This document shows, one piece after another, positions 1 to 60,487 of a DNA stretch of 60,487 nucleotides. The stretch is from a virus. Each line of letters opens with the position of its first letter. Within the stretch, counting starts at the first letter, position 1. The notes below the pieces were generated by a model, which saw only the letters and a program-made list of their open reading frames with translations, was not told the DNA's origin and ran no database searches. Both the position numbers and the translations under genes were made by a program. The DNA lies in IMG/VR virus record IMGVR_UViG_3300018481_000002, positions 87,199-147,685 of that record, one strand, 5' to 3'.

Positions 1-1
1 C

Positions 2-289
2 CACGGTGGTCTCACGTTCGCCCGGGACTGCAACGAGAACGCACCCGAGGGACACGGCGTCTGTCACGTTCCCTACGAGGGTCGGGAGCCTGACGTGTGG
101 TGGTTGGGGTTCGACACGGCCCACTGCGGTGACGCGTCGCCCATGGACGCGGCGGATGGTGCCTACCCACTCACGATGCCTGAGTACAAGAGTGATGACA
201 CCTACAAGGACGAGGCGTACGTTCGCAACGAGGTAGAGAACCTCGCCAAGCAGCTGAAGGCGGTTGCAGATGATGTCCGTGTTGGATGA
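2..289 (+). CDS. Conserved actinophage protein, 3' part only
   Basis: The frame is open from base 2, so the start lies before the window; 95 residues are visible. It opens with HGGLTFARDC, continues through DVWWLGFDTAHCGDASP and ends in a helical tail (YVRNEVENLAKQLK). I recognise this His/Cys-containing pattern as a recurrent uncharacterised small protein of actinobacteriophages; no function is known to me. Its stop overlaps the next gene. The family identification is from memory, and the truncation is a window artefact. Confidence 0.75.
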   Translation, partial: HGGLTFARDCNENAPEGHGVCHVPYEGREPDVWWLGFDTAHCGDASPMDAADGAYPLTMPEYKSDDTYKDEAYVRNEVENLAKQLKAVADDVRVG

Positions 290-449
290 CGAAAAAACTG
301 ACTTCGGGACCAAGTGCGAGAAGTGCCCACACCCCGCCAGTCAGCATGACCTACAGCTCCAGGAGAACCCGAGCGACGACATGTTCGCTGCCGCCATGGC
401 ATGGGTCTGCCTGGACGACGAGTGTTCCTGTGTGATCGCTCCGGAGTAG
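270..449 (+). CDS. Small putative zinc-binding protein
   Basis: A 59-residue ORF starting at ATG 270 (ATG 273 and GTG 279 are alternatives) about ten bases after GAAGG. It has a CEKC pair, a His cluster (CPHPASQHD) and a C-terminal CLDDECSC group, so a small metal-binding knuckle is likely. It overlaps the previous stop, which implies coupled translation, and is followed directly by a terminator. I do not recognise the family; a role in DNA or protein binding would be a guess. Confidence 0.6.
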   Translation: MMSVLDDEKTDFGTKCEKCPHPASQHDLQLQENPSDDMFAAAMAWVCLDDECSCVIAPE

Positions 450-469
450 GAAGACGCACCACCAAAGAG

Positions 470-500
470 CCCCGCCATCTACGGATTGGCGGGGTTTTTT
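470..500 (+). terminator. Rho-independent terminator
   Basis: CCCCGCCA pairs with TGGCGGGG across a nine-base loop and is followed by six T residues. It closes the rightward transcript of the first two genes. Bases 501-647 hold no gene I can support; the only feature there is one copy of the dispersed motif near 562. Confidence 0.9.
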
Positions 501-647
501 GCGCAGTTAACTGGAACAACAACTAGCAGTAGCGCCGTCAAGATCGCCGTCTCAGAAACAGACGTCCGTCTGAACCACGATTTCTGGCTTGGAAGCCGAA
601 CTTTGAGCGTGGATCTGCTGAAAATGGGCGGCGCGTTTTTAGTTGTT

Positions 648-875
648 TTAATTGCTCTTGTCGACGTTGCGTCCGACCAGGTAGCCACAGAGCACCCCGA
701 TCAGGCTCGCAACCATGTTCCCGATGGCCCTGGCAATCCTGTCGATGTCCGGTGCGTTGCCCATGGCTATCGCGATCCCGACTCCAATGGTTGCGAAGAT
801 CATCACGAACGCCACGACTAGAACGAGAACCAGGACGATGATGTCTGCCATCGGGCGGTCGCGAATGGGGGTCAT
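648..875 (-). CDS. Small two-helix membrane protein
   Basis: 75 residues, starting at ATG 875, which overlaps the stop of the upstream nuclease gene by four bases (ATGA). Residues about 10-38 form a long hydrophobic helix (IIVLVLVLVVAFVMIF), and a second, weaker helix covers about 50-70 (MVASLIGVLCGYLVG). The C-terminus is charged. It is probably an inner-membrane protein translated together with the EEP-family gene. A start at ATG 851 would remove eight residues and leave both helices. No function is recognised. Confidence 0.6.
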   Translation of the reverse strand: MTPIRDRPMADIIVLVLVLVVAFVMIFATIGVGIAIAMGNAPDIDRIARAIGNMVASLIGVLCGYLVGRNVDKSN

Positions 876-1552
876 CGAACCGTCTTGGACGGCAGCGCGA
901 ACACGGTTGGGTGGTTGTCCGGGCGTGCGGGGTGTGGCTGCTCCCACCAAGTCAGCTGTCCGTCCAGCTTCGGGGAGAATGCCATCAGGTCGATGCGCGC
1001 TCCGATCCACTGGGCGTCGAAGCTTCCGTGCAGGTTCGCAGGGTCGGCTCGGATCAGCTTGTTGAAGTCGCCCATCGCCACGAAGGGGACCTTGGCTACC
1101 CGGATACGGGCGTTCAGGCTGGCCCCGAACACCGGGTAGAGGGTGTCGAACATGCGCAGCGGCGGCATGTGGACGCAGATCTCTAGGGTGTCTCCCCAAC
1201 CTGGGAGGTCCACGACAGCCCAGGGGAAGCCTCGGTCTCCGATGGCCTCGCCACGGTTGGAGCGGGCTGCATCACGGACGTTGGCGCGTCTGACCTTCAG
1301 GGAGTCGTGGACCAGGAGGGCTTCGCCGCAGTGGCCGGGCTTGTCGGTCTGGATGACGGTGTACCCGTCGAGCTTGACCTTCTGGGTCAGCTCTTGCACT
1401 GCCAGGATCTTCGCGCCTTCTCCCTTGCGGGTGATCTCCCGGATGTCTTCCATGTGGGCGGAGTGGGAGCGGGCGAAGTTTCCGTTGTGCTGGGCGTGGA
1501 CGACGCCCGCTGCCTGGTCCTGCTTGGAGGGGCGTTCCCTGGTGGCCTGCAT
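872..1552 (-). CDS. EEP-family nuclease/phosphatase (DNase I-like fold)
   Basis: 226 residues with the signature order of endonuclease/exonuclease/phosphatase proteins: an N-terminal Asn strand (HAQHNGNF), a metal-binding Glu (ILAVQEL), the central MGDFN motif, and the C-terminal HPTVF histidine segment preceded by an Asp (RPDNHP). Family members cleave phosphodiester or phosphomonoester bonds in nucleic acids or lipids, and the substrate here cannot be read from sequence. The start is uncertain because the region before HAQHNGNF has no clear ribosome site. It is first in a two-gene leftward operon downstream of a tRNA-like element and a strong hairpin. Host DNA degradation is one possible role. 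Confidence 0.7.
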   Translation of the reverse strand: MQATRERPSKQDQAAGVVHAQHNGNFARSHSAHMEDIREITRKGEGAKILAVQELTQKVKLDGYTVIQTDKPGHCGEALLVHDSLKVRRANVRDAARSNRGEAIGDRGFPWAVVDLPGWGDTLEICVHMPPLRMFDTLYPVFGASLNARIRVAKVPFVAMGDFNKLIRADPANLHGSFDAQWIGARIDLMAFSPKLDGQLTWWEQPHPARPDNHPTVFALPSKTVR

Positions 1553-1587
1553 GGTTGGTTGTCGGCCTGACCTGGGGGGAAAGGTAA

Positions 1588-1629
1588 CCGCCCCAGGTTG
1601 TCCCGTTTAAGAGACGGGGCCTGGGGCGG
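1588..1629. other. Nested inverted repeat in the leader of the leftward operon
   Basis: CCGCCCCAGG pairs with CCTGGGGCGG (10 bp), and an inner CCCGT/ACGGG stem sits in the loop. It lies between the tRNA-like element and the EEP gene start. No T tract follows on either strand, so it looks like a processing or attenuation structure rather than a simple terminator. Confidence 0.6.
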
Positions 1630-1650
1630 CGTTCGTTCGCAACGAATAGC

Positions 1651-1721
1651 TTGCTCCGGTCGGAATCGAACCGACGGTCTCCGACGTCAGGGCCGGTGAG
1701 TTGCCATTACTCTACAGAGTT
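1651..1721 (-). ncRNA. Degenerate tRNA-like element
   Basis: On the minus strand a T arm is clear (GTCGG-TTCGATT-CCGAC, 1659-1675), as is a D arm (GAGT-loop-ACTC, 1698-1712) with the usual TA spacer. The acceptor stem pairs at only five of seven positions (CTCTG/CGGAG), and the anticodon arm (CCGGC/GTCGG) leaves a six-base loop, so no normal anticodon can be assigned. It may be a decayed tRNA, a tRNA mimic, or a processing signal at the head of the leftward operon. Confidence 0.4.
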
Positions 1722-1956
1722 CTATGAAGTTGCTACTGGCTTGTATTTTGGATGGTTGTTCTGTGGATAATATAAATGTTCGCCCCCAGTGGCGTTCAGT
1801 CCGGGAGACACCTACCGGGTAACAGCCGGTCGGGCCGCTGTTCCTACTAGCGAGGGCGTCAGTGGAACAACTGATCCCCGCTGCCGGTCGGCCTTGAGGC
1901 CCTTCCCCCGCAGCGGGGTCTCTTCAGTTGTTGGGATCGACTCTAGCATGTTCGGA
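1722..1956. other. Noncoding stretch with AT-rich segment
   Basis: No gene is supported here. Bases 1740-1780 are unusually AT-rich (GATAATATAAATG), fitting promoter activity for either strand, most simply for the leftward tRNA-like/EEP unit. The rest leads into the 1876-1918 hairpin. Confidence 0.4.
1876..1918. other. Inverted repeat before the rightward regulatory genes
   Basis: CCCCGCTGC (1876-1884) pairs with GCAGCGGGG (1910-1918), and GGCC-TTGA-GGCC sits in the loop. It is followed by TCTCTTC rather than a T run. It may be a weak terminator insulating the divergent units. Confidence 0.5.
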
Positions 1957-1984
1957 TTGCATCGAACACCTGAACGACTATGCT
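1957..1984 (+). promoter_or_regulatory. Candidate promoter of the 1991 gene
   Basis: TTGCAT, 16 bases, TATGCT. The -10 box ends six bases before ATG 1991, which would give a leaderless transcript. The sequence between the boxes contains TCGAACACCTGAACGA, nearly the same as the element at two better promoters in the RNA island. Confidence 0.45.
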
Positions 1985-1990
1985 GCGTCT

Positions 1991-2260
1991 ATGAACGACT
2001 ACGTCAAGCCGATCCCCGAGCTGATCACAGAGCTCGCGAACAGATACGGTCTCGACGCCGAAGCCCAGGACACTCGGGCCCTGCTCCAAGGCTTCCTCAT
2101 CGGTGATCTCCTCAGACAGACCCGCCCCGAATACCGCGACAGGATCCTGCTGGCGACCGGCGTCGTCCAGGAAGCCGACGCTCAGGGCAACTACCTGGAC
2201 CACTTCTTCGTGGACTTCGAATCAGGGGCACGCATCCGCGTGACCGTGGAGGCTGTATGA
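1991..2260 (+). CDS. Small conserved-looking protein, probably leaderless
   Basis: 89 residues from ATG 1991. I prefer this start to upstream ones because a -10-like TATGCT lies just before it. The protein is soluble and helical at the N-terminus (IPELITELANRYGLDAEAQ) and changes to beta-like strands at the end (FVDFESGARIRVTVEAV). I do not recognise the family. It stands alone, with the promoter and operator region of the next unit about 80 bases downstream. Confidence 0.6.
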   Translation: MNDYVKPIPELITELANRYGLDAEAQDTRALLQGFLIGDLLRQTRPEYRDRILLATGVVQEADAQGNYLDHFFVDFESGARIRVTVEAV

Positions 2261-2339
2261 AGTAGCGACACGCGTTCAAATGTTCGGATCCGCTCTGCAC
2301 ATAGGGTCTATCTTCTGACTGTGAGTAGCGAAGTAGAAC

Positions 2340-2358
2340 TGGCCCAAAACCTGGGCCA
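2340..2358. promoter_or_regulatory. Operator candidate: perfect palindrome
   Basis: TGGCCCA, five bases, TGGGCCA. It is a perfect dyad located 25 bases before the 45-residue gene, downstream of -10-like TATCTT. Related copies occur at 2477, 8305 and 57128 with the same five-base gap, which suggests a dimeric DNA-binding protein. Confidence 0.55.
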
Positions 2359-2382
2359 GTTTCCCACCGCCATGGAGTCCCG

Positions 2383-2520
2383 ATGATGGATCGATGTGAA
2401 CGTTGCGACCAGCTCACCCAAGAGAAGGACTTCCGAGGGAGTCTTTGTGGTTGGTGTGCTGACGACCTGGAACGTTTGGCCCAAAGTTCGGGCCACAAGG
2501 ATGAGGAGCCGTTGTTTTGA
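2383..2520 (+). CDS. 45-residue zinc-ribbon-like protein
   Basis: ATG 2383 follows GGAG by five bases. The peptide has two CxxC pairs (CERC near residue 5 and CGWC near 22), a typical small zinc ribbon, and an acidic tail. Its stop overlaps the TTG start of the RHH gene (TTGA), so the two are probably co-translated. An operator-like palindrome lies inside its 3' half. It could be a regulator partner, but nothing proves that. Confidence 0.6.
   Translation: MMDRCERCDQLTQEKDFRGSLCGWCADDLERLAQSSGHKDEEPLF
2477..2495. promoter_or_regulatory. Operator candidate, second copy
   Basis: TGGCCCA, five bases, CGGGCCA, within the 45-residue gene and 22 bases before the RHH gene. Together with the copy at 2340 it brackets the small gene, a layout that fits autoregulation by the downstream RHH protein. 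Confidence 0.45.
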
Positions 2521-3143
2521 GCGAGATGGTGCGGGTTGCGATGGAGTGGCCCAAGGAAGTTAAGGAGACCGTCCGAGAGAAGGTGGGCCCCCGAGGCCTC
2601 ACCGAGTTCGTCCTCGACGCCGTCCATGATCGTCTGAACGGATCCGCGCTGGACTCCAAGGAGGAGATCCGCGAAGCCCGAGACGTTGCGCAGAAGCTGG
2701 CCGACCTGGTCATGAGCGACTCGGTCGACAAGAGTCTGACCTTGACCAGCATGCACCGACCCAGATGGCTAGATACCAACTCCTGGCCAGTCCCCGAGGT
2801 CGAGCCTGAGCCCGAGCCTGTGGCACCGGAGCCTGATCCTGTCCTTCCCGAGAAGCCAACTACTGAGGACCGTCTTGGCCATCAGCCAGACGACTTCTTC
2901 AAGAAGGTCATGAGGGCCGGGAAGCTGAACGACGGCGAAATCGACTACGTGCGAGACCATTTGAAGCCCGCATCTGACCTGGAAGCACAGGAAGCCATCG
3001 AGGTCATGGATGAGGTTGTCGCCATCGGTGAAGAGGCTCAACTGGCGCTGGATCCCGTCGCTGTCTTCGGAAAGCACGCTGAAGATCTCTGCCCCAGCTG
3101 CGGCGAACCGCGTGTGGACGGCGAGTGTTGGACTTGCGACTGA
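2517..3143 (+). CDS. Ribbon-helix-helix protein with C-terminal zinc ribbon
   Basis: 208 residues from TTG 2517, chosen because AGGAG lies eight bases upstream; ATG 2526 is the alternative. Residues about 4-38 look like an RHH/CopG fold: a short strand (VRVAMEWP), then two helices with RGLTEFVLDAVHDRL. A Pro/Glu-rich linker (EVEPEPEPVAPEP) follows, then a helical domain, then CPSCGEPRVDGECWTCD, a four-Cys zinc ribbon at the extreme C-terminus. RHH proteins bind palindromic operators as dimers, and two such sites lie just upstream. A transcriptional repressor is likely; the binding assignment is inference. Confidence 0.7.
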   Translation: MSEMVRVAMEWPKEVKETVREKVGPRGLTEFVLDAVHDRLNGSALDSKEEIREARDVAQKLADLVMSDSVDKSLTLTSMHRPRWLDTNSWPVPEVEPEPEPVAPEPDPVLPEKPTTEDRLGHQPDDFFKKVMRAGKLNDGEIDYVRDHLKPASDLEAQEAIEVMDEVVAIGEEAQLALDPVAVFGKHAEDLCPSCGEPRVDGECWTCD

Positions 3144-3183
3144 ATCCAGACATCCGTCGAAACCCTGTGTCATGATGTGACCC

Positions 3184-3957
3184 ATGGGGCACCTGGAGCC
3201 AGAGATTCTCACCGATGAATGGCTTTCCTACAAGGACTCAGGTTCGATCGTCTCCCGCAACCAACTGGTCCTCCACTACACCTCCTTGGTGCGCTACGTC
3301 GCAGCCAAGGTCGGAGGACAGTTGGTTGCCTGGGTCGACCGAGACGACCTGATCTCCTACGGCATGTTCGGCCTTATCGACGCCATCGAAAAGTTCGACC
3401 TCGAAAAGGGCGTCAAGTTCGAGACCTACGCTGTCGTCAGGATCAGGGGAGCGATTCTGGACGAGATCCGGGCCCTGGACTGGGTCCCGCGATCCGTACG
3501 TTCCAAGGCCAGGGAAGTCGAGAAGGCCCAAGCAGAGGTAGAGATGCTCCTCGGTAGGCCCGCTGGCCAGCATGAGGTCGCTGAGTACCTGGGCATCCCC
3601 CTAGAGGAGTACTGGCAGCTGACCAGCGACTCCACCGCCTCCACCATCGAGAGCTACAACCGAGAGATCCTCGTAGAGGGAAACCAAGAGTCTTCCTTCG
3701 ACGTGAGCTTCGACCCAGGGTCTAACCCTGAGGATCTGGCCCAGGTCAAGGAAGTAGTGGAACTCGTTGGGGAGGCGATCAACCAGATGGATCAGATGTC
3801 CAAGACCATTCTCACGCTGTACTACCTGCATGAGATGAAGCTGGCTGAGATCGGCCAGATCTTCGGGGTGACAGAGAGTCGTGTTTGTCAGCTTCAGGGC
3901 CGCGCACTTCAGTCGCTGCGTACGGCCTTCAACCGTTCCGGCCTAGTAGCTGCGTGA
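3184..3957 (+). CDS. RNA polymerase sigma factor, WhiG/FliA type
   Basis: 257 residues, full length for a sigma-28-type factor. Region 2 is clear at about residues 25-95 (LVLHYTSLVRYVAA, DDLISYGMFGLIDAIEKFD, IRGAILDEIRALDWVPRSVR). Region 3 follows, and region 4 ends with a helix-turn-helix (AEIGQIFGVTESRVCQLQ). GVTESRVCQ is characteristic of FliA/WhiG rather than SigB/SigF proteins. In Streptomyces, WhiG starts late sporulation gene expression. Here it probably redirects host polymerase to phage promoters or rewires development. The start has no strong ribosome site, and CATGAT lies close upstream. The next gene overlaps by GTGA. Confidence 0.9.
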   Translation: MGHLEPEILTDEWLSYKDSGSIVSRNQLVLHYTSLVRYVAAKVGGQLVAWVDRDDLISYGMFGLIDAIEKFDLEKGVKFETYAVVRIRGAILDEIRALDWVPRSVRSKAREVEKAQAEVEMLLGRPAGQHEVAEYLGIPLEEYWQLTSDSTASTIESYNREILVEGNQESSFDVSFDPGSNPEDLAQVKEVVELVGEAINQMDQMSKTILTLYYLHEMKLAEIGQIFGVTESRVCQLQGRALQSLRTAFNRSGLVAA

Positions 3958-4091
3958 ACGGTTGCTCCGAGTGCACTCCTGAGAAGACCTGCCGTTGGTG
4001 GTGTCCAGTGCACCTTGAGCACCATGTCGTTGTGACTATGGTGACCCACTGCATCGACACGTGGGAGCCTAGCCTCCGCGAGACCGGTTGA
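3954..4091 (+). CDS. Tiny Cys/His-rich protein coupled to the sigma factor
   Basis: 45 residues from GTG 3954, overlapping the sigma stop by four bases. It contains CSEC, then CRWWCPVHLEHH and another Cys, so metal binding is plausible. The tight coupling suggests a role with the sigma factor, for example as an anti-sigma or cofactor, but no such family is recognised. Its 3' end runs 23 bases into the convergent leftward gene. Confidence 0.55.
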   Translation: MNGCSECTPEKTCRWWCPVHLEHHVVVTMVTHCIDTWEPSLRETG

Positions 4092-4566
4092 AGTTCTTCG
4101 CCTTCTTGAGGGGCGCGGTGTAGGCCTTGTTGAAGCCCCTGACCGCGACCTCGGTCTTCTTCATCTCCTGGACGAAGGTGCTTGTGGCAGCGGAGATTCG
4201 GGCGCTGGCTCTCTTCGTTTCTTCGATCCGCTGCTGCTTGATGGCTTCGAAGGAGAGATCCTTGGCGATGTCTCGGGCGATCCCGTTGATGTAGCTGATC
4301 CAGTCCCTCTTCGAGATGGTGTTGCTAGCCAGGTCCCACTCCGTGATGGTCCGCTCGGTGGTGACGATGATGCTGTAGGAACTGTGGAGGATCGCACCCA
4401 CACGGTAGGTCCCGTCTTCGTGGTGGATCACGCTGATGGCAAGTCTTCCGGTATCACCGACGATCAGACTGGCTCGGTTCAGGATCGGGTCCTTGATGTA
4501 CTTGCAGGTCAGCTCGATTTCTGTCTTCCGAGCAGCATCGCTGATCGGGTCGGTGGGAGTGTCCAT
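4069..4566 (-). CDS. Uncharacterised protein, probably leaderless
   Basis: 165 residues from ATG 4566 on the minus strand. The N-terminal half alternates strands (ASLIVGDTGRLAISVIHH, SSYSIIVTTERTITEWD), and the C-terminal half is a long charged helix ending in a basic tail (KKAKNFNRSRGG). I see no known domain. The start is preserved after TATGCT six bases upstream, so a leaderless transcript is likely; an upstream start at ATG 4590 would lie in front of that box. It is convergent with the tiny Cys-rich gene and divergent from the acidic gene at 4653. Confidence 0.6.
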   Translation of the reverse strand: MDTPTDPISDAARKTEIELTCKYIKDPILNRASLIVGDTGRLAISVIHHEDGTYRVGAILHSSYSIIVTTERTITEWDLASNTISKRDWISYINGIARDIAKDLSFEAIKQQRIEETKRASARISAATSTFVQEMKKTEVAVRGFNKAYTAPLKKAKNFNRSRGG

Positions 4567-4572
4567 GTACAG

Positions 4573-4578
4573 AGCATA
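4573..4578 (-). promoter_or_regulatory. Candidate -10 box for the leftward 4566 gene
   Basis: TATGCT on the minus strand, six bases before ATG 4566, preceded by ATGTTCGG. The same TATGCT-to-ATG arrangement occurs at 1979-1991. No convincing -35 box is visible. Confidence 0.35.
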
Positions 4579-4652
4579 CCGAACATTCATACGAACTTGG
4601 TCCGGGAGCTCCAGATGTCGACACCTTCTTGTCATGAGAGGAGGTGACGACA

Positions 4653-5252
4653 ATGACTCGATACATCGATCCCAACAGTGGCGCAGCTCCTCAGCCTGGA
4701 GCCTGGGCTGGGGAAGAGGCTCAGGCTCACGGTTTCGCTCTCGCCAACGAGAACGAGGGCGTCGAGCAGGAGCGCCAGCTGAACGAGGCTGAAGATCTGC
4801 CCGAGGAGAAGAGCATCCAGGAGATCGCGGACGCGGCGGCTGAGGCCGACAAGGACCGCGAGAAGACGGAGGTTGAGGAGTACTTCGACCGCTACGCCGA
4901 GGCTGTTGGTAACCCCAACAAGGTTCTTGGTGAAGAGGACGAGGGCGACTCGGCTTCGAAGTTCGTGGCTGACCCCGGCGCGGAGGCTCGCGCCAGCGAC
5001 GCCAAGGCCCTGGAGACTCAGGGCGTCGAAGCTGGCAACGCTGGCTTCACGTGGCAGACCCCGGCTGAGGATGCTGACGCTGAGGCTTCCGAGGAGGATG
5101 CTGAAGAGGTCTCCGAGGAGGAGGGCTACGACCCGTCCCAGTACAGCGTGGACGAGGTGAACGCCTACCTTGAGGAGAACCCGGATGAGTACGACGCGGT
5201 GATTCAGTCCGAGAAGGACGGCAAGAACCGCAAGGGCATCGTCGGATCCTGA
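4653..5252 (+). CDS. Highly acidic protein with VDEVNAYL motif
   Basis: 199 residues from ATG 4653, seven bases after a strong GAGGAGGT. Most of the chain is Glu/Asp/Ala-rich and probably disordered. The C-terminal segment (SVDEVNAYLEENPDEYDAVI, then a GKNRKGI end) matches a short repeated module seen in phage virion-associated proteins, and the 78-residue protein at 7068 carries a related copy. An abundant structural or DNA-mimic-like role is possible because of the strong ribosome site and acidity, but it lies outside the head operon. Confidence 0.65.
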   Translation: MTRYIDPNSGAAPQPGAWAGEEAQAHGFALANENEGVEQERQLNEAEDLPEEKSIQEIADAAAEADKDREKTEVEEYFDRYAEAVGNPNKVLGEEDEGDSASKFVADPGAEARASDAKALETQGVEAGNAGFTWQTPAEDADAEASEEDAEEVSEEEGYDPSQYSVDEVNAYLEENPDEYDAVIQSEKDGKNRKGIVGS

Positions 5253-5256
5253 CTCA

Positions 5257-5301
5257 CACTGAGATCCCGTCCCTCCCTAGAAGGGGGACGGGATCTCAGT
5301 G
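5257..5301. terminator. Bidirectional terminator, 17-bp perfect stem
   Basis: CACTGAGATCCCGTCCC pairs perfectly with GGGACGGGATCTCAGTG across an 11-base loop. It lies between convergent genes; the stop codon of the leftward gene is inside the 3' arm. Confidence 0.9.
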
Positions 5302-5535
5302 CTTCCAGTCTTCATGCAACCCGAACGAGGTCACGTAGGTCTCCCAGCCGGTGGCTTCCTCCCAGGAGACCTCCAGTTCGAGCATCCCCTCATCGAGGCT
5401 GTACAGGTAGTACCAGCACTTCTGGTCATCCAGCTTCTCGACGTCATATGGATGCGCGTCTGGATACCCCTTGTGCTTCATGAACTCCGAAGCGACAACA
5501 TCCTGTGGTTCGTCGCTCCACCGCAACTCACTCAT
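5296..5535 (-). CDS. Small acidic conserved-looking protein
   Basis: 79 residues, last gene of a four-gene leftward operon, starting at ATG 5535, which overlaps the upstream stop by ATGA. It is rich in aromatic and acidic residues (CWYYLYSLDEGMLELEVSWEEATGWETYV), suggesting a compact mixed alpha/beta fold. No family is recognised. Its end merges with the bidirectional terminator. Confidence 0.65.
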   Translation of the reverse strand: MSELRWSDEPQDVVASEFMKHKGYPDAHPYDVEKLDDQKCWYYLYSLDEGMLELEVSWEEATGWETYVTSFGLHEDWKH

Positions 5536-5807
5536 GACTCCCTCGCTCGCTTGACTGCCTCGTGAGCACCTTCAAGCCCGACCTCTAGGACGAGACCGAA
5601 GGCGGCGAACTTGCTCGTGATCGGGTACAGCACCGTCTCCAGGGTGATCGGATCCAGGATCACCCCCCGCTCCTCCCAGGCGCTCAGCAGGTCCCTGACC
5701 TGGCTCAGGACATACGACTGGGTGTTCGGAGGGAGGTTCATCAGGCTGTGTGCCACCGCTGAAGGCAGAAGCCGGGCTACTTCCGGCAGAGCTGTGTTGT
5801 GGTCCAT
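5532..5807 (-). CDS. Uncharacterised small protein
   Basis: 91 residues from ATG 5807. This start is preferred to ATG 5813 because AGGAG is then seven bases away. The sequence is helical (LPSAVAHSLMNLPPNTQSYVL, LLSAWEERGVILDPITLETV) with no cysteines or recognised motif. It sits between two overlapping neighbours in the leftward operon. A much longer same-frame reading exists upstream, but it runs antiparallel to the codon usage of the adjacent gene and is not credible. Confidence 0.6.
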   Translation of the reverse strand: MDHNTALPEVARLLPSAVAHSLMNLPPNTQSYVLSQVRDLLSAWEERGVILDPITLETVLYPITSKFAAFGLVLEVGLEGAHEAVKRARES

Positions 5808-5809
5808 GT

Positions 5810-6340
5810 TCATGCTCCTGGAAGTAGATCGGAAAGACCTCGGGCGAGGATCTTCATGCCTTCGATAGGGCCCAGCGCTTGCACGGCTTCCTGGTAGTAC
5901 GTCGCAATCGCGGTGCCTCCGACTGAATCGCAGAGGTGGGCGTACGGATCTCGGTCCCTCGGCATGACCAGGAAGCCGTTGGCGTACCGTTGGCGCTTCT
6001 TCTTCACTGTCCCTTGCGTCACCTTCATCGCCAGGTTCTTGAAGTTCCGCGCTTCGTAGAGCGTGACCTTCAAGAACTCGCGGTCGTTGTCGCTGAGTAG
6101 GGGGGAAGCCGACCTGATCGCGTAGATCAGGTCGGCTTGCTGTCTGGCCTCGTGCAGTTCCCTCTCTAGGAGAGAGTGCACGTTCTGAAGGTCCGAGTAA
6201 GCAGTCCGAAGCTGGGAGATGACCCTTTCGCTGTCGCATGCAGGGCATCCAGCTTGGAACGCCATGTACTTGAGGTCGTGGATCCCACAGTCGTACTGCG
6301 TGTAGTCGTAGTTCTTGGTCTTGTTGAATGCCATCTTCAC
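5810..6340 (-). CDS. Uncharacterised protein with CxxC motif
   Basis: 176 residues from GTG 6340 (overlap GTGA with the previous stop); ATG 6334 is the other candidate. The N-terminus has HDLKYMAFQAGCPACDSERV, a probable metal knuckle with the earlier Cys, followed by a predicted coiled coil (LQNVHSLLERELHEARQQAD). The C-terminal half is mixed. I do not recognise it. It is the second gene of the leftward operon. Confidence 0.6.
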   Translation of the reverse strand: MKMAFNKTKNYDYTQYDCGIHDLKYMAFQAGCPACDSERVISQLRTAYSDLQNVHSLLERELHEARQQADLIYAIRSASPLLSDNDREFLKVTLYEARNFKNLAMKVTQGTVKKKRQRYANGFLVMPRDRDPYAHLCDSVGGTAIATYYQEAVQALGPIEGMKILARGLSDLLPGA

Positions 6341-6789
6341 AGCAGCATCAGCTGGTTGTAGTCGAACTTGTCCCCAAGGGCGTCCTTGATGGTCACCATC
6401 GGACCTTCAAGGCCCAACAGCTTGCCGTTGTAGATCTTGGCGTACTTGGGGACCATCAGGTTCCCCGTGATGAAAGCTCTGCCCTTGTCAGTGAGACGCC
6501 AGTAGCCAGCACGGCCACCATGCATCCCGACACCGGTCTGTTCCTCCAGGAGACCCCAGTGGGCCAGCTTCCCTTCTTCGCGGGAGACGGCACCGATGGC
6601 GCGCACGTGAACCCACCCGTTCGGGCTAATCCGGTAGATGTGGATGAGCGACCTGGCCATCCCCGAGTTGATCTTGCGCTTGTAGATCTTGGCGTGCTGG
6701 CCACACAAGGGACAGTTGTCGCCCTTGTCGACCCTCGCACGCAGCCAGTTCTTCGCCTGCTCCAAGGTGGTAGACGGCGGGAAGTTCAT
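6337..6789 (-). CDS. Conserved phage protein with zinc knuckle and winged-helix-like part
   Basis: 150 residues from ATG 6789 after AGGAGG, the best ribosome site of this operon. CPLCGQHAKIYKRKI near residue 26 resembles the half-ribbon of a common actinophage protein, followed by a region (GKLAHWGLLEEQTG... GYWRLTDKGRAFITG) that reads like a winged-helix domain: helix, helix, strand-turn-strand with TDKG. DNA or RNA binding is a reasonable inference. It is the first gene of the operon. Confidence 0.65.
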   Translation of the reverse strand: MNFPPSTTLEQAKNWLRARVDKGDNCPLCGQHAKIYKRKINSGMARSLIHIYRISPNGWVHVRAIGAVSREEGKLAHWGLLEEQTGVGMHGGRAGYWRLTDKGRAFITGNLMVPKYAKIYNGKLLGLEGPMVTIKDALGDKFDYNQLMLL

Positions 6790-6865
6790 GACAGCCTCCT
6801 AGGGCCTAGTTCCTAGGGAGAGCCTACAGCCGGACACCCCCCCAGCCGATGACCAGTCGGAGGTG

Positions 6866-7039
6866 ATGACGGTGATTCTGGTGATCTCGTTCATCTTGTT
6901 GTTGTTGGCGGGTCTCTGCTTCGCCCTTGCGGCTGCGCAGAAGAATCTCGGGACGGTCAACCTGATCGCCCTGGGCCTGCTTTTCTGGGTGGCGGTTCCG
7001 TTCATCCAGGTCTGCCAACGCATGGCAGACAAGTTCTGA
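6866..7039 (+). CDS. 57-residue two-helix membrane protein
   Basis: GGAGG lies just before ATG 6866; GTG 6872 would have better spacing and removes only two residues. Two hydrophobic helices are plain (VISFILLLLAGLCFALAAA and LIALGLLFWVAVPFIQVC) with a short polar loop between. No family is recognised. It heads a three-gene rightward unit that ends at the terminator at 7461. Confidence 0.6.
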   Translation: MTVILVISFILLLLAGLCFALAAAQKNLGTVNLIALGLLFWVAVPFIQVCQRMADKF

Positions 7040-7067
7040 CACGTATCCATAATGGAAGGAGCCAGAG

Positions 7068-7304
7068 ATGGCTGAGGATTTCAACCCGGAGGAGCACACC
7101 GCTCCCGAGGTCGTGGAGCATCTTGAGGATGCCTCCGATGAGGAGAAGAAGGCCGTAGGCGCGGCGGAGCTCCAGGGGAAGGGACGCAAGACCGTCCTTG
7201 AGGCTGCTGGCGTTGACCCCAACGCTCGCATGGACGCCTCTGGTCGAGTCCTGAACCCGTGGGAGGTCGACCCGCCGAAGGCCGACGCCGAGGCTGAGAA
7301 CTGA
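7068..7304 (+). CDS. Small acidic protein with TAPEVVEHL motif
   Basis: 78 residues after GGAAGGAG. Its first half (EEHTAPEVVEHLEDASDEEK ... GKGRKTVLEAAG) is the same kind of module as the C-terminus of the acidic protein at 4653: a strand and helix, an acidic turn, then Gly-Lys-x-Arg-Lys. Such modules recur in phage capsid-associated proteins. It overlaps the next start by TGATG. Confidence 0.65.
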   Translation: MAEDFNPEEHTAPEVVEHLEDASDEEKKAVGAAELQGKGRKTVLEAAGVDPNARMDASGRVLNPWEVDPPKADAEAEN

Positions 7305-7447
7305 TGTTGTTCCTTCTGTGGGTCATCGCCGTCGTTCTCGTGGTTTGGGGTATCTACTGCCTCATCCAGCGGCAGTTCCTCATGGGCGCAGTGTTGATCG
7401 TTTTGGGGTTGCTCGTCGGCCCCGGGGGTGTCAGTATCTTCACTTGA
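7304..7447 (+). CDS. 47-residue membrane protein
   Basis: ATG 7304 overlaps the previous stop. The peptide is almost entirely two hydrophobic helices (FLLWVIAVVLVVWGIYCLI and MGAVLIVLGLLVGPGG) ending VSIFT. Small proteins of this type with a GPGG end are frequent in actinophages and their hosts; their function is unknown to me. It lies immediately before a strong terminator. Confidence 0.6.
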   Translation: MLFLLWVIAVVLVVWGIYCLIQRQFLMGAVLIVLGLLVGPGGVSIFT

Positions 7448-7460
7448 TGAGGGATTCCTG

Positions 7461-7504
7461 ACGAACCGGCCCTCCTCCCTAGTGACGTGGGAGGGCCGGT
7501 TCGT
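7461..7504 (+). terminator. Strong hairpin terminator
   Basis: ACGAACCGGCCCTCC pairs with GGAGGGCCGGTTCGT (15 bp), followed by TCATTTC. It ends the small membrane-protein unit. Confidence 0.85.
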
Positions 7505-7524
7505 TCATTTCAGGGCGCGCCGTA

Positions 7525-7553
7525 CCGAACAAACGTCTGGATCGTTCTACTCT
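7525..7553 (+). promoter_or_regulatory. Candidate promoter of the LexA-like gene
   Basis: CCGAAC, 17 bases, TACTCT, 20 bases before ATG 7573. The -10 box is good; the -35 is atypical but resembles the CGAAC part of other candidates in this genome. Confidence 0.4.
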
Positions 7554-7572
7554 CAGAGCGGCAGGAGGACGG

Positions 7573-7809
7573 ATGCGCGTATCGAAGTACCCACAGCAGC
7601 GAGACGATGTTCTCGCGGCCATCAGGGATGCACAGCTTCGACATGGACTCGCTCCGTCAGTGCGGGACCTGGCGGCTCAGTTCGGAGTTGGTGTCGCCAC
7701 GATGCACTCCTACTTGCAGAAGCTTGCTGAAGAAGGGGTAGTGGAGTGGTCAAAGGGCAGGCACCGTTCCTTGAGATGCACCCTTCAGGGTTTCCAGGAG
7801 CAGAAGTAG
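7573..7809 (+). CDS. LexA-type winged-helix DNA-binding protein
   Basis: 78 residues after GCAGGAGG. The whole protein matches the N-terminal DNA-binding domain of LexA: QQRDDVLAAIRDAQLRHG, then LAPSVRDLAAQFGVGVATMH as helix-turn-helix, then the wing (EEGVVEWSKGRHRSLRC). There is no peptidase domain, so it cannot self-cleave like LexA. Its position just before RusA and the terminase genes suggests a local transcription regulator. It could also compete with host LexA, which is speculation. Confidence 0.8.
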   Translation: MRVSKYPQQRDDVLAAIRDAQLRHGLAPSVRDLAAQFGVGVATMHSYLQKLAEEGVVEWSKGRHRSLRCTLQGFQEQK

Positions 7810-8297
7810 TCGGGGAGTCCATCTTCCTGAAGTTCTTCATCCCTGCCCTGACTGACCCCAAGGTGAAGATCCAGAACGAGGTCATGGCCAAGGAGCGGCC
7901 TCAGGCTCGTGTCGTTGTTCCCAAGGGTGGGGGGCGACCGTTCCCGCAGTTCTACACGCCACCGAAGACGCAGGCGTGGGAGGCCCATGTCGGCGAGCAG
8001 GCGCTCCTCCAGCTCAGGTCGGTTGATGCTGATTTCACGCTTCCGATCCACGACAAGCGGATTCTGGCGAGTGTCCGTTTCAACCTGACCAGGCCAGTGT
8101 CCTACCCGAAGACCGTGATTCACGCTGTCAAGAAGCCCGACATCGACAACCTGGTGAAGGCGATCCTGGACGGGATTGTGGCCGCGAGGATCATCGAAGA
8201 TGACAACCTGATCACCGACCTGGTGACCATCAAGAGGTACGCCGATGGGGCCCACCCCTCTGGTGTTGAGGTCGAGTTGACCTGTTTGGCTCTCTAG
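7776..8297 (+). CDS. rusA: RusA-like Holliday junction resolvase
   Basis: About 173 residues from ATG 7776; GTG 7746 is possible and has a better GAAGGGG site, but gives a larger overlap with the LexA-like gene. The start of the fold (FLKFFIPALTDPKV) and the core KKPDIDNLVKAILDGI followed by EDDNLITDLVTIKRYA are diagnostic for RusA, with the metal-binding Asp residues present. RusA dimers cut four-way junctions. Placed before the terminase genes, it probably removes branches from concatemers before packaging. Confidence 0.88.
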   Translation: MHPSGFPGAEVVGESIFLKFFIPALTDPKVKIQNEVMAKERPQARVVVPKGGGRPFPQFYTPPKTQAWEAHVGEQALLQLRSVDADFTLPIHDKRILASVRFNLTRPVSYPKTVIHAVKKPDIDNLVKAILDGIVAARIIEDDNLITDLVTIKRYADGAHPSGVEVELTCLAL

Positions 8298-8304
8298 GCG
8301 TGTC

Positions 8305-8323
8305 CGGCCCAATTCCTGGGCCA
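8305..8323. promoter_or_regulatory. Operator candidate before the terminase unit
   Basis: CGGCCCA, five bases, TGGGCCA, 40 bases before ATG 8363. It is the same dyad as at 2340 and 2477. TTTACTAC further downstream may be part of a promoter. Confidence 0.5.
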
Positions 8324-8362
8324 AACGACATCCGTGTTGTTTACTACTCCCATGGGGACACC

Positions 8363-9004
8363 ATGACGCAAACTCCCAACGGCAACGGGAACCCCTACGG
8401 CATCTCGTTGCACACAGTCACCACACCCACCGGTTCGAACTTGAACCTCCAGACCGCAGAAGAGGCGGACTGGTACGAGGACCGGCGCGACAGGTATCAG
8501 AAGGACAACCACTTCCCGAACGTCTCCGACCTCCAAGACCTCGACCGACTTCTAGGTCTGGAGGTCTTTTCGTACCGCTGGCAGCTGTGGATGGCCCAGG
8601 GGTTCGACTACCAGTACGCCAGAGTGGACGAGTCGGCCCTGAAGAACTCCATCAAGGAGTACTCGGTCGAGATCCGGCTCCTGAAGACCAACCTCGGCAT
8701 CGACAAGTCCACCCGTGACAAGGAGAAGGGCGAGAGTCTCTCTGACTACGTCGCCACTCTCCTCCAGCGGGCCAAGGAGTTCGGGTACCACCGGAACGAC
8801 CAGTACGAGCTGTCCGTCACTAAGTTCTACGAGCTTCGTTCAATGGTTATGACCTACGACCGGTGCGACGAGGAGGAGCGGGCGATGCTCGACCTCTCCC
8901 CAGAGAGCATCATCCAGTGGATCCGGGAGAAGGTCATCGCTGATTTCGATCAGCAGTCAGCAGCGTTCAAGAAGAACCAGGCCATCTGGGTCAAGACGAT
9001 CTGA
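8363..9004 (+). CDS. Conserved actinophage protein, small-terminase candidate
   Basis: 213 residues from ATG 8363, downstream of the operator-like site; upstream in-frame starts would include that site. The protein is mostly helical and charged (LQTAEEADWYEDRRDRYQ, NVSDLQDLDRLLGLEVFSYR, RAKEFGYHRNDQYELSVTK). I recognise this as a family found upstream of the large terminase in actinobacteriophages. Position and helical content fit a small terminase or packaging factor; a DNA-binding motif is not obvious. Its stop overlaps the next gene. Confidence 0.6.
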   Translation: MTQTPNGNGNPYGISLHTVTTPTGSNLNLQTAEEADWYEDRRDRYQKDNHFPNVSDLQDLDRLLGLEVFSYRWQLWMAQGFDYQYARVDESALKNSIKEYSVEIRLLKTNLGIDKSTRDKEKGESLSDYVATLLQRAKEFGYHRNDQYELSVTKFYELRSMVMTYDRCDEEERAMLDLSPESIIQWIREKVIADFDQQSAAFKKNQAIWVKTI

Positions 9005-9579
9005 TGGACGCCGACACGACTGGGGGGGCCGTGGAGGACCGGAAGAAGCCGAAGCGGATCCCTAGAGACGAACTGGAATCTAGGTACCCGTCACTGACAG
9101 TTCTGTCGGGACCTGCTAGCAAGGCCACCAAGACAGCTTGGGTAGCGGCTTTCAACGCACGTCCTGATGCGATGCACTCGCTGCTGGCGGACTTCATCAA
9201 GCAGGTCCACGCCCAACCTGGGCGCATCGGACAGCGGCCCATGCCCAAGGAAGAGCTCGTTGACTTCAACGCTCTCATCTACGGCGAGGCGAACGACCTG
9301 CCCCTCATGGAGGTCTTGCCCAAGCTGGTGACCATCAGCGAGCGCGCGTTCTGTGCACAGATCAAGATGAGCAGAGCCCAGTACCAGCGGATCCTCTCCG
9401 GGGCCTACGACCCAAACGTGTACGAGATCCGGAAGATCGCAGAGGCTGTGAAGAAGCCAGCTATCTACTTCATCGAGTACCGCAAAGCCATGGCGGTAGC
9501 TGCGTTCCTGAACCTTCTGGATGAGCGCCCTGGCATCGCGACCAGCCTCTACAGGACGTACCTCGAAGTTCGAATGTGA
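9004..9579 (+). CDS. Helix-turn-helix protein, alternative small terminase
   Basis: 191 residues starting at ATG 9004 (TGATG overlap). The C-terminal half contains an XRE-like helix-turn-helix (SERAFCAQIKMSRAQYQRIL, then YEIRKIAEAVKKPAIYF). The N-terminal half is basic. A DNA-binding protein directly before the large terminase is the usual place for the small subunit, so this and the preceding gene compete for that role. A regulator is the other possibility. Confidence 0.65.
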   Translation: MDADTTGGAVEDRKKPKRIPRDELESRYPSLTVLSGPASKATKTAWVAAFNARPDAMHSLLADFIKQVHAQPGRIGQRPMPKEELVDFNALIYGEANDLPLMEVLPKLVTISERAFCAQIKMSRAQYQRILSGAYDPNVYEIRKIAEAVKKPAIYFIEYRKAMAVAAFLNLLDERPGIATSLYRTYLEVRM

Positions 9580-9611
9580 AAACTGACGCCTGTCAGAACC
9601 GAACATAGAGT

Positions 9612-11255
9612 ATGGCAATCCTCGCTGATCTCACCGAAGAGGAGCGGTACCTCTTCGCGATCCTTCAGGACCAGTCGGGCATCGACCAGGCTGAGTTCTC
9701 TTGGAAGGACGAGACCCAGGACGACGGAGTGTTCCGCTGTTGGGACTATCAGTACCCCTGGTACCGCACCCGCTCGAAGCACCAGATCGACCAGTGTGGA
9801 CGTGCCATCGGCAAGTCGGTGGGGATCCAGATGCGGGCGTGGGCGTTCGCGTTCACGAACCCTGACCAGGAGATGCTGATCACCGCCCCTGAGATGATCC
9901 ACCTCGACCCGGTGACCAAGCACATCGAAGATCGGATCCTTGGGTCTCGCCTCTCGGCTGAGTTCCTCAAGAAGTCGGGTATCTCCAACGGCATCAAGCA
10001 CCGACCGTTCGAAGTGTCCTTCCGGAACGGTGCGTCGATCAAGGGCCGCATCCCGCAGAAGGACGGTCGTGGCGTCAAGGGTATGCACCCCAAGAAGCTG
10101 GAGATGGACGAGGCTCAGGACTATCCGGAGCCAGGTTGGGTGGAGCTCATCGAAACCCTGAAGCAGGGCGATGAGGAGTCGACGTGGCGTGCCCATGGCG
10201 TGTCTCGTGGTGTTCGTGACCGCTACTACAAGCAGACCCAGCAGGGTTCAGGTTGGTTCGTTCACCGCATCACGGCGATGCACCGTCCCGACTGGACGGA
10301 CGCCGAGCGGAAGCAGAAGGCTGAGGACTACGGGTCCCGTGACCACCCGGACTACCGTCGAAACATCCTCGGCCTCCACGGTGACGCGTCTTCCGCGCTG
10401 TTCGTGCTGACCCGGCTGATGGCGTGCGTCGACCAGAACCCTGGTTCCTACTTCAACGCCACCGAGTACCACAAGGCCCCGAACGGTGTCCGCATCACCG
10501 AGGAGAAGCTGAACGACACGAAGCTTCCGATCGAGGAGCTGCTCGACTTCCCCGCACAGCACCGGGTGTACGAGCGGACCTGGGTGGGGATGGACGTCGG
10601 TATGACGAACCACCCCACGGAGATCCTGATCTTCGCGGAGGAGTACCCCTCCCGCACGGGTGGCAAGCAGCCTGACGTTCCAGACGTCCGTCTGAAGTGC
10701 ATCAGCCGCCTCCACCTGGAGCGCATCTCCAGCCCGGATCAGCGTCGGGTGCTGGAAGCGATTTGGGATTTCTACCGTCCCCAAGCGATTTCCATGGACC
10801 GCACCGGTCTCGGTCTGCCGATCTACCAGGAGATCCAGGCGTCTGCCCCTCCGGGCATGGTCGCCGCGATGCGGGCCTACAACTTCTCGGAGAAGATCAT
10901 CATCGGGTACGAGGACGTCGAGGAAGACGACTACTGGCGTGACCCGGACCAGCCGTATGGCGTGGAGATCAAGGCGAACGTGTTGGAGTACTCCTCTGAC
11001 ATGCTCCGCGAGATGGTCGACCTCCGTCAGATCCTGCTTCCGTGGGACACGGACATGATCCGAGAGTTCCAGGGCCAGACGTACGTGGTCAACAAGAGCA
11101 ACACCGACGCGTACGGCAAGAAGAAGTTCAACCAGGGCAAGTTCCACGCTCTCGACGCGGCGCGCATGGCGATCCTGGGCTACCGCCAGGAGAAGATCAA
11201 CGCGATGCAACAGCTGGTTCAGGATGAGCCGGTCTACGACATGTTCCTGGTCTGA
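9612..11255 (+). CDS. terL: Terminase large subunit
   Basis: 547 residues, normal for the family. The ATPase has a Walker A-like GRAIGKSVG near residue 64 and a Walker B with MDEAQDYP near 165. The nuclease half begins at VGMDVGMTNHP near 326, with further acidic residues (MDRTGLG near 396) and a late ALDAARMA. It pumps DNA into proheads and cuts concatemers. The start has no clear ribosome site; CTGAC-GCCT-GTCAG lies just upstream. It follows the two small-subunit candidates and precedes head genes, as expected. Confidence 0.93.
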   Translation: MAILADLTEEERYLFAILQDQSGIDQAEFSWKDETQDDGVFRCWDYQYPWYRTRSKHQIDQCGRAIGKSVGIQMRAWAFAFTNPDQEMLITAPEMIHLDPVTKHIEDRILGSRLSAEFLKKSGISNGIKHRPFEVSFRNGASIKGRIPQKDGRGVKGMHPKKLEMDEAQDYPEPGWVELIETLKQGDEESTWRAHGVSRGVRDRYYKQTQQGSGWFVHRITAMHRPDWTDAERKQKAEDYGSRDHPDYRRNILGLHGDASSALFVLTRLMACVDQNPGSYFNATEYHKAPNGVRITEEKLNDTKLPIEELLDFPAQHRVYERTWVGMDVGMTNHPTEILIFAEEYPSRTGGKQPDVPDVRLKCISRLHLERISSPDQRRVLEAIWDFYRPQAISMDRTGLGLPIYQEIQASAPPGMVAAMRAYNFSEKIIIGYEDVEEDDYWRDPDQPYGVEIKANVLEYSSDMLREMVDLRQILLPWDTDMIREFQGQTYVVNKSNTDAYGKKKFNQGKFHALDAARMAILGYRQEKINAMQQLVQDEPVYDMFLV

Positions 11256-11262
11256 GGTGCCC

Positions 11263-11442
11263 ATGGACGAGTACGAAGCGCTTGACGCTATCCAGGCTCT
11301 ACGCCAAGAGGCGGTTCTTGATCGGTTGAAGGAGGAGGACCCGCGTCTCTACGACTACAAGAACGGGCTCATCGACGGGCTGGACAAGGCATGGCTGGCT
11401 GTCTTCCAGGCGACGCGGAGGAAGCTTGTAAATGGTGCCTGA
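11263..11442 (+). CDS. Small helical protein after terminase
   Basis: 59 residues from ATG 11263, weak ribosome site (GAGG). The chain is one or two charged helices (EALDAIQALRQEAVLDRLKE, LIDGLDKAWLAVFQATRRKL). I do not recognise it. It is the last gene before a strong terminator, so it belongs to the terminase transcript. Confidence 0.55.
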   Translation: MDEYEALDAIQALRQEAVLDRLKEEDPRLYDYKNGLIDGLDKAWLAVFQATRRKLVNGA

Positions 11443-11448
11443 ACCAGT

Positions 11449-11487
11449 GAGGCCCCGGTCCTAGGTATGAGCTAGGGCCGGGGCCTC
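11449..11487 (+). terminator. Strong hairpin terminator
   Basis: GAGGCCCCGG-T-CCTAG pairs with CTAGG-G-CCGGGGCCTC across GTATGAG, followed by AAACC. It separates the packaging unit from the head unit. Confidence 0.85.
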
Positions 11488-11509
11488 AAACCTCCCCGAT
11501 AAGCGCTAC

Positions 11510-11591
11510 GGGGTGGTTAGGTGGAAGGGAGGATTGACTACCTCCAAGGGGCTCCACGTTGTCAGGAGTTCGATTACCAACGTTACCCCAC
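11510..11591 (+). ncRNA. tRNA-like structured element
   Basis: A seven-pair acceptor-like stem joins GGGGTGG (11510) to TTACCCC (11584), with two G-U pairs at its base and an unpaired A after it. Inside are a long hairpin (GTGGA/TCCAC enclosing GGAGG/CCTCC) and, directly stacked on the acceptor, CGTTG/CAACG with TTCGATT in its loop. A normal seven-base T loop and an assignable anticodon are missing. It is best described as a tRNA mimic or decayed tRNA at the head of the structural operon leader. Confidence 0.45.
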
Positions 11592-11956
11592 CTACGACAC
11601 GGCGCTACCCGATCTCGGATCAACAGACGGTCTGGCTACCGCCCCAGTTGAGCCTGGGCCGACCCTCAGCACTTGCAGTCGGGTCCCTACTCCTCTGTTC
11701 GAGGGAGGGTTTTCCGGTCCAGGGATGATCCTGTCGCAGACAATCCGTTACCTGCACGCCACGCGGTTCAACGTGTAGGCCCGGTTTCTGTCACTTCCCA
11801 GTTCGCCCGTCGGCTCCCTGTTGAAGAGAACAGTAGGGCGAACCTCGGTTCGAGGTCAAGCCGGTAGCCGAAATTTGTTCGGGCGAGCCTCCGCTGAGGC
11901 GTAACCAGAGCATGAAGACTGCATCTAGCAGGCATCTGGACCGAAGGAGAGAGCAA
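11592..11956 (+). other. 365-base noncoding leader with several hairpins
   Basis: No convincing coding region is present; candidate frames have no ribosome site and poor composition. Clear stems include GTTCGCCC/GGGCGAAC with inner CTGTT-GAAGAG-AACAG (about 11801-11847), ACCTCG-GTT-CGAGGT just after it, and CCGAA-ATTTG-TTCGG near 11867. Together with the tRNA-like element this looks like a long structured 5' leader of the portal operon. Confidence 0.5.
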
Positions 11957-12349
11957 ATGGCTACCGTGAAGCTCATCGAAACGAACCCTCCCCCGGAGGG
12001 TCGTCAGCCGCGCGGGCTGACTCCTCTGGACACCTCACAGGTCCACTACGCCATCGGGCGGTCCATCGATCAGGTCCGTGACGAGATCGATGACGCCTTC
12101 GCAGCCATGAAGACCTTCTTCAACCGTGATCCAGACGAGATCCTCCGACTGTCCTCTGGACATAGCGCCCGGCTCAGTGAGCTGGCCGTGAAGATCCAAC
12201 GCATCGAGGACTTCCAGCGGGAGTGGAAGAACATCCGGGTCCGCGAGATCGAACCGGCCATCGCGGAGCTTGAGCGGCAACTTCGGACGGCCAGCCGTTT
12301 GCACGCGATCCGAGAGTTGGACTGGAAGATGGAAACGGGGGAGCGATGA
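11957..12349 (+). CDS. Coiled-coil protein upstream of portal
   Basis: 130 residues from ATG 11957 after AAGGAGAG. A Pro-rich start (ETNPPPEGRQPRGLTPL) is followed by almost continuous helix with heptad character (SELAVKIQRIEDFQREWKNI, AELERQLRTASRLHAIREL). No family is known to me, though similar helical proteins occur at this place in actinophages. The stop overlaps the next start by ATGA. Confidence 0.65.
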   Translation: MATVKLIETNPPPEGRQPRGLTPLDTSQVHYAIGRSIDQVRDEIDDAFAAMKTFFNRDPDEILRLSSGHSARLSELAVKIQRIEDFQREWKNIRVREIEPAIAELERQLRTASRLHAIRELDWKMETGER

Positions 12350-12540
12350 ACCATCCGATGGACTCGACCTACATCGAACGCCTCTTGGAGGCAGCTCGCA
12401 TTCGCAGTGCACAGAGGTGGGACGAGGCTCATCAACGGGTCCTGGACTCCTACGAGAAGTACGGCAAGGGGATGTCTCTTGAGTCCTACGACAAGTGGGC
12501 AAGGGACATCGTCGCCCTGACGATAGGGCCGAGACCGTGA
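12346..12540 (+). CDS. Small helical protein
   Basis: 64 residues from ATG 12346 (ATGA overlap). Helical and charged (YIERLLEAARIRSAQRWDEA, SYEKYGKGMSLESYDKWARD). It is not recognised. It is one of a chain of four tiny overlapping genes that lead into the portal gene, so translation is almost certainly coupled. Confidence 0.6.
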   Translation: MNHPMDSTYIERLLEAARIRSAQRWDEAHQRVLDSYEKYGKGMSLESYDKWARDIVALTIGPRP

Positions 12541-12686
12541 AGTGCCCAGAGCCAGGGGGCGAACTGGACAAGACCAGGGCCATCAACTGCACGATGCGGC
12601 CCTGTGAGTGTCTGATGCAGGACTTCTACCGGTGGCAGGCAGAGAAGAAGGAGAGGCTCCGTGCTGGACCGCCTGGGTCGGAATGA
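12537..12686 (+). CDS. 49-residue cysteine-containing protein
   Basis: GTG 12537 overlaps the previous stop (GTGA). Four cysteines (one near the N-terminus, then NCTMRPCEC) suggest a metal site, followed by a basic helix (FYRWQAEKKERLRAG). No family is recognised. Confidence 0.55.
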   Translation: MKCPEPGGELDKTRAINCTMRPCECLMQDFYRWQAEKKERLRAGPPGSE

Positions 12687-12831
12687 CCCCAACGCTTGGG
12701 TTTGTGACTGCGAACACGCGGCCAACGCCCGGAGGTTGACTCAGGACACCGTGAAGATCCACAAGGAACTAGGCCGCTGCCCCAGCTGCGGCTCCACTTT
12801 CGTCGAACGATCTGGACAAGCCGATGACTGA
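12661..12831 (+). CDS. 56-residue zinc-ribbon protein before portal
   Basis: GTG 12661 lies six bases after AAGGAGAGG and overlaps the previous gene by 26 bases. The peptide has CDCEH in the first half and CPSCGSTF in the second, a four-ligand zinc ribbon. Its stop is eight bases inside the portal gene. Zinc ribbons of this size are common in phage operons; a DNA-binding role is only inference. Confidence 0.6.
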   Translation: MLDRLGRNDPNAWVCDCEHAANARRLTQDTVKIHKELGRCPSCGSTFVERSGQADD

Positions 12832-14770
12832 CTACTACGACGACGATGACTTCGACCTCGACGGGGAGATCATCGATGTCGAGCCCGTTGACGAGTTCGA
12901 TGTGACCGAAGAGGGCTCCTTCACCGACGCCCACTACGGAGAGGTGTCCACAACCACCCGGCCCTCCATCCACTACATCAATGAATCTGGCATGCCCGAC
13001 GATGTGGTCTTCCGCCACCTCCGTAGCCGAGGATTCGAGAAGGCCGCGATCTCTCAGATCGAGAAGTGGTCCCAGTCGCTGAACTCCCCTCAGACCACAC
13101 AGACGCTGGACATGTTCAACCGGTCCCGCTGGCAGAACAACGACGTCCACGTACACGCCGTCATGAGCCGTGTCGCCTGGGCAGTCGAGAACGACGAGAC
13201 CCTCTCTACCCTCGCGGACGTGGTTGAGGGGCTCATGTGGCAGAAGTGCCGTTTCGAACTGATCGACTCTGACGAACAGGACATGTGGAACCAGTGGGCC
13301 GCTGACATCAACCTGGACAAGATGCTCCGGGAGATGGGCCGTGAAGAGTTCAAGCTGTCCCAGTTCTACGTCGGTCTCTGGTGGGGCACCCGCACGTACT
13401 CCGTCCAGGAAGAGCGCATCGATGACCGCATCGATGAATTCGAGCGGGAGCGCAAGAAGAAGGAGTACGAGGAGAAGGTCGAGGAACGCGAGGCGTTCAT
13501 CGCCGCCAACAAGGGCAATCCCGAGTTCGTCGCACCCCCCGAGCTGGCAGAACCGAACCTTGAGGGTCCTGGCCGTGGCAACCGCAAGCGGAAGAAGAAG
13601 TTCAAGGTCAAGGTCCCCACGGACTACACGATCTTCGACCCCACGAAGGTGCTCCCCGTTGGGACGCTCATGTTCGGACGGGAGCGGTTCGCGTACATCG
13701 CCACCCGTGGCGAAGATGAAGCGTTCGCGTCGGTCATGAACGGTGACACCGCAGACGACACCGTTCTACAGCTGATCGAGCGCAAGTACGAGCCGAACGA
13801 GATGGACAAGACGGCGTGTGCAGACCTCGGAGTCGACCACAACCGCCTGTGGCTGTTCCGCAAGGACGCCGTGTTCCGGCACTCCATGACCAGGGCCCAG
13901 TACGAGCGGTACTCCCCGGTCCGGTTGAAGACGATCCTGCCCCTCCTGGAGATGAAGCAGCACCTCAGGGCTTCCGACCGGGCTAGCCTGATCGGCAACA
14001 CGAACTTCATCGTGGTCATCACGAAGGGCTCCGACCGGCTCCCGGCGAAGCCCGCCGAGATCGCGAACCTCCAGGAACAAGCCAAGGTCATCGCCCGGCT
14101 GCCCGTCCTGATCGGTGACCACCGGTTGAAGGTGGAGATCGTGTCTCCGAGCACCGACAACACCCTGATCGATTCACGGCATCAGGTTTTGGACGCCCGT
14201 CTGGTTTTCGCGGCGCTCCGAACCTTCAGCCCGGTGACGCAGGGTGGCAACAGCTCCGGCGCAGGCGTGTCAGAGATGTCAAGGGTTGTGGCACAGGGCC
14301 TTGAGTCCAGACGCCACATGATCATGAGGTCCATCGAGAAGAACATCTTCAGGCAGGTCCTGGACCGCAACGAGGATGTTATCGACGAGTTCCCCAACTT
14401 GGCGTTCACGCCGAAGCGGATCACCTTGGAGTTCAACAACGACATCATGAACGGCATCCTCAAGCTGCGTGACCGTGGAGACATCTCCCGGGAGACAACG
14501 CTGGAGGAGCTTGACTTCGACCAGGACACCGAGGTGTTGCGTCGTGGTCGGGAGCGGGTGCTGTACGACCGGGTGTTCGAATCGACCACTCCGCACAGCT
14601 CCCCGACCTCCAACCCCTACGGCGCTCCTGGTCAGCTACCACCTGGCGGCAATCAGAACGTCCAAGGGAATGTGGGTCCCGCTGGTCAGCCACGCACCGA
14701 AGGTGGCCGTCCTCCAGGAGCCCAGGACAAGAAGCCGCGTGCAACCCCGACCCCAACGAGCCGAAAGTAA
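12824..14770 (+). CDS. Portal protein
   Basis: 648 residues. An acidic N-terminus (YYDDDDFDLDGEIIDVEPVD) precedes the portal body: RSRWQNNDVHVHAVMSRVAW, WGTRTYSV, a basic loop with GRGNRKRKKKFKVKV, then DRASLIGNTNFIVVITKG, and a C-terminal helical domain with a Pro/Gly-rich tail. It forms the dodecameric ring at one capsid vertex for packaging and tail joining. Size, order after TerL and these motifs support the call. The low-complexity tail may contact scaffold or remain disordered. Confidence 0.9.
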   Translation: MTDYYDDDDFDLDGEIIDVEPVDEFDVTEEGSFTDAHYGEVSTTTRPSIHYINESGMPDDVVFRHLRSRGFEKAAISQIEKWSQSLNSPQTTQTLDMFNRSRWQNNDVHVHAVMSRVAWAVENDETLSTLADVVEGLMWQKCRFELIDSDEQDMWNQWAADINLDKMLREMGREEFKLSQFYVGLWWGTRTYSVQEERIDDRIDEFERERKKKEYEEKVEEREAFIAANKGNPEFVAPPELAEPNLEGPGRGNRKRKKKFKVKVPTDYTIFDPTKVLPVGTLMFGRERFAYIATRGEDEAFASVMNGDTADDTVLQLIERKYEPNEMDKTACADLGVDHNRLWLFRKDAVFRHSMTRAQYERYSPVRLKTILPLLEMKQHLRASDRASLIGNTNFIVVITKGSDRLPAKPAEIANLQEQAKVIARLPVLIGDHRLKVEIVSPSTDNTLIDSRHQVLDARLVFAALRTFSPVTQGGNSSGAGVSEMSRVVAQGLESRRHMIMRSIEKNIFRQVLDRNEDVIDEFPNLAFTPKRITLEFNNDIMNGILKLRDRGDISRETTLEELDFDQDTEVLRRGRERVLYDRVFESTTPHSSPTSNPYGAPGQLPPGGNQNVQGNVGPAGQPRTEGGRPPGAQDKKPRATPTPTSRK

Positions 14771-14773
14771 GAC

Positions 14774-15034
14774 ATGAACCTCGCCGTAACTACCTCTCAA
14801 GCTGTTCTTGACACGTCGATGTTCCCCGACAAGGAGGACAGGTCGCAGACGCTGATCCTCCAGAACATCGGGGCAGGAATCGTCTACGTCGACTTCATCA
14901 CTGGCGTCACTACTGCGCGAGGGATCAAGTTGGCCGTGGACGCTGTTCTGTCCATCCCTGAGTGGACGACGGCCATGACGGTCTACGTCATCGGCAGCGC
15001 CTCCGCTGACCTCAGGTACACGTTGGCAGGCTGA
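14774..15034 (+). CDS. Small head-region protein
   Basis: 86 residues, three bases after the portal stop. It is beta-rich (SQTLILQNIGAGIVYVDFI, MTVYVIGSASADLRYTLAG), resembling a small jelly-roll or decoration-type protein. No exact family is recognised. Location between portal and protease suggests a virion component. Confidence 0.6.
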   Translation: MNLAVTTSQAVLDTSMFPDKEDRSQTLILQNIGAGIVYVDFITGVTTARGIKLAVDAVLSIPEWTTAMTVYVIGSASADLRYTLAG

Positions 15035-15036
15035 CC

Positions 15037-15780
15037 ATGCCGTACAAGGTGAAGGTGAAGGGCGACCAGTACTGCGTCGTGGTCTCCTCCGGCCCGAAGA
15101 AGGGTAAGGAGGTTGCCTGTCACGCCTCACGTGAGAAGGCCGTCGCCCAGGTCAGAGCCTTGTACGCCAACGACGCAGCTGAGTGGGCCCAGCTGCGTGA
15201 TGTCGCTCGGAAGTTCAGCGGAGAGCAGCGCAAGAAGGCGGCGGCTAAGGGTCAGGCCCAGAAGGATGGTTCGTACCCGATCAAGAACGCCCAAGATCTG
15301 AAGAACGCCATCCAGGCGTACGGCAGGTCCAAGAACAAGGCGGCCACCAAGGCGCACATCATCCGCCGAGCCAGGGCGCTCGGTCTGACGAAACTACTTC
15401 CGGAGGACTGGGTGAAGGACAAGGCTGAGTGGCTGCTTGAGTGCCCGGATTGCGCCAGGAGTTTCCTGGATGAGGCGTCTCTCCACGATCACTCCGAGGC
15501 AGTGCACACGTTCGAAGACATCCGGCGACTCGTCAACGAGGCTGTCCGTGAGAAGTACGGCAAGGCTGGGTCTTTCCAGGCCAGCCCTCCCATCCCCTCA
15601 ACCTGGGTGTGGGTAGACGACCTCGCTGAGGACTGGGTTGTGTACATGGTCGAGGAGGGTGTCGACTCGACGCTCTACAAGGCCTCGTACGCGATCACTG
15701 ACAACAAGGTCACCTTGGGGGAGCCCGCAGAGGTTCGTCGGCGCACCGTCTACGACTCTGTGAACTCCAGTGGCGGATGA
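15037..15780 (+). CDS. Head-region protein with DUF6582-like and C2H2 parts
   Basis: 247 residues. The N-terminus (YKVKVKGDQYCVVV ... EVACHASREKAVAQVRALYA) is a small module often fused to actinophage head proteins. Then come SYPIKNAQDLKNAIQAYG and HIIRRARALGLTKLLPEDW, which fit the DUF6582-type segment. A C2H2 finger follows (CPDCARSFLDEASLHDH then EAVH), and a beta-rich end. The role is unknown; association with prohead assembly is likely from context. The zinc finger inside a head gene is unusual. Confidence 0.65.
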   Translation: MPYKVKVKGDQYCVVVSSGPKKGKEVACHASREKAVAQVRALYANDAAEWAQLRDVARKFSGEQRKKAAAKGQAQKDGSYPIKNAQDLKNAIQAYGRSKNKAATKAHIIRRARALGLTKLLPEDWVKDKAEWLLECPDCARSFLDEASLHDHSEAVHTFEDIRRLVNEAVREKYGKAGSFQASPPIPSTWVWVDDLAEDWVVYMVEEGVDSTLYKASYAITDNKVTLGEPAEVRRRTVYDSVNSSGG

Positions 15781-16048
15781 AGAACGTGAACTGGACCCTT
15801 TCGAAGAGTTTGAAGAAGCCGTCGAACGTTTGTTTCGTAGGCTCGGCGAAGAAGGCCTCCTCTTCGACTGGGTTCTGGTGTCTCACCGACTCACGCCTGA
15901 ATCAGACGGGAGCGACACCCACATGACCGGGTACGTCGCCTCCCTCAGGCAACCGAACTACCGAACCCAGGGCCTACTGAAGTACGCCTTGACCATTGTC
16001 GATGAAGAAGTCAGAAGGGAGGTCCCCGATGGAGACGATGATCTTTGA
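15770..16048 (+). CDS. Small acidic protein
   Basis: 92 residues from GTG 15770, overlapping the previous gene by 11 bases. Acidic N- and C-termini (ERELDPFEEFEEAVERLF and EEVRREVPDGDDDL) flank a beta-like core (LLFDWVLVSHRLTP, MTGYVASLRQ). Not recognised. It overlaps the protease gene by 20 bases. Confidence 0.6.
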   Translation: MADEERELDPFEEFEEAVERLFRRLGEEGLLFDWVLVSHRLTPESDGSDTHMTGYVASLRQPNYRTQGLLKYALTIVDEEVRREVPDGDDDL

Positions 16049-16829
16049 CAAGGGCCACTCCACGTACCTGGTGAACACTGCCCACCTGGTCAGGAAGGGC
16101 GACGAACTGGCCGACCTGGCAGCTGACACGACCGCGTCCTGGCAGATCGAGAAGTCGAACCCGTTCATCCAGTGGATCGCTGGGGACTTCGTGGAGTCGG
16201 ACAAGCCGAACTCGAACACTCAGTACTGGACATCCGGTGACCTGGCGATGTCTGAGTACACGATCCAGTACGCGCCACTGAACATGGTCCACAAGTTTCG
16301 GACACCCATCGGTTTCTTCGCGGCCACCAAGACGGTGAAGCTGGAGAAGGACGAGGCCGCCGAAGCTGTGCCGATGAAGATCCAGGCGCTCTCCGGCTTG
16401 TGGACCCACATCTTCCCGTTCGAGTCCGCCCAGGTGGAGGCCGCCGACGATGCTGGGCTGCTGTTCTACTCGATGGAGTGCCGTGGCACCCACCTGAAGT
16501 GCGGCTCTGACGAGGCCCTGGGCCTTGAGGGCTGCGGAGGAGAGTTCGACTACATGAATGTCGACTCCCACTGTGAGCACCTCCAGGAGCGTTCCTCGGT
16601 GCGGCACATCGTGAACCCCACCTTCCGTGGTGGGGCTTTGATCGTTCCCCCGGTGAAGCCGGGGTGGAAGAACTCGTCCGCCAGCATCCTCACTGACTCG
16701 GTGATGCTTGAGGCTGCGGCGTTCGCGGAAGAGAATGAAGCCCAGTTCAACAGTCTGGGTACAGAGATCAGTGCCACCGCTTGGGAGCACCTGATGGCTC
16801 AGGTCGTGGCGTCTGGAAAGGGAAACTGA
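16029..16829 (+). CDS. Prohead protease candidate (HK97/S78-like)
   Basis: 266 residues from ATG 16029 after GGGAGGT. The segment YAPLNMVHKFRTPIGFF matches the histidine motif of HK97-type proteases (an Asn/His pair followed by PIG), and LLFYSMECRG could supply the catalytic serine. Cysteines in the middle (CRGTHLKCG, EGCGGEF, SHCEH) may bind metal, which is atypical. It lies between portal and scaffold, exactly where the protease is expected. If correct, it cleaves scaffold and capsid N-termini. The catalytic assignment is inference. Confidence 0.6.
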   Translation: METMIFDKGHSTYLVNTAHLVRKGDELADLAADTTASWQIEKSNPFIQWIAGDFVESDKPNSNTQYWTSGDLAMSEYTIQYAPLNMVHKFRTPIGFFAATKTVKLEKDEAAEAVPMKIQALSGLWTHIFPFESAQVEAADDAGLLFYSMECRGTHLKCGSDEALGLEGCGGEFDYMNVDSHCEHLQERSSVRHIVNPTFRGGALIVPPVKPGWKNSSASILTDSVMLEAAAFAEENEAQFNSLGTEISATAWEHLMAQVVASGKGN

Positions 16830-16987
16830 TGAGTGAGACAACCGGCAATGTGGATCTGGCCAACGAACCCGTTGATGTGGACTCTTCTGAGTTCATGGAC
16901 ACGGGTGTTCTTCACGAGAAGCGAGCAGTGGTCAAGGGAGTGCACGTCGTCAAGATCGAGACGGAAGATGGACGAGCAAACTCCTGA
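16829..16987 (+). CDS. 52-residue protein
   Basis: ATG 16829 overlaps the protease stop (TGATG). The sequence is acidic then mixed (NEPVDVDSSEFMDTGVLHEK). No motif is recognised. It belongs to the head operon by overlap. Confidence 0.55.
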   Translation: MSETTGNVDLANEPVDVDSSEFMDTGVLHEKRAVVKGVHVVKIETEDGRANS

Positions 16988-17126
16988 GGCTGTTGAGTCG
17001 ACCGCTGAACTTTGGTGGCACCTTTTTGACCACCACAGTCTTGACGCACGTCAGATTCATGGGAACCCTCAAACCATGCACGCGTCCCTACATAACCTCC
17101 CTGGTGCGAGCGACCACTCCCACTGA
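16968..17126 (+). CDS. 52-residue histidine-rich protein
   Basis: ATG 16968 is inside the end of the previous gene after GACGGAAG. Many histidines (WWHLFDHHSLDARQIHG, HASLHNLPGASDHSH) suggest metal binding. It resembles small His-rich ORFs seen next to actinophage scaffold genes, but I cannot name a family. Confidence 0.55.
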   Translation: MDEQTPEAVESTAELWWHLFDHHSLDARQIHGNPQTMHASLHNLPGASDHSH

Positions 17127-17277
17127 CACCCAGATCGGGTGACTGGGACCCCTGAACGGCTCCAGCCCCCCTTTGGTAGTCGTTGCCCATCACCCGGTCT
17201 GGGCCCTTCCTTGACCTCCGGAACTCTCGACGCCCGTCGAAATTTAATCCCACTAGAGGCACGTCGATGCCCTTCAC
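17127..17277 (+). promoter_or_regulatory. Hairpin and possible promoter before scaffold
   Basis: CCCAGATCGGGTGA near 17132 pairs with TCACCCGGTCTGGG near 17189 (one mismatch), enclosing about 40 bases. Further on, ACGCCCGTCGAAA (a dispersed motif copy) runs into TTTAAT, a possible -10 element. The 151-base gap interrupts an otherwise overlapping operon, so capsid-level expression may be reset here. Confidence 0.45.
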
Positions 17278-18051
17278 GTGGAGACGGCGCAGGCGGTGAA
17301 GCTGCACGACGACCTTTTGGCGGGCATGCCAGACGGCGCACGGCATGACACCGACATCTGTCCCTTCTGTGTGGATAACGCACAGACCACGACGTCCCGG
17401 ATCCCTCCCGGCGATGCCGGTCCGGACGTGTCCGAGAACAAGTCAACGAGCACGGAGGGAGGGACGAACCCGACCATGAGCGACATTTCTCAGGAGGCGC
17501 ACGAAGCGCTTCTGCAGAAGGCTGTGGCGGACGCGGTCAAGGCGACCGAGTCTGCTCTTGCTTCGAAGACCGACGAGTTGGCTGCTGCCAAGTCGAAGGT
17601 TGAGGAGCTGGAGACCGAGAAGTCGACGCTTAACGCTGAGACTGACCGGCTCAACAAGGAGCTCGACACCGCCCAGGTCAAGCTGACGTCTGCCACGGAG
17701 GAGGTCGAGACCTTGAAGAAGGAGAAGACCGAGACCGAGGAGAAGGCCAAGCTTGCCGAGGTTGCTTCCAAGCGGAGCGACCAGGTGAAGAACCTGAAGC
17801 TGTTCCCCGACGAGTACGTCACCGAGAAGGCCTCCAAGTGGGCCGGTCTTACCGACGAGGCGTGGGGCGAGCAGCTGGAGGAGTGGAAGGCAATCAGGCC
17901 TGCTGCTCCCGAGGGCGACGAGACGAAGACGGACGCCGCTTCGGCCATGTCTGGCACCTCCGAGAACCTCACCAAGGAGGAGAAGCAGGATGCTGCTTCC
18001 CAGACCAAGGTCGGTTCGGCGCGGCGCGCTGCACTGAGCCTGGCGAACTGA
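17278..18051 (+). CDS. Scaffolding protein
   Basis: 257 residues from GTG 17278. The N-terminal piece (AVKLHDDLLAGMPDGARHDT then CPFC) is a short zinc-like module common in actinophage scaffold-type proteins. The middle is a long coiled coil (AAAKSKVEELETEKSTLNAE and repeats), and the end is charged with AALSLAN. A start at ATG 17476 would give a shorter scaffold without the CPFC module. It directs capsid assembly and is removed by the protease. Position directly before decoration and capsid genes supports it. Confidence 0.8.
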   Translation: METAQAVKLHDDLLAGMPDGARHDTDICPFCVDNAQTTTSRIPPGDAGPDVSENKSTSTEGGTNPTMSDISQEAHEALLQKAVADAVKATESALASKTDELAAAKSKVEELETEKSTLNAETDRLNKELDTAQVKLTSATEEVETLKKEKTETEEKAKLAEVASKRSDQVKNLKLFPDEYVTEKASKWAGLTDEAWGEQLEEWKAIRPAAPEGDETKTDAASAMSGTSENLTKEEKQDAASQTKVGSARRAALSLAN

Positions 18052-18066
18052 GAGGAGGTGTAGCAA

Positions 18067-18606
18067 ATGTCCTATGGACGTAACTTCGGTATGCGGAGCT
18101 TCGAGAACGTCGTTCGCGATGCTCGTTCCCGAGTTCCGGCCACCGGCACCCCGTTCATCATCGGGGCTCCGGTCATGCTTGACGCCGCCAACCCAGGTCG
18201 CCTGAAGGCGGCCACGGAGGCCGCAGCCCCTAACCAGGGCTGTGGAATCGTGGTGTTCGAGCACATCCAGAACAAGTCGGACGCTCTGGTGACGAACCAC
18301 GACGACCCCTATGACAAGGTGCCTCTGGGTGTTTACGCCCAGATGATGCACGGCAAGGGGGCCAAGGTGTGGTTCAAGAACACCGCTTCGGTGACGCTGT
18401 ATGACGGTCGAGTTCGGGCCGCTTTCAGCTTCATCGTGGACACCATCGCTACCACCATGATCGGTAAGGGCCTGGTCCCTGATGGTGCTGGCAAGTGGCG
18501 TCTGACGGATGACAGTGCAACCGCTGACGTTGGAGGTGTTCGATGGCTGACTGTCGAACAGGCCAACCCGACTACGGGCCTCGTTGAAGCCCGCTTTGAG
18601 TTCTGA
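18067..18606 (+). CDS. Capsid decoration protein candidate
   Basis: 179 residues after GAGGAGGT, one of the strongest ribosome sites here, which suggests high copy number. It is beta-rich (GTPFIIGAPVMLDAANPGRL, GCGIVVFEHI, VWFKNTASVTLYDGRV) as expected for head decoration or stabilisation proteins. It sits between scaffold and major capsid, the classical decoration position. The exact fold is not recognised. Confidence 0.7.
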   Translation: MSYGRNFGMRSFENVVRDARSRVPATGTPFIIGAPVMLDAANPGRLKAATEAAAPNQGCGIVVFEHIQNKSDALVTNHDDPYDKVPLGVYAQMMHGKGAKVWFKNTASVTLYDGRVRAAFSFIVDTIATTMIGKGLVPDGAGKWRLTDDSATADVGGVRWLTVEQANPTTGLVEARFEF

Positions 18607-18617
18607 GAGGAGGAGTC

Positions 18618-19544
18618 ATGAGTACTGATGTGAAGAAGATGGTTGACTCCTTCGGACGGACCAAGGAGGAGAACAAGGACCGCCTCGCGATCATGGAGGC
18701 GGCCAACGAGGAGGCTCGGGAGCACTGGGATGACCCCCAGTACCGCGCCGAGTTCGCTGCGGACCTGACGGAGTCGATCCTTGAGGGGTTCGACTACGAG
18801 ACGCTTGTCGATCAGTGGATCGAGACTGAGCGCACCGACTTCAACGGACGAATCTTCATCCGTGAGGCTGGCGGTCTCAAGGCGTTCTTCATGGCCCGTG
18901 GTGGCTACATCGAGGCGTCCGAGCTGACTGCTGAGCTGTCCGAGGTTCCTCGCGACATGCTCGGTGTTCACGTGTGGGAGTTCGAGGACAAGTTCCTCAC
19001 GAACTTCGCCGAGTCTGCTCAGACTCTTCGTGATCTCTCGATTCGCCGGATGGACGCGGAAGTTAACCGCCGCATCCACACGGTCTTGAAGGAGGCCCTC
19101 GCGGCTTCCTACACGACCACGGCTGCTGGTATCTCGCAGGCTGCGGTTGACGCCGCCATCGCGCGCGTCCAGGACGAGTCGGAGTCTGGCGAGGTGGTCA
19201 TCGTTGGCCGCCCGACCGTTGTGAACAAGCTGGCTGGCTTCACTGGTTTCGGCAACGAGACTCTTGAGGAGATCCGGCGCAAGGGCATGTTCGGCGTCTA
19301 CCACGGCGCTTCGATCATCACCCTGAAGAACTTCAAGGACGAGGATGGAGTCGCTTACATCCCGAACAACGAGCTGTGGATCATGGCTCGCGACACGGGC
19401 AAGTTCGCGTTCTTCGGCGGCCTGAAGAGCAAGGAATTCATGGAGCTTGACAACTGGTACTGGCACTACCTCGCGCGGCGGGACACCGGCATCATGGTGC
19501 ACCACCCCGAGCGTGCCCACCTGCTGATCGACTCCAGCATCTGA
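18618..19544 (+). CDS. Major capsid protein
   Basis: 308 residues after GAGAGGAGG. Helical N-arm (KKMVDSFGRTKEENKDRL), then an HK97-type body (FNGRIFIREAGGLKAFFMAR, EVPRDMLGVHVWEFEDKFL, MDAEVNRRIHTVLKEAL, GEVVIVGRPTVVNKLAGF, AYIPNNELWIMARDTGKFAF). It forms the icosahedral shell. Size and place after scaffold and decoration genes, before a strong terminator, fit well. Confidence 0.88.
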   Translation: MSTDVKKMVDSFGRTKEENKDRLAIMEAANEEAREHWDDPQYRAEFAADLTESILEGFDYETLVDQWIETERTDFNGRIFIREAGGLKAFFMARGGYIEASELTAELSEVPRDMLGVHVWEFEDKFLTNFAESAQTLRDLSIRRMDAEVNRRIHTVLKEALAASYTTTAAGISQAAVDAAIARVQDESESGEVVIVGRPTVVNKLAGFTGFGNETLEEIRRKGMFGVYHGASIITLKNFKDEDGVAYIPNNELWIMARDTGKFAFFGGLKSKEFMELDNWYWHYLARRDTGIMVHHPERAHLLIDSSI

Positions 19545-19565
19545 GGCTAATCCCCTCGGCATGAG

Positions 19566-19599
19566 AAAGGCCCCCGGTCCTCACGGATCGGGGGCCTTT
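19566..19599 (+). terminator. Terminator after the capsid gene
   Basis: AAAGGCCCCCG-G-TCC pairs with GGA-T-CGGGGGCCTTT and runs into TTTTCC. It ends the head operon. Confidence 0.9.
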
Positions 19600-19614
19600 T
19601 CCTTGCGCTACCGT

Positions 19615-19735
19615 TCGCACGCCTCTTGGGCTACCGAACGCACACCTTGCCCTACCTAGCCAGGCCGAACCCGGCCCTGCCTAGCACTGCCTTGCCCAAC
19701 CTAGCCATTGCCTAGCCTGGACTTGCCGAGACCGA
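19615..19735 (+). repeat. Degenerate GCCNN pentamer array, left arm
   Basis: Written in fives from about 19645, the sequence runs GCCCT ACCTA GCCAG GCCGA and on, with GCC (or a one-base variant) recurring every five bases over roughly 90 bases. CTAG tetramers are common. It is the reverse complement in character of the array at 19790 and faces it across a promoter. No reading frame fits. Confidence 0.8.
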
Positions 19736-19750
19736 CAGAGTATCGAACAC

Positions 19751-19780
19751 TTGAACGAAGGCCAAGTGTCGGGGTACTGT
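19751..19780 (+). promoter_or_regulatory. Promoter candidate between the repeat arms
   Basis: TTGAAC, 18 bases, TACTGT. The -35 lies in TCGAACACTTGAACGA, repeated nearly exactly at 20321. CACTTG and CAAGTG form a dyad over the spacer. It could transcribe the right repeat arm and the initiator tRNA. Confidence 0.6.
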
Positions 19781-19789
19781 TCCTTCGCT

Positions 19790-19902
19790 TGGCGTAGCTA
19801 GGCGGGGCTTGGCAGGGCCTGGCACCGCATGGCTTGGCAGAACAAGGCTCGGCCTGGAGGGGCTCGGCTAGGCCCGGCAGGGTGGGGCAAGGCTAGGCAG
19901 GG
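19790..19902 (+). repeat. Degenerate GGCNN pentamer array, right arm
   Basis: In fives the sequence reads GGCTT GGCAG GGCCT GGCAC CGCAT and continues with the same phase for about 20 units up to the TATAACT before the tRNA. G-G-C is the fixed part, the two following bases vary. With the left arm it could form a very long imperfect hairpin in DNA or RNA. Confidence 0.85.
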
Positions 19903-19919
19903 TATAACTAGATCAGCGA

Positions 19920-19996
<77 letters not shown>

Positions 19997-20001
19997 AGAC
20001 G

Positions 20002-20053
20002 AGGCGAGGCCGGGCAGGGCCTGGCACCGTGGGGCACGGCAAGGCAGGGGTTC
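20002..20053 (+). repeat. GGC pentamer array, third block
   Basis: Directly after the tRNA the sequence reads GAGGC GAGGC CGGGC AGGGC CTGGC ACCGT GGGGC ACGGC AAGGC: GGC every five bases in the same orientation as the right arm. Confidence 0.8.
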
Positions 20054-20107
20054 CCCACCCGCCCTAACAGACGACGCTCCTATCTCGACTACCTAGTAGG
20101 AGGCGAC

Positions 20108-20314
20108 ATGAGGGGACTCTTCCCTGAGAAGGACCTGCCCAGAGCGTTGGGTGTGAAGGTCTTCGGTGAGCCCAAGGCGCAGGCTCAGATCAACAGCCCG
20201 GACAAGGCGGGTCCGACCATCGCCAGGGACAAGACGTGCTGGTGTGGCCGTCCGTATCCGCATGACTGGCTGGGCCAGGAGGACGGTGCCGCGCATCCGA
20301 GGTACCCGGACTGA
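20108..20314 (+). CDS. Small protein with CWC motif
   Basis: 68 residues after TAGGAGG. A Lys/Pro-rich first part (FPEKDLPRALGVKVFGEPK) leads to KTCWCGRPYPHDW, a possible metal-binding turn, then an acidic-polar end. I do not recognise it. It lies between two repeat blocks and is transcribed with the island. Confidence 0.6.
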   Translation: MRGLFPEKDLPRALGVKVFGEPKAQAQINSPDKAGPTIARDKTCWCGRPYPHDWLGQEDGAAHPRYPD

Positions 20315-20328
20315 TTTCCCTCGAACAC

Positions 20329-20358
20329 TTGCACGAGGTGGTTTGTAGCGTCTACAGT
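20329..20358 (+). promoter_or_regulatory. Promoter candidate before the RAMP-like gene
   Basis: TTGCAC, 18 bases, TACAGT, preceded by TCGAACAC. Same architecture and same upstream sequence as the promoter at 19751, which makes both more credible. Confidence 0.6.
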
Positions 20359-20368
20359 GCACACACCA

Positions 20369-20432
20369 TGGCATGGCAGAGGCTCGGCTAAGCGCGGCAC
20401 TGCACGGCCAGGCAGAGGCACGGCAAGGCAAC
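20369..20432 (+). repeat. GGC pentamer array, fourth block
   Basis: ATGGC ATGGC, one six-base slip, then TCGGC TAAGC GCGGC ACTGC ACGGC CAGGC, another slip, ACGGC AAGGC. It is the leader between the promoter at 20329 and the TTG-started gene, so it is probably transcribed. Confidence 0.75.
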
Positions 20433-20462
20433 AACCACACATGAAGCCATTGGAGGCTCAAC

Positions 20463-21044
20463 TTGAAGGTAACCATCGAGATTGACGGCACCCAGCCGCT
20501 TCTCATGCACGCAGACACCCTCGCGGACCCGCTGGACCCGCTGACCAAGGAGTTCAAGCGACTCTCCGGGAAGCGGTCCAAGACCGACGAGGACCACGAG
20601 GCCATGGCGGAGAAGGAGTTCCTCGCCAGCCTCTACCTCGATGACGGCGGCGAGATCTGCATCCCCGCAGCCAACATCAAGAAGTGCCTCATCGAGGGAG
20701 GCCGCATCACCAAGTCCGGGGCCAAGATCGAACGTGGCCTCACGCTCCTGGGCATCGACTTCGTCCTGAAGCACACCGGTCCGGCACTCCCGGCTGACCT
20801 GTACCAGGACCCGAAGTTCGTGGACAGGCGTTCCGTGAAGGTCGGCACCGCCCGCACCATGCGTGTCCGTCCCCGCTTCAACGACTGGTCCCTGCGAGTG
20901 GAGTGCGACATCGACCCCGCCGTGTGTTCCATCGATGACCTGAAGGACATCGCGACCAACGCCGGTTCCCTGGTGGGTCTCGGTGACCACCGCAAGATCG
21001 GCGGATACGGACGTTTCGTGGCGAAGGTGAGGAAGAACCCGTGA
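20463..21044 (+). CDS. Conserved phage protein with RAMP-like motifs
   Basis: 193 residues from TTG 20463, seven bases after GGAGG; the ATG at 20441 is out of frame. Visible parts: an N-terminal strand with PLLMHADTLADP, a charged helix region, ICIPAANIKKCLIEGG, RRSVKVGTARTMRVRPRF, and a C-terminal GLGDHRKIGGYGRFVA. The IPA..IK segment and the final Gly-rich loop resemble RAMP/Cas7-type RRM proteins. Homologues exist in other phages as unknowns, as I recall. Overlaps the next gene by GTGA. RNA binding is speculation. Confidence 0.6.
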   Translation: MKVTIEIDGTQPLLMHADTLADPLDPLTKEFKRLSGKRSKTDEDHEAMAEKEFLASLYLDDGGEICIPAANIKKCLIEGGRITKSGAKIERGLTLLGIDFVLKHTGPALPADLYQDPKFVDRRSVKVGTARTMRVRPRFNDWSLRVECDIDPAVCSIDDLKDIATNAGSLVGLGDHRKIGGYGRFVAKVRKNP

Positions 21045-21553
21045 GGCCGTTCGCGCCGAAGGGTGAGCAGCCTGAGTGGCGGATGCTCTACGACCTGGTT
21101 ACGGGTTCGGCTGTAGACACGGTGTTCCCGTACGACGACTTCGACCGGGCGCTTGGTCGGGACTTCCGGGAGAACCGGACCCCCCTGGCCCGTGTACAGA
21201 AGGAACTCCTGCGGGAGGACAAGCGGGTCCTGGTCAACGTACGCGGCGTCGGGTACCGGATCGCTCAGGCTCGGGAGCACGGCGAACTGGCTGTGGGTCA
21301 GCGGCAGCGTGCCCGTCGTGCCGTGGACAAGGGTGTTCAGATCGTTGCTGGCGCTGACCAGTCCTCTCTGACCCCGAAGGAACGGCAGCGGCTGACGGAG
21401 ATCGAGGTCAACCTGCGTGCTCAGGCGAACATGCTTCGCCGGACTGAGGCTCGGGTGGCCGTTTTGGAGAAGTCCGCGAAGCATTCGGACGACCGTCTGG
21501 ACATGCTGCTGGCTGAACTGAAGCGGAAGGGCTTGGTCGAGACGATCGACTAA
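21041..21553 (+). CDS. Winged-helix protein with coiled coil
   Basis: 170 residues from GTG 21041. Residues about 12-75 look like a winged helix (WRMLYDLVTGSAVDTVFPYD, DFDRALGRDFRENRTPLARV, then a wing with VNVRGVGYRIAQAREH), and residues 105-165 are a coiled coil (LTEIEVNLRAQANMLRRTEA). Similar proteins occur in many actinophages. DNA binding is likely; it is co-translated with the RAMP-like gene. Confidence 0.7.
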   Translation: MRPFAPKGEQPEWRMLYDLVTGSAVDTVFPYDDFDRALGRDFRENRTPLARVQKELLREDKRVLVNVRGVGYRIAQAREHGELAVGQRQRARRAVDKGVQIVAGADQSSLTPKERQRLTEIEVNLRAQANMLRRTEARVAVLEKSAKHSDDRLDMLLAELKRKGLVETID

Positions 21554-21562
21554 CCTGAGACC

Positions 21563-21656
21563 GAGGGTCTGTGCCCACGGCAGTAGACGGAACCCGAGCT
21601 TGCTACGGTCTTGCTCGGTGTCCGCTGCCGGGGGGCTCACGTGGGCACAGACCCTC
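21563..21656 (+). ncRNA. Long hairpin RNA candidate
   Basis: GAGGGTCTGTGCCCACG pairs perfectly with CGTGGGCACAGACCCTC (17 bp). Inside, GCAG and CGGA pair with TCCG and CTGC around a small bulge, and CCGAGC pairs with GCTCGG near the tip. The stem closes four bases before the tRNA-like RNA at 21661. A U tract is lacking, so it is not a simple terminator. A linked ncRNA or a processing structure is more likely. Confidence 0.6.
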
Positions 21657-21660
21657 ACTC

Positions 21661-21739
21661 GGGGCAGGATGGGTTCGACAGCGACGTAAGTCCGCATGCG
21701 GGACGCCGCTGGACCAGGGTTCGACTCCCTGCTGCTCCA
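21661..21739 (+). ncRNA. tmRNA-like tRNA domain without message domain
   Basis: Seven-pair acceptor GGGGCAG/CTGCTCC with one G-U pair; T arm CAGGG-TTCGACT-CCCTG; a 5' side reading GGATGGGTTCGACAGCG that matches the tmRNA D-loop consensus; and, in place of D and anticodon arms, a helix CAGCGACGT/ACGCCGCTG (one mismatch) like tmRNA P2, capped by CCGCATGCGG. Both tmRNA ends are present within 79 bases, so there is no tag ORF or pseudoknot. CCA is not encoded. A Y-RNA-type tRNA mimic is an alternative. Confidence 0.6.
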
Positions 21740-21895
21740 CGGGAGGAGATGCCCGAGAAGGAACCTGGTGTCCAGTCTGGGTCGCTCCCACGCTGAAACA
21801 CGCTGAACCAGGATCCATCCAGAGGGAAAGGCGCAGGTTCTAGACTCCCTGTGCTGGATACGCTGGGGGTCTACTGGCCAGCTCTCCTCTCTCCT
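21740..21895 (+). other. Structured spacer between RNAs
   Basis: No gene is supported. CCTGGT/ACCAGG encloses a 30-40 base loop, and ATCCA/TGGAT encloses GCAGG-TTCTAGA-CTCCCTG, which echoes a T arm. It may hold a further decayed RNA or be only a precursor spacer of tRNA-Lys. Confidence 0.4.
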
Positions 21896-21968
21896 GCGCC
21901 TTTAGCTCAATTGGTAGAGCAGCTGGCTCTTAACCAGCGTGTTCGGGGTTCGAGTCCCCGAAGGCGTA
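21896..21968 (+). tRNA. tRNA-Lys (CTT anticodon)
   Basis: Acceptor GCGCCTT/AAGGCGT (G1-U72), D arm GCTC/GAGC, anticodon stem GCTGG-CTCTTAA-CCAGC, T arm CGGGG-TTCGAGT-CCCCG, discriminator A; CCA is not encoded. AAG is the favoured Lys codon in this genome, which fits a supporting role in translation. Confidence 0.95.
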
Positions 21969-21969
21969 C

Positions 21970-22104
21970 GTGAACGAAATCCAGAAGTTTTGGCATCGAT
22001 GGTTCGGGATCGGATGGCCCGACCCTGAGGACATCCACGCCTTGGAACGTGACCTAAGATCCGTTGCCTGGCCAGAAGACGACGACCAGAGGCCCACCGA
22101 CTGA
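21970..22104 (+). CDS. 44-residue protein starting at the tRNA end
   Basis: GTG 21970 begins two bases after tRNA-Lys, and the only ribosome-site-like sequence (GAAGG) is the 3' acceptor strand of that tRNA. The peptide is Trp-rich and acidic at the end (FWHRWFGIGWPDPEDIHALE, then PEDDDQRPTD). Not recognised. It may be expressed only from unprocessed precursor, or may not be translated at all. Confidence 0.45.
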   Translation: MNEIQKFWHRWFGIGWPDPEDIHALERDLRSVAWPEDDDQRPTD

Positions 22105-22116
22105 ACGGAGTCACTC

Positions 22117-22524
22117 ATGGGCTCCGTACTTGTATCCAGCACTTGTCACTACTGCGGGGACAAGGCCACCACTGACGACCACGTGGTTCCCCGGTCCCTG
22201 CTGCCCAAGCCCCAGTCCCTCCTGCCGTACTGGTTCCGCGCCATGAACGTAGTCCCGGCCTGCGCCCCCTGTAACGGTGCCAAGGCCAACCACCGCTCCG
22301 ACTGCCACTGCACCCAGTGCGTACGCGCCTGGGGCTCCGCTGCCGCGCTCTACGGCATCGTTGAGCCTGAGCCGGTGTCCGTGTTGGAACTGCGCCGCGA
22401 ACTGGTCCGTGTGCAGAACCGCAACCGCAAGCGGCAGCGAAACAACGAGAGCAGACGAAGGCGTGTGCGCGAGGAATACAAGAGACGGTTCGGGTCCTAC
22501 CCGCCCTCTCGCGCGCGCCAGTAG
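22117..22524 (+). CDS. HNH endonuclease
   Basis: 135 residues. CHYCG starts a zinc pair completed by CAPC; the catalytic core is DDHVVPRSL ... NVVPACAPCNGAKANHR, the standard HNH pattern. A second CHCTQC follows, and the C-terminus is strongly basic (NRNRKRQRNNESRRRRVREE). HNH proteins act in packaging or as homing enzymes. Here it lies between two tRNAs, away from the terminase, which favours a mobile or homing role. The last ten bases overlap tRNA-Arg. Confidence 0.85.
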   Translation: MGSVLVSSTCHYCGDKATTDDHVVPRSLLPKPQSLLPYWFRAMNVVPACAPCNGAKANHRSDCHCTQCVRAWGSAAALYGIVEPEPVSVLELRRELVRVQNRNRKRQRNNESRRRRVREEYKRRFGSYPPSRARQ

Positions 22525-22587
22525 CTCAGCGGACAGAGCAACCGCCTTCTAAGCGGATGGTCGCGGGTTCAATCCCCGCCTGGCGTA
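22515..22587 (+). tRNA. tRNA-Arg (TCT anticodon)
   Basis: Acceptor GCGCCAG/CTGGCGT, D arm GCTC/GAGC, anticodon arm ACCGC-CTTCTAA-GCGGA with an unpaired first position, T arm GCGGG-TTCAATC-CCCGC, discriminator A, no CCA encoded. It reads AGA, a rare codon in GC-rich hosts. It overlaps the HNH stop on one side and the leftward gene on the other. Confidence 0.93.
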
Positions 22588-22793
22588 CCTCCGGGCTCGA
22601 TCATCACAGACTCCCAACGACCTGCCTTGATCAGCCCTACCCGTCGCTTGCGGATCTCTCCCTCTTCGTTCTCGTACTCCTCTGTGAGCACGATGTTGCC
22701 GTCCTCGTCTTCGCGCCAACCATCGGCCTCACCGAAGACGTCGATGGCCCCTTCGCTCAGATCGTTCGCTGTGTAGCGCACCCGGACTCCCAT
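22569..22793 (-). CDS. Small leftward protein overlapping tRNA-Arg
   Basis: 74 residues from ATG 22793 on the minus strand. Composition is protein-like (YTANDLSEGAIDVFGEADGW, IVLTEEYENEEGEIRKRRVG), with no known domain. The last 19 bases are antisense to the 3' end of tRNA-Arg. GCCGATAC, close to the WhiG-type -10 sequence GCCGATAA, lies seven bases before the start, but no good -35 is present. Confidence 0.55.
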   Translation of the reverse strand: MGVRVRYTANDLSEGAIDVFGEADGWREDEDGNIVLTEEYENEEGEIRKRRVGLIKAGRWESVMIEPGGTPGGD

Positions 22794-22859
22794 GCCCGAG
22801 GTATCGGCGATTCATTCAGACGGATGTTGGAACCGAAGTTCTCCTGGAACAGGAAAAGT

Positions 22860-22885
22860 ACGTGCACACCTTCCCCGGTGCACGT
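22860..22885 (+). promoter_or_regulatory. Leader hairpin before the connector genes
   Basis: ACGTGCAC pairs with GTGCACGT across ten bases, 30 bases before ATG 22915. No T tract follows. It may be an operator or a leader structure. A dispersed motif copy (minus strand) lies at 22816. Confidence 0.45.
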
Positions 22886-22914
22886 CAGGGATACGCCAGG
22901 AACAGGAGCAGGAA

Positions 22915-23502
22915 ATGTCTGGATCGATCACCCAGGAAGACAGGGACTTTGTCGAGACCTGGGAGCACATCTCCCCCCAGCAGTGGGGGATCATCCGCTT
23001 CGATGCCCGTGGAGACGAGCGTCCAGAAGTGATCAGTGGTCGTCAGACCTTCAAGATCACCTCGGAGGAGCGCATCGTCACGCAGGACCGGATCCGGCAG
23101 TCTGTGAACGACCCCTTCTTGAACGGGTCGTTCCGACCGGTTGTGGTGCCTGACTCGGTCACCGTGGAGTCCAACCCGAACGCTCTCTCCGATGAGGAGA
23201 TCGTCAGGATCCTCACTGCCAGCGATGTCGCCTGGGAGCAGTGGATGGACACCATCGACTCGGTCGCGACGGTACGCCGGATGATCGACCTCGCTGACGA
23301 CAACGACGACGTGTCAACGAAGCGGTATCGAGAGCTTGAGCGGAAGCTGGAAGCTGTCCGTGGCCGTGTGCAGATCTCCACCAACGACCCGGCGTTGAAG
23401 AGTTTCCTCAGCGACCGCCCGTCGTTGCAGGAGAACAACGCCACGGCTAGCGGCGGAGCGAACCCCCGCCGTCGTGGTGGTCTGTCGTCGGACTACCGCT
23501 GA
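22915..23502 (+). CDS. Head-to-tail region protein
   Basis: 195 residues from ATG 22915 after CAGGAGCAGG. A mixed N-terminal half (WGIIRFDARGDERPEVISG) and a helical C-terminal half (MIDLADDNDDVSTKRYRELE), ending in a Gly/Arg-rich tail (GGANPRRRGGLSSDYR). No exact family is recognised. First gene of the connector unit; a structural role is inferred from place. Confidence 0.6.
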   Translation: MSGSITQEDRDFVETWEHISPQQWGIIRFDARGDERPEVISGRQTFKITSEERIVTQDRIRQSVNDPFLNGSFRPVVVPDSVTVESNPNALSDEEIVRILTASDVAWEQWMDTIDSVATVRRMIDLADDNDDVSTKRYRELERKLEAVRGRVQISTNDPALKSFLSDRPSLQENNATASGGANPRRRGGLSSDYR

Positions 23503-23556
23503 GCGAATCGAGGCGTGCCTCCCGCCGATGCCTACTTGACCCGAGGAGGAAAACAG

Positions 23557-24069
23557 ATGGCCGTCGAACTGTCTGACGATCAGTACATCCTTTCCCTGAA
23601 GAGGGAAGTAACCCCTCTTGGGTCTACTTTGTATGGCGCGGTTGCTGACGACGACTGGGTCGGGTACCTGACTGACGCGTTCTGGGAGGCGCGCCTCGAT
23701 GGCTTCATGGAGAACTACTCTGCTGACGAAGATGGCACGATTGAGAGTACGGATGGCGGCTCTGATTTGGACCGCAAGTACGTCGCACTCATCGTCCTCT
23801 ACGCAGGAATCAGGGTCCTCCGAAACCAGATCCTGAACATGAACACCGGCTTCCGTGCGAAGGCTGGGCCGGTGGAGTTCGAGCAGGAGAACTCGGCAAC
23901 GATGCTGGCTGAGATGTTGAAGCAGCTTCGTCTGATGAAGGACCGGCTCCTGGAGGAGTTGGAAGATGCTGAGGCTGGCACCAGCACTCTCGCTCTGGAC
24001 GCGTTGAGTACGCGCATCCTGTACCCGGCGTCGTACTGGGGTTCGCCCGAACTCACTGCGGGGTGGTAA
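23557..24069 (+). CDS. Head-to-tail adaptor candidate
   Basis: 170 residues from ATG 23557 after GAGGAGG. Mainly helical with a central acidic stretch (ENYSADEDGTIESTDGG) and long helices (LIVLYAGIRVLRNQILNMN, AEMLKQLRLMKDRLLEELED), matching the all-helical build of gp15/gp6-type adaptors that sit on the portal. It is followed by a stopper-like beta protein, as expected. Confidence 0.65.
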   Translation: MAVELSDDQYILSLKREVTPLGSTLYGAVADDDWVGYLTDAFWEARLDGFMENYSADEDGTIESTDGGSDLDRKYVALIVLYAGIRVLRNQILNMNTGFRAKAGPVEFEQENSATMLAEMLKQLRLMKDRLLEELEDAEAGTSTLALDALSTRILYPASYWGSPELTAGW

Positions 24070-24072
24070 CGC

Positions 24073-24561
24073 ATGGCCGAGCCGAACCCGAGCCTTGGCT
24101 ACAGCGTCGCCTTCGATGGTGACGGCTTCCGGAACGCGATCCGCTTCGCCATGCAGATGGGTCTGAACCCGGATCCTGACAGGCGTCCGATCTTCATCAT
24201 GAAGAGCACTGGGCGTACCTACTGGAAGAACAACGTGCAGCTGATGACAGCTCCACGTGTGGATAGAGACGGGCGACCCTTCGACCCGGATGTCGAGGTT
24301 CGCAAGGAAGAAGATCAGCAGATCTCGGTGGACTGTGCCATCGAGATCGAACGAGCAGAGGCCGAGGAGTTGCCGGTAGGCACGTTCAGGCCAACTCGAC
24401 TCGTGGCGACCCTCCTTGACCAGCAGTACGTGTTGGTCAAGGACTGCCGCGAGCTGATCTACAACGGTGACCGTTACCTCTACGCCTATGAGCCGGAGAG
24501 CAACGGTCTGTTCGACGTGGGGGTCTACACAATGGTCTTCTACGTCAAGGAAGAGACCTGA
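24073..24561 (+). CDS. Head-to-tail stopper candidate
   Basis: 162 residues, three bases after the adaptor. Beta-rich (YSVAFDGDGFRNAIRFAM, QISVDCAIEIERAEAEELP, TMVFYVKEET) with a central segment about a flexible loop, in line with stopper proteins that close the channel after packaging. Family assignment rests on order and secondary structure. Confidence 0.6.
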   Translation: MAEPNPSLGYSVAFDGDGFRNAIRFAMQMGLNPDPDRRPIFIMKSTGRTYWKNNVQLMTAPRVDRDGRPFDPDVEVRKEEDQQISVDCAIEIERAEAEELPVGTFRPTRLVATLLDQQYVLVKDCRELIYNGDRYLYAYEPESNGLFDVGVYTMVFYVKEET

Positions 24562-24562
24562 G

Positions 24563-25111
24563 ATGGTGATGTTGAGCCAGAACAAGTGGGGCTGTATCAC
24601 GAACGCCGACTCCAACATGCTGCGTTGGTGGACCATCGGCCCGGTGCAGCTTCAGCTTCGTACGGGCCCGGCTGGGTTCGTCTTGGCGCATCAGGCGTTG
24701 TGGTTCCACGAGGAGATCGAGCGCCTGTGGCCGCAGATGATGCCGGATCACGACGACCACGGCTGGGGGCAGCGGTACATCGGCAGCACGAACGTTCCCA
24801 GCAACCACTGGTCAGCGACCGCCATGGATTTGAACGCCCGTCTGCATCCTCAGGGCCAGGAGCCAGAGGATGCCTTCACGTCCAAGCAGGTCAAGTGGAT
24901 CCGCACGCGCATGGAGACCAAGTACGACGGGATCATGAAGTGGGGTGGGGACTTCACCACGACTCCTGACCCGATGCACTACGAGTTGCGGGACAAGACT
25001 GACTACCCGGCGAGCAAGGTCCGCGAGGTTGCTCTTGAGTGTGTGCAGACGCCTGTCGGAAAGCGGCTGATCAAGCAGCAGTCCAAGCCTGTGTTGTGGG
25101 AGAAGTGGTGA
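24563..25111 (+). CDS. M15-family peptidase (endolysin or virion lysin)
   Basis: 182 residues from ATG 24563, overlapping region just after the stopper gene. SNHWSATAMDLNA carries the first metal-binding His and Asp, and DPMHYEL the second His, the standard M15/VanY-type zinc site; a Trp-rich N-terminus precedes. These enzymes cut peptidoglycan peptide stems. There is no signal peptide or wall-binding domain. Its place among connector genes, far from the holin-like genes at 54 kb, is unusual and also fits a virion-carried lysin. Confidence 0.85.
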   Translation: MVMLSQNKWGCITNADSNMLRWWTIGPVQLQLRTGPAGFVLAHQALWFHEEIERLWPQMMPDHDDHGWGQRYIGSTNVPSNHWSATAMDLNARLHPQGQEPEDAFTSKQVKWIRTRMETKYDGIMKWGGDFTTTPDPMHYELRDKTDYPASKVREVALECVQTPVGKRLIKQQSKPVLWEKW

Positions 25112-25115
25112 AGAA

Positions 25116-25757
25116 GTGACCTACGTTCGTCACCGCGACCGCATGGTCCAGGAGTCCGTCTTCGATGACCTCCGGAACACGCTGATCGCCTGCCGGTGGA
25201 TGTCTGGGACAACCAGCCGTGAAGTGATCGACCCCTACGACGTGGGTGGTGGATGGCAGATCGTCACCACCACCAGCTCCGAGGTGCTGCGCCTACTCGG
25301 TACTCGCGAGGATGGCACCACCCTGGCTGAGGTGGTTTTGATCGACTACTTCCCCGAGACCAGCGGCAACACCGACGAAGCTGGCGGTAGCCGTAAGACA
25401 GAACTGAACACGCTCGCTGTTGATACGGGCGTACCGGGTGACGCGGTCCCCATCGAACTGGGTTCCAACCTGGTGGAGCAGCCCTACACGTTCTCCTTCG
25501 CCCTGTACGCCGCCTCCGATGCTGTGGCGTTGGCCCTGATGAACGACCTCAGGGACCGGTATTCGGGGAAGCTGGTCAGCGACGACAACCTGAACTTGCT
25601 GAACTTCAACGACCCCTCCTTCGATGCGGACACTCCACCGGTCTACCGGATGGAGATCGATGCGTTCAGGTACGCCAGGAACGCCGAGATGGCTACGCCG
25701 TGGGATGTGAACCTCTACTTCGCTGAGCTTGAGCTCATGGATGTGGTTGACCCCTGA
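25116..25757 (+). CDS. Tail terminator protein candidate
   Basis: 213 residues from GTG 25116. Alternating strands and helices (FDDLRNTLIACRWMSGTT, GGWQIVTTTSSEVLRLLGT, PYTFSFALYAASDAVALALM, VYRMEIDAFRYARN) fit the tail-terminator fold. It lies between stopper and major tail protein, interrupted by two small genes. The role is to cap the tail tube at the head side. Confidence 0.6.
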   Translation: MTYVRHRDRMVQESVFDDLRNTLIACRWMSGTTSREVIDPYDVGGGWQIVTTTSSEVLRLLGTREDGTTLAEVVLIDYFPETSGNTDEAGGSRKTELNTLAVDTGVPGDAVPIELGSNLVEQPYTFSFALYAASDAVALALMNDLRDRYSGKLVSDDNLNLLNFNDPSFDADTPPVYRMEIDAFRYARNAEMATPWDVNLYFAELELMDVVDP

Positions 25758-25954
25758 TGTGGGAGTGGTTGGAGGAGTTCAGATCGGAGGGGCCGCTGTG
25801 GCCCTTTCTGCTGTTCCCGCTGGCCGTGGTCCTCTTCAGGATCGCTCGGTGGCTTGAACTGCCCGACTCTGTCCCCGACACCCTCCTAGGAACTGGAACT
25901 GTGGAGGATGTTCATGAGCGTGCCAGTAAGGGATTTCCTGAAGCGTCGGCGTGA
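25757..25954 (+). CDS. Small single-helix membrane protein
   Basis: 65 residues, start overlapping the previous stop (TGATG). One hydrophobic helix (LWPFLLFPLAVVLFRIARWL) with acidic N-terminus and polar C-terminus. An insertion of a membrane protein in the connector set next to an M15 peptidase might relate to lysis, but this is inference. Confidence 0.6.
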   Translation: MWEWLEEFRSEGPLWPFLLFPLAVVLFRIARWLELPDSVPDTLLGTGTVEDVHERASKGFPEASA

Positions 25955-26186
25955 CCGAGTTGTGGGATCCATTTTGGGGTACGCGGAACGTGAGATTTTC
26001 AAAGATCTTTCCGCTGAGCAGCGTGAGGGGCTGCGTCAGGCGGTCATCGAGGCAGTGAACGGTTACCACGACTCTGTACTGGACCTGGTGAAGGCTGAAG
26101 ACAGCACGCGTAACGATCGGGTTGTTGAGCTTCTGGAGGATCTTCACTCCAAGATGCGCAGCGGCCAGCGTGTCGCGAATTTCTGA
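25914..26186 (+). CDS. Small helical protein
   Basis: 90 residues from ATG 25914, seven bases after GGAGG, overlapping the membrane protein by 41 bases. Strongly helical (VRDFLKRRRDRVVGSILGYA, AEREIFKDLSAEQREGL, NDRVVELLEDLHSKMRSGQ). Not recognised. Basic N-terminus could bind nucleic acid. Confidence 0.6.
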   Translation: MSVPVRDFLKRRRDRVVGSILGYAEREIFKDLSAEQREGLRQAVIEAVNGYHDSVLDLVKAEDSTRNDRVVELLEDLHSKMRSGQRVANF

Positions 26187-26252
26187 CGGATGTTCATTCC
26201 GTTGTTCGTCTATCCGATGACCAGCCATGAAGGGTGGTGAAGAGCGTTGAAG

Positions 26253-26924
26253 ATGACAGTTGTGATCCGGCCAGGGAAGAACGATTCCCTCGGACGCGAC
26301 ATGCACCGACGCGTTGCCGCCTTCACTGCTCAGGTCGAGACGGCGCGGAACACGTCCGCGCAGATCGCCACCCAGTCCTCTCTGAGCTACATCAAGCGCA
26401 AGCGCCCAGTTGCTCCCCCGCGCCTGGGCCGCAACCAGGAACACATCAAGGACGTCATCAAGTGGCGACCAGTTCCGTCGCTCCCCTCTGGTGTGGGTCT
26501 GAACGTGACCGAACTGAACAACCGTGCCAAGCACTGGATCATCCAGGAGATCGGCACCGGTAGCCGGGCCACCGTAAAGGTGGCTGGCCGTCCAAACCCC
26601 AAGGGCCGTCCGACCGTGGGGTCTGCGTACGTGAAGACCGTGAAGTCCCAGGTGGGACGTCGGGTCAGCAACGCGCTGGTGTTCGCCACCGGCCCTGGTG
26701 GCAAGTGGGTGAAGCCCAAGAAGGGTGCCACCAACCAGCAGCTGTACCTGCGGTCCAACATCAAGAAGGTTCCGTACACCAACAACCGAAGTCAGCCCGG
26801 CATCATCATCGGCAAAGAGATCGATGGCCAGCACTTCGTCAGGCTTGGTGGACACACAGGCTTCCGTGAGTACCGAAGGTCGGTCTACGCGGCAGCGCGG
26901 CAGCAGTTCCGGAGGAACAGGTGA
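26253..26924 (+). CDS. Basic protein before the major tail protein
   Basis: 223 residues from ATG 26253 (TTG 26247 possible). Very basic (YIKRKRPVAPPRLGRNQEHI, VKVAGRPNPKGRPTVGSAY) with a C-terminal GIIIGKEIDGQHFVRLGG. It holds the slot of a tail-completion or neck protein, and the basic character suits tube or DNA contact. A seven-codon ORF (ATG 26227) ends at the TTG and may couple translation. Not recognised by family. Confidence 0.55.
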   Translation: MTVVIRPGKNDSLGRDMHRRVAAFTAQVETARNTSAQIATQSSLSYIKRKRPVAPPRLGRNQEHIKDVIKWRPVPSLPSGVGLNVTELNNRAKHWIIQEIGTGSRATVKVAGRPNPKGRPTVGSAYVKTVKSQVGRRVSNALVFATGPGGKWVKPKKGATNQQLYLRSNIKKVPYTNNRSQPGIIIGKEIDGQHFVRLGGHTGFREYRRSVYAAARQQFRRNR

Positions 26925-26995
26925 GGGACTTGTTCCAAGGAGCGTGCGTCGTGAGTACATGCCCATGCCTAGAAGAATGGAGGTGAGATAGGCAC

Positions 26996-28528
26996 ATGGC
27001 GATCAAGGCAGGACAGATCCTGCACGTGATGAACCAGTTCGTCGTCGACCGCATTCAGACGGCAGGCCCCGGCGACCTGAACATCCCGCAGGAGAAGGTC
27101 TACGAGCTGGGTAACTACCAGTCGGTGGGCATCGTTCGCGACGTTCCGGACCTGTCTTTCAACCTTGAGTGTCTCGACGTAGACACTGAGGTTGAGGCGC
27201 TGCTCGTTGGCCGGACGGATCCCTACGGGGACACGACCAGCACGAAGTACGAGCTGGCCCTGAACAAGGCCGTCGACATCGTCAGCCCGTGGAAGACGCC
27301 CTATGGGGAGTTCGCTGCGGTCAACGGTGTGGCTGTCCCGGGCCTGGCCCTGGAGAGCGCGTCCTACCGTTACGGGCTTCAGGAGAATGCGGGAGAGACC
27401 TTCACCCTCAACGGTGACGCGATCTACTACACCCCTGGACACCCGTGGCAGGACGTTTTTGTCGGCGACGGTTCGACTGTCGCTTACGCGTTCGACAACG
27501 GTCCGGCGCTTCTGTACTCCGAGGGTGGCACGAGCTTCTACGCTCTGTCGGTCTCGGTGAATGGTGTGCGTTTGACTCAGATCCCGCGTGCGGACTTGGC
27601 GGCTGCGACTACGGCTGGTGACACTGAGGTGTACGCACCGCAGACCACGGCTACCGCTGGTATCGAGTTTGCGATTGCTCCGGCTCTCAACGCGGTCATC
27701 AGCGTTGTCTACGCTTCGGCGGTCGACGGTGACTACCCGCAGACTGGGGTTACTCCGTACGGCACGGGTACTGGCCACCTCACTCACCAGAGTGTGGCGG
27801 TCAAGCCTGCGGCTATCCGGGGTAAGGACATCGACGTCTACTTTGCGACGTTGAGTGCTGTTGGTGGCGGTGTCACCAACAAGGCGCTGACGTCCAACGT
27901 GGCGACGATCACCACTTCGACTTCGCACGGTCTCACGACTGGCGACCTGGTTGTGGTGGCCATCGGTGACGCGGTGTTTGACGGCACCTACACGGTGGCT
28001 TCGACGCCGACCGGTACCACGTTCACTTACGCCAGGACCAACGCGAATGTCACTTCGACGGCTGCGACTGGTACTGCGAGTGAGTCGATCGAATCTCGTT
28101 GGCCCGACGTTCAGTCGGCCACCGTCGAGTGGCGGGTCACCCTGGAGGAGGACTACGAGTTCGGTAACGCTCGCGCGGTCTCGCGTGAGGCGACCGATGT
28201 TCCGGCTGTGACCGGGTCCATCGAGATCCGTCCTCGGTCCGTGGAGGCGTTCTTCGCGCGTCTGCGGCAGATCACGGGTGTTGCTGCTGGCCAGGTCATC
28301 GGCCCGCAGTCCTCGGTTGTTGGTGCCCTTCGTATCGAGCTCCGCAACCCGGAGTCCGGTGGTTCCACCGCTGTCGCGGCTGGTACCGTGCTGAAGACGC
28401 ACTACATCCCGGATGCTCGCTTCACGATCCCTGGCTACTCTGGCCAGGTTCAGCAGAAGCTGAATGTTACGGTCAATTTTGAGTCTGACGGTGGCGTTCT
28501 GGAGGTCTTCAAGGGCCCCCGAGCCTGA
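26996..28528 (+). CDS. Major tail protein with inserted repeat-type domain
   Basis: 510 residues after GGAGGTGAG. Beta-rich tube protein (FVVDRIQTAGPGDLNIPQEK, VGIVRDVPDLSFNLECLDVD, SIEIRPRSVEAFFARLRQIT, LNVTVNFESDGGVLEVF). About residues 290-360 hold an inserted module (TSNVATITTSTSHGLTTGDL, FDGTYTVASTPTGTTFTYA) seen in many phage structural proteins, likely displayed on the tube surface. Length is large for a tube protein because of this insert. A terminator follows directly. Confidence 0.85.
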   Translation: MAIKAGQILHVMNQFVVDRIQTAGPGDLNIPQEKVYELGNYQSVGIVRDVPDLSFNLECLDVDTEVEALLVGRTDPYGDTTSTKYELALNKAVDIVSPWKTPYGEFAAVNGVAVPGLALESASYRYGLQENAGETFTLNGDAIYYTPGHPWQDVFVGDGSTVAYAFDNGPALLYSEGGTSFYALSVSVNGVRLTQIPRADLAAATTAGDTEVYAPQTTATAGIEFAIAPALNAVISVVYASAVDGDYPQTGVTPYGTGTGHLTHQSVAVKPAAIRGKDIDVYFATLSAVGGGVTNKALTSNVATITTSTSHGLTTGDLVVVAIGDAVFDGTYTVASTPTGTTFTYARTNANVTSTAATGTASESIESRWPDVQSATVEWRVTLEEDYEFGNARAVSREATDVPAVTGSIEIRPRSVEAFFARLRQITGVAAGQVIGPQSSVVGALRIELRNPESGGSTAVAAGTVLKTHYIPDARFTIPGYSGQVQQKLNVTVNFESDGGVLEVFKGPRA

Positions 28529-28535
28529 CCTAGTC

Positions 28536-28574
28536 AACCGAACCCCGTTCCTCGCTGAGGGACGGGGTTCGGTT
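28536..28574 (+). terminator. Terminator after major tail protein
   Basis: AACCGAACCCCGT pairs with ACGGGGTTCGGTT (13 bp), followed by CATTCC. Left border of the accessory unit. Confidence 0.9.
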
Positions 28575-28645
28575 CATTCCGGATGGTGTTACCTAATGTT
28601 GATGACGTGGATCTAATCTCAGGGTTGCGGTGTCGATCTCAGACC

Positions 28646-29764
28646 ATGAAGCACCCCATCTATGCCGTGATCGGCGTCGTGTTGTCCACGCTGCTCTGCG
28701 TCGTAGGCTTCTCCCAAGCCACGTCAGCAAAGCCAGGTGACACGAAGGCGGCGAGGAGACCGTCGCCTACGAGAACCGTGACGGTGACAGCTACCGTCCC
28801 CGGTCCGACCGTGACAGCAACAGTGACCGCGACAGCTACGGTTACTGCGACTGTCACCGCGACTGTGACTGCGTCGCCGTCCCCCACGGCCACCCAGACG
28901 ACCCCCACGTCCACTCCTACTTCGACCCCCACGAGTCCGGGGACGGCGTTCCCCAACTTGGACACGACAGGTGTTCCAGCTGGATGGGTTCCCACCTCGA
29001 CTCGGACGACCAACCTGGTCATCAGCACCCCAGGGACAGTTGTGACGGATGTCCGTTTGGACAACAGCGCCAACATCATCGTGAACGCCGCGAATGTCAC
29101 CTTGCGGCGGGTCCATCTGCGTGGCGGCTACATCGAGAACTTCGCGGGGTCCACCTGTCACAACGGGCTACTGATCGAAGACTCCACCCTTGAGCCACCG
29201 GTCGGCCAGAGTGCCTACCCGGTCGAACGCTGGCGGATCGGAACAGGTGGCTACACCGCTCGTGGTGTCGAGCTGATCAACGCCCCAGACGGCTACCGGG
29301 TGGGTGGCGACTCTGGTGGATGTGGTCCAGTGACCATCGAGAACTCCTTCATCTCGGTCAAGCCTCCCCAGACCTGTGGGGACTGGCACGGTGACGGCAT
29401 CCAGGGCTACGACGGACCCCACGTGAACGTCCTGAACACGACCATCGACATGGACGCAACCGGGTGTGGTGGCACCGCGCCGTTCTTCGTTCCTTCAGGG
29501 CAGGGCAACACCTCGGCCACCGTCGACCGGCTTCTGATCGCAGGACCCAACGGGAACTATTCGTTCCGCATGGGCGTGCCAGGAACTGTGAACCACCTGC
29601 GGATCGAGAACAACGGTTGGTCCTACGGTCCGTTGGATGTGAAGTGCTCGGTCATCCCTTCGTGGGAGGCGAAGATCGTTGGTCCGGTAGATCGTACGGC
29701 GGGCGGCTATGCCGAACCTGCCACGGTGCGAGACCAGCCGTGCAACACGGAGGGCGGTTCCTGA
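28646..29764 (+). CDS. Secreted beta-helix protein, accessory
   Basis: 372 residues from ATG 28646. Residues 1-29 are a clear signal peptide (KHPIYAVIGVVLSTLLCVVG, then SQATSAK). Residues about 35-100 are a Thr/Val/Ala/Pro repeat linker (TVTATVTATATVTATV). The rest reads as a right-handed parallel beta-helix (VVTDVRLDNSANIIVNAANV, TLRRVHLRGGYIEN, VTIENSFI) like pectate-lyase-fold proteins. No ribosome site precedes the ATG, and TCTAAT lies about 30 bases upstream. It is isolated by terminators on both sides. Surface change or secreted enzyme are options; catalytic residues are not identified. Confidence 0.75.
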   Translation: MKHPIYAVIGVVLSTLLCVVGFSQATSAKPGDTKAARRPSPTRTVTVTATVPGPTVTATVTATATVTATVTATVTASPSPTATQTTPTSTPTSTPTSPGTAFPNLDTTGVPAGWVPTSTRTTNLVISTPGTVVTDVRLDNSANIIVNAANVTLRRVHLRGGYIENFAGSTCHNGLLIEDSTLEPPVGQSAYPVERWRIGTGGYTARGVELINAPDGYRVGGDSGGCGPVTIENSFISVKPPQTCGDWHGDGIQGYDGPHVNVLNTTIDMDATGCGGTAPFFVPSGQGNTSATVDRLLIAGPNGNYSFRMGVPGTVNHLRIENNGWSYGPLDVKCSVIPSWEAKIVGPVDRTAGGYAEPATVRDQPCNTEGGS

Positions 29765-29772
29765 TCCAACCT

Positions 29773-29810
29773 CGAACGGCCCATCCCTTGACCCGGGGAT
29801 GGGCCGTTCG
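29773..29810 (+). terminator. Terminator after the beta-helix gene
   Basis: CGAACGGCCCATCC pairs with GGATGGGCCGTTCG (14 bp) and runs into TTATGTTGTT. Confidence 0.9.
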
Positions 29811-29852
29811 TTATGTTGTTCGACTGTTGTCTAGCACTCGAAAGGAGGTTCG

Positions 29853-29900
29853 ATGTGGGAGTCCGAAACTAGGGGCGACCAGGGACAGCCCCTGGTTTAG
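29853..29900 (+). CDS. 15-residue leader peptide candidate
   Basis: ATG 29853 stands five bases after AAAGGAGG, the best ribosome site in the region, and reads MWESETRGDQGQPLV then stop. The coding sequence itself folds (ACCAGG/CCTGGT inside AGGGGC/GCCCCT). The zinc-finger gene starts 16 bases later. The arrangement looks like translational control of that gene. Confidence 0.45.
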   Translation: MWESETRGDQGQPLV

Positions 29901-29915
29901 CCCCTTGGAGGACAA

Positions 29916-30107
29916 GTGGCTGGCAACAACAAGGCGGCTAGCCGTCGCGCTAAGGATCAGGCGATGGCTGAACGTCTCCGCAAGCTCGGCGTGCGTCGCA
30001 CTTCTGGTGCGTGCCCCATGGGTTGCGGTGCCCAGGTTGGACTTGGTGGTCAGGGACTCTTGAACCACCTGCGTATGTGTGGAGGACCGAAGAAGCGCCG
30101 CGTCTGA
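29916..30107 (+). CDS. Small basic CCHC-type protein
   Basis: 63 residues from GTG 29916 after TTGGAGG. Basic N-terminus (NNKAASRRAKDQAMAERLRK), then CPMGCG, a Gly-rich loop, His and Cys (LLNHLRMCGG), and a Lys/Arg end. A single zinc finger that binds nucleic acid is likely. It lies alone between two terminators. Confidence 0.65.
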   Translation: MAGNNKAASRRAKDQAMAERLRKLGVRRTSGACPMGCGAQVGLGGQGLLNHLRMCGGPKKRRV

Positions 30108-30115
30108 ACGCGAGG

Positions 30116-30145
30116 AAAGGCCCCGGATCGAAACCCGGGGCCTTT
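30116..30145 (+). terminator. Terminator after the CCHC gene
   Basis: AAAGGCCCCGG pairs with CCGGGGCCTTT across ATCGAAAC, followed by CTC. Confidence 0.88.
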
Positions 30146-30149
30146 CTCA

Positions 30150-30232
30150 TGCCTCGCTTCGCCTCTGCATCGCCAAGCCTTGCCTACGCCGTGGCACGCC
30201 TTGCCAAACCTTGCCGGGCCGGGCCACGCAAT
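30150..30232 (+). repeat. GCCNN pentamer array, distal block
   Basis: GCCAA GCCTT GCCTA, a slip, then GCCTT GCCAA ACCTT GCCGG GCCGG GCCAC: the same five-base phased GCC pattern as the left arm at 19615, ten kilobases away. It is noncoding, between a terminator and the end of a leftward gene. Confidence 0.7.
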
Positions 30233-30235
30233 GTC

Positions 30236-30595
30236 TCATCGCACGTTGCTGTACAGGGAGGTCCCTGCGACAAACTGCCCCTTCCAGTTCCAGTTGTTCA
30301 TGACCCAGGACTGGAACTCGTGGTCATCCAGTTCGACGTGGTCCTCGACCTCCATCTCCAACCTGGCGATCACCAGGTCGTAGGAGTCGAGGTAGTGCTT
30401 CGGCTTCGGGAGTTCGCTGAGCGGCGTCAAGGTGATGACACCCTCCTTGGTGGCCAGGTCTGAGGCCTTCTTCAGAGCCTTGGTGGCCTCCTTCTTCCAG
30501 ACCTTCTTGGCCTTCTCGAACTCCTTCTTGTGCTCTTCGCGGTTCGTCTTCAGCTTCGTCAACAGGTCGTCTTTGCTGACCTTGGTTAGATCCAC
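30236..30595 (-). CDS. Conserved phage helical protein
   Basis: 119 residues from GTG 30595 on the minus strand, seven bases after AGGAGG. N-terminal long basic helix (HKKEFEKAKKVWKKEATKAL) and a C-terminal part with LDSYDLVIARLEMEVEDHVE and WVMNNWNWKGQFVAGTSLY. I recognise similar small proteins (Lys-rich helix, then DxVI..L) from other actinophages; function unknown. It is the only leftward gene in the tail region. Confidence 0.7.
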   Translation of the reverse strand: MDLTKVSKDDLLTKLKTNREEHKKEFEKAKKVWKKEATKALKKASDLATKEGVITLTPLSELPKPKHYLDSYDLVIARLEMEVEDHVELDDHEFQSWVMNNWNWKGQFVAGTSLYSNVR

Positions 30596-30626
30596 TCTGC
30601 CTCCTCAGGCATCTAAAGGGTGGGCG

Positions 30627-30742
30627 ACCTAACAGCTAGCACTCTCTCTGGTCCTGTCGGAGACCGTCGAGAGCCTGGGTCTTGGAGCGGGGGAGCTCCG
30701 CAGGGTCCCTGGTTTGCCGCCCGTCTACTACGGGCCCTTTTT
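30627..30742 (+). ncRNA. Structured RNA candidate ending in a terminator
   Basis: CTCTC/GAGAG encloses GGTC/GACC, then GGAGC-GGGGGA-GCTCC, then GCCCGT-CTACT-ACGGGC followed by CCTTTTT (30719-30742), a good terminator on the plus strand. No gene reads into it rightward after the terminator at 30116. A short rightward RNA or the leader of the leftward gene (antisense) are the options. Confidence 0.45.
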
Positions 30743-30865
30743 CGAACCTTCATTCTAGCACTCTGTGGGCCAGATTCATTCCCCCGCCAAGGCTGTCGAT
30801 GACCCGTCGAAGCTACCGACCGGAAGTGCGTGGTCGGCTGGCCAGGAACAGAGACAGGACGGGCT

Positions 30866-31786
30866 ATGACCTCAAGGAACATCCGCGCACGCAGGATGCT
30901 CAGCGATCTCTTCGCTGAAGGCGTCGAAATCCGTTTCGGACGAGACGAAGAAGGCAACAGCTGGGGTAAGATCGGCCCCTTCCTCGATAGCCGAGGTGAC
31001 CGGGCAGCACTGCCCGACGACCAGGTGGCTATGTACATCCGTCCTGCTGACCCTCTCCAGAGGGACATGTCGATGCGGGAAGCCAACGCTCGCCGTGCCC
31101 GTGCTCTCGTCAGGGCCAAGCGCGACAAGGACTCCGAAGAGCACCTCACTATTGTCGCGTTTCTTACCGACATGTCTGACGAGACACTTATCGATTATAT
31201 TTTGATGGGTGATACGCAGTATCGGCAGGCCGAAGCTGAACGCGAGATCCTCGCCATGGATGAGTGGAAGGAAATGGACGCGTATCAGGATGCGATGCGG
31301 CAGTTCGACAACGTCCCCGTCGAGGACCTGGCCGACAACGAGGAGTGGGAAGCGCTCCTGGAGTTGGACCGGAAGTACGGCAAGCAGCTGACTGACCGCG
31401 AGAAGGAACTGCGGGACGCTCAGCGTGAGGTGCTGCGGATGCAGACCAACGCAGGGCAGCGGCAGGAACTGGAAAACAAGGCCTTGGAGCGTCGGGCTGA
31501 GCTGGTAGGTACGCAGGCGTTCATGGACGAGTACGAGCTGTGCATGCAGTTCTACTCAGTGAGGGACGTGGACGACAACTCGAAGACGTTCTTCGATAAG
31601 CCAGAGGAGCTAGCACAGCAACCTCAGGTGGTACGGGACACGATCAATGAAGCTCTCCTGCCGTTCATCACAGACGTGGAGTCGGCAAAAAACTCGCGAA
31701 GGGCGGTGTCTGGCTCGGAGCCGTCAGAGCCGCCCAGCAAGCCGGAGACTTCAGAGCCCTCTACCCCCGAGGCGCAGACCGCCTGA
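30866..31786 (+). CDS. Tail assembly chaperone, short form
   Basis: 306 residues from ATG 30866, weak ribosome site. Charged helical protein with an acidic body (FAEGVEIRFGRDEEGNSWGK, DEWKEMDAYQDAMRQF) and a Ser/Pro/Glu tail (SGSEPSEPPSKPETSEPSTP). It lies directly before the tape measure and carries a -1 frameshift site at 31687, the standard arrangement of the G/GT pair. The product binds tape measure and tail tube subunits during assembly. Confidence 0.85.
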   Translation: MTSRNIRARRMLSDLFAEGVEIRFGRDEEGNSWGKIGPFLDSRGDRAALPDDQVAMYIRPADPLQRDMSMREANARRARALVRAKRDKDSEEHLTIVAFLTDMSDETLIDYILMGDTQYRQAEAEREILAMDEWKEMDAYQDAMRQFDNVPVEDLADNEEWEALLELDRKYGKQLTDREKELRDAQREVLRMQTNAGQRQELENKALERRAELVGTQAFMDEYELCMQFYSVRDVDDNSKTFFDKPEELAQQPQVVRDTINEALLPFITDVESAKNSRRAVSGSEPSEPPSKPETSEPSTPEAQTA

Positions 31787-32046
31787 CAGACATCCCGTGG
31801 TTCTTGCAGGTGGCCGTGGAACAAGCACTGACGATCATCAGCTGGATGCAGAATCTTCCTGAAGATGAGATCCCTCCGGAGCACTTGTGGGAGGACACAG
31901 AGGGACTGGAACTGTGGTGGAAAGCCGTCGATGTTAAGCGTAAGGACGGAGCATCCATCAGTAGGGGACCGACTGATCACGCCCAAGACGATCAAGGCCC
32001 GCAACAGACCGAGAACGACTACGCGCGGTTCTTGAAGCGAGGGTAG
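30866..32046 (+). CDS. Tail assembly chaperone, frameshifted long form
   Basis: Ribosomes slipping -1 on A AAA AAC (31687-31693) continue from 31693 in the -1 frame to the stop at 32044-32046. The added part reads LAKGGVWLGAVRAAQQAGDF, then PWFLQVAVEQALTIISWMQN and a charged end. About 118 extra residues give a fusion near 394. The extension is long, open and protein-like, whereas the zero frame there encodes a low-complexity tail. The frameshift ratio sets the amounts of the two chaperones. Confidence 0.82.
31687..31735 (+). promoter_or_regulatory. Programmed -1 frameshift signal
   Basis: Slippery heptamer A AAA AAC in the correct zero-frame phase, a seven-base spacer, then a stem GGGCGG (31701) / CCGCCC (31730) with an inner GGCTC/GAGCC hairpin. 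Heptamer, spacing and stem all match the textbook design. Confidence 0.85.
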
Positions 32047-32049
32047 GCA

Positions 32050-35000
32050 GTGGCCAGTAAGGACGACTTCTTCGTCACTTTCGGCTCGAACGCCAAGGAG
32101 TGGGCGGCGGGTCTTGAGGCTCAGCTGAAGCCTGCCCGCAAGTCTGTGCAGAACCTTCAGAACCTGCTTGACGCTGCCACGAAGAGCGCTGGTGGCATCA
32201 CTGAGGAGATGTCCCGGGCTCTGGGTCACTCTCTCCCGAAGGACACCAGGCCGCCTCCGGCGACACGGACTCACGTCACCGCTGCTCAGGGGCTTGGGGA
32301 GCTGACGAACGAGGTCGCTGCTGTTGTTGCCGCGTTGAAGACGATCCCTGCGTCGGTTGCCAACGTGAAGCGGAGCCTCACCCAGCACGCGAATGACCTG
32401 GACTCCAACAACCGTGTCCAGCAGCGGCAGGGTGCTGGTGGGTTGTTCCAGCAGGGCAAGGTTTCGTCTGCTGAGAATGCGGTCAACAACTCCTTGAACC
32501 GTCTTCTCAAGGGCGGCATCGACGTCAACATTCCTGACCCTGCACGGCTTGTCCCGCAAATGAACATCCGTTCAGTTGGGATGGACGCGATCCAGAAGTC
32601 TCAGATCGACCGGATCGTGAAGGCCATCGAACGGCAGACCAAGGACCTGACGAAGGCCTTGAAGAACGTGAAGGTCACCGACGGGCCCACGGGCGGAGGT
32701 GGCGGTGGCGGTACTGCCATCGCTGAGACTGCTCCGCTGAAGAACAAGACTGGGAAGAAGCCTTCCACGAAGAAGCTCCCCGAGGTGGTCGAGGCCGAGA
32801 AGGCTTTGGACGCCCGTCGAAAGGAGCTGGTCGACCTTGAGAAGAAGATCGTCGGGCTCACCACGGCGATCTCGGGTGGAGCGAAGGTTGACTCGTCTGA
32901 GTTGGACAAGCTGAAGGCTCAGCGCACCGCGAAGGCGAAGGAAGTTGCTGCGCTGGAGCGGCTGGACACCACCATCACCAGGGGTGACCAGAAGAAGGCA
33001 CGTAGGGCCCAGGCCGCTGCTGAACGTGCAGCGCAAGAGCAGAAGCTGAACGAGGCCCGTGAGCGGGGTCTGTCGGCGTTCAACACGTTGATGGACCCGA
33101 ACTTCGGTATCGGTCAGGTCGGCAAGGGGAAGGGTCTCCTCAAGGGGAAAGACCTTCGGTACATGGCCGATGTCATGTCCACGGTTGGGACACCCGTCAG
33201 TTACGGCAAGAAGACCACCAACGACCAGCTGGTGGAGCGTCTCCTGGCTGGCCGCGCGTCTCACATCCAGGCTTACGGGTCAGTTCCGCCTGACCAGCTG
33301 ACTGGCCGCATCAAGGGGAAGCCTGACCAGATCTCCAAGGCGGTGGTGAAGCTCTTCAACGACATCGAGTCCGCCATCGAGTTGGCTGATGAGCAGATCA
33401 ACGCGAAGGCGATCACCGCGCTGAACACGGCGACTGGTGGTGGACGTGCCAGCGGTATCGGCAAGTCCCGCACCGAGTACGGTGCCGCGTTCTTCGATGA
33501 CGCGTTGCCGTTGTCCCGTGGTGCCGGTGGTCTCACCTCTGAGGTGGACGCTGCACGGAACATCCTGAAGCAGCTGCCTGACATCACCGGGTTCGCCACG
33601 GAGAACCTGCGGCGCAAGAAGTTCGACCCGTACAGCCCGGAGATGATGTCTGGGGTCGAGGGTGGCGGCACTAGGGCCACTGCGTTCCGGCTGCTGATCC
33701 GGGCGTTGCGTGATGAGACGACGAGGATCGACGAGCTCGTCGACACCTACGCGGACTTGAAGCGGTCCATCGATGCGAACGACCCGAAGTCGATCCAGTC
33801 GTACCTGAACCGTTTCGACGCCCGTCGAGAAGAGGGACGTCTCAAGGCAACTGACACCCCGGAGGCTGAGCAGGACGCGATCCGGCGTCTGGCAGCGAAC
33901 CAGCGTGCCATCAACGACATCGAGCGTCAGTATGGCGACTTGTTCAGCGACCCGAAGTTCCTTGAGGGTCGGGAGCGCCGTCGTGATTCCCGCATGGAGT
34001 ATGAGGAGCGGCAGAACCAGGGTCGCTACCAGCTCACCGACTATGACGCTATCCAGCAGGCGTACGGCCAGGCTGTCGTCGGTCTCAGGAACGCCATCGG
34101 TTCCCGCGAGACCATCTCCAACCTTCCTGGTCTGCGATACCACGAGCGTGGCGAGTTCCAGGGCCGTCTGAGCCCGAGGGACCCCCGTGACCGGGCCATC
34201 TCCAACGAAGACCTGAAGACGCTGAACAGCACGTTCTCCCAGTTCCAACGGTCGGCCAGAACTGTCCTGACTGGCGTGAAGAAGGGCGAGACCCTCGACA
34301 CCAAGGGTCTTGCCCAGGCCATGGACTTCATGGAGACGTCCGCGAACAACTTCGCGAACAAGCTGTTCAGCCTGTTCGGTACTGGTCCCACCGTTGAGGG
34401 GCTGATCGGTCAGAAGCCGACCAACGAGACTGTCATCGCTGACGAGACTGAGCGTCTCGCCACCTTGGACAAGTTGGAGCAAGAGCGCGCTCGGAAGATG
34501 AAGGCTGCTCCTGCGGAGAAGTTGGCTCGGGCGGAGTACACGGAGGCGCAGACCAAGGAGCAACTCGCTGCCGCGAAGAAGCGGGAGCGTGAGGTTTCGA
34601 AGCGTCTGACTGAGACGAGTGCTCTGGCTGCTGCGAGCTACGCGCAGCTGACCCAGGCGCAGAAGACTGAGTACGACAAGCATGTGGCGTTGGCTGTTGC
34701 GTTGGAGCAGCAGGCTGATGCGGTTCGTCAGCAGATCTCTGCGCAGAGCAACATCACCAAGCAGGTCAACCCGCAGGGGAAGCTTGAGTACTCCCCGAAC
34801 GAGCTTCCTCCGAGCGCCACCAAGGAGCAGCAGCTTGAGAGAGAGGTCACCAGCGACCTGATCCAGCAGTACGCGCGGCTGAAGGGTGAGGCTGGCGCTG
34901 CTCGCGCGGCTGCTGGTCGCGCAGGTGCGACGGTAACTACGACATCCGTCGAAACCCGGAAGATGACTGCTGCCGAGCGGAAGTACGCCGCGAAGCTGGA

Positions 35001-38000
35001 AGAGTCCATCTCCGCCTTGGAGGCTCGCGACCGAGCCTTGCAGGACGAGGCAAACGCTGTCCGGTACACCAAGCTGCCTTCTGGTGTGATGCCCGGAACT
35101 GAAGGGCAACCCATCAGTCGGCTCCGTGGGCGTAACGCCGCAGCGGACGTTCTGGGTTACGAGCTTGGTACTACAGGCGCTCAAGATGCTGCCAAGAGCC
35201 AACGACAGTTCCGTGCCGAGGCAGCGAAGGTCGAACAGGAACTGCACAAGCTTCAGCGTGAACTCGCTACGTTCAACGCCCAGTTCGACGCCAAGCCTGA
35301 CAACGTCAAGATCGACCGAAAGGCTGGCCTGTACCCCGGGCTGGTGGGTGACCTGGAAGGTGAGGCCAAGGACGCCGCTGAGGCGGTTGACCTTCTCACC
35401 AAGGAACTGCCGGGTCTGGAGAAGGCGACCGTCAACGCCCGGAACGCTGTCGCCCGCGCCGAGAAGGCCAAGTACGCCACCCCAGAGGCACGGTTCGACT
35501 ACAGGACCCAGTTGTACGCGGAGCGCGACAAGCTTCGGAAGGACCAGCCGTACACGAAGGCTGACATCTCTAAGTACCAGTCTGAGTTCGACGCTCTCGG
35601 GTTCAGCAACCAGCAGCGTGGGGCCCTGAGGGGTCAGATCACGAAGGCTGAGAAGAAGGGCGACACTGAGAGGGCCACTGCTCTGCGTGAGCAGTTGCGG
35701 ATCAGGGAGTCTGAGGTCGCTGCTGCCAGGGCGATCCTGGATCAGGCCATCAAGACCCGTGCCCGTCTTGGGCAGATCGACGCCGAGATCAAGAAGACCC
35801 TCTCCATGGATGAGGGCACGTACAAGGGCGACGAGAAGGTCGAGACTCGCACCTCCAACCGTCAGGTGGAGGATACAAACAAGCGTCTGATTGCTGCGAA
35901 GAAGAGGGAGATCGCTGCTGCGGAGGAGAACCGCAAGGCGCTCCTCCAGATCCGTGCAGACGAGAAGGCTCTCCCGAAGGGCGAGAAGCTTGCCCCTGAG
36001 GTGTCGGCTGACCGGAAGGCACGCCAGCAGCAGCCTTGGACCAAGGAGCAGCTCCGGACGATGCGTCGAGAGTTGCGTGACTTGGAGCGCGGCGGTGACG
36101 GCAGCGGGTTCGGGGGCGGTCCTGGTGGCACCGGTACGGCTGGTCGTGGCCCTGGTGGCAGCGACGGGTCGTTCAACATCCTGCGTCAGATCTTGAACCG
36201 GTTGAACGGGATCCACGCCACTCTCCGCAGTGGGTTGGGTAGCGGCACTACCAGGTCGAACGAGCCGACTAGCGCGTTCACTGGTGCTGGTGTCCGCAAG
36301 ACCGCTTCCCCTGAGGAGTTGGCGGCGGCGAAGAGCGACGACGAGGCGACGCGGTTGCGTGCTATCGCTGAGCAGCGTGCCCGTGCGCAGCGGTTTGGTG
36401 GTGCCTCTTCTGCTGAGGTCAAGGCAGCCAACGATGAGCACGCGAAGCGGATCAAGATCACCCGCGACCAGTACCGCGAGAGTCTCCGTCTGGCGCAGGC
36501 GATGGCGACTGTGTCCAAGGAGACCCGCAAGGAAGCTGAGGAACTGCACCGTCTGAACTTGGCTGGTGCAGACAACGCGACCATCGCGGCCCAGCAGGTG
36601 AGGGTCTACAACTCGGTCCAGCGGGATCTTCAGCCTCAGGATCTGCCGTTGACTGCCCGACGTGGCGTGGCGGGCACCATCATCAAGGGTGCCCAGCCTC
36701 GGGTCACTGACAACGAGATCGTTGACATCGAGAAGGCCGCCCAGTCCATGACTGGGTTCCGTGACGTGGGTGCCTCTGCTGCGGAGAACTTCCAGGACGG
36801 GTTCGCCCAGATCTTCCCCGGCAAGTCGTTCTGGTCTCGTGTCATCAACACGACGGGTACGTTCATCGTCCGTAACTTCGCTGCCGGTCTGGTCTTCGGT
36901 CTGACCAACGCGCTTCAGCAGGTGTTGGACCAGGCCATTCAGACTGAGGCGACATTCATCCGGGTGTCAGCGGCGTTGGAGTCCACCAACACTGAAGTTG
37001 GGGGCTTGCGTGGCGAGCTTCAGGCCATCTCCACTGACTACGGTGTCGCCCTCAACGACGTGTACACCACCGCTGCTGGGTTGGCTGGTCTCTTCACCGA
37101 CACTACCGAGCTGGCGGGAGCCACCCGTGTTGTCGCCCAGTTGCAGACCATTTCCGGTGGAGCCCTCAACGCTACGGAAGCTATGGGTGTCTTGGCGTCG
37201 ACACTCTCCGCGTTCCAAGCGCTCCCGGGTGATGACGTTGGAGCCAACCTTCTCCCTCAGGGCATTGAGGGCATGGAACGCGTCGCTGACGTTCTGACGG
37301 TCATCCAGAACCGGTTGGGTACCAACATTGAGGTCACCGCCGAGGGCGTCTCGCGTATGTCTGGTTTGGCCCGGCAGATGAACCTCTCCCTTGAGGAGAC
37401 CGCAGTCTTCACTGCTCAAATTTCGAAGCAGACCAACCAGACCGGTGCGGCAGCTGGTGAGCAGTTCTCTCGTATCCTCGGCGCGCTGTCCACGGGTCGT
37501 GGTCGCGGTGCAGTTGTCGAGGCGATCGGGCCCCAGGCTGAGGAGGCTCTGGCCGCTTCCGACTATGGACAGGTGTTTAGACTCATCATCTCCGGATGGG
37601 ATGACCTGTCCGACGCTCAGAAGCGCAACCTGACGGTGTCTCTTGCCGGGCAGCGACAGGCGGCCGCCTTCAACGCTTTGGTCAACAACGAAACTGCGGT
37701 CCTCAACACGTTGACCCACGCAGAGAACGCTAGTGGTGAAGCCACCGACCGTATGGCCAAGTTGATGGCCACCCTGAACAAGCAGATCGACGTCCTGGGC
37801 ACTAACCTCCAAAACCTGGCATCGAACCTGATCCGGTCTGGTCTGCTGAACTTCCTGGGCATTGTTCTGAAGCTCGCCAACGCGGTCTTCGGCACCATCA
37901 ACAACGGTCTGACTGCGATGAACGACTTCGCAGACAACAACGCCTTCGTCGGGTTCCTGCGCGACACCATCACCACGATGCTCGGATTCGCGGTGGCAGC

Positions 38001-41000
38001 GAAGCTTCTGATGACCGCCCTGAACGGCATCCGGACCACCATGGCCCAGTACCGGAAGAACCCTGCCGGGTTCACCGAGGCCATGGGTGGTCCCATGGGT
38101 GCAACCCACCGTGACCCCTTCGGTGACGCCGCCGAAAAGGAACGCCAGCGACGTACTGGGTTCGGGGCGTACGGAGCCTCTGGGGGGCCAGGGTCCCTCA
38201 CCAGGCAGGGCCAGGACATCAACCGTGCCCCCATCACGCGGGGCGTCGCGTTCGCCCTCGACAAGACCGTGGGTGCTGCCGGTACGGGGCTTGCCAGGCA
38301 GATCACCAACGTGGGCGACAAGGTTGCTGCCAGTGGTAACCGGATGTTCGCAGCCATCGGACGTGCCATCCAACGTGATGGCGCGGCTCTCGGTAACGCC
38401 GCCACAGCCTTGCGCGAAGGAACCGCTGGAGGCAGATTCGCTGGCCTCCAGAACGCTCCCAGCGGCACCTACGGCAGAACCAGCATTCGAGGTGGGCTGG
38501 ACACGTACGCCGCGAGCGGGAACAGGGGTGCAGCGGTCGCCGGGAAGTTGTCGACCAGCCTGAACAAGATGGCTGCCTCTGGTGTCGGTGCCGACGCGGC
38601 GATGATCGCACTTTCGACGGGCATCCTGGCTGTGATGTCCTCCGCCCAGAGGCACGCCCAGATCTCTCGTGAACTGGACGCTGGCTACAAGGCCTCCTTT
38701 GCTGACCCAGCCAAGGCACAGGCTGGACTCACCAACGAGGATCCGTACTTCGGAAAGAATTACGAAGCTTTCGACGAGAACTTCACCCAGTTCCTGGATC
38801 ACGCCAGCAACTGGGACAAGGGCATGGCTCTTGTTGGTGCCCGCTTCACCAACGGCATCCGAGGGTTCTTGGACCCATCCGTGGCTCTCTCGCGGGAGTT
38901 CGGTACCACCAGAGACTTCAGCGACACCTACGGGCGCGATGAGGCGCAGGCCATCAACGACAGGGCAACCGCAGGGCTGAAGAGCTTCTCTGGGAGGGAG
39001 GGCGTCACCAGTAAGGGGTTGCTGGCCTTGCAGGAGAGCTACAACCAGGAACTCATGGACGCTGCCACGCGGATCATGGAAGACAAGGAATCTTCAGACG
39101 CTCAGAAGCAGGCCGCTCTCGCCATGTTCGAGCAGGCTCGCTACAACATCGGGGAGACCACCAACAACCTGCTGAGCACGCTCGACGGTATGGGCGGCTT
39201 GATCGCGCTGACCACAGACCAGATCCAGAACATCACCGAACTTACCTCGACGCTGGCCTCGACCCAGGGCCTTACCCAGGTTGCTGGCGTGGATCTGCGT
39301 CCCACCATCGAGGCGATGATGGAGGAGACGGGTGCCCAAGAAGGGACCAGGCTCTACAGCTTGTTGGAACGTCTCGGTGAGGGAGGTAACGACTCCGTTG
39401 ACGTGGCGATCCTGAACCGTCAGATCTTGCGTGAACAGGTCAAGGAGCTCCAGAACATCTGGCTGACCAAGTTGCGTTCTGGTTCCGCTGAGCCAGATGA
39501 ACTGGACAACATCAAGAGCCAACTCCAAGGTGCCATGGCTCAACTGGCCTCCTCCAACGACCAAGTCATCGACGGACTGTTGGAGAGCGGACGTCTGATG
39601 GCTGGCGAGCAGGCCAACGCTGGCAACTTCGAAGGTGCCATGGACACCTACGCCGACGCCATGCGTGCTGCTGAGAGGAAGTTCGAGCGGAACGCCCGCA
39701 AGGTCCGCGAGGAGCAGGAGAAGCAGGGCGACTTCGCTGGCCGTGTTGGTGGGTTCCTGGGCGGCATCGGTGAGGGCCTCGGTGGGCTTGCGGACAGGCT
39801 TCGTGGGGAACGTCCCCTGCCTCAGAGGCGGCAGCGGCGGGTACAGCGGCCACCGGCAACGAGTGGTCCTGCTAGTGGTGCCGCCAGCTTCCTGGATAGT
39901 CTCCGCGACCGGCTTTCGGGTGCGGAAGATGCGCTTACCCCGGAGCCGGAGCCGCCCAACGCTCAGGAGGAGAAGAAGGGCAACGCTGAACGGCGCAAGC
40001 ACAACGCCAGGATGCAAGCCATCTTCCAGGCGATGGCTGACCTGGCGATCTTCAACGCCACCAAGGACATCACCTTGCAGATCGCGCAGACTGCTGACGC
40101 TGGCCTCCGGGCCGCTCTGGAGAGCGACAAGGCCAGGATGGTCGCTGATCTGACTGGAACCTTGGCGTCTGGTGGTGCGATCCCTGGTATCGACAAGGAT
40201 CTGGCTGAGATCTGGGGTCCGATCTCCATCGACTACAAGGAGGTCTTCGACTCGCAGGTCAACGCTGAGTCGGCTCGGGTGTCGGCGGTTCAGGCCCAAG
40301 AGGCTGCGGCTGACCAGGCCAAGGCTGATGCTGCGACGGCCCGCCAGGACGCGGCAGCCCTGCGTCAGGCTCAGCTTGGTGTGAGCCAGGCTTGGGCGGA
40401 CGCTCGTGGCGACGCTGTGGCTTCGGCCAGGGTCCAGGTGGCGATGGCGAAGGCCGCGATGGCTGCTGCCAGGGCTGAACTTGCTGCCGCTACCACCGCC
40501 TCTGAAAGCGCCCAGGCGCGTATCGCGATCCTGAGTGCCCAGGCCCAGCTGATCGGGGCTATGGCGGCGGTCCAGCAGGCTCAGACGGACCTTGTGCAGT
40601 CGCAGTATGAGGTGAGCATCGCGCTCGCTGAGGCTGCCGGTAAGACGGTCCTCGCTGCCCAGCGGAGCCTCGCGGCGGCTCGTGCAGCGTTGAGTTCGGC
40701 CATGAAGCGGTCGGGTGGCAAGGCAACCGCTGAGGTGAACGCGGCGAAGGCCGAGGTCATCCGCGCTGAGGCTGCTGCCCGTGACGCGAAGCTTCAGGAT
40801 CAGCTCGACACCATCGACTTCAACCTGGAGATGGACAAGATCACCGCATCGTCTGCCATCGCTGCGCTGCGGAACATCTTGAAGACGAACGAGCTGACCA
40901 AGGAACAGCGCCGCTCCCTCATGCTCCAGATCAAGGGCATGGAAGAGGAGATGGCGGACTCCCAGTGGAACTTCGGGAACGTCAAGCTCCCCACTCCGTA

Positions 41001-41286
41001 CCAGATGCGCCGGTATGGGGAGGAGCAGTTGAAGGCTGCTGGGGTTGCTGGGTCCGGTGGCGGCAAGCGGCCTCCGCGTCAGCGGTTCGATGACGGTGGT
41101 GTGGCGGACTTCTCCAACGGGAACAAGAACAAGAAGTTCCCCAGTGAGGTGTCCATGTCGGAGACCACTCAGAACATCAACTTCTACGTCAACGGCGCGG
41201 ACACAGCGAAGGTCAAGAAGATCATCGAGGATGTGACCGGCAAGAACAGCCGCACCGTGACCACGAGTCCCCGTAGGAGGGTCTGA
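32050..41286 (+). CDS. Tape measure protein
   Basis: 3078 residues from GTG 32050, three bases after the chaperone stop. Long coiled coils fill residues about 200-1500, with Gly-rich breaks (GPTGGGGGGGTAIAE near 215; GGDGSGFGGGPGGTGTAG near 1350). Hydrophobic segments occur near 1595 (GTFIVRNFAAGLVFGLTNAL), 1935-1990 (LLNFLGIVLKLANAVFG, MLGFAVAAKLLMTAL) and 2180 (AAMIALSTGILAVMSSAQ); the region near 1600-1900 resembles the TP901-type tail core. An Ala-rich coiled coil precedes the C-terminus. It sets tail length and ejects with DNA. It is very long, so the tail should be too. Confidence 0.95.
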   Translation: MASKDDFFVTFGSNAKEWAAGLEAQLKPARKSVQNLQNLLDAATKSAGGITEEMSRALGHSLPKDTRPPPATRTHVTAAQGLGELTNEVAAVVAALKTIPASVANVKRSLTQHANDLDSNNRVQQRQGAGGLFQQGKVSSAENAVNNSLNRLLKGGIDVNIPDPARLVPQMNIRSVGMDAIQKSQIDRIVKAIERQTKDLTKALKNVKVTDGPTGGGGGGGTAIAETAPLKNKTGKKPSTKKLPEVVEAEKALDARRKELVDLEKKIVGLTTAISGGAKVDSSELDKLKAQRTAKAKEVAALERLDTTITRGDQKKARRAQAAAERAAQEQKLNEARERGLSAFNTLMDPNFGIGQVGKGKGLLKGKDLRYMADVMSTVGTPVSYGKKTTNDQLVERLLAGRASHIQAYGSVPPDQLTGRIKGKPDQISKAVVKLFNDIESAIELADEQINAKAITALNTATGGGRASGIGKSRTEYGAAFFDDALPLSRGAGGLTSEVDAARNILKQLPDITGFATENLRRKKFDPYSPEMMSGVEGGGTRATAFRLLIRALRDETTRIDELVDTYADLKRSIDANDPKSIQSYLNRFDARREEGRLKATDTPEAEQDAIRRLAANQRAINDIERQYGDLFSDPKFLEGRERRRDSRMEYEERQNQGRYQLTDYDAIQQAYGQAVVGLRNAIGSRETISNLPGLRYHERGEFQGRLSPRDPRDRAISNEDLKTLNSTFSQFQRSARTVLTGVKKGETLDTKGLAQAMDFMETSANNFANKLFSLFGTGPTVEGLIGQKPTNETVIADETERLATLDKLEQERARKMKAAPAEKLARAEYTEAQTKEQLAAAKKREREVSKRLTETSALAAASYAQLTQAQKTEYDKHVALAVALEQQADAVRQQISAQSNITKQVNPQGKLEYSPNELPPSATKEQQLEREVTSDLIQQYARLKGEAGAARAAAGRAGATVTTTSVETRKMTAAERKYAAKLEESISALEARDRALQDEANAVRYTKLPSGVMPGTEGQPISRLRGRNAAADVLGYELGTTGAQDAAKSQRQFRAEAAKVEQELHKLQRELATFNAQFDAKPDNVKIDRKAGLYPGLVGDLEGEAKDAAEAVDLLTKELPGLEKATVNARNAVARAEKAKYATPEARFDYRTQLYAERDKLRKDQPYTKADISKYQSEFDALGFSNQQRGALRGQITKAEKKGDTERATALREQLRIRESEVAAARAILDQAIKTRARLGQIDAEIKKTLSMDEGTYKGDEKVETRTSNRQVEDTNKRLIAAKKREIAAAEENRKALLQIRADEKALPKGEKLAPEVSADRKARQQQPWTKEQLRTMRRELRDLERGGDGSGFGGGPGGTGTAGRGPGGSDGSFNILRQILNRLNGIHATLRSGLGSGTTRSNEPTSAFTGAGVRKTASPEELAAAKSDDEATRLRAIAEQRARAQRFGGASSAEVKAANDEHAKRIKITRDQYRESLRLAQAMATVSKETRKEAEELHRLNLAGADNATIAAQQVRVYNSVQRDLQPQDLPLTARRGVAGTIIKGAQPRVTDNEIVDIEKAAQSMTGFRDVGASAAENFQDGFAQIFPGKSFWSRVINTTGTFIVRNFAAGLVFGLTNALQQVLDQAIQTEATFIRVSAALESTNTEVGGLRGELQAISTDYGVALNDVYTTAAGLAGLFTDTTELAGATRVVAQLQTISGGALNATEAMGVLASTLSAFQALPGDDVGANLLPQGIEGMERVADVLTVIQNRLGTNIEVTAEGVSRMSGLARQMNLSLEETAVFTAQISKQTNQTGAAAGEQFSRILGALSTGRGRGAVVEAIGPQAEEALAASDYGQVFRLIISGWDDLSDAQKRNLTVSLAGQRQAAAFNALVNNETAVLNTLTHAENASGEATDRMAKLMATLNKQIDVLGTNLQNLASNLIRSGLLNFLGIVLKLANAVFGTINNGLTAMNDFADNNAFVGFLRDTITTMLGFAVAAKLLMTALNGIRTTMAQYRKNPAGFTEAMGGPMGATHRDPFGDAAEKERQRRTGFGAYGASGGPGSLTRQGQDINRAPITRGVAFALDKTVGAAGTGLARQITNVGDKVAASGNRMFAAIGRAIQRDGAALGNAATALREGTAGGRFAGLQNAPSGTYGRTSIRGGLDTYAASGNRGAAVAGKLSTSLNKMAASGVGADAAMIALSTGILAVMSSAQRHAQISRELDAGYKASFADPAKAQAGLTNEDPYFGKNYEAFDENFTQFLDHASNWDKGMALVGARFTNGIRGFLDPSVALSREFGTTRDFSDTYGRDEAQAINDRATAGLKSFSGREGVTSKGLLALQESYNQELMDAATRIMEDKESSDAQKQAALAMFEQARYNIGETTNNLLSTLDGMGGLIALTTDQIQNITELTSTLASTQGLTQVAGVDLRPTIEAMMEETGAQEGTRLYSLLERLGEGGNDSVDVAILNRQILREQVKELQNIWLTKLRSGSAEPDELDNIKSQLQGAMAQLASSNDQVIDGLLESGRLMAGEQANAGNFEGAMDTYADAMRAAERKFERNARKVREEQEKQGDFAGRVGGFLGGIGEGLGGLADRLRGERPLPQRRQRRVQRPPATSGPASGAASFLDSLRDRLSGAEDALTPEPEPPNAQEEKKGNAERRKHNARMQAIFQAMADLAIFNATKDITLQIAQTADAGLRAALESDKARMVADLTGTLASGGAIPGIDKDLAEIWGPISIDYKEVFDSQVNAESARVSAVQAQEAAADQAKADAATARQDAAALRQAQLGVSQAWADARGDAVASARVQVAMAKAAMAAARAELAAATTASESAQARIAILSAQAQLIGAMAAVQQAQTDLVQSQYEVSIALAEAAGKTVLAAQRSLAAARAALSSAMKRSGGKATAEVNAAKAEVIRAEAAARDAKLQDQLDTIDFNLEMDKITASSAIAALRNILKTNELTKEQRRSLMLQIKGMEEEMADSQWNFGNVKLPTPYQMRRYGEEQLKAAGVAGSGGGKRPPRQRFDDGGVADFSNGNKNKKFPSEVSMSETTQNINFYVNGADTAKVKKIIEDVTGKNSRTVTTSPRRRV

Positions 41287-41744
41287 TGGCAGCCCAACTG
41301 TTCCAGCGGGTGTCAGAGCACCTTTTGAACGGACGTCTGAACTTCGGGACGCACACCATCAGCGGCATCTTGATCACCACTGATGTCTCGGATGCAACGC
41401 TGAACGGGACCGGTACGCAAAGCCTTCAGGAGAGTCAGTGGATCAGCGAGTGGTCGTCGGTCATCCCCACGATGGCAGGCAACGTGGTCGACATCGGAGC
41501 CGCCATCGTCCGGACGGGTTCCGTGTTCGCCGTTACCGGCGACTCGCTCAGTGCTGACTTCGACCACCCAGGAGTCGACACCATCTACGGGGTCATCTTC
41601 TTCAGGGACTCCGGCACCACCAGCACGTCACCAGTCCTTGTCATCGAAATGTTCGATGCACCCATCGACCTGACCGGCATGATCCTGTTCGGCTACAAGC
41701 TTCCAACTGAGGGCCTTTTCGACCTGGCCCTGACTACCACCTAA
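41286..41744 (+). CDS. Minor tail protein
   Basis: 152 residues, overlapping the tape measure stop (TGATG). Beta-rich with regular strands (GILITTDVSDATLNGTG, DTIYGVIFFRDSGTTS, PVLVIEMFDAPIDLTG). Similar short proteins lie after the tape measure in many actinophages. Probably a tail-tip or fibre part. Confidence 0.65.
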   Translation: MAAQLFQRVSEHLLNGRLNFGTHTISGILITTDVSDATLNGTGTQSLQESQWISEWSSVIPTMAGNVVDIGAAIVRTGSVFAVTGDSLSADFDHPGVDTIYGVIFFRDSGTTSTSPVLVIEMFDAPIDLTGMILFGYKLPTEGLFDLALTTT

Positions 41745-41756
41745 GGAGAACCACAG

Positions 41757-42164
41757 ATGACTATCCGCCTCTCTATCGCGGCTCGCAACGCTGCTCTCAA
41801 CGCTGTTGCGGCACGCGTTGACAACGGGGCCTCCAACGGAACGCTGAAGATCTACACGGGTTCCCAGCCTGCTAACGCTGACACGGCGGCCTCAGGGACT
41901 TTGCTGGTCACCATCGCTCTCGCCGACCCGTCCTTCGAGTCTCCGGCAACCGGGGTGATGGCTATGGACGCGGATCCAGATCTGACCGGCACCGCTGTTG
42001 CGACTGGTACAGCTGGTTGGGCGCGAGTGGCTGACTCGGACAGCAACTCGGTCTACGACGGCACCGTGGGCACGTCAGGTGTGGACTTCACCATCAACAC
42101 CACGTCCATCGTGACCGGCCAAGTGATCACTCTGGCTACGTCTGCGTTGACCTTCCCCGTGTGA
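41757..42164 (+). CDS. Minor tail protein, small conserved type
   Basis: 135 residues after AAGGAG. N-terminal helix (IAARNAALNAVAARVDNG) then strands (GTLKIYTGSQPANADTAASG, LLVTIALADPSFES). This pattern, with LKIYTG-QP, is familiar from actinophage tail-region proteins, where it is usually listed as minor tail protein. No catalytic motif. Confidence 0.7.
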   Translation: MTIRLSIAARNAALNAVAARVDNGASNGTLKIYTGSQPANADTAASGTLLVTIALADPSFESPATGVMAMDADPDLTGTAVATGTAGWARVADSDSNSVYDGTVGTSGVDFTINTTSIVTGQVITLATSALTFPV

Positions 42165-42165
42165 G

Positions 42166-44079
42166 ATGAGCTATTCATCGGAGGTCTTGGCTGACTCCCC
42201 CGAGTTCTACTGGAGGTTGGGGGACGCTGGCCCGACCCTTCAGGACGCGACGGCGAACAACCGTGACGGCAGCATCCTCGCGTCACGGGATGTGTACTAC
42301 CCCTGGGACGGAACCACACGAACCTTCTACTACAACACCGAGCCGGAAGCTGACGGCCTGATCCCAGGGGACGCCGACAAATCCCTCTACATGAGGAGCG
42401 GTTACCTCCAAAGTGCCTTTTCCACGGGCTGGACGTTGACCGACAACTACACCTTCGAGTTTGTCTTCTCCGTGCCGCCGATCAACTACGTGGACTGGGG
42501 CGGCGGGGTCATCTCTGAGTACGAGGTCGACCAGTTCAACCTCGCGATCAACCGTAATGGTCACTGGGCTGTGTACGTGTACGGCGGTGCTAGCACCATC
42601 ACCAATGTCCGACACCAGGTGACGTGCACTGCGCTTCCTCCCCCCGCGAGCGGCTACAGCAGCGCCATGTTCGTGCTGCAGAGCGACGCGCCTGGCGCGG
42701 TGCCGAACCGGCCCTATGCGCCCCAGAGGCGGCATGTTGTTGTTCGGGTCAACGGGACCCCTGGCGTCAACTTGGCGAACCAGATCTTCATGGACGGAGT
42801 GGAACTCGCCGCAGCGTCGCCCACCCTCAAGACGAAGTGGACTGGCTACTCCGGAGCCACGAGTGTCTCCCCGTCTGTAGACAGCACGGGCCACTTCACC
42901 ATCGAAGGCAGCATGGTCTACCTCGATGAGGTCGCCTACTACCCCACTGCCCTCAGCGACGCCCGTATCCGCGCACACGCCGTCGAGATCGCCGCGAAGA
43001 TCAACGGGCCCACGCTTCTCCAGGGCACCGGTAGCGGAACCCAGGGTCAGACGAGGGCATGGACAGGTGTGGCCTCGCTGATCAACCCCGTCACCGTGAA
43101 TACGGGAACCGCCCCGAACATCGCAAGGTGGACGAACGTAGCGGACCTGCGTATCCCGGTGGAGATCTTCACTGGCACCACGGCGAACACGGCACGGTTC
43201 ACTCAGGTATCCACTCTCAGCGCAGAGCCTGTCGCGCTCTACGAGTCGACCTCCGACACTCCGCGCATCGGCCTCTCTTCGCACAGTGGGTTCGCCATTG
43301 TTCCTGCTGGCATGACCATGACGGTGCTCGATCCAGATCAGCGACGCTCCCCCACCACGTTGACCGTCGCCCTCTCTGGTGCCATCCCAGATGACATGGT
43401 GTCCTTCACTGTCAACGGCGGAACGCCTCGGCTTGTCCAAGCTGACTGGTCAGGGAACATTCCGCTCGTCAACATCGACGTCCCGAGTTCGGTGGGAGTG
43501 GGGAGCCACACGGTAGAGGCTTCCTCCGGCACTGGCGTGTACCTACGTGTCGCTGAGTCGCCGTTCACCATCGAACTGGTTCCTGAGCCGCAGTTCTTCC
43601 CGGCCCCCGACGAGGTTGTCGTAGATGTTCCTGCCGCAGCCCAGCCCACTGGTCGCAAGTGGGTGTTCCAGGACCTCATGCCTGGCGGCCTCGGTAGTTG
43701 GGTGCTGCCTCGCAACCCCAGCCAGTCGGGCCTCCCGGTGGTACGTCGAGTCCTAGAGCCGGTGCACACCACCGCCCGCACTGGGGTCCACCACATCTTC
43801 GAGTCCCGTACCGATGTGACCGAGTGGCAGTTCGGTGGGCTGGTCTGCACCCAGGAGGAACAGCAGCAACTGGAAGCGTTCGCCGCTTTGAACAGGCGTT
43901 TCTACATCATCGACCACCTGAACCGTGCTTGGGTGGCGACGATCTCCAACCTGGAAACCGTCCCGCGTCTCAGGACTCTGATCGGTTTGGCTGGAGAAGC
44001 TGCGGAACTGTCCGACTGGGTAGCCGACAACACGGTCACTGCCACCGTGTACGGCTCAACCTGGTACACCCCGACGTGA
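42166..44079 (+). CDS. Minor tail protein with LamG-like domain
   Basis: 637 residues. Residues 1-270 form a laminin-G/concanavalin-like domain (YSSEVLADSPEFYWRLGD, YTFEFVFSVPP, HFTIEGSMVYLDEVAYYP), typical for carbohydrate or surface binding. Middle beta repeats follow (ARWTNVADLRIPVEIFTGT), then a C-terminal tail part (KWVFQDLMPGGLGSWVL). It probably contributes to receptor recognition at the tail tip. Confidence 0.75.
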   Translation: MSYSSEVLADSPEFYWRLGDAGPTLQDATANNRDGSILASRDVYYPWDGTTRTFYYNTEPEADGLIPGDADKSLYMRSGYLQSAFSTGWTLTDNYTFEFVFSVPPINYVDWGGGVISEYEVDQFNLAINRNGHWAVYVYGGASTITNVRHQVTCTALPPPASGYSSAMFVLQSDAPGAVPNRPYAPQRRHVVVRVNGTPGVNLANQIFMDGVELAAASPTLKTKWTGYSGATSVSPSVDSTGHFTIEGSMVYLDEVAYYPTALSDARIRAHAVEIAAKINGPTLLQGTGSGTQGQTRAWTGVASLINPVTVNTGTAPNIARWTNVADLRIPVEIFTGTTANTARFTQVSTLSAEPVALYESTSDTPRIGLSSHSGFAIVPAGMTMTVLDPDQRRSPTTLTVALSGAIPDDMVSFTVNGGTPRLVQADWSGNIPLVNIDVPSSVGVGSHTVEASSGTGVYLRVAESPFTIELVPEPQFFPAPDEVVVDVPAAAQPTGRKWVFQDLMPGGLGSWVLPRNPSQSGLPVVRRVLEPVHTTARTGVHHIFESRTDVTEWQFGGLVCTQEEQQQLEAFAALNRRFYIIDHLNRAWVATISNLETVPRLRTLIGLAGEAAELSDWVADNTVTATVYGSTWYTPT

Positions 44080-44089
44080 GGAGGAACCG

Positions 44090-44476
44090 ATGAGTGTTGT
44101 TCGTTGGACCCTCACCGAGAAGGGCACCGCGACCACGTGGACGATGCCGTTGAACCCCAACGAGATGACGGCGCTTCCCGTGGTGAAGAACCTGCTCACC
44201 GTGAGCACACCGCAACAGCCTTTTCCGGCGACGTTCATGGGACAGCCCAACGCCCAGGAGATCTCTTGGGGTGGGGTGATTCTGACCCAGTCGCACTACG
44301 ACAACCTGGTGCTCTGGTCGCGTAAGCCTGGTGTGATCGTGGTCGAAGACCATCTTGGACGGTCGTTTGAAGTTCTGATCATCAGCTTTGAACCCGATCC
44401 TCCTCCAGGACGCGCGGCTGACGATCTCAAGCAGAAGTACACGATCACGGCCCTCTTTCTTCGGAGACTGACATGA
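44090..44476 (+). CDS. Minor tail protein (distal-tail-like)
   Basis: 128 residues after GAGGAGG. Compact beta protein (VVRWTLTEKGTATTWTMPLN, GVIVVEDHLGRSFEVLIISF). Such small proteins before the large hub protein are common in actinophage tips; the fold could match a distal-tail or LysM-like piece. Overlaps the next gene by ATGA. Confidence 0.65.
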   Translation: MSVVRWTLTEKGTATTWTMPLNPNEMTALPVVKNLLTVSTPQQPFPATFMGQPNAQEISWGGVILTQSHYDNLVLWSRKPGVIVVEDHLGRSFEVLIISFEPDPPPGRAADDLKQKYTITALFLRRLT

Positions 44477-46797
44477 GAGTTGTACCGGTCGCGATGACCG
44501 ACGCATGGAAGGCCGAAGACAAGACCGGCGACCAGCGTCCGATCGTTCGCGCCACCATCAGCCAGGTCAAGCTGAAGAGGTTCCCCTACGACACACGCTG
44601 GGCTCCGGGTGGTGACATCGACTGGGAGGAAGCGAAGAACCGCACCGGGTACTTCACGACCCTCCTGTTTGGTGTTGACCAGGAGGTCCGAGAGATTCGA
44701 AACATCCGTTCATATGGGTGGAGTCGGTCCACGGAGAACGATGTCGCTGAGTGCACCCTCACGATCTTGAACACTGAGGTGAGCCCGTTGGGCATCCAGG
44801 AGCGTGAGGAACACGAAGGTGACTTCGACATGCCTGGCTTCTTCTCCCCCAACCGAGGCGGTGCTGAGGCCGTGTCTCGTTGGGGGTACGTCGCATCGGG
44901 TTGGGAGGAGCTCTACATCCCTGACCGGATCGTGAAGACCTACGAGGGTTACGGCATCGACACCAACGTGGCCCCTGGCTTGGACGAGAACCTCATGCAG
45001 TCCGGCACATGGCTGATCGACCGGGTGAACATGACCGCTACCGGGGACATCGTGTTGAGCATGCGTGACCTCGGTCGGCTGCTCATCGACCAGGTTGTGT
45101 TCCCGCCCGTGATCCCTTACGAGGAGTACCCGCTCTACTGGTCGAAGATCCGTAGCGAGATGGTTCCCGCCAGGGCTCCCACAGGTGGCTCCTGGTCGGG
45201 GAAGTTGGTCGACAAGGGGACCGCTAGCTCGTCCAACGACTACTACGACATCGAACTGGACCCCACTACCGGCAGGAACTATGTCGATGAGAACGGTGGC
45301 GTCCATGGGCACTTCGCCAAGGATGCAGTCACCGCCCTCACCAGCGGGAACGCCGTCGACCCCGACGATCCTGAGCCGTACTGGCTGTCCACAGGCCAGG
45401 AGACCCGATGGAGCAAGGTTTGGTGGGAGTTCGAGTTCAACAACCCACGGGATCTCGCTGCTCTCAGGTTGTCGGTGGTGGGTGGTCCCTACCGGATGTA
45501 TGTGTCACTTCAGAATGAAGATGGAGAGTGGGTTGGTCCCAAGCGGATCCCCTACAACGTCACCACGAAGGATGTGGACGTCGAGGCTGGCAAGAAGCAG
45601 ATCCTGAACAAGGTGGCCGACCGTGCGAAGAAGTTCGATGTCGTCTTCAAGAAGGTGTACGCCGACATCAAGAAGGTGCGGCTCACCTTCACCCGTCTGT
45701 GGGACAGCCGTACCTCCATCGACTACCCGTGGCGTGCTGGACTGAAGAACATCGAGGTCTACTGGGGCGACAAGCCCGACATGGGGTTCGGGATGGGCGA
45801 GGTCGCGAGGGTCCTGGGTAACTACAAGGACTACACCGACATCGTGAAATGGACGTGTGCCTGGGGTGGGTTCTTCTGGCCTGGGCATGGCACCGAAGAT
45901 GTCGATGGTGACGCCCGTGAGGACTACATCAGGCTCGGATGGACCTCACCTGGCAGCGGAGTCAACCTCAAGCGGTGGGTCAAGTGGGCCAGCCCTGACT
46001 CCAGGATGGCCAAGGGACGAGTCTGGGGTGACTTCATGCAGACCGGCACCGCTGGACTCGTGGATCTGACGGTGGACCTGTTCGACAAGCAACCGCTGCT
46101 GGACATCATCAGCTACGTCCGTGACATCACCGGATTTCTGTTCTTCATCGATGAGCAGGGCGCAGCTATCTGGCGGATGCCGAACATCTTCAAGCACGGC
46201 AACTACCTGTCCCCTTCGTCGCTGGGTGCACCCACTCGTGCCCGGTCTTCGTCGTTCGTGACCATCGATGAGAACGAGACGTTGCTCGACTGGAGTGTGG
46301 AGATCTCCTCGGAGTCCAACCGTGAGGTCATCTTCGTCGCGAACTTGGTGGGTGACTACGGGGTCGCGGTGACCGGCTACGCGCCTGCGAACGCTGGGCT
46401 TCGGCGTACCGCTGGGTGGACGGACACCCACTTCGCCTCCAAGCAGGAGTGTCGGATCCTGGCTGACATGATCGCCACCCGTCAGATGCACGCCTACCGT
46501 AGAGGGAAGCTTCGTATCCCGGGCTACCCGGCGATCCAGATCGATGACCAGGTCCGGATCTTTGAACGGGTGACGGGTGAGACGTACTTCCACTACGTCC
46601 TGGGTGTCGACTGTGAGCTGAACATGGAGACCGGCGAGTGGTACTACGATTTGGAGACCCACTGGCTCGGTGAAGATCCGTCTTCGCTGGTGGTGGAGAC
46701 TACCGCCTTGGCCACCACCACCCAGAACTACTTGAACGAACTGGGGATGGACGACGCCAACAACGGCGTGGAGTCCAGTGTGGAGGATCAGACGTGA
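44473..46797 (+). CDS. Large minor tail protein, tail hub candidate
   Basis: 774 residues from ATG 44473. The N-terminal part (RNIRSYGWSRSTENDVAECT) and central part (LSMRDLGRLLIDQVVFPPVI), with a late region (LDIISYVRDITGFLFFIDEQ, VRIFERVTGETYFHYVLGVD), match the general layout of siphovirus hub proteins that form the baseplate core. No enzymatic motif. It is co-translated with neighbours through four-base overlaps. Confidence 0.75.
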   Translation: MRVVPVAMTDAWKAEDKTGDQRPIVRATISQVKLKRFPYDTRWAPGGDIDWEEAKNRTGYFTTLLFGVDQEVREIRNIRSYGWSRSTENDVAECTLTILNTEVSPLGIQEREEHEGDFDMPGFFSPNRGGAEAVSRWGYVASGWEELYIPDRIVKTYEGYGIDTNVAPGLDENLMQSGTWLIDRVNMTATGDIVLSMRDLGRLLIDQVVFPPVIPYEEYPLYWSKIRSEMVPARAPTGGSWSGKLVDKGTASSSNDYYDIELDPTTGRNYVDENGGVHGHFAKDAVTALTSGNAVDPDDPEPYWLSTGQETRWSKVWWEFEFNNPRDLAALRLSVVGGPYRMYVSLQNEDGEWVGPKRIPYNVTTKDVDVEAGKKQILNKVADRAKKFDVVFKKVYADIKKVRLTFTRLWDSRTSIDYPWRAGLKNIEVYWGDKPDMGFGMGEVARVLGNYKDYTDIVKWTCAWGGFFWPGHGTEDVDGDAREDYIRLGWTSPGSGVNLKRWVKWASPDSRMAKGRVWGDFMQTGTAGLVDLTVDLFDKQPLLDIISYVRDITGFLFFIDEQGAAIWRMPNIFKHGNYLSPSSLGAPTRARSSSFVTIDENETLLDWSVEISSESNREVIFVANLVGDYGVAVTGYAPANAGLRRTAGWTDTHFASKQECRILADMIATRQMHAYRRGKLRIPGYPAIQIDDQVRIFERVTGETYFHYVLGVDCELNMETGEWYYDLETHWLGEDPSSLVVETTALATTTQNYLNELGMDDANNGVESSVEDQT

Positions 46798-47195
46798 ATC
46801 GGACTGAGGAAGCCCGCCGCGCTGCATTGAACCGCAACGCCGAGAACAAGGCTCGCATGGCGTTCGCTAGTGGAACCTTCTTCTGTGACGGCGAGGGCTT
46901 GGCCGAGTTCGAAGATGCCATCGAGTTCGGGCTTGCCTTTCTTGAACGTCCGTTTGTTTTCACTGGCGTCAACTTCGACTTGGATCTCTTCGACCTGGAT
47001 GACGGCTTCACTCCGCCCCACATCACCGCGTATGTCGTCGATTGGGAGGTCAACGAGCAGGGCTTCTACACAGCCGCCTGGTGTGCAGCACTTGTGGAGT
47101 GGGGTTTTGCCCCCACGCCTGAGGGTGAGTTTGAGATCGACTTCACGTTCCGGGGGATCGCCATGAAGGACGTGGATCCTGAGGTGCGCGCCTGA
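46794..47195 (+). CDS. Small tail-region protein
   Basis: 133 residues from GTG 46794 (GTGA overlap). Basic helix at the start (TEEARRAALNRNAENKARMA), then beta-strands (FVFTGVNFDLDLFDLDDGF, ITAYVVDWEVNEQGFYTAAW, FEIDFTFRGIAM). It looks like a small structural protein of the tip. Family not recognised. Confidence 0.6.
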   Translation: MNRTEEARRAALNRNAENKARMAFASGTFFCDGEGLAEFEDAIEFGLAFLERPFVFTGVNFDLDLFDLDDGFTPPHITAYVVDWEVNEQGFYTAAWCAALVEWGFAPTPEGEFEIDFTFRGIAMKDVDPEVRA

Positions 47196-48490
47196 TGGTT
47201 ACCAAGATCCTCCGACCCACTGGGACCCTCACACTGAACACACCGGGTCCCATCAACGTCGTGGGCACCACTCCGGTAGGTGACGACGATTTTGACACCT
47301 ACATGGATTTCGAGCCCCACGTTGCAGCTACGACTGTCGGTCTGGAGCCGTTGGTCGGCTACGAGCTTGGGGACCCGATCAGGCTCTACGTGCAACTCTC
47401 CGTAGAGGAGTCCGAGCCGGGGTTTGCAGGCACTGGTGAGTTCTTCATTGCCACCGACGCTGGGCAGTCCAACAACGAGATCGCCGGGTTCTCGGACGGA
47501 TCCGGTTCGGGCTACGCCTTCGGCATCGGCCTGGAGGTCCAGGGCTCGCTGATCGTCAAGAACCTCAACCTCACGCCGTTCGGCACGACCATGGCCGAGC
47601 TGGTGGAGGCGTTGGAAGACGGCGCGTTCCTCGACTTCAACTCGTTCTCTTGGCTGGAAGGGTCGATCCCCCCGGTGTTCCGCGTCTATGACGTGTGGAT
47701 CCAGGTTGGTGAGGATGAGGAGTACGTCCCGCTTGTTGAGGGTTTCGAGAATGCTGCCACTGGTGCGGTACTCAACACCACCAACACTGACATCCACCAC
47801 TTCAGTCATATCCCCGCCCAGATTTTCGCGGCGTCCGCGCCCCGTCACTCGGGGGCGCGGGCGATGAGCGCTATGAGTGGAACCTTCGAGGACTTCCTGT
47901 ACGGCTACGAAGACGGTGGAACTCATCCGATCTATGGGAAGCGGGATGTCTTTCAGTGGTGGTGGTTCCGGTGGGACGACGAAGATGTCGAGGTCGTTCC
48001 TCATGACGAAAACTGGGGCATGTGGTTCACCACGATTGGGACCACTCCAGGTGACGCTGAGTATGAGATTTTCCGTGTCGTGACGGCACCCAGTAACGAG
48101 GATCCGGAAGACCCCACGACGGAGGATCATGTCCGTAGGTTCTCCTTCGAGTCACCTGAGTCAGACGCTCCGGTGTACCAGAAGTTCTTTACCATCCCTC
48201 GGTTGACTTGGGTGAAGTTCGAGATGCAGTTCACGAAGTCGGATGGTGATTGTCGACTGCGAGTCGTTAATGACGCAGATGCGGTTTATCTCGATCACAC
48301 TTGGGATTGGCCCAGTCCTGTGTCCACCGATCTGGCGTTCGCTTTCCATCAGTGGCACATCGACAATTTCGACTTCGGTGCGCCTTACGGCTTGTACTAC
48401 ACGTGGTACGACGACTTCAACATTCTCACTGAGGTCTCTGTCGAGGGAAACCTTGGCCGAACCCACAGCGACTTCCTGAGTAGGCGATGA
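47195..48490 (+). CDS. Minor tail protein
   Basis: 431 residues, start overlapping the previous stop. All-beta, with a first domain (LTLNTPGPINVVGTTPVGDD) and a second lectin-like domain (FEDFLYGYEDGGTHPIYG, RDVFQWWWFRWDDEDVEVV, WVKFEMQFTKSDGDCRLRVV) that resembles a concanavalin-type sandwich. Receptor contact is plausible. Confidence 0.65.
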   Translation: MVTKILRPTGTLTLNTPGPINVVGTTPVGDDDFDTYMDFEPHVAATTVGLEPLVGYELGDPIRLYVQLSVEESEPGFAGTGEFFIATDAGQSNNEIAGFSDGSGSGYAFGIGLEVQGSLIVKNLNLTPFGTTMAELVEALEDGAFLDFNSFSWLEGSIPPVFRVYDVWIQVGEDEEYVPLVEGFENAATGAVLNTTNTDIHHFSHIPAQIFAASAPRHSGARAMSAMSGTFEDFLYGYEDGGTHPIYGKRDVFQWWWFRWDDEDVEVVPHDENWGMWFTTIGTTPGDAEYEIFRVVTAPSNEDPEDPTTEDHVRRFSFESPESDAPVYQKFFTIPRLTWVKFEMQFTKSDGDCRLRVVNDADAVYLDHTWDWPSPVSTDLAFAFHQWHIDNFDFGAPYGLYYTWYDDFNILTEVSVEGNLGRTHSDFLSRR

Positions 48491-48515
48491 TGAACATGAG
48501 TGAAGGAGCAACCTG

Positions 48516-49403
48516 ATGGCTCGCATCCGTGCGGACTTCGTCTTCGGGACGACAACCGCTGGTATCGATGATGATGACACCACGCTGGCGTCTGCGGAGC
48601 TGGCTCGCTTGCCCGCAGTGGCGTCTCCGCACTATGCCGTGTTGACTCTGCACGACGCCGGTACTGGTGACTACGAGATCGTGTATGTCACCGCTCACAC
48701 CGCGTCTGCCACTTCCGCCACGATCACTCGCGGTGAAGAAGGGTCAACGGCACAGTCCTGGGCATCGGATGCAAAGTGGGTACATGGTCCTACCGCCCTC
48801 GATGCGACCAGTGGTGTCCTTGGGATTCCCACGTTGGTAGGTGTGTCTACTCCTCACTACGCCACCAACAACACGTCTACTGTCAACCTGCCCACTGGGC
48901 TTGAAGATGGTGACATTCTCGTTGGATTCACTGCGTCGAAGGACGCCTCATTGTGGGGTTCCGGGGCACCAGGGGGTTGGAAGCTCCTCGCCAGGACAAC
49001 CAACACGTGGGGTGACTCGGCGGTTCTTGTTCGTAGTGCCTTGGCTACCGACAGCGGTGACCCGGCTGTCTTCACGTTCGACAACAACTGCACTCACAGT
49101 GCTCATGTTGCGGCGATTCGTGGTGCGACACTGGCTGACTTCGGGGCCTACACCACTATCAACACTGATGTCGGTAGCGTGCAACCGGACGGGCTGAGGG
49201 GTGGGAAGGCGATCTTGGGGTTCCATGCCTCCTATGCGGGTGGTGCGACTCTGACGGGTCCGAACACTGCGCTCAGCAGTATCGATGAGGCAGGCCACGA
49301 ATCTGCGATGTACCTAGAGGTGCGTGATTTTGGGGTGGGATCCATTCTCATGTCCAACTCACCGGCAACCAAGATGGCCTACGCGGCACTAGTGATGCAG
49401 TGA
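48516..49403 (+). CDS. Minor tail protein
   Basis: 295 residues after GAAGGAG. N-terminal module (FGTTTAGIDDDDTTLASAEL, YAVLTLHDAGTGDYEIVYVT, ATITRGEEGSTAQSW) is a well-known actinophage fibre segment ending in the TRGEEGTTA-type motif. The C-terminal domain is beta-rich (VNLPTGLEDGDILVGFTASK). It probably forms part of side or tip fibres. Confidence 0.72.
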   Translation: MARIRADFVFGTTTAGIDDDDTTLASAELARLPAVASPHYAVLTLHDAGTGDYEIVYVTAHTASATSATITRGEEGSTAQSWASDAKWVHGPTALDATSGVLGIPTLVGVSTPHYATNNTSTVNLPTGLEDGDILVGFTASKDASLWGSGAPGGWKLLARTTNTWGDSAVLVRSALATDSGDPAVFTFDNNCTHSAHVAAIRGATLADFGAYTTINTDVGSVQPDGLRGGKAILGFHASYAGGATLTGPNTALSSIDEAGHESAMYLEVRDFGVGSILMSNSPATKMAYAALVMQ

Positions 49404-49418
49404 CGGGGTGAAGCGAAC

Positions 49419-50150
49419 GTGACCTACGCCGGAACCACCTATGGAGGCTCTCCTTACTCAGGTTTCATGGAGGAGGCGGAGGATACAATCGCGGCCGCAA
49501 CCGGCACCGCCGAACTGACCCTCAGCGGCCTCGGTGGCGGATCTGCGCTCTACCTCAGCGACGACTACAACCGCACAAACAACGCCACCACTCCTGGTTC
49601 GCCTCTCGTGGGCGGCCCCTATACGGTCGTGACGGGCGTCTTCGGAATCAACACCAACGCCCTCTACACAACCACCACGGCAACCACCAACCACTTGACC
49701 TTCCCAGGTGCAGTGAACGTGGACATGACGTTCACCCTCAACGTCTTCAGCGCCTCAGGTGCTGGAGTGATCTACCGATACGTCGACGCCAGCAACTACT
49801 GGACATATCTTCTGACTGCTAACGAAGTGGTCTTCCAACGGAACTCGGCGGGGACCTTCGTAAACGTTAACCGAAGCGGTGTGATCCAGACGTTCCTCAC
49901 AACCGACACCTTCAGGGTGGAGGCCCGGAACAACATGATGTACGGCTACTTCAACGGCAGACTGGTACTCACACAGAAGGATCACTACTACGGCAACGGA
50001 GCAACCACGATGGGTGTCGTCCTTCGGAACACCGCAGTCCGCTTCAACGGCCTCACCGTGATTGGTGCCGACAGCACGTTGCCCGTTGCGGATGGTTTTC
50101 TCTACCGGGGGCGGGCCACCAAGGCCGACGATGTGGCAGGAGTTGCCTGA
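49419..50150 (+). CDS. Minor tail protein with jelly-roll-like domain
   Basis: 243 residues from GTG 49419. A short start (YAGTTYGGSPYSG) typical of actinophage fibre proteins, then a linker, then a lectin-like beta domain (YLSDDYNRTNNATTPG, MTFTLNVFSASGAGVIYRYV, FRVEARNNMMYGYFNGRLVL). Glycan binding is a reasonable inference. Overlaps the next gene by TGATG. Confidence 0.65.
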   Translation: MTYAGTTYGGSPYSGFMEEAEDTIAAATGTAELTLSGLGGGSALYLSDDYNRTNNATTPGSPLVGGPYTVVTGVFGINTNALYTTTTATTNHLTFPGAVNVDMTFTLNVFSASGAGVIYRYVDASNYWTYLLTANEVVFQRNSAGTFVNVNRSGVIQTFLTTDTFRVEARNNMMYGYFNGRLVLTQKDHYYGNGATTMGVVLRNTAVRFNGLTVIGADSTLPVADGFLYRGRATKADDVAGVA

Positions 50151-51082
50151 TGGCGACCGCGTACACCGAGTTCGACTGCCTCGGTACTGACCTGATGACC
50201 AACCTGACATCGGCGATCCTCGCTTCGGGAGACTGGTCTCGACCGAACAGCGGCAGCCTTCCCACCTTGTTCACTGCCACCACCACCCGTGGCGCTCAGA
50301 TGGCACTCGACCTGAACACCACCGCGTTCACCGTGTCGCTGATCAACGCCACCTTCTACCGTTCGCATGACGGGACCACAGCTGTTGACGGCGTGACCCG
50401 TTTCCTTCGCCACAAGACGGGCGCGACCGGATCCCTGGCAGCCAACACGTACCACGGCATCGTCAGCGCAGGAAAGGAACACCTGTTCATTTCCGTTGAG
50501 GGTCCTCGGATCGGTGAAGCCAACCCGGACAGCGCAACCGTTGGCAGCAACCGCATGTACTTCTTCATGAGCGATCTGGTCCCGTACTTCCCCGCAGACA
50601 CCACTCCGACCATCGTCTCTTTCGGAGCTACCGCGAACGCTGCCGGAGCGACCTGGTTGACGCACGGCATGGCTTGGGCTCACCGAAACGGTGCTAACAC
50701 CACGTCTTGGCAGCCTGGGAAGGTCATCTCTTTGGACTGGCCCAACGGAAACTCGGCCTCACTGCACCTGAACTCGCGCCTTGAGGCCAGCCTCGATGGA
50801 GACGATCAGCAGCACTGGCCCTACCTGTACGTCGACAACACCGAGGGCCTTCGAGGGCGGCTGTCGTCGTTCTTCTACCTGGGCTACAACTACGCCACCA
50901 CCCTTGACGTACCGGTCCCTCAGGAAGGCCAGATCGTCACCATCGACGGCCTGCAGTACAAGGCGCTGGCGGTTCACAAGGGCGACGCGAACGTCAACAC
51001 CTACGGTGCCTTCGGTGGTGCAGTAACCTCCACTTCTGTCACCTACTGGGTTTCTCCCATCATCGCTGTCCCATACGCGTAG
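50150..51082 (+). CDS. Minor tail protein
   Basis: 310 residues. Begins YTEFDCLGTDLMTNLTSAIL and continues as beta-rich sequence (PNSGSLPTLFTATTTRGAQM, GIVSAGKEHLFISVEGPRIG, GQIVTIDGLQYKALAVHKGD). The pattern is familiar from phage tail proteins that complete fibres, without a named domain. Confidence 0.62.
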   Translation: MATAYTEFDCLGTDLMTNLTSAILASGDWSRPNSGSLPTLFTATTTRGAQMALDLNTTAFTVSLINATFYRSHDGTTAVDGVTRFLRHKTGATGSLAANTYHGIVSAGKEHLFISVEGPRIGEANPDSATVGSNRMYFFMSDLVPYFPADTTPTIVSFGATANAAGATWLTHGMAWAHRNGANTTSWQPGKVISLDWPNGNSASLHLNSRLEASLDGDDQQHWPYLYVDNTEGLRGRLSSFFYLGYNYATTLDVPVPQEGQIVTIDGLQYKALAVHKGDANVNTYGAFGGAVTSTSVTYWVSPIIAVPYA

Positions 51083-51088
51083 GCCGCT

Positions 51089-52729
51089 ATGGCTAAGCGT
51101 CTGTATCTGCCGAGGACCTACCTCTCTGCGATCTCCCCCTCCTCGTGGGACGCGACCTGGCACCTCACTGCCGGTGTCACCGTCAACCGGGCTGTCATGC
51201 ACCCGGTCGGGGACACCACTGCCTACCTCCTCCGACCCAAGAGCGTCGCTGATAACCCCACCAGGATCTTGGTTGCGGCGTGGGTCACCGACCCGCTCGC
51301 CGCAGGCACCATCGACGGGACGCTGACCTGGGCTGTTGCCCACCGGGCCTCCAACAACCTCTCCAACGACTTTCCCAGGATCATCGTCCGACTCATGTCG
51401 AACGACCTCACGGTGGAGAGAGCCGTGCTCGCCACCGATCAGTCGGCTAGCGAGTCGGGAATCGCTGGTGAAGGTGTCCACATCGACCTGAACCCGACGC
51501 TGGCGTCGACGTCCATCACAGCGGGCGACCGCATCGTGATCGAAGCCGGTGGATCCCAAGCTCAAACATCCGCTGACTCGTCTCACTACAGCCACGTCTG
51601 GGCTGGAAGCCCTGCCTACACGTACAAGAAGGGCGACCCAGCGAACGCGGCTGGCGACTTCCAGTTCACCACCGAGTACGTCTCTGCGACGAACCGACCC
51701 TGGGTGGAGTTCTCCGCTGACCTGACGTTCATCACGTACCCACCCGAGCGTCTTGGGCGTACGGGCACCGACACCACGCTTACTTTCACTTGGGATCCGT
51801 CCTACCAGGGCGACGAACCTGAGGGGTACGAGGTCCGCATCGATGGTGGAACGGCCATCGATGTGGGGACGGATCTCTTCTACGAGTTCACCGGCCTAAC
51901 CGAGTCGACCCACTACCTCTTGGAAGTTCGGGCCTACAACGACGCCGGGACCACAGCCTGGTCAGTTATCCACGGTGACACCTGGGCTAGTGATTTTGAA
52001 CCCCCGTTTGATTACCGGGGCACCCAAGTTCCGTATACGGGTGTTGTTTGGAAGAGCACCGTCGCGCTCCTCGGCAACGGGTCGCTTACTCTCACGGCTT
52101 CTGGTGTGCAGACGGCCAGCCCTGGCGGATCTGGATCCCTGTCTCTTTCGGGTACTGGTGTTGGACGCGGTGCCCCAACCGGCCAAGCAAATCTGACCCT
52201 TACTGGAACTGGAGCGGTTCGCTCCCCTGCGGCAGCCACTGGTTCGCTGGAACTTTCAGGTAGCGCAGCGGTCGCAGTCCCGAGCGCCGCTACCGCCTCG
52301 CTGAGCCTGTCCGGAACAGCGGCTGTCACCACAGGGGTAACCGGAACTGGCAGCCTGAGCCTCACCGCCACAGGTGCTGCGAGCGATGGTGTTGAAGAGG
52401 CAACCGGTACTGGGTCGCTGGAGCTCACAGGGGCAGCAGCTGTTTCTGCTGGTCCTTCAGGTACCGCGTTCCTGGTTCTGACGGGCGTCAATATCCCCAG
52501 TCCTGTCGACGGAACCGGCAGTCTCGCCCTGTCTGCCACTGGCGTGGCGTTGGCTTCTGTCACGGTCACGGGAACTGGTTCTCTCCAGTTGGCTGGCACT
52601 GGAACAGCTCTGGTGTCTCAACCTGTGACAGGTACCGGCACCTTGGTGCTCTCCGCTGTGGGAACCGTGGCAGAGGGCCCCCACATCAGTAAGGTCCACC
52701 GCAGGGCCAGCGCTTTCGTAGGAGGTTGA
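51089..52729 (+). CDS. Tail protein with fibronectin III domain and tandem repeats
   Basis: 546 residues. A DNRLRE-like beta domain (LVAAWVTDPLAAGTIDGTL) occupies residues 1-220, a fibronectin type III domain about 225-300 (TLTFTWDPSYQGDEPEGYEV, LTESTHYLLEVRAYNDAG), and residues about 330-525 consist of tandem units near 20 residues long with a GTGSLxLSGTG core. The repeats make a long fibrous arm, and copy number probably varies by recombination. The last part ends ISKVHRRASAFVGG. Confidence 0.78.
   Translation: MAKRLYLPRTYLSAISPSSWDATWHLTAGVTVNRAVMHPVGDTTAYLLRPKSVADNPTRILVAAWVTDPLAAGTIDGTLTWAVAHRASNNLSNDFPRIIVRLMSNDLTVERAVLATDQSASESGIAGEGVHIDLNPTLASTSITAGDRIVIEAGGSQAQTSADSSHYSHVWAGSPAYTYKKGDPANAAGDFQFTTEYVSATNRPWVEFSADLTFITYPPERLGRTGTDTTLTFTWDPSYQGDEPEGYEVRIDGGTAIDVGTDLFYEFTGLTESTHYLLEVRAYNDAGTTAWSVIHGDTWASDFEPPFDYRGTQVPYTGVVWKSTVALLGNGSLTLTASGVQTASPGGSGSLSLSGTGVGRGAPTGQANLTLTGTGAVRSPAAATGSLELSGSAAVAVPSAATASLSLSGTAAVTTGVTGTGSLSLTATGAASDGVEEATGTGSLELTGAAAVSAGPSGTAFLVLTGVNIPSPVDGTGSLALSATGVALASVTVTGTGSLQLAGTGTALVSQPVTGTGTLVLSAVGTVAEGPHISKVHRRASAFVGG
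52070..52670 (+). repeat. Tandem repeat coding region
   Basis: About nine to ten units of 54-66 bases, each encoding a variant of GTGSLxLSGTGAV. Units differ by synonymous and conservative changes, so the array is old or diversified; ACTGG and GGTAC words recur within it. Confidence 0.75.
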
Positions 52730-52730
52730 G

Positions 52731-53957
52731 ATGGCACTGCTGCCGTGGAACGAACCGATTCACCTTGGGGCGGACGATGACATGAAGCAGTACGAGGTCG
52801 AAGGGGATATGTGCCTCCTGCCCAGCGGCATCATCATCGTAATGGTGCAGGAGAGTGGTTGGTATCGCACTCCGATGTGGGCCATCAGACCAACCTCGCC
52901 ACCAACGGTTGGGCCGATGTGTTTCTCAGGAAACCAGTACGGCGAAGAAGACGGCGGCTTCGAGATCCACTTCGACGACATCAACTTCGCAGTTCCGTGT
53001 GGAGAGAACACCTTCGCCATCATGGGGGAGGCGGCCAGTGGCCCGGACTTCGACAATGGGGCGGTAGCCATCATTTTGGACGTGGATCCAGATACTTTGG
53101 TGATCACCCAGCGAGTGGTCGTCAAGGCACCATGGACCGAGTACTACTCGGATGAGTGCAACGCCGCGACGTGGCAGGGCGACAAAGTGGTGATCATGCC
53201 AGCCCAGATCGGCATCACCTCCGGTGGTGCTCGACTGGGTATCGTGACTGCCAGTGGCGGCTTCTCCACGCTCGACGTGATCTACGAAGAGTCCCCATCT
53301 GCACGTCCTGGCACCTTCACTGTGGTGGGTGACCGTGGCCTGTTCGCCAAGAGTGACGGTACCGAGTTGTATGGCTTTGATCTTCCCGGTGGCGGTGGGG
53401 TCAACTCAGTGCCGTGGCCCGGTTGGGGGTCATGGAGCGACCAGTCGTGCCCCTTGGACGATGGCACCGCTGCCTTCTTGATCAGCAAGATTCCCGGCAC
53501 TGGTGGCTCTTCGGCACACAGTCAGCCTTGGGTCCTGATCGTGGATCCAGTAAGTCTGGAGATCTTGCATGAGTACTCGTTGCCCTTCTTTGCACGCGAG
53601 ATCGGATTCACGGGTGGCTGGTACTCAAACGTTCGTTCCATCAGTCAGCTGCCGGACGGAAACCTCCTCGTTGGGTTGGTCGTCGGGTCGAACTACTTCG
53701 TCCATGTGTTCGAGATCGATGGCACCTCGGTCGTACACCAGGAGGTGGTTCCGGACTTCTCAGGCTCTTTCGGTGCGAACACCTTCGTGTACCAGGCCGT
53801 TCCTACCGGTCTACCCAATGGGATCGCGGTGATGAAGATCCATCAGCGTGGGGATGGCCTGTACGGAGCCTGGTACACCCAGACCTACAGGGGCGTCGCC
53901 AACGGGCGGCTTGACCGCACGGAGCGACGGTTTGTGCACAGGGCGGACCGGGACTAG
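52731..53957 (+). CDS. Tail protein with beta-propeller-like sequence
   Basis: 408 residues, immediately after the repeat protein. Repeated strand groups (GDMCLLPSGIIIVMVQESG, AVAIILDVDPDTLVITQRVV, RSISQLPDGNLLVGLVVGSN, NGIAVMKIHQRGDGLYGAW) suggest a propeller or similar multi-blade fold. As the last tail gene it is a candidate receptor-binding or tip protein. No enzymatic motif seen. Confidence 0.65.
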   Translation: MALLPWNEPIHLGADDDMKQYEVEGDMCLLPSGIIIVMVQESGWYRTPMWAIRPTSPPTVGPMCFSGNQYGEEDGGFEIHFDDINFAVPCGENTFAIMGEAASGPDFDNGAVAIILDVDPDTLVITQRVVVKAPWTEYYSDECNAATWQGDKVVIMPAQIGITSGGARLGIVTASGGFSTLDVIYEESPSARPGTFTVVGDRGLFAKSDGTELYGFDLPGGGGVNSVPWPGWGSWSDQSCPLDDGTAAFLISKIPGTGGSSAHSQPWVLIVDPVSLEILHEYSLPFFAREIGFTGGWYSNVRSISQLPDGNLLVGLVVGSNYFVHVFEIDGTSVVHQEVVPDFSGSFGANTFVYQAVPTGLPNGIAVMKIHQRGDGLYGAWYTQTYRGVANGRLDRTERRFVHRADRD

Positions 53958-54022
53958 GCGTTCATCTGGTCTTTCTTGACACCGATGGACCCTAGACTGA
54001 CCCCTTTGAACAGGAGTTTGAA

Positions 54023-54307
54023 ATGGCTGAAAGCAGCAACCCCTTCACTCTGGTGCCCGCGATGGCCCGCAAGTACGTCTACGGGCTGTACGGCGCGGCT
54101 GCTCTCGCCGTCGCCTGTGTGGACGTGGGCTACGGAGCCGCTTCCGCTGCGGACCCGACCTGGCTGGCCGTATCGCAGGCCGTGATCGCGTACCTCGCGG
54201 TCCCTGTCGGTGTGCTGGCCGCGTCCAACACCCCGGCGTCGGCTGCTGAGGTTGCGGAGGCGATCCAAGACGTCCCTCCCAACCCGCCCAACCCCAACGT
54301 GCCCTGA
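54023..54307 (+). CDS. Holin candidate, two membrane helices
   Basis: 94 residues after CAGGAG. Helices at about 18-40 (VYGLYGAAALAVACVDVGYG) and 48-70 (WLAVSQAVIAYLAVPVGVLA), then an acidic/Pro-rich tail (QDVPPNPPNPNVP). This matches the small holin-like family common in actinophages directly after the tail genes. It would open the membrane for lysis; the lysin candidate lies far away at 24.6 kb. TTGACA stands about 40 bases upstream. Confidence 0.7.
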   Translation: MAESSNPFTLVPAMARKYVYGLYGAAALAVACVDVGYGAASAADPTWLAVSQAVIAYLAVPVGVLAASNTPASAAEVAEAIQDVPPNPPNPNVP

Positions 54308-54315
54308 GTGTCGAA

Positions 54316-54762
54316 ATGCCCTTCTCCGGTCTGCTGCGATATGCAGACCCGCTGCAAGCTGGGCGGCACCCCTTCCAGACGTACATGTGCTTTCTGTGCG
54401 TCGTGGCTGGGTTCCCGCTCCTCTTCGGCGAGCCCAACGCTGGGTCGGTGGAGGCTTCTCTTCCAGGGTGGATGGCAGCCGCATGGGGTTGTTGTCTGAC
54501 GTTAGGGGCGATTCTGACACTCGTCGGTTCTTACTGGCGGCGTGACTGGTTGGACGCTCTGACCATCGAACGCATCGGCCTTACTGGCGTGGGCGGGGGT
54601 GCGTTCCTGTACGGCTTGATCATCCTGGCTCAGTTCTCGTGGGGCGGCGTCCTCGCTGGGTTCATCGTGCTCGGGTTTGGTCTCGCCTGCCTTAGCAGGT
54701 CCCGTGACATCGGAAAGGTGATCAAGCGCGGTATTCGCCTTAAGGAAGAAGGCCGTCTGTGA
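54316..54762 (+). CDS. Membrane protein with three to four helices
   Basis: 148 residues from ATG 54316, nine bases after the holin candidate. Hydrophobic segments: YMCFLCVVAGFPLLFGEP, MAAAWGCCLTLGAILTLVG, GGAFLYGLIILAQFSWGGVL and AGFIVLGFGLACLS; the tail is basic (KVIKRGIRLKEEGRL). Similar proteins lie in the lysis region of other actinophages. A second holin or antiholin role is possible. Confidence 0.65.
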   Translation: MPFSGLLRYADPLQAGRHPFQTYMCFLCVVAGFPLLFGEPNAGSVEASLPGWMAAAWGCCLTLGAILTLVGSYWRRDWLDALTIERIGLTGVGGGAFLYGLIILAQFSWGGVLAGFIVLGFGLACLSRSRDIGKVIKRGIRLKEEGRL

Positions 54763-55103
54763 ACCTGAATCAGGGTCTTGAGCTGATGGTTGCCGTTGGT
54801 CTTGGCGCTGTGTTGGTTGAGGTGCTGCGTGCAATCTTCCAACGCAACAAGGTCAAGGGCGACACTGCTGCGATCCTGTCTGCTGCCGCTCGCGAGTTGG
54901 TTGAACCGCTCCACAACGAACTGGCTCGCGAGCGGCAGGAGCACGCTGCGGACATGCTCATGGAGCGTGAGAAGGTCAAGCAGCTGCGGGTTGAGTTGGA
55001 CGCTGCTCTTGACGACATGAGGACCCTGCGGCGCATGGTGGAGGCCCTGCAAGACGAGAACGCCAAGTACCGTTCCAGGTTCGGTCCTCTCCCCACGGTC
55101 TAG
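54759..55103 (+). CDS. Membrane-anchored coiled-coil protein
   Basis: 114 residues from GTG 54759 (GTGA overlap). One N-terminal helix (LELMVAVGLGAVLVEVLRAI) and then a coiled coil (AARELVEPLHNELARERQEH, KVKQLRVELDAALDDMRTLR). The layout recalls LysZ/Rz-type anchored coils, although Gram-positive hosts lack an outer membrane. It is the third gene of the lysis-like set. Confidence 0.6.
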   Translation: MNLNQGLELMVAVGLGAVLVEVLRAIFQRNKVKGDTAAILSAAARELVEPLHNELARERQEHAADMLMEREKVKQLRVELDAALDDMRTLRRMVEALQDENAKYRSRFGPLPTV

Positions 55104-55122
55104 CCCACGCCTGTGGACGGAC

Positions 55123-55172
55123 CTGTGGAGAACACAAATTTTCTGTGGAGAACTGACCGTTTTCCGGAGAAC
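55123..55172 (+). promoter_or_regulatory. Three direct repeats, operator candidate
   Basis: CTGTGGAGAAC at 55123 and 55143, and CCGGAGAAC ending 55172: GGAGAAC recurs at 20- and 19-base steps, two helical turns apart, just before the promoter at 55175. A protein binding one face of the helix is suggested. Confidence 0.5.
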
Positions 55173-55174
55173 AC

Positions 55175-55203
55175 TTGCGCCTGACGCCCGCCAGAGGTAG
55201 AAC
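55175..55203 (+). promoter_or_regulatory. Promoter candidate of the replication module
   Basis: TTGCGC, 17 bases, TAGAAC. The -35 is embedded in GAACACTTG, as in both promoters of the RNA island. The third GGAGAAC repeat overlaps its upstream edge. The 55104-55354 gap holds no gene, only these elements and the duplicated element at 55268. Confidence 0.6.
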
Positions 55204-55267
55204 AAGCACACCGGTCACTGGGGTCTCTCGTGTATCAAAGGCCGGTACTCACCAAGGGATGATCTTC

Positions 55268-55317
55268 GGGCGCGCCAACGCCCAGTTAGGCCTTACAACC
55301 TATGCCGCTATCACTTA
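55268..55317 (+). repeat. Duplicated leader element, copy A
   Basis: GCGCGCCAACGCC (55270) inside a GGGCG/CGCCC hairpin, then 19 bases, then ATGCCGCTATCACTTA (55302). The same two words in the same order and nearly the same distance occur at 58485 and 58519. Confidence 0.6.
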
Positions 55318-55354
55318 ACGCACGTCTGTCGGTGCCTCCTGGCAGAGTCCAGCC

Positions 55355-55507
55355 ATGCTGACCAAGTGGGGCAGACGGATCGTGTGTCACGGCTCGATCA
55401 TCTGCTGCCAGTACGTCGACAGCCCGCAGTGCAACAGCGGTTACCGTGACCCGCACTGGTTGGGCCGTTGGTACTGGAACAAGTACGTCGCGGACCGTGA
55501 CTCCTGA
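55355..55507 (+). CDS. 50-residue Cys/Trp-rich protein
   Basis: ATG 55355 has no strong ribosome site. The peptide has four Cys (RIVCHGSIICCQYVDSPQCN) and several Trp (HWLGRWYWNKYV), a likely small zinc fold. Stop overlaps the nuclease gene (TGATG), so it starts the replication operon. Family not recognised. Confidence 0.55.
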   Translation: MLTKWGRRIVCHGSIICCQYVDSPQCNSGYRDPHWLGRWYWNKYVADRDS

Positions 55508-56307
55508 TGCAGGTACGCCAGAGCGACCTCAAAACGTGGATGAAGTGTCCACTGCAGTACCGCTACCGGCACATCGATGGACTCCAGGAGGAGCAGGCTG
55601 GGTCTTCGATCTTCGGGTCGATCATCCACGACTGCGTTCTGTACATGGAGGAGAACGCCGACCTCCCAGGAGCTATCGAGAGGTTCAAGAAGTTCTGGCT
55701 CGACCCTTCGGAACTTGATCCGACGTACCGCGTTGACTACTACGTGCGTGGGACCAACTGGAAGAAGTTCATGGAGGATGGGCCCCGCGTACTCACTGAC
55801 TGGTGGTCGGTCATCTCCTGGGAGACGGACCTGGTACTTGCCAGGGAGCACACGTTTGATGTGCCCATCGGAAATGGACACACGTTGCATGGCACTGTCG
55901 ACAAGTTGGTGGTCCGCTACAGGGCCAAGACCGACGAGAACGTGCTGCTGATCTCCGACTACAAAACCAACAAGAAGACACCTACTTACGACTACCTCGA
56001 AGAAGACCTTCAGTTCTCGGCGTACGCCTACGCATCTACACGGCCCGAGTTCTGGACCGGGCTCCACCCAGGGGCGTTCGAGAAGTACCAAGACCTACCG
56101 CGCTACGGGGAGTGGGTCCAGTTGACCGTTCCCAGGCGGATGGACGCTGGGATCCGTTCCGAGCGGCACTACAACCGGTTGACCATGGCGGTGAACGCTC
56201 TCGCTGACTCTGTCGCGATGCGGATCTTCGTCCCGAACATCTCCGGTGAGAGCTGCCGGTACTGCGAGTTCCGCAAGCAGTGCGGGCTCCCCGAGTTGAT
56301 GGACTAG
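55507..56307 (+). CDS. Cas4/RecB-like PD-(D/E)XK exonuclease
   Basis: 266 residues. The N-terminal Cys (KTWMKCPLQYRYRHIDG) pairs with a C-terminal cluster (ESCRYCEFRKQCG), the Fe-S arrangement of Cas4/AddB-like nucleases. The catalytic core is visible as GSIIHDCVL (His), TLHGTVDKLVV (Asp) and LLISDYKTNKKTP (D-x-K), then a QFSAYAYA helix. It would resect DNA ends and likely acts with the annealase and SSB-like protein downstream. Confidence 0.85.
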   Translation: MQVRQSDLKTWMKCPLQYRYRHIDGLQEEQAGSSIFGSIIHDCVLYMEENADLPGAIERFKKFWLDPSELDPTYRVDYYVRGTNWKKFMEDGPRVLTDWWSVISWETDLVLAREHTFDVPIGNGHTLHGTVDKLVVRYRAKTDENVLLISDYKTNKKTPTYDYLEEDLQFSAYAYASTRPEFWTGLHPGAFEKYQDLPRYGEWVQLTVPRRMDAGIRSERHYNRLTMAVNALADSVAMRIFVPNISGESCRYCEFRKQCGLPELMD

Positions 56308-56322
56308 AAGAAGGAGACGAAA

Positions 56323-57897
56323 GTGACAGGCAATCTGTTCAAGCGGACGGGAGCGGAAGACTTCCCGACCAAGCTGAAGGTGATGGTCTCCGGACCACCG
56401 AAGTCCGGGAAGACGACCCTGCTGGGCACCATCCCGAACCTCATCGTTTTGGACACCGAGCCAAACGCCAACAACCTGGCGTCCATCGCTCACCTCGACG
56501 TGCCCTACGTGACGATCACCAACACCGACGACCTCCGTCAGGTCGCGTTCATGCTCAAGGACCCCACGCTGCGCAAGCAGGTCGCTGCACAGTACGGGTG
56601 GACTGACGTGGGTGGTGTCGCCATCGACACTCTGGACTCACTCCAGAAGATCATGAAGGTCGAACGCATGAAGGAGCAGCGTTCCACCACGTTCGCCCGC
56701 GACGACTGGGGTTGGCTGAAGACCGAGATGGAAGCCATCGTGGAGATGTTCACGTCGCTCCCGATGCACACCATCTTCACGATGCACACCAAGACCAAGG
56801 AGATGGGCAAGGGCGACGACTCCTACACCATCGTCCTCCCAGGGCTGGAAGGCTCCATCGCAGAGTCCATCGCGGGCATGGTGGGGTACTCGATGCTGGC
56901 GTACCGCGACGAGCAGATCGCCGCTGACGGCAGCAAGTACACGGCGTACTGGTTGCAAACCGAAGGCGACGCAACGCACGACTTCCTCGGTACCCGTACC
57001 GCTGGTCGTCTGCCGACCATCATCGAGCCCAACATGAAGACCCTGTACGACGCAGTTATGGCCGGGCGTCCGAAGAAGGCAGCCATCCCGGTTGATGACG
57101 TGCCGCTGCCCGACGCGACCGAGGAAGTGGCCCAGAGTCCGGGCCAACCTGACGAGCCCATGGAGGCCCTGGAGGCGTCCGTTGCGGTCATGACTGAGGC
57201 TCCTGTTGCCAAGCCTGCTGACGAAGAGCCGGTCAACCTGGCGGCCATGACTCACGTGAAGAAGGTCTACGACGCGATCGGCCAGGCCTTCCCCGAGGAG
57301 AAGGTCCAGGCGATGAAGATCGGCGCTGCCAGGGAGCTTGTGAAGGTCTGGCGGGCTATCCAGCAGGACTCCGCCGAGGGCAAGACGCAGGACCCGAACA
57401 GCGAGATGCTCGCGTACCTGAACGGGCTCGATCTCCTTGCTGAGCAGGGTGTTGAGAAGGAAACGGCCCCGACGGCCGCCACTCCCTCTCTTGACGGGAC
57501 CATCGACGCTGTTCGTGCCTACGTTGGTGACGATCTCACGCTCGCGCAGGAGGCATACGAGAAGGAACTGGCACGCGAGAAGCCTCGAAGTTCTTTGATC
57601 ACGTGGTTGGAAAACATGGGCGTGAAGGTTCAGACGTCCGTCGAAACCACTGGTCCAGAACAGCCTGTCGAGACAGTTACTCAGCCCAGTGGGACTGCCG
57701 ATGCAGAACCCACTGAGGAGCAGGCTGTCGAGACACTGAAGGAGACCCTCGGAGCGGAACGGATCATCGAGAAGGATGTGACGCCATGCGAGGCATGTGG
57801 GGACCCAATCGATGATGAAGATCTTGCTCAGCTGGGCCTGAAGAGGTTCGACAAGGTCTACTGCGTCAAGGACTACCTGGCGCAGATCAGGAAGTAG
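56323..57897 (+). CDS. Sak4-like RecA-fold ATPase, single-strand annealing
   Basis: 524 residues from GTG 56323. Walker A GPPKSGKTTLLG near residue 24, Walker B GVAIDTLDSL near 100, HTIFTMHTKTKE near 150: the AAA_24/Sak4 pattern. After residue 245 comes an acidic linker, a helical segment (VKKVYDAIGQAFPEEKVQAM) and a zinc motif CEACGDPIDDEDLAQLG then Cys. The C-terminal half is longer than usual. Sak4 proteins promote annealing with the help of SSB, which fits both neighbours. Confidence 0.82.
   Translation: MTGNLFKRTGAEDFPTKLKVMVSGPPKSGKTTLLGTIPNLIVLDTEPNANNLASIAHLDVPYVTITNTDDLRQVAFMLKDPTLRKQVAAQYGWTDVGGVAIDTLDSLQKIMKVERMKEQRSTTFARDDWGWLKTEMEAIVEMFTSLPMHTIFTMHTKTKEMGKGDDSYTIVLPGLEGSIAESIAGMVGYSMLAYRDEQIAADGSKYTAYWLQTEGDATHDFLGTRTAGRLPTIIEPNMKTLYDAVMAGRPKKAAIPVDDVPLPDATEEVAQSPGQPDEPMEALEASVAVMTEAPVAKPADEEPVNLAAMTHVKKVYDAIGQAFPEEKVQAMKIGAARELVKVWRAIQQDSAEGKTQDPNSEMLAYLNGLDLLAEQGVEKETAPTAATPSLDGTIDAVRAYVGDDLTLAQEAYEKELAREKPRSSLITWLENMGVKVQTSVETTGPEQPVETVTQPSGTADAEPTEEQAVETLKETLGAERIIEKDVTPCEACGDPIDDEDLAQLGLKRFDKVYCVKDYLAQIRK
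57128..57146. promoter_or_regulatory. Intragenic copy of the TGGCCCA palindrome
   Basis: TGGCCCA, five bases, CGGGCCA, inside the ATPase gene. Same dyad and spacing as at 2340, 2477 and 8305. Its place inside a gene makes a regulatory role doubtful, unless it is a roadblock site. Confidence 0.3.
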
Positions 57898-57930
57898 ACA
57901 GCGCTCACTCACTGGAACAGGAGACGATTC

Positions 57931-58467
57931 ATGGCAAAGATCACCTTGGAAGAGCAGCCGGATTTTCTGGTCTTCCCGCCCGACACCATCCTTGAACTCA
58001 AGATCGAGGAGTGCAGTGTGCAGACCTTCACCGGTCCGCGCGGGCCGTTTGACAAGCTGGCATTCAAGTTCAAGATCCTCGGGATCCAGGCTGTAGGGGA
58101 CGGATCCCCGGTCGAGAAGTACGAGGAGATGATCACCGAAACCATCTTCGGTTCGGTGCCCTTCAAGTTCACCGACAACCCCGAGAACCGCCTACGTCAG
58201 TGGGCGGAGGCCATCTTCCGTCAGGAGCTGGCGGTCGGGTTCGAACTGGACACGGATCTGTTTGAGGGCCGCACTGTTCGTGGCCTGACGAGCACCTACA
58301 TCCCCAAGGCCAGGGCAGGCGAGACTAGCCGTGGTCCTCGGCATCAGGTGGAGAGCCTGCTGCCCATCGGGAAGGTGCAACTGTCCGCACAGGTGCCTGA
58401 GGCACCGCCTGTCGCGGTCGGGGCGAACCCGTGGGGCGACAACCAGGCTGAAGAGCCGCCCTTCTGA
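57931..58467 (+). CDS. SSB-like ssDNA-binding protein
   Basis: 178 residues. Beta-strand core consistent with an OB-like fold (TILELKIEECSVQTFTGPRG, DKLAFKFKILGIQAV, EGRTVRGLTSTYIPKARAGE), then a Pro-rich linker and an acidic end with Trp and a final Pro-Phe (NPWGDNQAEEPPF), as in bacterial SSB tails that recruit partners. The gene directly follows the Sak4-like ATPase. The SSB role is inferred from the tail and neighbours. Confidence 0.65.
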   Translation: MAKITLEEQPDFLVFPPDTILELKIEECSVQTFTGPRGPFDKLAFKFKILGIQAVGDGSPVEKYEEMITETIFGSVPFKFTDNPENRLRQWAEAIFRQELAVGFELDTDLFEGRTVRGLTSTYIPKARAGETSRGPRHQVESLLPIGKVQLSAQVPEAPPVAVGANPWGDNQAEEPPF

Positions 58468-58474
58468 GCAGTAC

Positions 58475-58506
58475 GGAGGCCCCAGCGCGCCAACGCCGGG
58501 GCCTCC
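58475..58506 (+). terminator. GC-rich hairpin after the SSB-like gene
   Basis: GGAGGCCCC pairs with GGGGCCTCC (9 bp) with GCGCGCCAACGCC in the loop. No T tract follows, so termination would be partial; it is part of the duplicated leader element. Confidence 0.5.
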
Positions 58507-58534
58507 TGCCACTCATCCATGCCGCTACCACTTA
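58485..58534 (+). repeat. Duplicated leader element, copy B
   Basis: GCGCGCCAACGCC, 21 bases, ATGCCGCTACCACTTA. Second copy of the element at 55268, again directly before a small gene of the replication module. Confidence 0.6.
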
Positions 58535-58547
58535 GACGGAGGAATCA

Positions 58548-58616
58548 GTGTCAAACCAAGTGAATCCGAACATTGCCTTCGGCGCAACCTCACTCAACAA
58601 GTTTGGTGAGGTCTGA
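58548..58616 (+). CDS. 22-residue micro-ORF before primase
   Basis: GTG 58548 lies six bases after GGAGG and encodes SNQVNPNIAFGATSLNKFGE plus flanking residues, with the stop overlapping the primase start (TGATG). The strong ribosome site suggests real translation, perhaps only to feed ribosomes to the primase gene. Confidence 0.45.
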   Translation: MSNQVNPNIAFGATSLNKFGEV

Positions 58617-60487
58617 TGGCCAAGCTTCGGCTGGTCACAGCACCCAAGCCAAACTCCAAGGTCGCCACTCACCGTGCTTCCGCGACAGAAGGCGAAGCCG
58701 CCTACAAACTCCTTGAGAACCAAGGCTTCACCATCCGTGGACCCAAGAACAAGCAGTACGAACTCCGTTGCCCCTTCCACGAGGGACCCGGATCTCTGGA
58801 ACCTCGCAAGAGTCCTAACTTCTACATGAACGCTGAGACATCCGTCTACTTCTGCCAGTCCGCATCATGTGGTGAAAAGGGCAACCTCCAGACCCTAGAG
58901 CGGTTCTTCGGCATCGACTTCGATGACGACGCATGGAAGGTCCAGTTTCGTGACCGCGAGTCACGACTGAAGGAGTACGAACTCAACCTCACCAAGGCTC
59001 TCCGTCAACCCTTCTACGACCACGGCCTCACCGACACCACCATCGAACGGTTCCGTCTCGGCTACTGGCCAGAGCACACCAACGACGCTGGCCGTACCGT
59101 CCCAGGGCGCTACGTCATCCCCTACCTTGAGAACAGGCGTCCAAAGTTCTTCAGGTTCTACAGCCCTGACGGAGACCCTCGCTTCAAGTACACCTGGGAA
59201 GACGGTGCAGAGGGGACCCTCTTCAACCCTGGTGACGCCATGGGTGACCCGCAGTTCGGCATCTCTGTCCTCTGCGAGGGTGAGCAGAAGGCCATGCTCC
59301 TCACCCAGATGGGCTACGCAGCAGTGGCTGTGCCCGGCGCGAGCCAGTGGAAGGACGAGTACCAGGCAGCGTTCACCCACGCCAAGCGGATCGTGGTCTG
59401 CTACGACAACGACAACCCTGAACACCCGTCCAATAACTACGACAAGCCTGACCGCAAGTGCGTCAAGTGCTCTGGTCGTGGACTCCCAGCCTGCATCGGA
59501 CACAACCCCGGCCAGGAAGCAGCCCTGAAGCGTGTCGAGCAGCTCGGCTGGAGGGCCAAGAACGTCGTCCTCCCGCTCCCCGACGAAGACACCAAGAAGA
59601 CAGACGTCAACGAGTACTTCGTCAGGGACAACCACTCAGGAACTGACTTCGCTGAGCTGGCAACCGGGAAGCGTCAGACACCGTTCAAGGTGCTGTCGCT
59701 GGGTGAGATCATCGCGAACCCACCTGAAGATACCGAGTTCATCATCGAGGATGGGATCCTCTCCAGAGGTGGACGGCTCCTCATCGCAGGGAAGCCGAAG
59801 GTTGGCAAGAGCATCCTGGTCAACAACCTGGCCTTGTCGCTGTCCTCAGGGAAGAGGTTCCTCTCCGCTGGGTCGTTCAAGGGCTTCACTGTGGAGTCTC
59901 CGACCCGCACACTGCTGTTGGACAGGGAGCTGTCGAAGAACTCTCTCTTGAAGCGGCTCCAGGGCCTCATCGCTGACAAGCCCGGGTACGCCGCCGCCGA
60001 AGAGAACCTGCTGATCGACCACGACCACCTGATCCGTCTCGACCAGCCGAACGCCTACGAGACGCTGATCCAGTTGATCGAGCAGAACGGTGCAGAGGTC
60101 TGCATCCTCGACACCGCCTACAAGTTCTTCGGAGACGTGGAGGGATCCTCTTCGCTGAAGAAGGGGTTCGACGTGTTGGACAAGATCATCCACGAAACTG
60201 GATGCTCGTTCGTTCTCACACACCACATCAAGAAGTCCCAGGGCTCCAGTGGTGGCCGCCAGGCCGCCGACTACGCCGACCCTGACAACGTGGCTGGGTC
60301 GTTCCTCTGGACTGGTTGGCCGAACGCCACGATCCTGATCAACTTCCTGAACCGCAGCGTGGAAAACCCGTTCAACGCGGTCGCTACCTTCACGGCCTTC
60401 CGTGACGCTGCACCGCCCGAGCCGGTGATCCTGCACCGCGACCGGACTTCCATCTCCTACACCGCCATCGAGACGTTCTCTCACGAA
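58616..60487 (+). CDS. Primase-helicase, 3' end beyond window
   Basis: 624 residues are visible and the frame is still open at the window end. Residues about 55-95 hold a CHC2-like zinc site (LRCPFHEGPGS, then YFCQSASCGEKGN). A TOPRIM domain follows (SVLCEGEQKAMLL; IVVCYDNDNPE), with an inserted knuckle CVKCSGRGLPACIGH. From about 375 a RecA-type domain shows Walker A (IAGKPKVGKSILVNN) and Walker B (EVCILDTAYKFF). This is a fused primase and RepA/DnaB-type motor for phage replication. The internal zinc knuckle is unusual. Confidence 0.88.
   Translation, partial: MAKLRLVTAPKPNSKVATHRASATEGEAAYKLLENQGFTIRGPKNKQYELRCPFHEGPGSLEPRKSPNFYMNAETSVYFCQSASCGEKGNLQTLERFFGIDFDDDAWKVQFRDRESRLKEYELNLTKALRQPFYDHGLTDTTIERFRLGYWPEHTNDAGRTVPGRYVIPYLENRRPKFFRFYSPDGDPRFKYTWEDGAEGTLFNPGDAMGDPQFGISVLCEGEQKAMLLTQMGYAAVAVPGASQWKDEYQAAFTHAKRIVVCYDNDNPEHPSNNYDKPDRKCVKCSGRGLPACIGHNPGQEAALKRVEQLGWRAKNVVLPLPDEDTKKTDVNEYFVRDNHSGTDFAELATGKRQTPFKVLSLGEIIANPPEDTEFIIEDGILSRGGRLLIAGKPKVGKSILVNNLALSLSSGKRFLSAGSFKGFTVESPTRTLLLDRELSKNSLLKRLQGLIADKPGYAAAEENLLIDHDHLIRLDQPNAYETLIQLIEQNGAEVCILDTAYKFFGDVEGSSSLKKGFDVLDKIIHETGCSFVLTHHIKKSQGSSGGRQAADYADPDNVAGSFLWTGWPNATILINFLNRSVENPFNAVATFTAFRDAAPPEPVILHRDRTSISYTAIETFSHE

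Follow-up and report, generated by a model that had tools for sequence, protein, structure and literature searches.

The uncultured phage analysed here encodes a complete sigma factor of the FliA/WhiG family, which we read, with a probability of roughly 0.55, as a working sigma-28-type factor owned by the phage for its late genes, no longer subject to the anti-sigma control of the host and perhaps short-lived. According to this reading, the sigma would steer the RNA polymerase of the host towards phage promoters whose -10 box is of the GCCGAT type, and the late block would be switched on (small membrane genes, a LexA-type regulator, RusA, terminase, head and tail genes). Changed residues where WhiG binds c-di-GMP and RsiG would allow the host brake to be evaded, and an Ala-Ala tail may give the sigma a short lifetime in this phage and three relatives. 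What the sequences show directly is the family of the sigma, its completeness, its recurrence in the phage group, its position, the kept -10-reading residues and the lost K/G/R triad; the late timing, the promoter use, the freedom from RsiG and the proteolysis are what we infer from sequence comparisons. Since the promoter-reading parts are kept and the residues of the c-di-GMP brake are lost, the sigma probably drives phage genes and not host sporulation. An earlier note on this DNA had proposed two roles, the use of late phage promoters or an action on host development and spores, and the former is the better one.

Identity and phylogeny of the phage sigma factor

The window, i.e., the whole stretch of DNA that was analysed, makes up the final 60,487 bases of an IMG/VR virus record of 147,685 bases, and the phage is referred to as G000. 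The features of the sigma gene are the following:

3184..3957, + strand: FliA/WhiG-family sigma factor, 257 aa, regions 2, 3 and 4 complete (profile matches, AlphaFold model, Foldseek)
3292..3309, + strand: codons R37-(Y-V-A)-A41-K42, the WhiG K57/G61/R62 positions, altered (alignment; roles from PMC8325347)
3439..3492, + strand: codons R86-R103 with R86, D93, R96 and R103, all kept (alignment)
3943..3954, + strand: C-terminal Leu-Val-Ala-Ala, ssrA-like, a putative ClpXP degron (sequence)

The open reading frame starts with ATG at 3184 and stops with TGA at 3957. The description of a phage-encoded, full-length sigma with a GVTESRVCQ motif in region 4 was borne out. The Pfam models for regions 2 (Sigma70_r2, 5e-16), 3 (6e-7) and 4 (1.5e-15) all match above their curated cut-offs, region 1.1 is absent, and the motif occupies residues 228-236. 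Family searches of the record identified a tape measure, an endolysin, RusA, a terminase-like protein and recombination genes, along with other phage families. The label "WhiG/FliA-type" held at the level of the family and failed at the level of the ortholog: the NCBIfam FliA_WhiG model (TIGR02479) is passed with 226.2 bits (cut-off 189.6), whereas the NCBI WhiG equivalog NF004935 gives 258.2 bits, below its cut-off of 343. By its sequence the protein is thus a FliA/WhiG family member, and its status as a WhiG ortholog is not supported by the equivalog score. Among solved structures, the top match in a sequence search was Streptomyces venezuelae WhiG (6pfv/6pfj, E 4e-62), followed by FliA proteins. 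An AlphaFold model built with six phage sequences as input contains the sigma2, sigma3 and sigma4 helices at a mean pLDDT of 73, with low values confined to the linker between regions 3 and 4 and a pTM of 0.43 that leaves the domain arrangement uncertain; its best crystal-structure match in Foldseek was again WhiG 6pfv (E 1e-12).

Compared to known systems, the G000 sigma shares with the WhiG proteins of S. venezuelae (6pfv/6pfj) and R. radiotolerans the family, regions 2-3-4, the -10-reading residues and the GVTESRV helix of region 4. Unlike actinobacterial WhiG, it is phage-borne, falls below the equivalog cut-off, has an Ala-Ala tail and lacks the K57/G61/R62 contacts, and no RsiG-motif protein was seen in G000. 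With FliA/sigma-28 (E. coli 6pmi, Aquifex 1rp3) it has the TIGR02479 subfamily and identical -10 residues in common; however, it scores nearer to WhiG, and flagellar genes were not recognised among the scanned phage proteins.

In a careful tree of 67 rows under a mixture model, the split between FliA/WhiG and SigB/SigF received a support of 100/100. A quick tree, its outgroup including sigma-70 and Bacillus-phage sigmas, gave the FliA/WhiG grouping a support of 100 and placed the two Bacillus-phage sigmas on the SigB/sigma-70 side. The phylogenetic check suggested in the earlier note therefore puts the protein on the FliA/WhiG side, and the grouping with SigB/SigF or general phage sigmas that would have spoken against it did not arise. 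The sigmas of G000 and of two related phages, G001 and G004, form a clade (100/97) with 52-55% identity among them, and the best bacterial hits found for this group are at most 47% identical. A placement with Streptomyces WhiG is not what the tree gives, the phage clade being separate from it, although the forced union is not formally rejected (p-AU 0.135). Neither is a position of the phage sigmas as the first branch within the family, the topology test with the core and SigB/SigF sequences addressing this position and not SigB membership. The sigma gene differences between G000 and G001/G004 fall mostly in codon position 3. The G000 sigma is thus, judging from these comparisons, no recent copy of a host gene and belongs with the sigmas of the two related phages.

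It could be argued that the gene was lately captured from a host and is carried as cargo, without phage function. Capture does occur in the group, as the sigma of another viral locus, L180, is sister to an actinobacterial sigma (100/95), which suggests a separate capture. The copies of G000, G001 and G004, however, are intact, syntenic and biased toward changes at third codon positions, and they resemble one another more than the best bacterial hits found, so we consider cargo very improbable. A claim of several independent captures was dropped, since the test did not reject a single clade uniting the L180 sigma with the G000 group (p-AU 0.09).

Promoter-reading residues and c-di-GMP contacts

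The residues R86, D93, R96 and R103 of the G000 sigma correspond to R74, D81, R84 and R91 of E. coli FliA, which have a role in -10 recognition. This R/D/R/R set is found in 80/80 bacterial and 27/29 viral sigmas, and the remaining two viral proteins have D replaced by E. At the other site of interest, S. venezuelae WhiG residues K57, G61 and R62 contact c-di-GMP within the RsiG complex (PMC8325347). The K/G/R triad is present in 27 of 30 Actinomycetota sigmas and in 0 of 11 phages of the terminase family, with R37, A41 and K42 in its place in G000. The Actinomycetota sigmas were sampled independently of the phage, the triad columns were set beforehand by the published structure, and the IMG/VR loci L202-L216 (distant, fragmentary or unvetted) were excluded from the main residue test. 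Among the 98 columns that are at least 90% conserved in Actinomycetota, K57, G61 and R62 are the three least retained in the 11 phages. Loss of the triad gave 4.5e-5 against random column triples and 1.2e-4 against a Bacillota/Myxococcota control, values to be read with the relatedness of the phage sequences in mind, as the draws are not independent. When 60 sigmas of Bacillota and Myxococcota serve as the reference, the two most phage-specific losses are those of R62 and K57, and G61 ranks 16th.

R62 is conserved at 90% in the Bacillota/Myxococcota set and K57 is also fairly conserved there, and the RsiG study lists no Bacillota or Myxococcota among the RsiG carriers (PMC8325347), so these two residues have some role besides c-di-GMP. 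Moreover, the changes in G000, K57 to R and R62 to K, are mild. What can safely be said is that the phages have dropped contacts under a host-specific constraint while promoter reading was retained. The RsiG c-di-GMP motif was found in none of G000, G001 and G004, and a search of the relative G007 returned one chance-like match. The pattern of kept and lost residues predicts that GCCGATAA promoters are read and that the c-di-GMP-RsiG grip is absent. If the prediction is true, viral escape from transcription control by a second messenger becomes directly testable, and the protein would offer a natural, constitutively active WhiG variant for studying the switch. A broader generalization, put forward tentatively, would be that phages of Actinomycetota took over WhiG/FliA, keep its promoter reading and have repeatedly lost the c-di-GMP/RsiG contacts, such that late transcription on a host developmental promoter class escapes the c-di-GMP-armed anti-sigma.

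The phage late sigma factors T4 gp55 and SPO1 gp33/gp34 are strongly diverged from host sigmas. They are like the mode proposed for G000 in that host RNA polymerase is redirected to late genes; unlike them, the G000 sigma retains the whole FliA/WhiG architecture and the -10 residues. It also resembles the sporulation-like sigmas of Bacillota phages (SPO1-like, Wbeta, Goe3), being a phage-encoded alternative sigma akin to a developmental sigma of the host, but those are SigF/G-like and occur in Bacillota phages only (PMC9429907). Indeed, sporulation-like (developmental) phage sigmas have been reported only for phages of Bacillota, or endospore formers (PMC9429907), and a search of the open-access literature returned no paper joining "phage-encoded", "sigma factor" and "whiG".

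Gene order and candidate promoters from the sigma to the late genes

Downstream of the sigma gene, the window contains the following features:

3954..4091, + strand: Cys-rich 45-aa open reading frame, C-x2-C-x5-C-x3-C-P-V-H, GTG start, 4-nt GTGA overlap with the sigma stop
6825..6852, + strand: candidate promoter TACA-N16-GCCGATGA, 19 nt upstream of the gene at 6872, the first of the block leading into the late genes
6872..7039, + strand: gene of a small hydrophobic protein, opening the rightward block; conserved in G001 and G007
7573..7809, + strand: 78-aa DNA-binding domain of the LexA winged-helix type, stand-alone, conserved in G001, G004 and G007
7746..8297, + strand: RusA-like Holliday junction resolvase (family match)
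9612..11255, + strand: terminase large subunit, family marker of the phage group, 41% to the GX15bay terminase, phrog_5909 in homologs
12824..14770, + strand: probable portal protein (from the GX15bay head gene order)

G000, G001 and G004 agree in gene order from the sigma up to the head genes, with the sigma located upstream of the terminase on the same strand at 5.7, 7.7 and 5.0 kb, respectively. A terminase search yielded 57 related viral loci, and a FliA/WhiG search of the whole related records identified full sigmas in G001, G004, G007, G017/G025 and G020, whereas the G024 copy is split. Further viral contigs came from a search with the sigma alignment, and of these L180, L184, L187, L190 and L192 share the terminase family at 40-55% identity. 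The WhiG/FliA-type sigma recurs across this group of uncultured phages, the sigma being of actinobacterial type. In L180, L187 and L192 it again lies upstream of the terminase on the same strand (1.3, 1.9 and 9.5 kb), and in L184 it follows the terminase at a distance of some 10 bp. The two genes are distant from each other in the records of G007 and G020, and they lie on opposite strands in G024 and L190. The G024 sigma (L070/L078, G024:12782-13442) is broken across two frames, by a frameshift or a sequencing error. Relatives without the sigma, mostly fragments, gave no alternative region 4 match, and single-sequence searches for extra viral orthologs closer to the sigmas of G000, G001, G004 and G007 found none.

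The earlier note had also proposed a search for promoters of the form TAAA-N15-GCCGATAA. Across the whole G000 genome the bipartite consensus, searched as TAAA-N14-16-GCCGATAA, is not enriched (3 sites vs 7.3 for permuted motifs), and enrichment is confined to the -10 half and to the block from the sigma to the terminase. Exact GCCGATAA in the upstream regions of all sigma-bearing phages is not enriched either (2 vs 1.0). In the sense-strand intergenic DNA from the sigma to the terminase of G000, G001 and G004, GCCGAT occurs 6 times vs 1.2 for permuted hexamers (rank 1/180). All six sites read GCCGATRR, the antisense strand of this block lacks GCCGATRR, and 0.32 sites would be expected, the RR suffix having been picked post hoc (6 vs 1.2 without it). 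No TAAA or common -35 box accompanies these sites. The candidate -10 box in G000, GCCGATGA at 6845, has a counterpart, GCCGATAG, before the orthologous gene of G001. At the orthologous place in G001 (132,431-132,459) and G004 (29,736-29,765, minus strand), at the start of the block preceding the late genes, an exact GCCGATAA is followed 7-8 nt on by the perfect palindrome GAGACGGCCGTCTC, which is absent from G000. The LexA-type gene directly precedes the RusA gene, and its product is a possible operator-binding regulator, judging from its domain; that it reads the palindrome GAGACGGCCGTCTC is a guess. In the locus L029, GCCGATAA is followed by a different 14-bp palindrome, GTGTTGGCCAACAC.

Several points weigh against the late-gene reading, namely the lack of a -35 box, the lack of genome-wide enrichment, the mildness of the K/R swaps and the differing arrangement of sigma and terminase in G007, G020, G024 and L190. 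Some of these fit a sigma that serves other phage promoters, of middle genes or of an altered class, with the GCCGATRR boxes as coincidence, as the -10 halves stand alone and a long distance separates sigma and terminase in G007 and G020. Nevertheless, every -10-reading residue is retained, the boxes hold the top rank among 180 permutations and occur on the sense strand alone, and the sigma is located beside the late genes; we regard such a role as distinctly unlikely.

Another explanation is that the phage sigma mimics host WhiG/FliA and turns the host GCCGATAA regulon (sporulation, flagella, type IV pili) on or off, the phage spreading via spores or motile cells. Host reprogramming is conceivable because -10 reading is unchanged, and host promoters of the GCCGATAA class should be recognised. 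The loss of the RsiG/c-di-GMP contacts would leave the sigma constitutively active, the bipartite consensus is not enriched in the phage itself, and a precedent exists in the Bacillota phage sigmas that change sporulation (PMC9429907). Against this, the sigma is kept beside the terminase across diverse phages, as fits a core phage regulator, the GCCGATRR boxes sit between the two genes, and nothing ties the host to sporulating or motile species. We thus consider host reprogramming unlikely and retain the late-gene reading. The link to Streptomyces and sporulation drawn in the earlier note found no support, and in the unicellular Rubrobacter the WhiG-RsiG switch governs type IV pili and not sporulation (PMC8325347). 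Such sigmas are also widespread in Actinomycetota, with WhiG/FliA-type members in 87 of 119 sampled genomes.

C-terminal tail, Cys-rich neighbour and carrier phage

The sigmas of four phages all end in Ala-Ala (G000 LVAA, G001 VAAA, G004 LAAA, G007 RLAA), a feature that was spotted post hoc. Ala-Ala ends are found in 2/248 proteins of G000, 1/234 of G001, 2/88 of G004 and 6/265 of G007 (0.4-2.3%), and in 1 of 170 bacterial FliA/WhiG sigmas. In the ssrA tag, the terminal Ala-Ala-COO- is the main ClpXP determinant (PMC7652416). Based on the resemblance of the tails, the sigmas of G000 and its three relatives are possibly short-lived.

The tiny Cys-rich gene said to overlap the sigma gene is real, and an ortholog in G001 (47% over 32 aa) likewise overlaps its sigma stop, as TTGA. 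The coupling is thus seen in G000 and G001, and not in G004. Profile searches returned no family match for the protein, and a role as sigma partner or anti-sigma would be a guess.

With respect to the carrier, a nucleotide search of G000 against known phages matched the tRNA genes alone, and within GenBank its terminase is closest to that of Caudovirales GX15bay from mangrove soil (41%). In the GenBank phage collection, the best sigma matches are unannotated gut contigs (at most 42%) and Bacillus and cyanobacterial sigmas, and no Streptomyces phage appears in the organism tally among the matches listed (60 of 97 records). A prophage-based host search of 296 genomes from the phylum to which G037 belongs found no real match to the G000 terminase. 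An actinobacterial host is suggested by the sigma's family and its best bacterial matches (Actinomycetota, up to 47%).

A second G000 protein with a sigma-70 region 4 is encoded outside the window, at record positions 569-1141 (L002:569-1141, 190 aa). Its Sigma70_r4_2 match is above the cut-off (29.5 bits) and its region 2 is unmatched, and the identical region 4 search saw no counterpart in G001 or G007. Elsewhere outside the window (L002-L005), Ku and an ATP-dependent DNA ligase were matched, a possible end-joining pair, as well as a tyrosine recombinase, MoxR/VWA-type ATPase proteins, RuvB and a GH16 glycosidase, all of these being family matches not assigned to individual genes. Within the structural gene region of the window, three tRNA genes (Met, Lys, Arg) are located at 19920-22589. 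The tape measure protein (32050-41286) has 3,078 aa and, provided that the usual length rule applies, would imply a long tail.

Follow-up and report, generated by a model that had tools for sequence, protein, structure and literature searches.

The closest described counterpart of the RNA reported here is a 'TLD only' tmRNA, reduced to the tRNA-like domain, which is listed for Mycobacterium phage DS6A (PMC4131195, PMC11915505). The DS6A form is reported to inhibit endogenous tmRNA in E. coli (PMC11915505). According to the account in PMC4131195, which cites Mao 2009, a TLD-only-like molecule strongly inhibits tmRNA whether or not it can be charged, perhaps by titrating SmpB. The 2025 tmRNA database classifies nine of its 97,179 sequences as 'standard, no CDS' and holds 79 phage tmRNAs in all (PMC11915505). 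In the literature we found no phage RNA described as a 'mini-tmRNA' or 'truncated tmRNA'.

The window analysed here is a stretch of 60,487 nucleotides from an IMG/VR virus record of 147,685 bases. On its plus strand, positions 21661 (G1) to 21739 (discriminator A73) hold an element that we call a mini-tmRNA. An earlier note had read these 79 bases as the tRNA-like domain of a tmRNA lacking the tag message, with bounds that proved exact to the base. Both the Rfam tmRNA model and covarying homologues agree with this reading. The 5' strand of the acceptor, GGGGCAG (21661-21667), pairs with CTGCTCC (21732-21738) over 7 bp and contains G3-U70, the alanine identity pair, which is also found in homologues. 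It is followed by a D-loop, GGGTTCGAC (21671-21679), that is tmRNA-type by alignment to RF00023, and homologues found without forcing this motif keep or nearly keep (T)TCGAC. The P2 helix CAGCG/CGCTG, an A-rich internal loop and the hairpin CCG-CATG-CGG (21679-21711) occupy the usual place of the pseudoknots and tag ORF; P2 covaries, and the segment has no conserved resume codon plus stop. The 3' part consists of GGAC and a 5-bp T arm, CAGGGTTCGACTCCCTG (21715-21731), containing TTCGACT, which is 100% paired and has three pairs changed on both sides in A1. The CCA tail is not encoded.

A covariance search of the whole window with Rfam, as the earlier note had proposed, returned RF00023 (tmRNA) at the element with 55.6 bits (gathering 47, E 3.8e-19), and this was the best-scoring tRNA-clan family there. 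The alignment spans model positions 1 to 374, and 13 nt replace 304 of these, which bears out the suggestion that a short hairpin stands where 250-300 bases of tag ORF and pseudoknots should be. There is no room for pseudoknots PK1-PK4 in this alignment, and the resume codon, tag ORF and stop are absent from the 13 nt at their place. RF00023 also scored above its cut-off in 23 of 25 carrier records, and our family model R1 gave 81.8 bits to the window element, which belongs to its training set. We considered a hidden short tag and rejected it: GCN...stop strings occur in 24 of the 72 homologues among the matches listed, at no common position.

An ordinary tRNA, with a D stem and a 7-nt anticodon loop (RF00005), was likewise rejected. 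ARAGORN called the neighbouring tRNAs for Met, Lys and Arg in the window and no tRNA at 21661-21739, and RF00005 was not the best model, so the good tRNA score that would have spoken against the element was not obtained. In isolation, the minimum free energy fold of the 82-mer is not a cloverleaf (z = -1.3). Single-sequence folding thus lends no support, and the case for the structure rests on comparison. The element combines a phage gene, a TLD and no CDS, as TLD-only or CDS-less phage tmRNAs do, and the comparative evidence supports its identification as a tmRNA tRNA-like domain without a tag message. Elsewhere in the window, RF00005 matched 1651-1721 (-) with 39 bits at a site uncalled by ARAGORN, where the acceptor looks irregular. 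A weak ctRNA_p42d-like match at 19564-19608 (+), 30.3 bits and below gathering, is probably an ordinary terminator hairpin.

Homologues were collected from IMG/VR with pattern scans. A strict pattern hit 18 contigs and a looser one at least 119, yielding 72 distinct sequences among the matches listed after checking the acceptor. Three hits (L029, L066 and L127) were dropped because they lacked a proper acceptor, and in L011 the motif was there by chance. A second scan fixed the apical hairpin, GGAC and T arm alone, leaving the acceptor and D-loop free; together with cultured phages it provided 28 distinct sequences, 11 of them already in the first set and 6 from cultured phages. The 149 loci examined fell into 47 groups by shared DNA and 35 by translated similarity in the stored flanks, although these flanks are partial and some groups may still be related. 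Since the 35 groups lack detectable similarity to one another, the sequences indicate that this RNA is present, for the most part without annotation, in many unrelated genomes. Neither the window locus nor the window mini-tmRNA had a close phage relative by BLAST, the matches being confined to tRNAs or T arms, and relatives of the neighbouring gene at 20463-21044 led to no confirmed locus in viral contigs. Searching 397 Actinomycetota and 189 Myxococcota genomes with R1 recovered a Parafrankia prophage alone, a weak absence given the few candidates scored per genome.

The collection includes several departures from the common form. Five members (L002, L004, L089, L101 and L014) have a longer P2 arm, with 40-43 nt from D-loop to GGAC, and no CCGC hairpin, and possibly have separate origins. 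Two others, L062 at 5624-5703 and L108 at 1547-1467 (-), are nearer to standard tmRNA, scoring 76-80 bits with RF00023 and containing an AAGTGCA stretch; these may have arisen from a full tmRNA by independent deletion. When ARAGORN was run on L022 (2057-2136) and L119 (10275-10670), one mini-tmRNA was called tRNA-Gly and another was read as part of a tagged permuted tmRNA. Hence, automated annotation can mislabel these RNAs.

Comparison of homologues revealed strong covariation in P2, the acceptor and the T stem, where the lack of any covariation would have counted against the element. Among 44 representatives sharing less than 88% identity, 274 of 308 P2 cells were paired, relative to a mean of 134 and a maximum of 160 after shuffling. 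With one sequence per similarity group, 151 of 168 P2 cells remained paired (shuffled mean 78, maximum 99). The covarying P2 helix stands where a tRNA has its anticodon stem. Across all pair cells, 95.2% were paired versus 70.2% when shuffled (0 of 500) and 37-55% when partners were slid. The apical hairpin was less regular, with 81% paired.

The earlier note had also asked for a check of G-U at the alanine identity position in relatives, and the pair was present without exception. Position 3-70 is G-U in 72 of 72 distinct homologues among the matches listed, in all 28 sequences of the acceptor-free scan, and in 28 of 28 one-per-group representatives. A73 was found in 28 of 28 sequences of the scan leaving position 73 free. 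The adjacent pair 4-69, by contrast, takes all four Watson-Crick forms (GC, CG, AT and UA). A matched scan for non-U at position 70 found 0 contigs, compared with at least 119 with U; this result, a local control and the acceptor-free scan exclude pattern bias as the source of U70. Because G3-U70 never varies while its neighbour does, the alignments suggest that alanylation of the mini-tmRNA is under selection.

Upstream of the window element lies a long hairpin (21563-21656, +; z = -5.1), probably a leader element of the mini-tmRNA. Its outer stem, GAGGGTCTGTGCCCACG/CGTGGGCACAGACCCTC, pairs perfectly over 17 bp, and the hairpin ends 4 nt short of the mini-tmRNA. A stem of at least 10 bp ending 3-9 nt before G1 occurred at 12 of 60 homologous loci versus 2.5% of control positions, and the longest upstream stem is the 17 bp of the window. 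In a subset of loci G1 is preceded, at a distance of 6-9 nt, by a -10-like box. Counting gaps of 4-10, there were 14 such boxes in 61 distinct upstreams, relative to a mean of 6.1 and a maximum of 14 in 500 shuffles. No promoter or T-run terminator was found near the window mini-tmRNA. At a few loci the mini-tmRNA is followed by a terminator-like hairpin, as judged by eye. Between the mini-tmRNA and tRNA-Lys, GCGCAGGTTCTAGACTCCCTGTGC at 21831-21860 (+) resembles the T arm of a degenerate tRNA-like element and has no match in Rfam.

Cultured carriers comprise at least six Streptomyces phages (LuckySocke, GiJojo, pSt2308, Shaeky, BRock and Alone3) and one Stenotrophomonas phage, Jojan60. Their mini-tmRNAs adjoin tRNA genes and no annotation names them; that of GiJojo is covered by a 'hypothetical protein', and the T arm and D-loop of the Alone3 copy are decayed. 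The strategy is thereby open to study in laboratory phage-host pairs. Neither SmpB nor a second, full tmRNA was found in 33 carrier virus records, made up of 25 IMG/VR records, which may be incomplete, 2 more, and 6 cultured phage genomes deposited as complete. In the Parafrankia host of one prophage mini-tmRNA, a different contig encodes SmpB and an intact tmRNA of 375 nt. With no SmpB or full tmRNA in the phage records, the mini-tmRNA would rely on host AlaRS, EF-Tu and SmpB. Moreover, CCA is encoded in just 11 of the 72 homologues among the matches listed, implying that a host CCA-adding enzyme would be needed.

Given these properties, we lean towards the view that the mini-tmRNA is a chargeable decoy blocking host trans-translation. 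On this view, the phage carries a tag-less tmRNA as a gene in its own right, and host enzymes would process the RNA and add its CCA. The host's AlaRS would charge it via G3-U70, host SmpB and EF-Tu would bind it as they do tmRNA, and it would enter stalled ribosomes or compete for SmpB. Having no resume codon, tag or stop, it could not complete trans-translation, and would act as a dominant-negative decoy lowering host tmRNA activity in infection. For these phages, we infer that it is expressed, charged and bound by SmpB, and that they benefit. Counting against a decoy, phages usually benefit from ribosome rescue; furthermore, the -10-like signal covers a subset of loci and the window has no promoter. 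Decoy action agrees with, and by analogy is supported by, the reported ability of a TLD-only molecule to inhibit tmRNA in E. coli (PMC11915505, and the account in PMC4131195). However, the invariance of G3-U70 calls for more than a decoy, because the inhibition of Mao 2009, as cited in PMC4131195, was independent of chargeability. SmpB-like folds in some predicted RNA-targeting defence systems (PMC11090510) offer a lead on why a phage would gain.

Ranking second, and in our estimation rather unlikely, is rescue without a tag, wherein the charged mini-tmRNA would enter non-stop ribosomes with SmpB and take the nascent chain onto its alanine, with the ribosome recycled otherwise; such a course has been proposed for mitochondrial tmRNAs that lack a tag frame. 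This would help phage translation, not block a host pathway. Like the decoy, it predicts charging, and it would account for the conservation of G3-U70 and for the many copies in tRNA arrays supporting translation. Yet the mini-tmRNA has no stop codon for release, and we know of no release route for such rescue. Mitochondrial tmRNAs with no tag frame do persist alongside SmpB (PMC11915505), but the effect reported in E. coli, in the account of PMC4131195, is tmRNA inhibition.

We regard it as less likely again that the mini-tmRNA merely sequesters SmpB, with charging irrelevant. That non-chargeable molecules also inhibited (Mao 2009, as cited in PMC4131195) is in keeping with a passive sponge. 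Nevertheless, a sponge needs no G3-U70 unless the pair itself contacts SmpB, and an identity pair that stays fixed in both collections (72/72 among the matches listed; 28/28, one per group too) as neighbouring pairs change freely argues against so simple an explanation.

A more speculative idea, to which we give little credence, is that the mini-tmRNAs form a widespread, largely phage-specific class of RNA, and that an alanine-charged mini-tmRNA is used repeatedly, each entry into a stalled ribosome adding an untemplated alanine and freeing the A site. This could produce alanine tails, an outcome similar to RqcH alanine tailing, or divert ribosomes from SsrA tagging as a counter-defence against RNA-cutting immunity. 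It seems very improbable that the mini-tmRNA donates alanine outside the ribosome, for instance in cell-wall aminoacyl transfer: the retained alanine identity and the missing anticodon would suit such a donor, but it would have no need of the D-loop, P2 and GGAC junction specific to tmRNA, which are retained as well. Least probable of all is that integration or imprecise excision left behind part of a host tmRNA gene, as a relic or attachment-site fragment. This origin is recommended by the frequent targeting of tmRNA genes by phages and islands (PMC11915505) and by the Parafrankia prophage member, and we rejected it because both TLD halves are present with all stems covarying, the Parafrankia host tmRNA is intact on its separate contig, and complete cultured Streptomyces phages carry the mini-tmRNA within tRNA arrays.

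Set against known systems, the mini-tmRNA shares with standard tmRNA (RF00023) an acceptor with G3-U70, the GGUUCGAC D-loop, P2, GGAC and the T arm. It differs in having no pseudoknots, resume codon, tag or stop, and in its length of 79 nt versus about 370. Full phage tmRNAs (such as those of the Bxz1 group, Wildcat and Melnitz) are also phage-encoded ssrA genes that sometimes adjoin tRNAs, but they retain the message part, and none was found alongside a mini-tmRNA in the 33 virus records tested. The CDS-less tmRNAs of Mallomonadaceae plastids (~65 bp) and, in mitochondria, tmRNAs that lack a tag frame are similarly reduced to the tRNA-like part (PMC11915505); these are organellar, and the mitochondrial forms are usually permuted into two pieces. 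Nearest is the DS6A TLD-only tmRNA (tmID 11587, 'Standard, no CDS'), which is likewise phage-encoded, with little beyond the TLD and no tag frame (PMC4131195, PMC11915505). DS6A is a single reported case from one mycobacteriophage, likened here by description, whereas the mini-tmRNAs here span many lineages, many of which share the A-rich loop and CCGC-rich hairpin. With 72 distinct phage sequences among the matches listed, and more from the second scan, in unrelated genomes, what had been a curiosity of one mycobacteriophage becomes a common phage strategy. The kind of molecule is already known from DS6A; added here are its breadth, its covariation and an invariant G3-U70.
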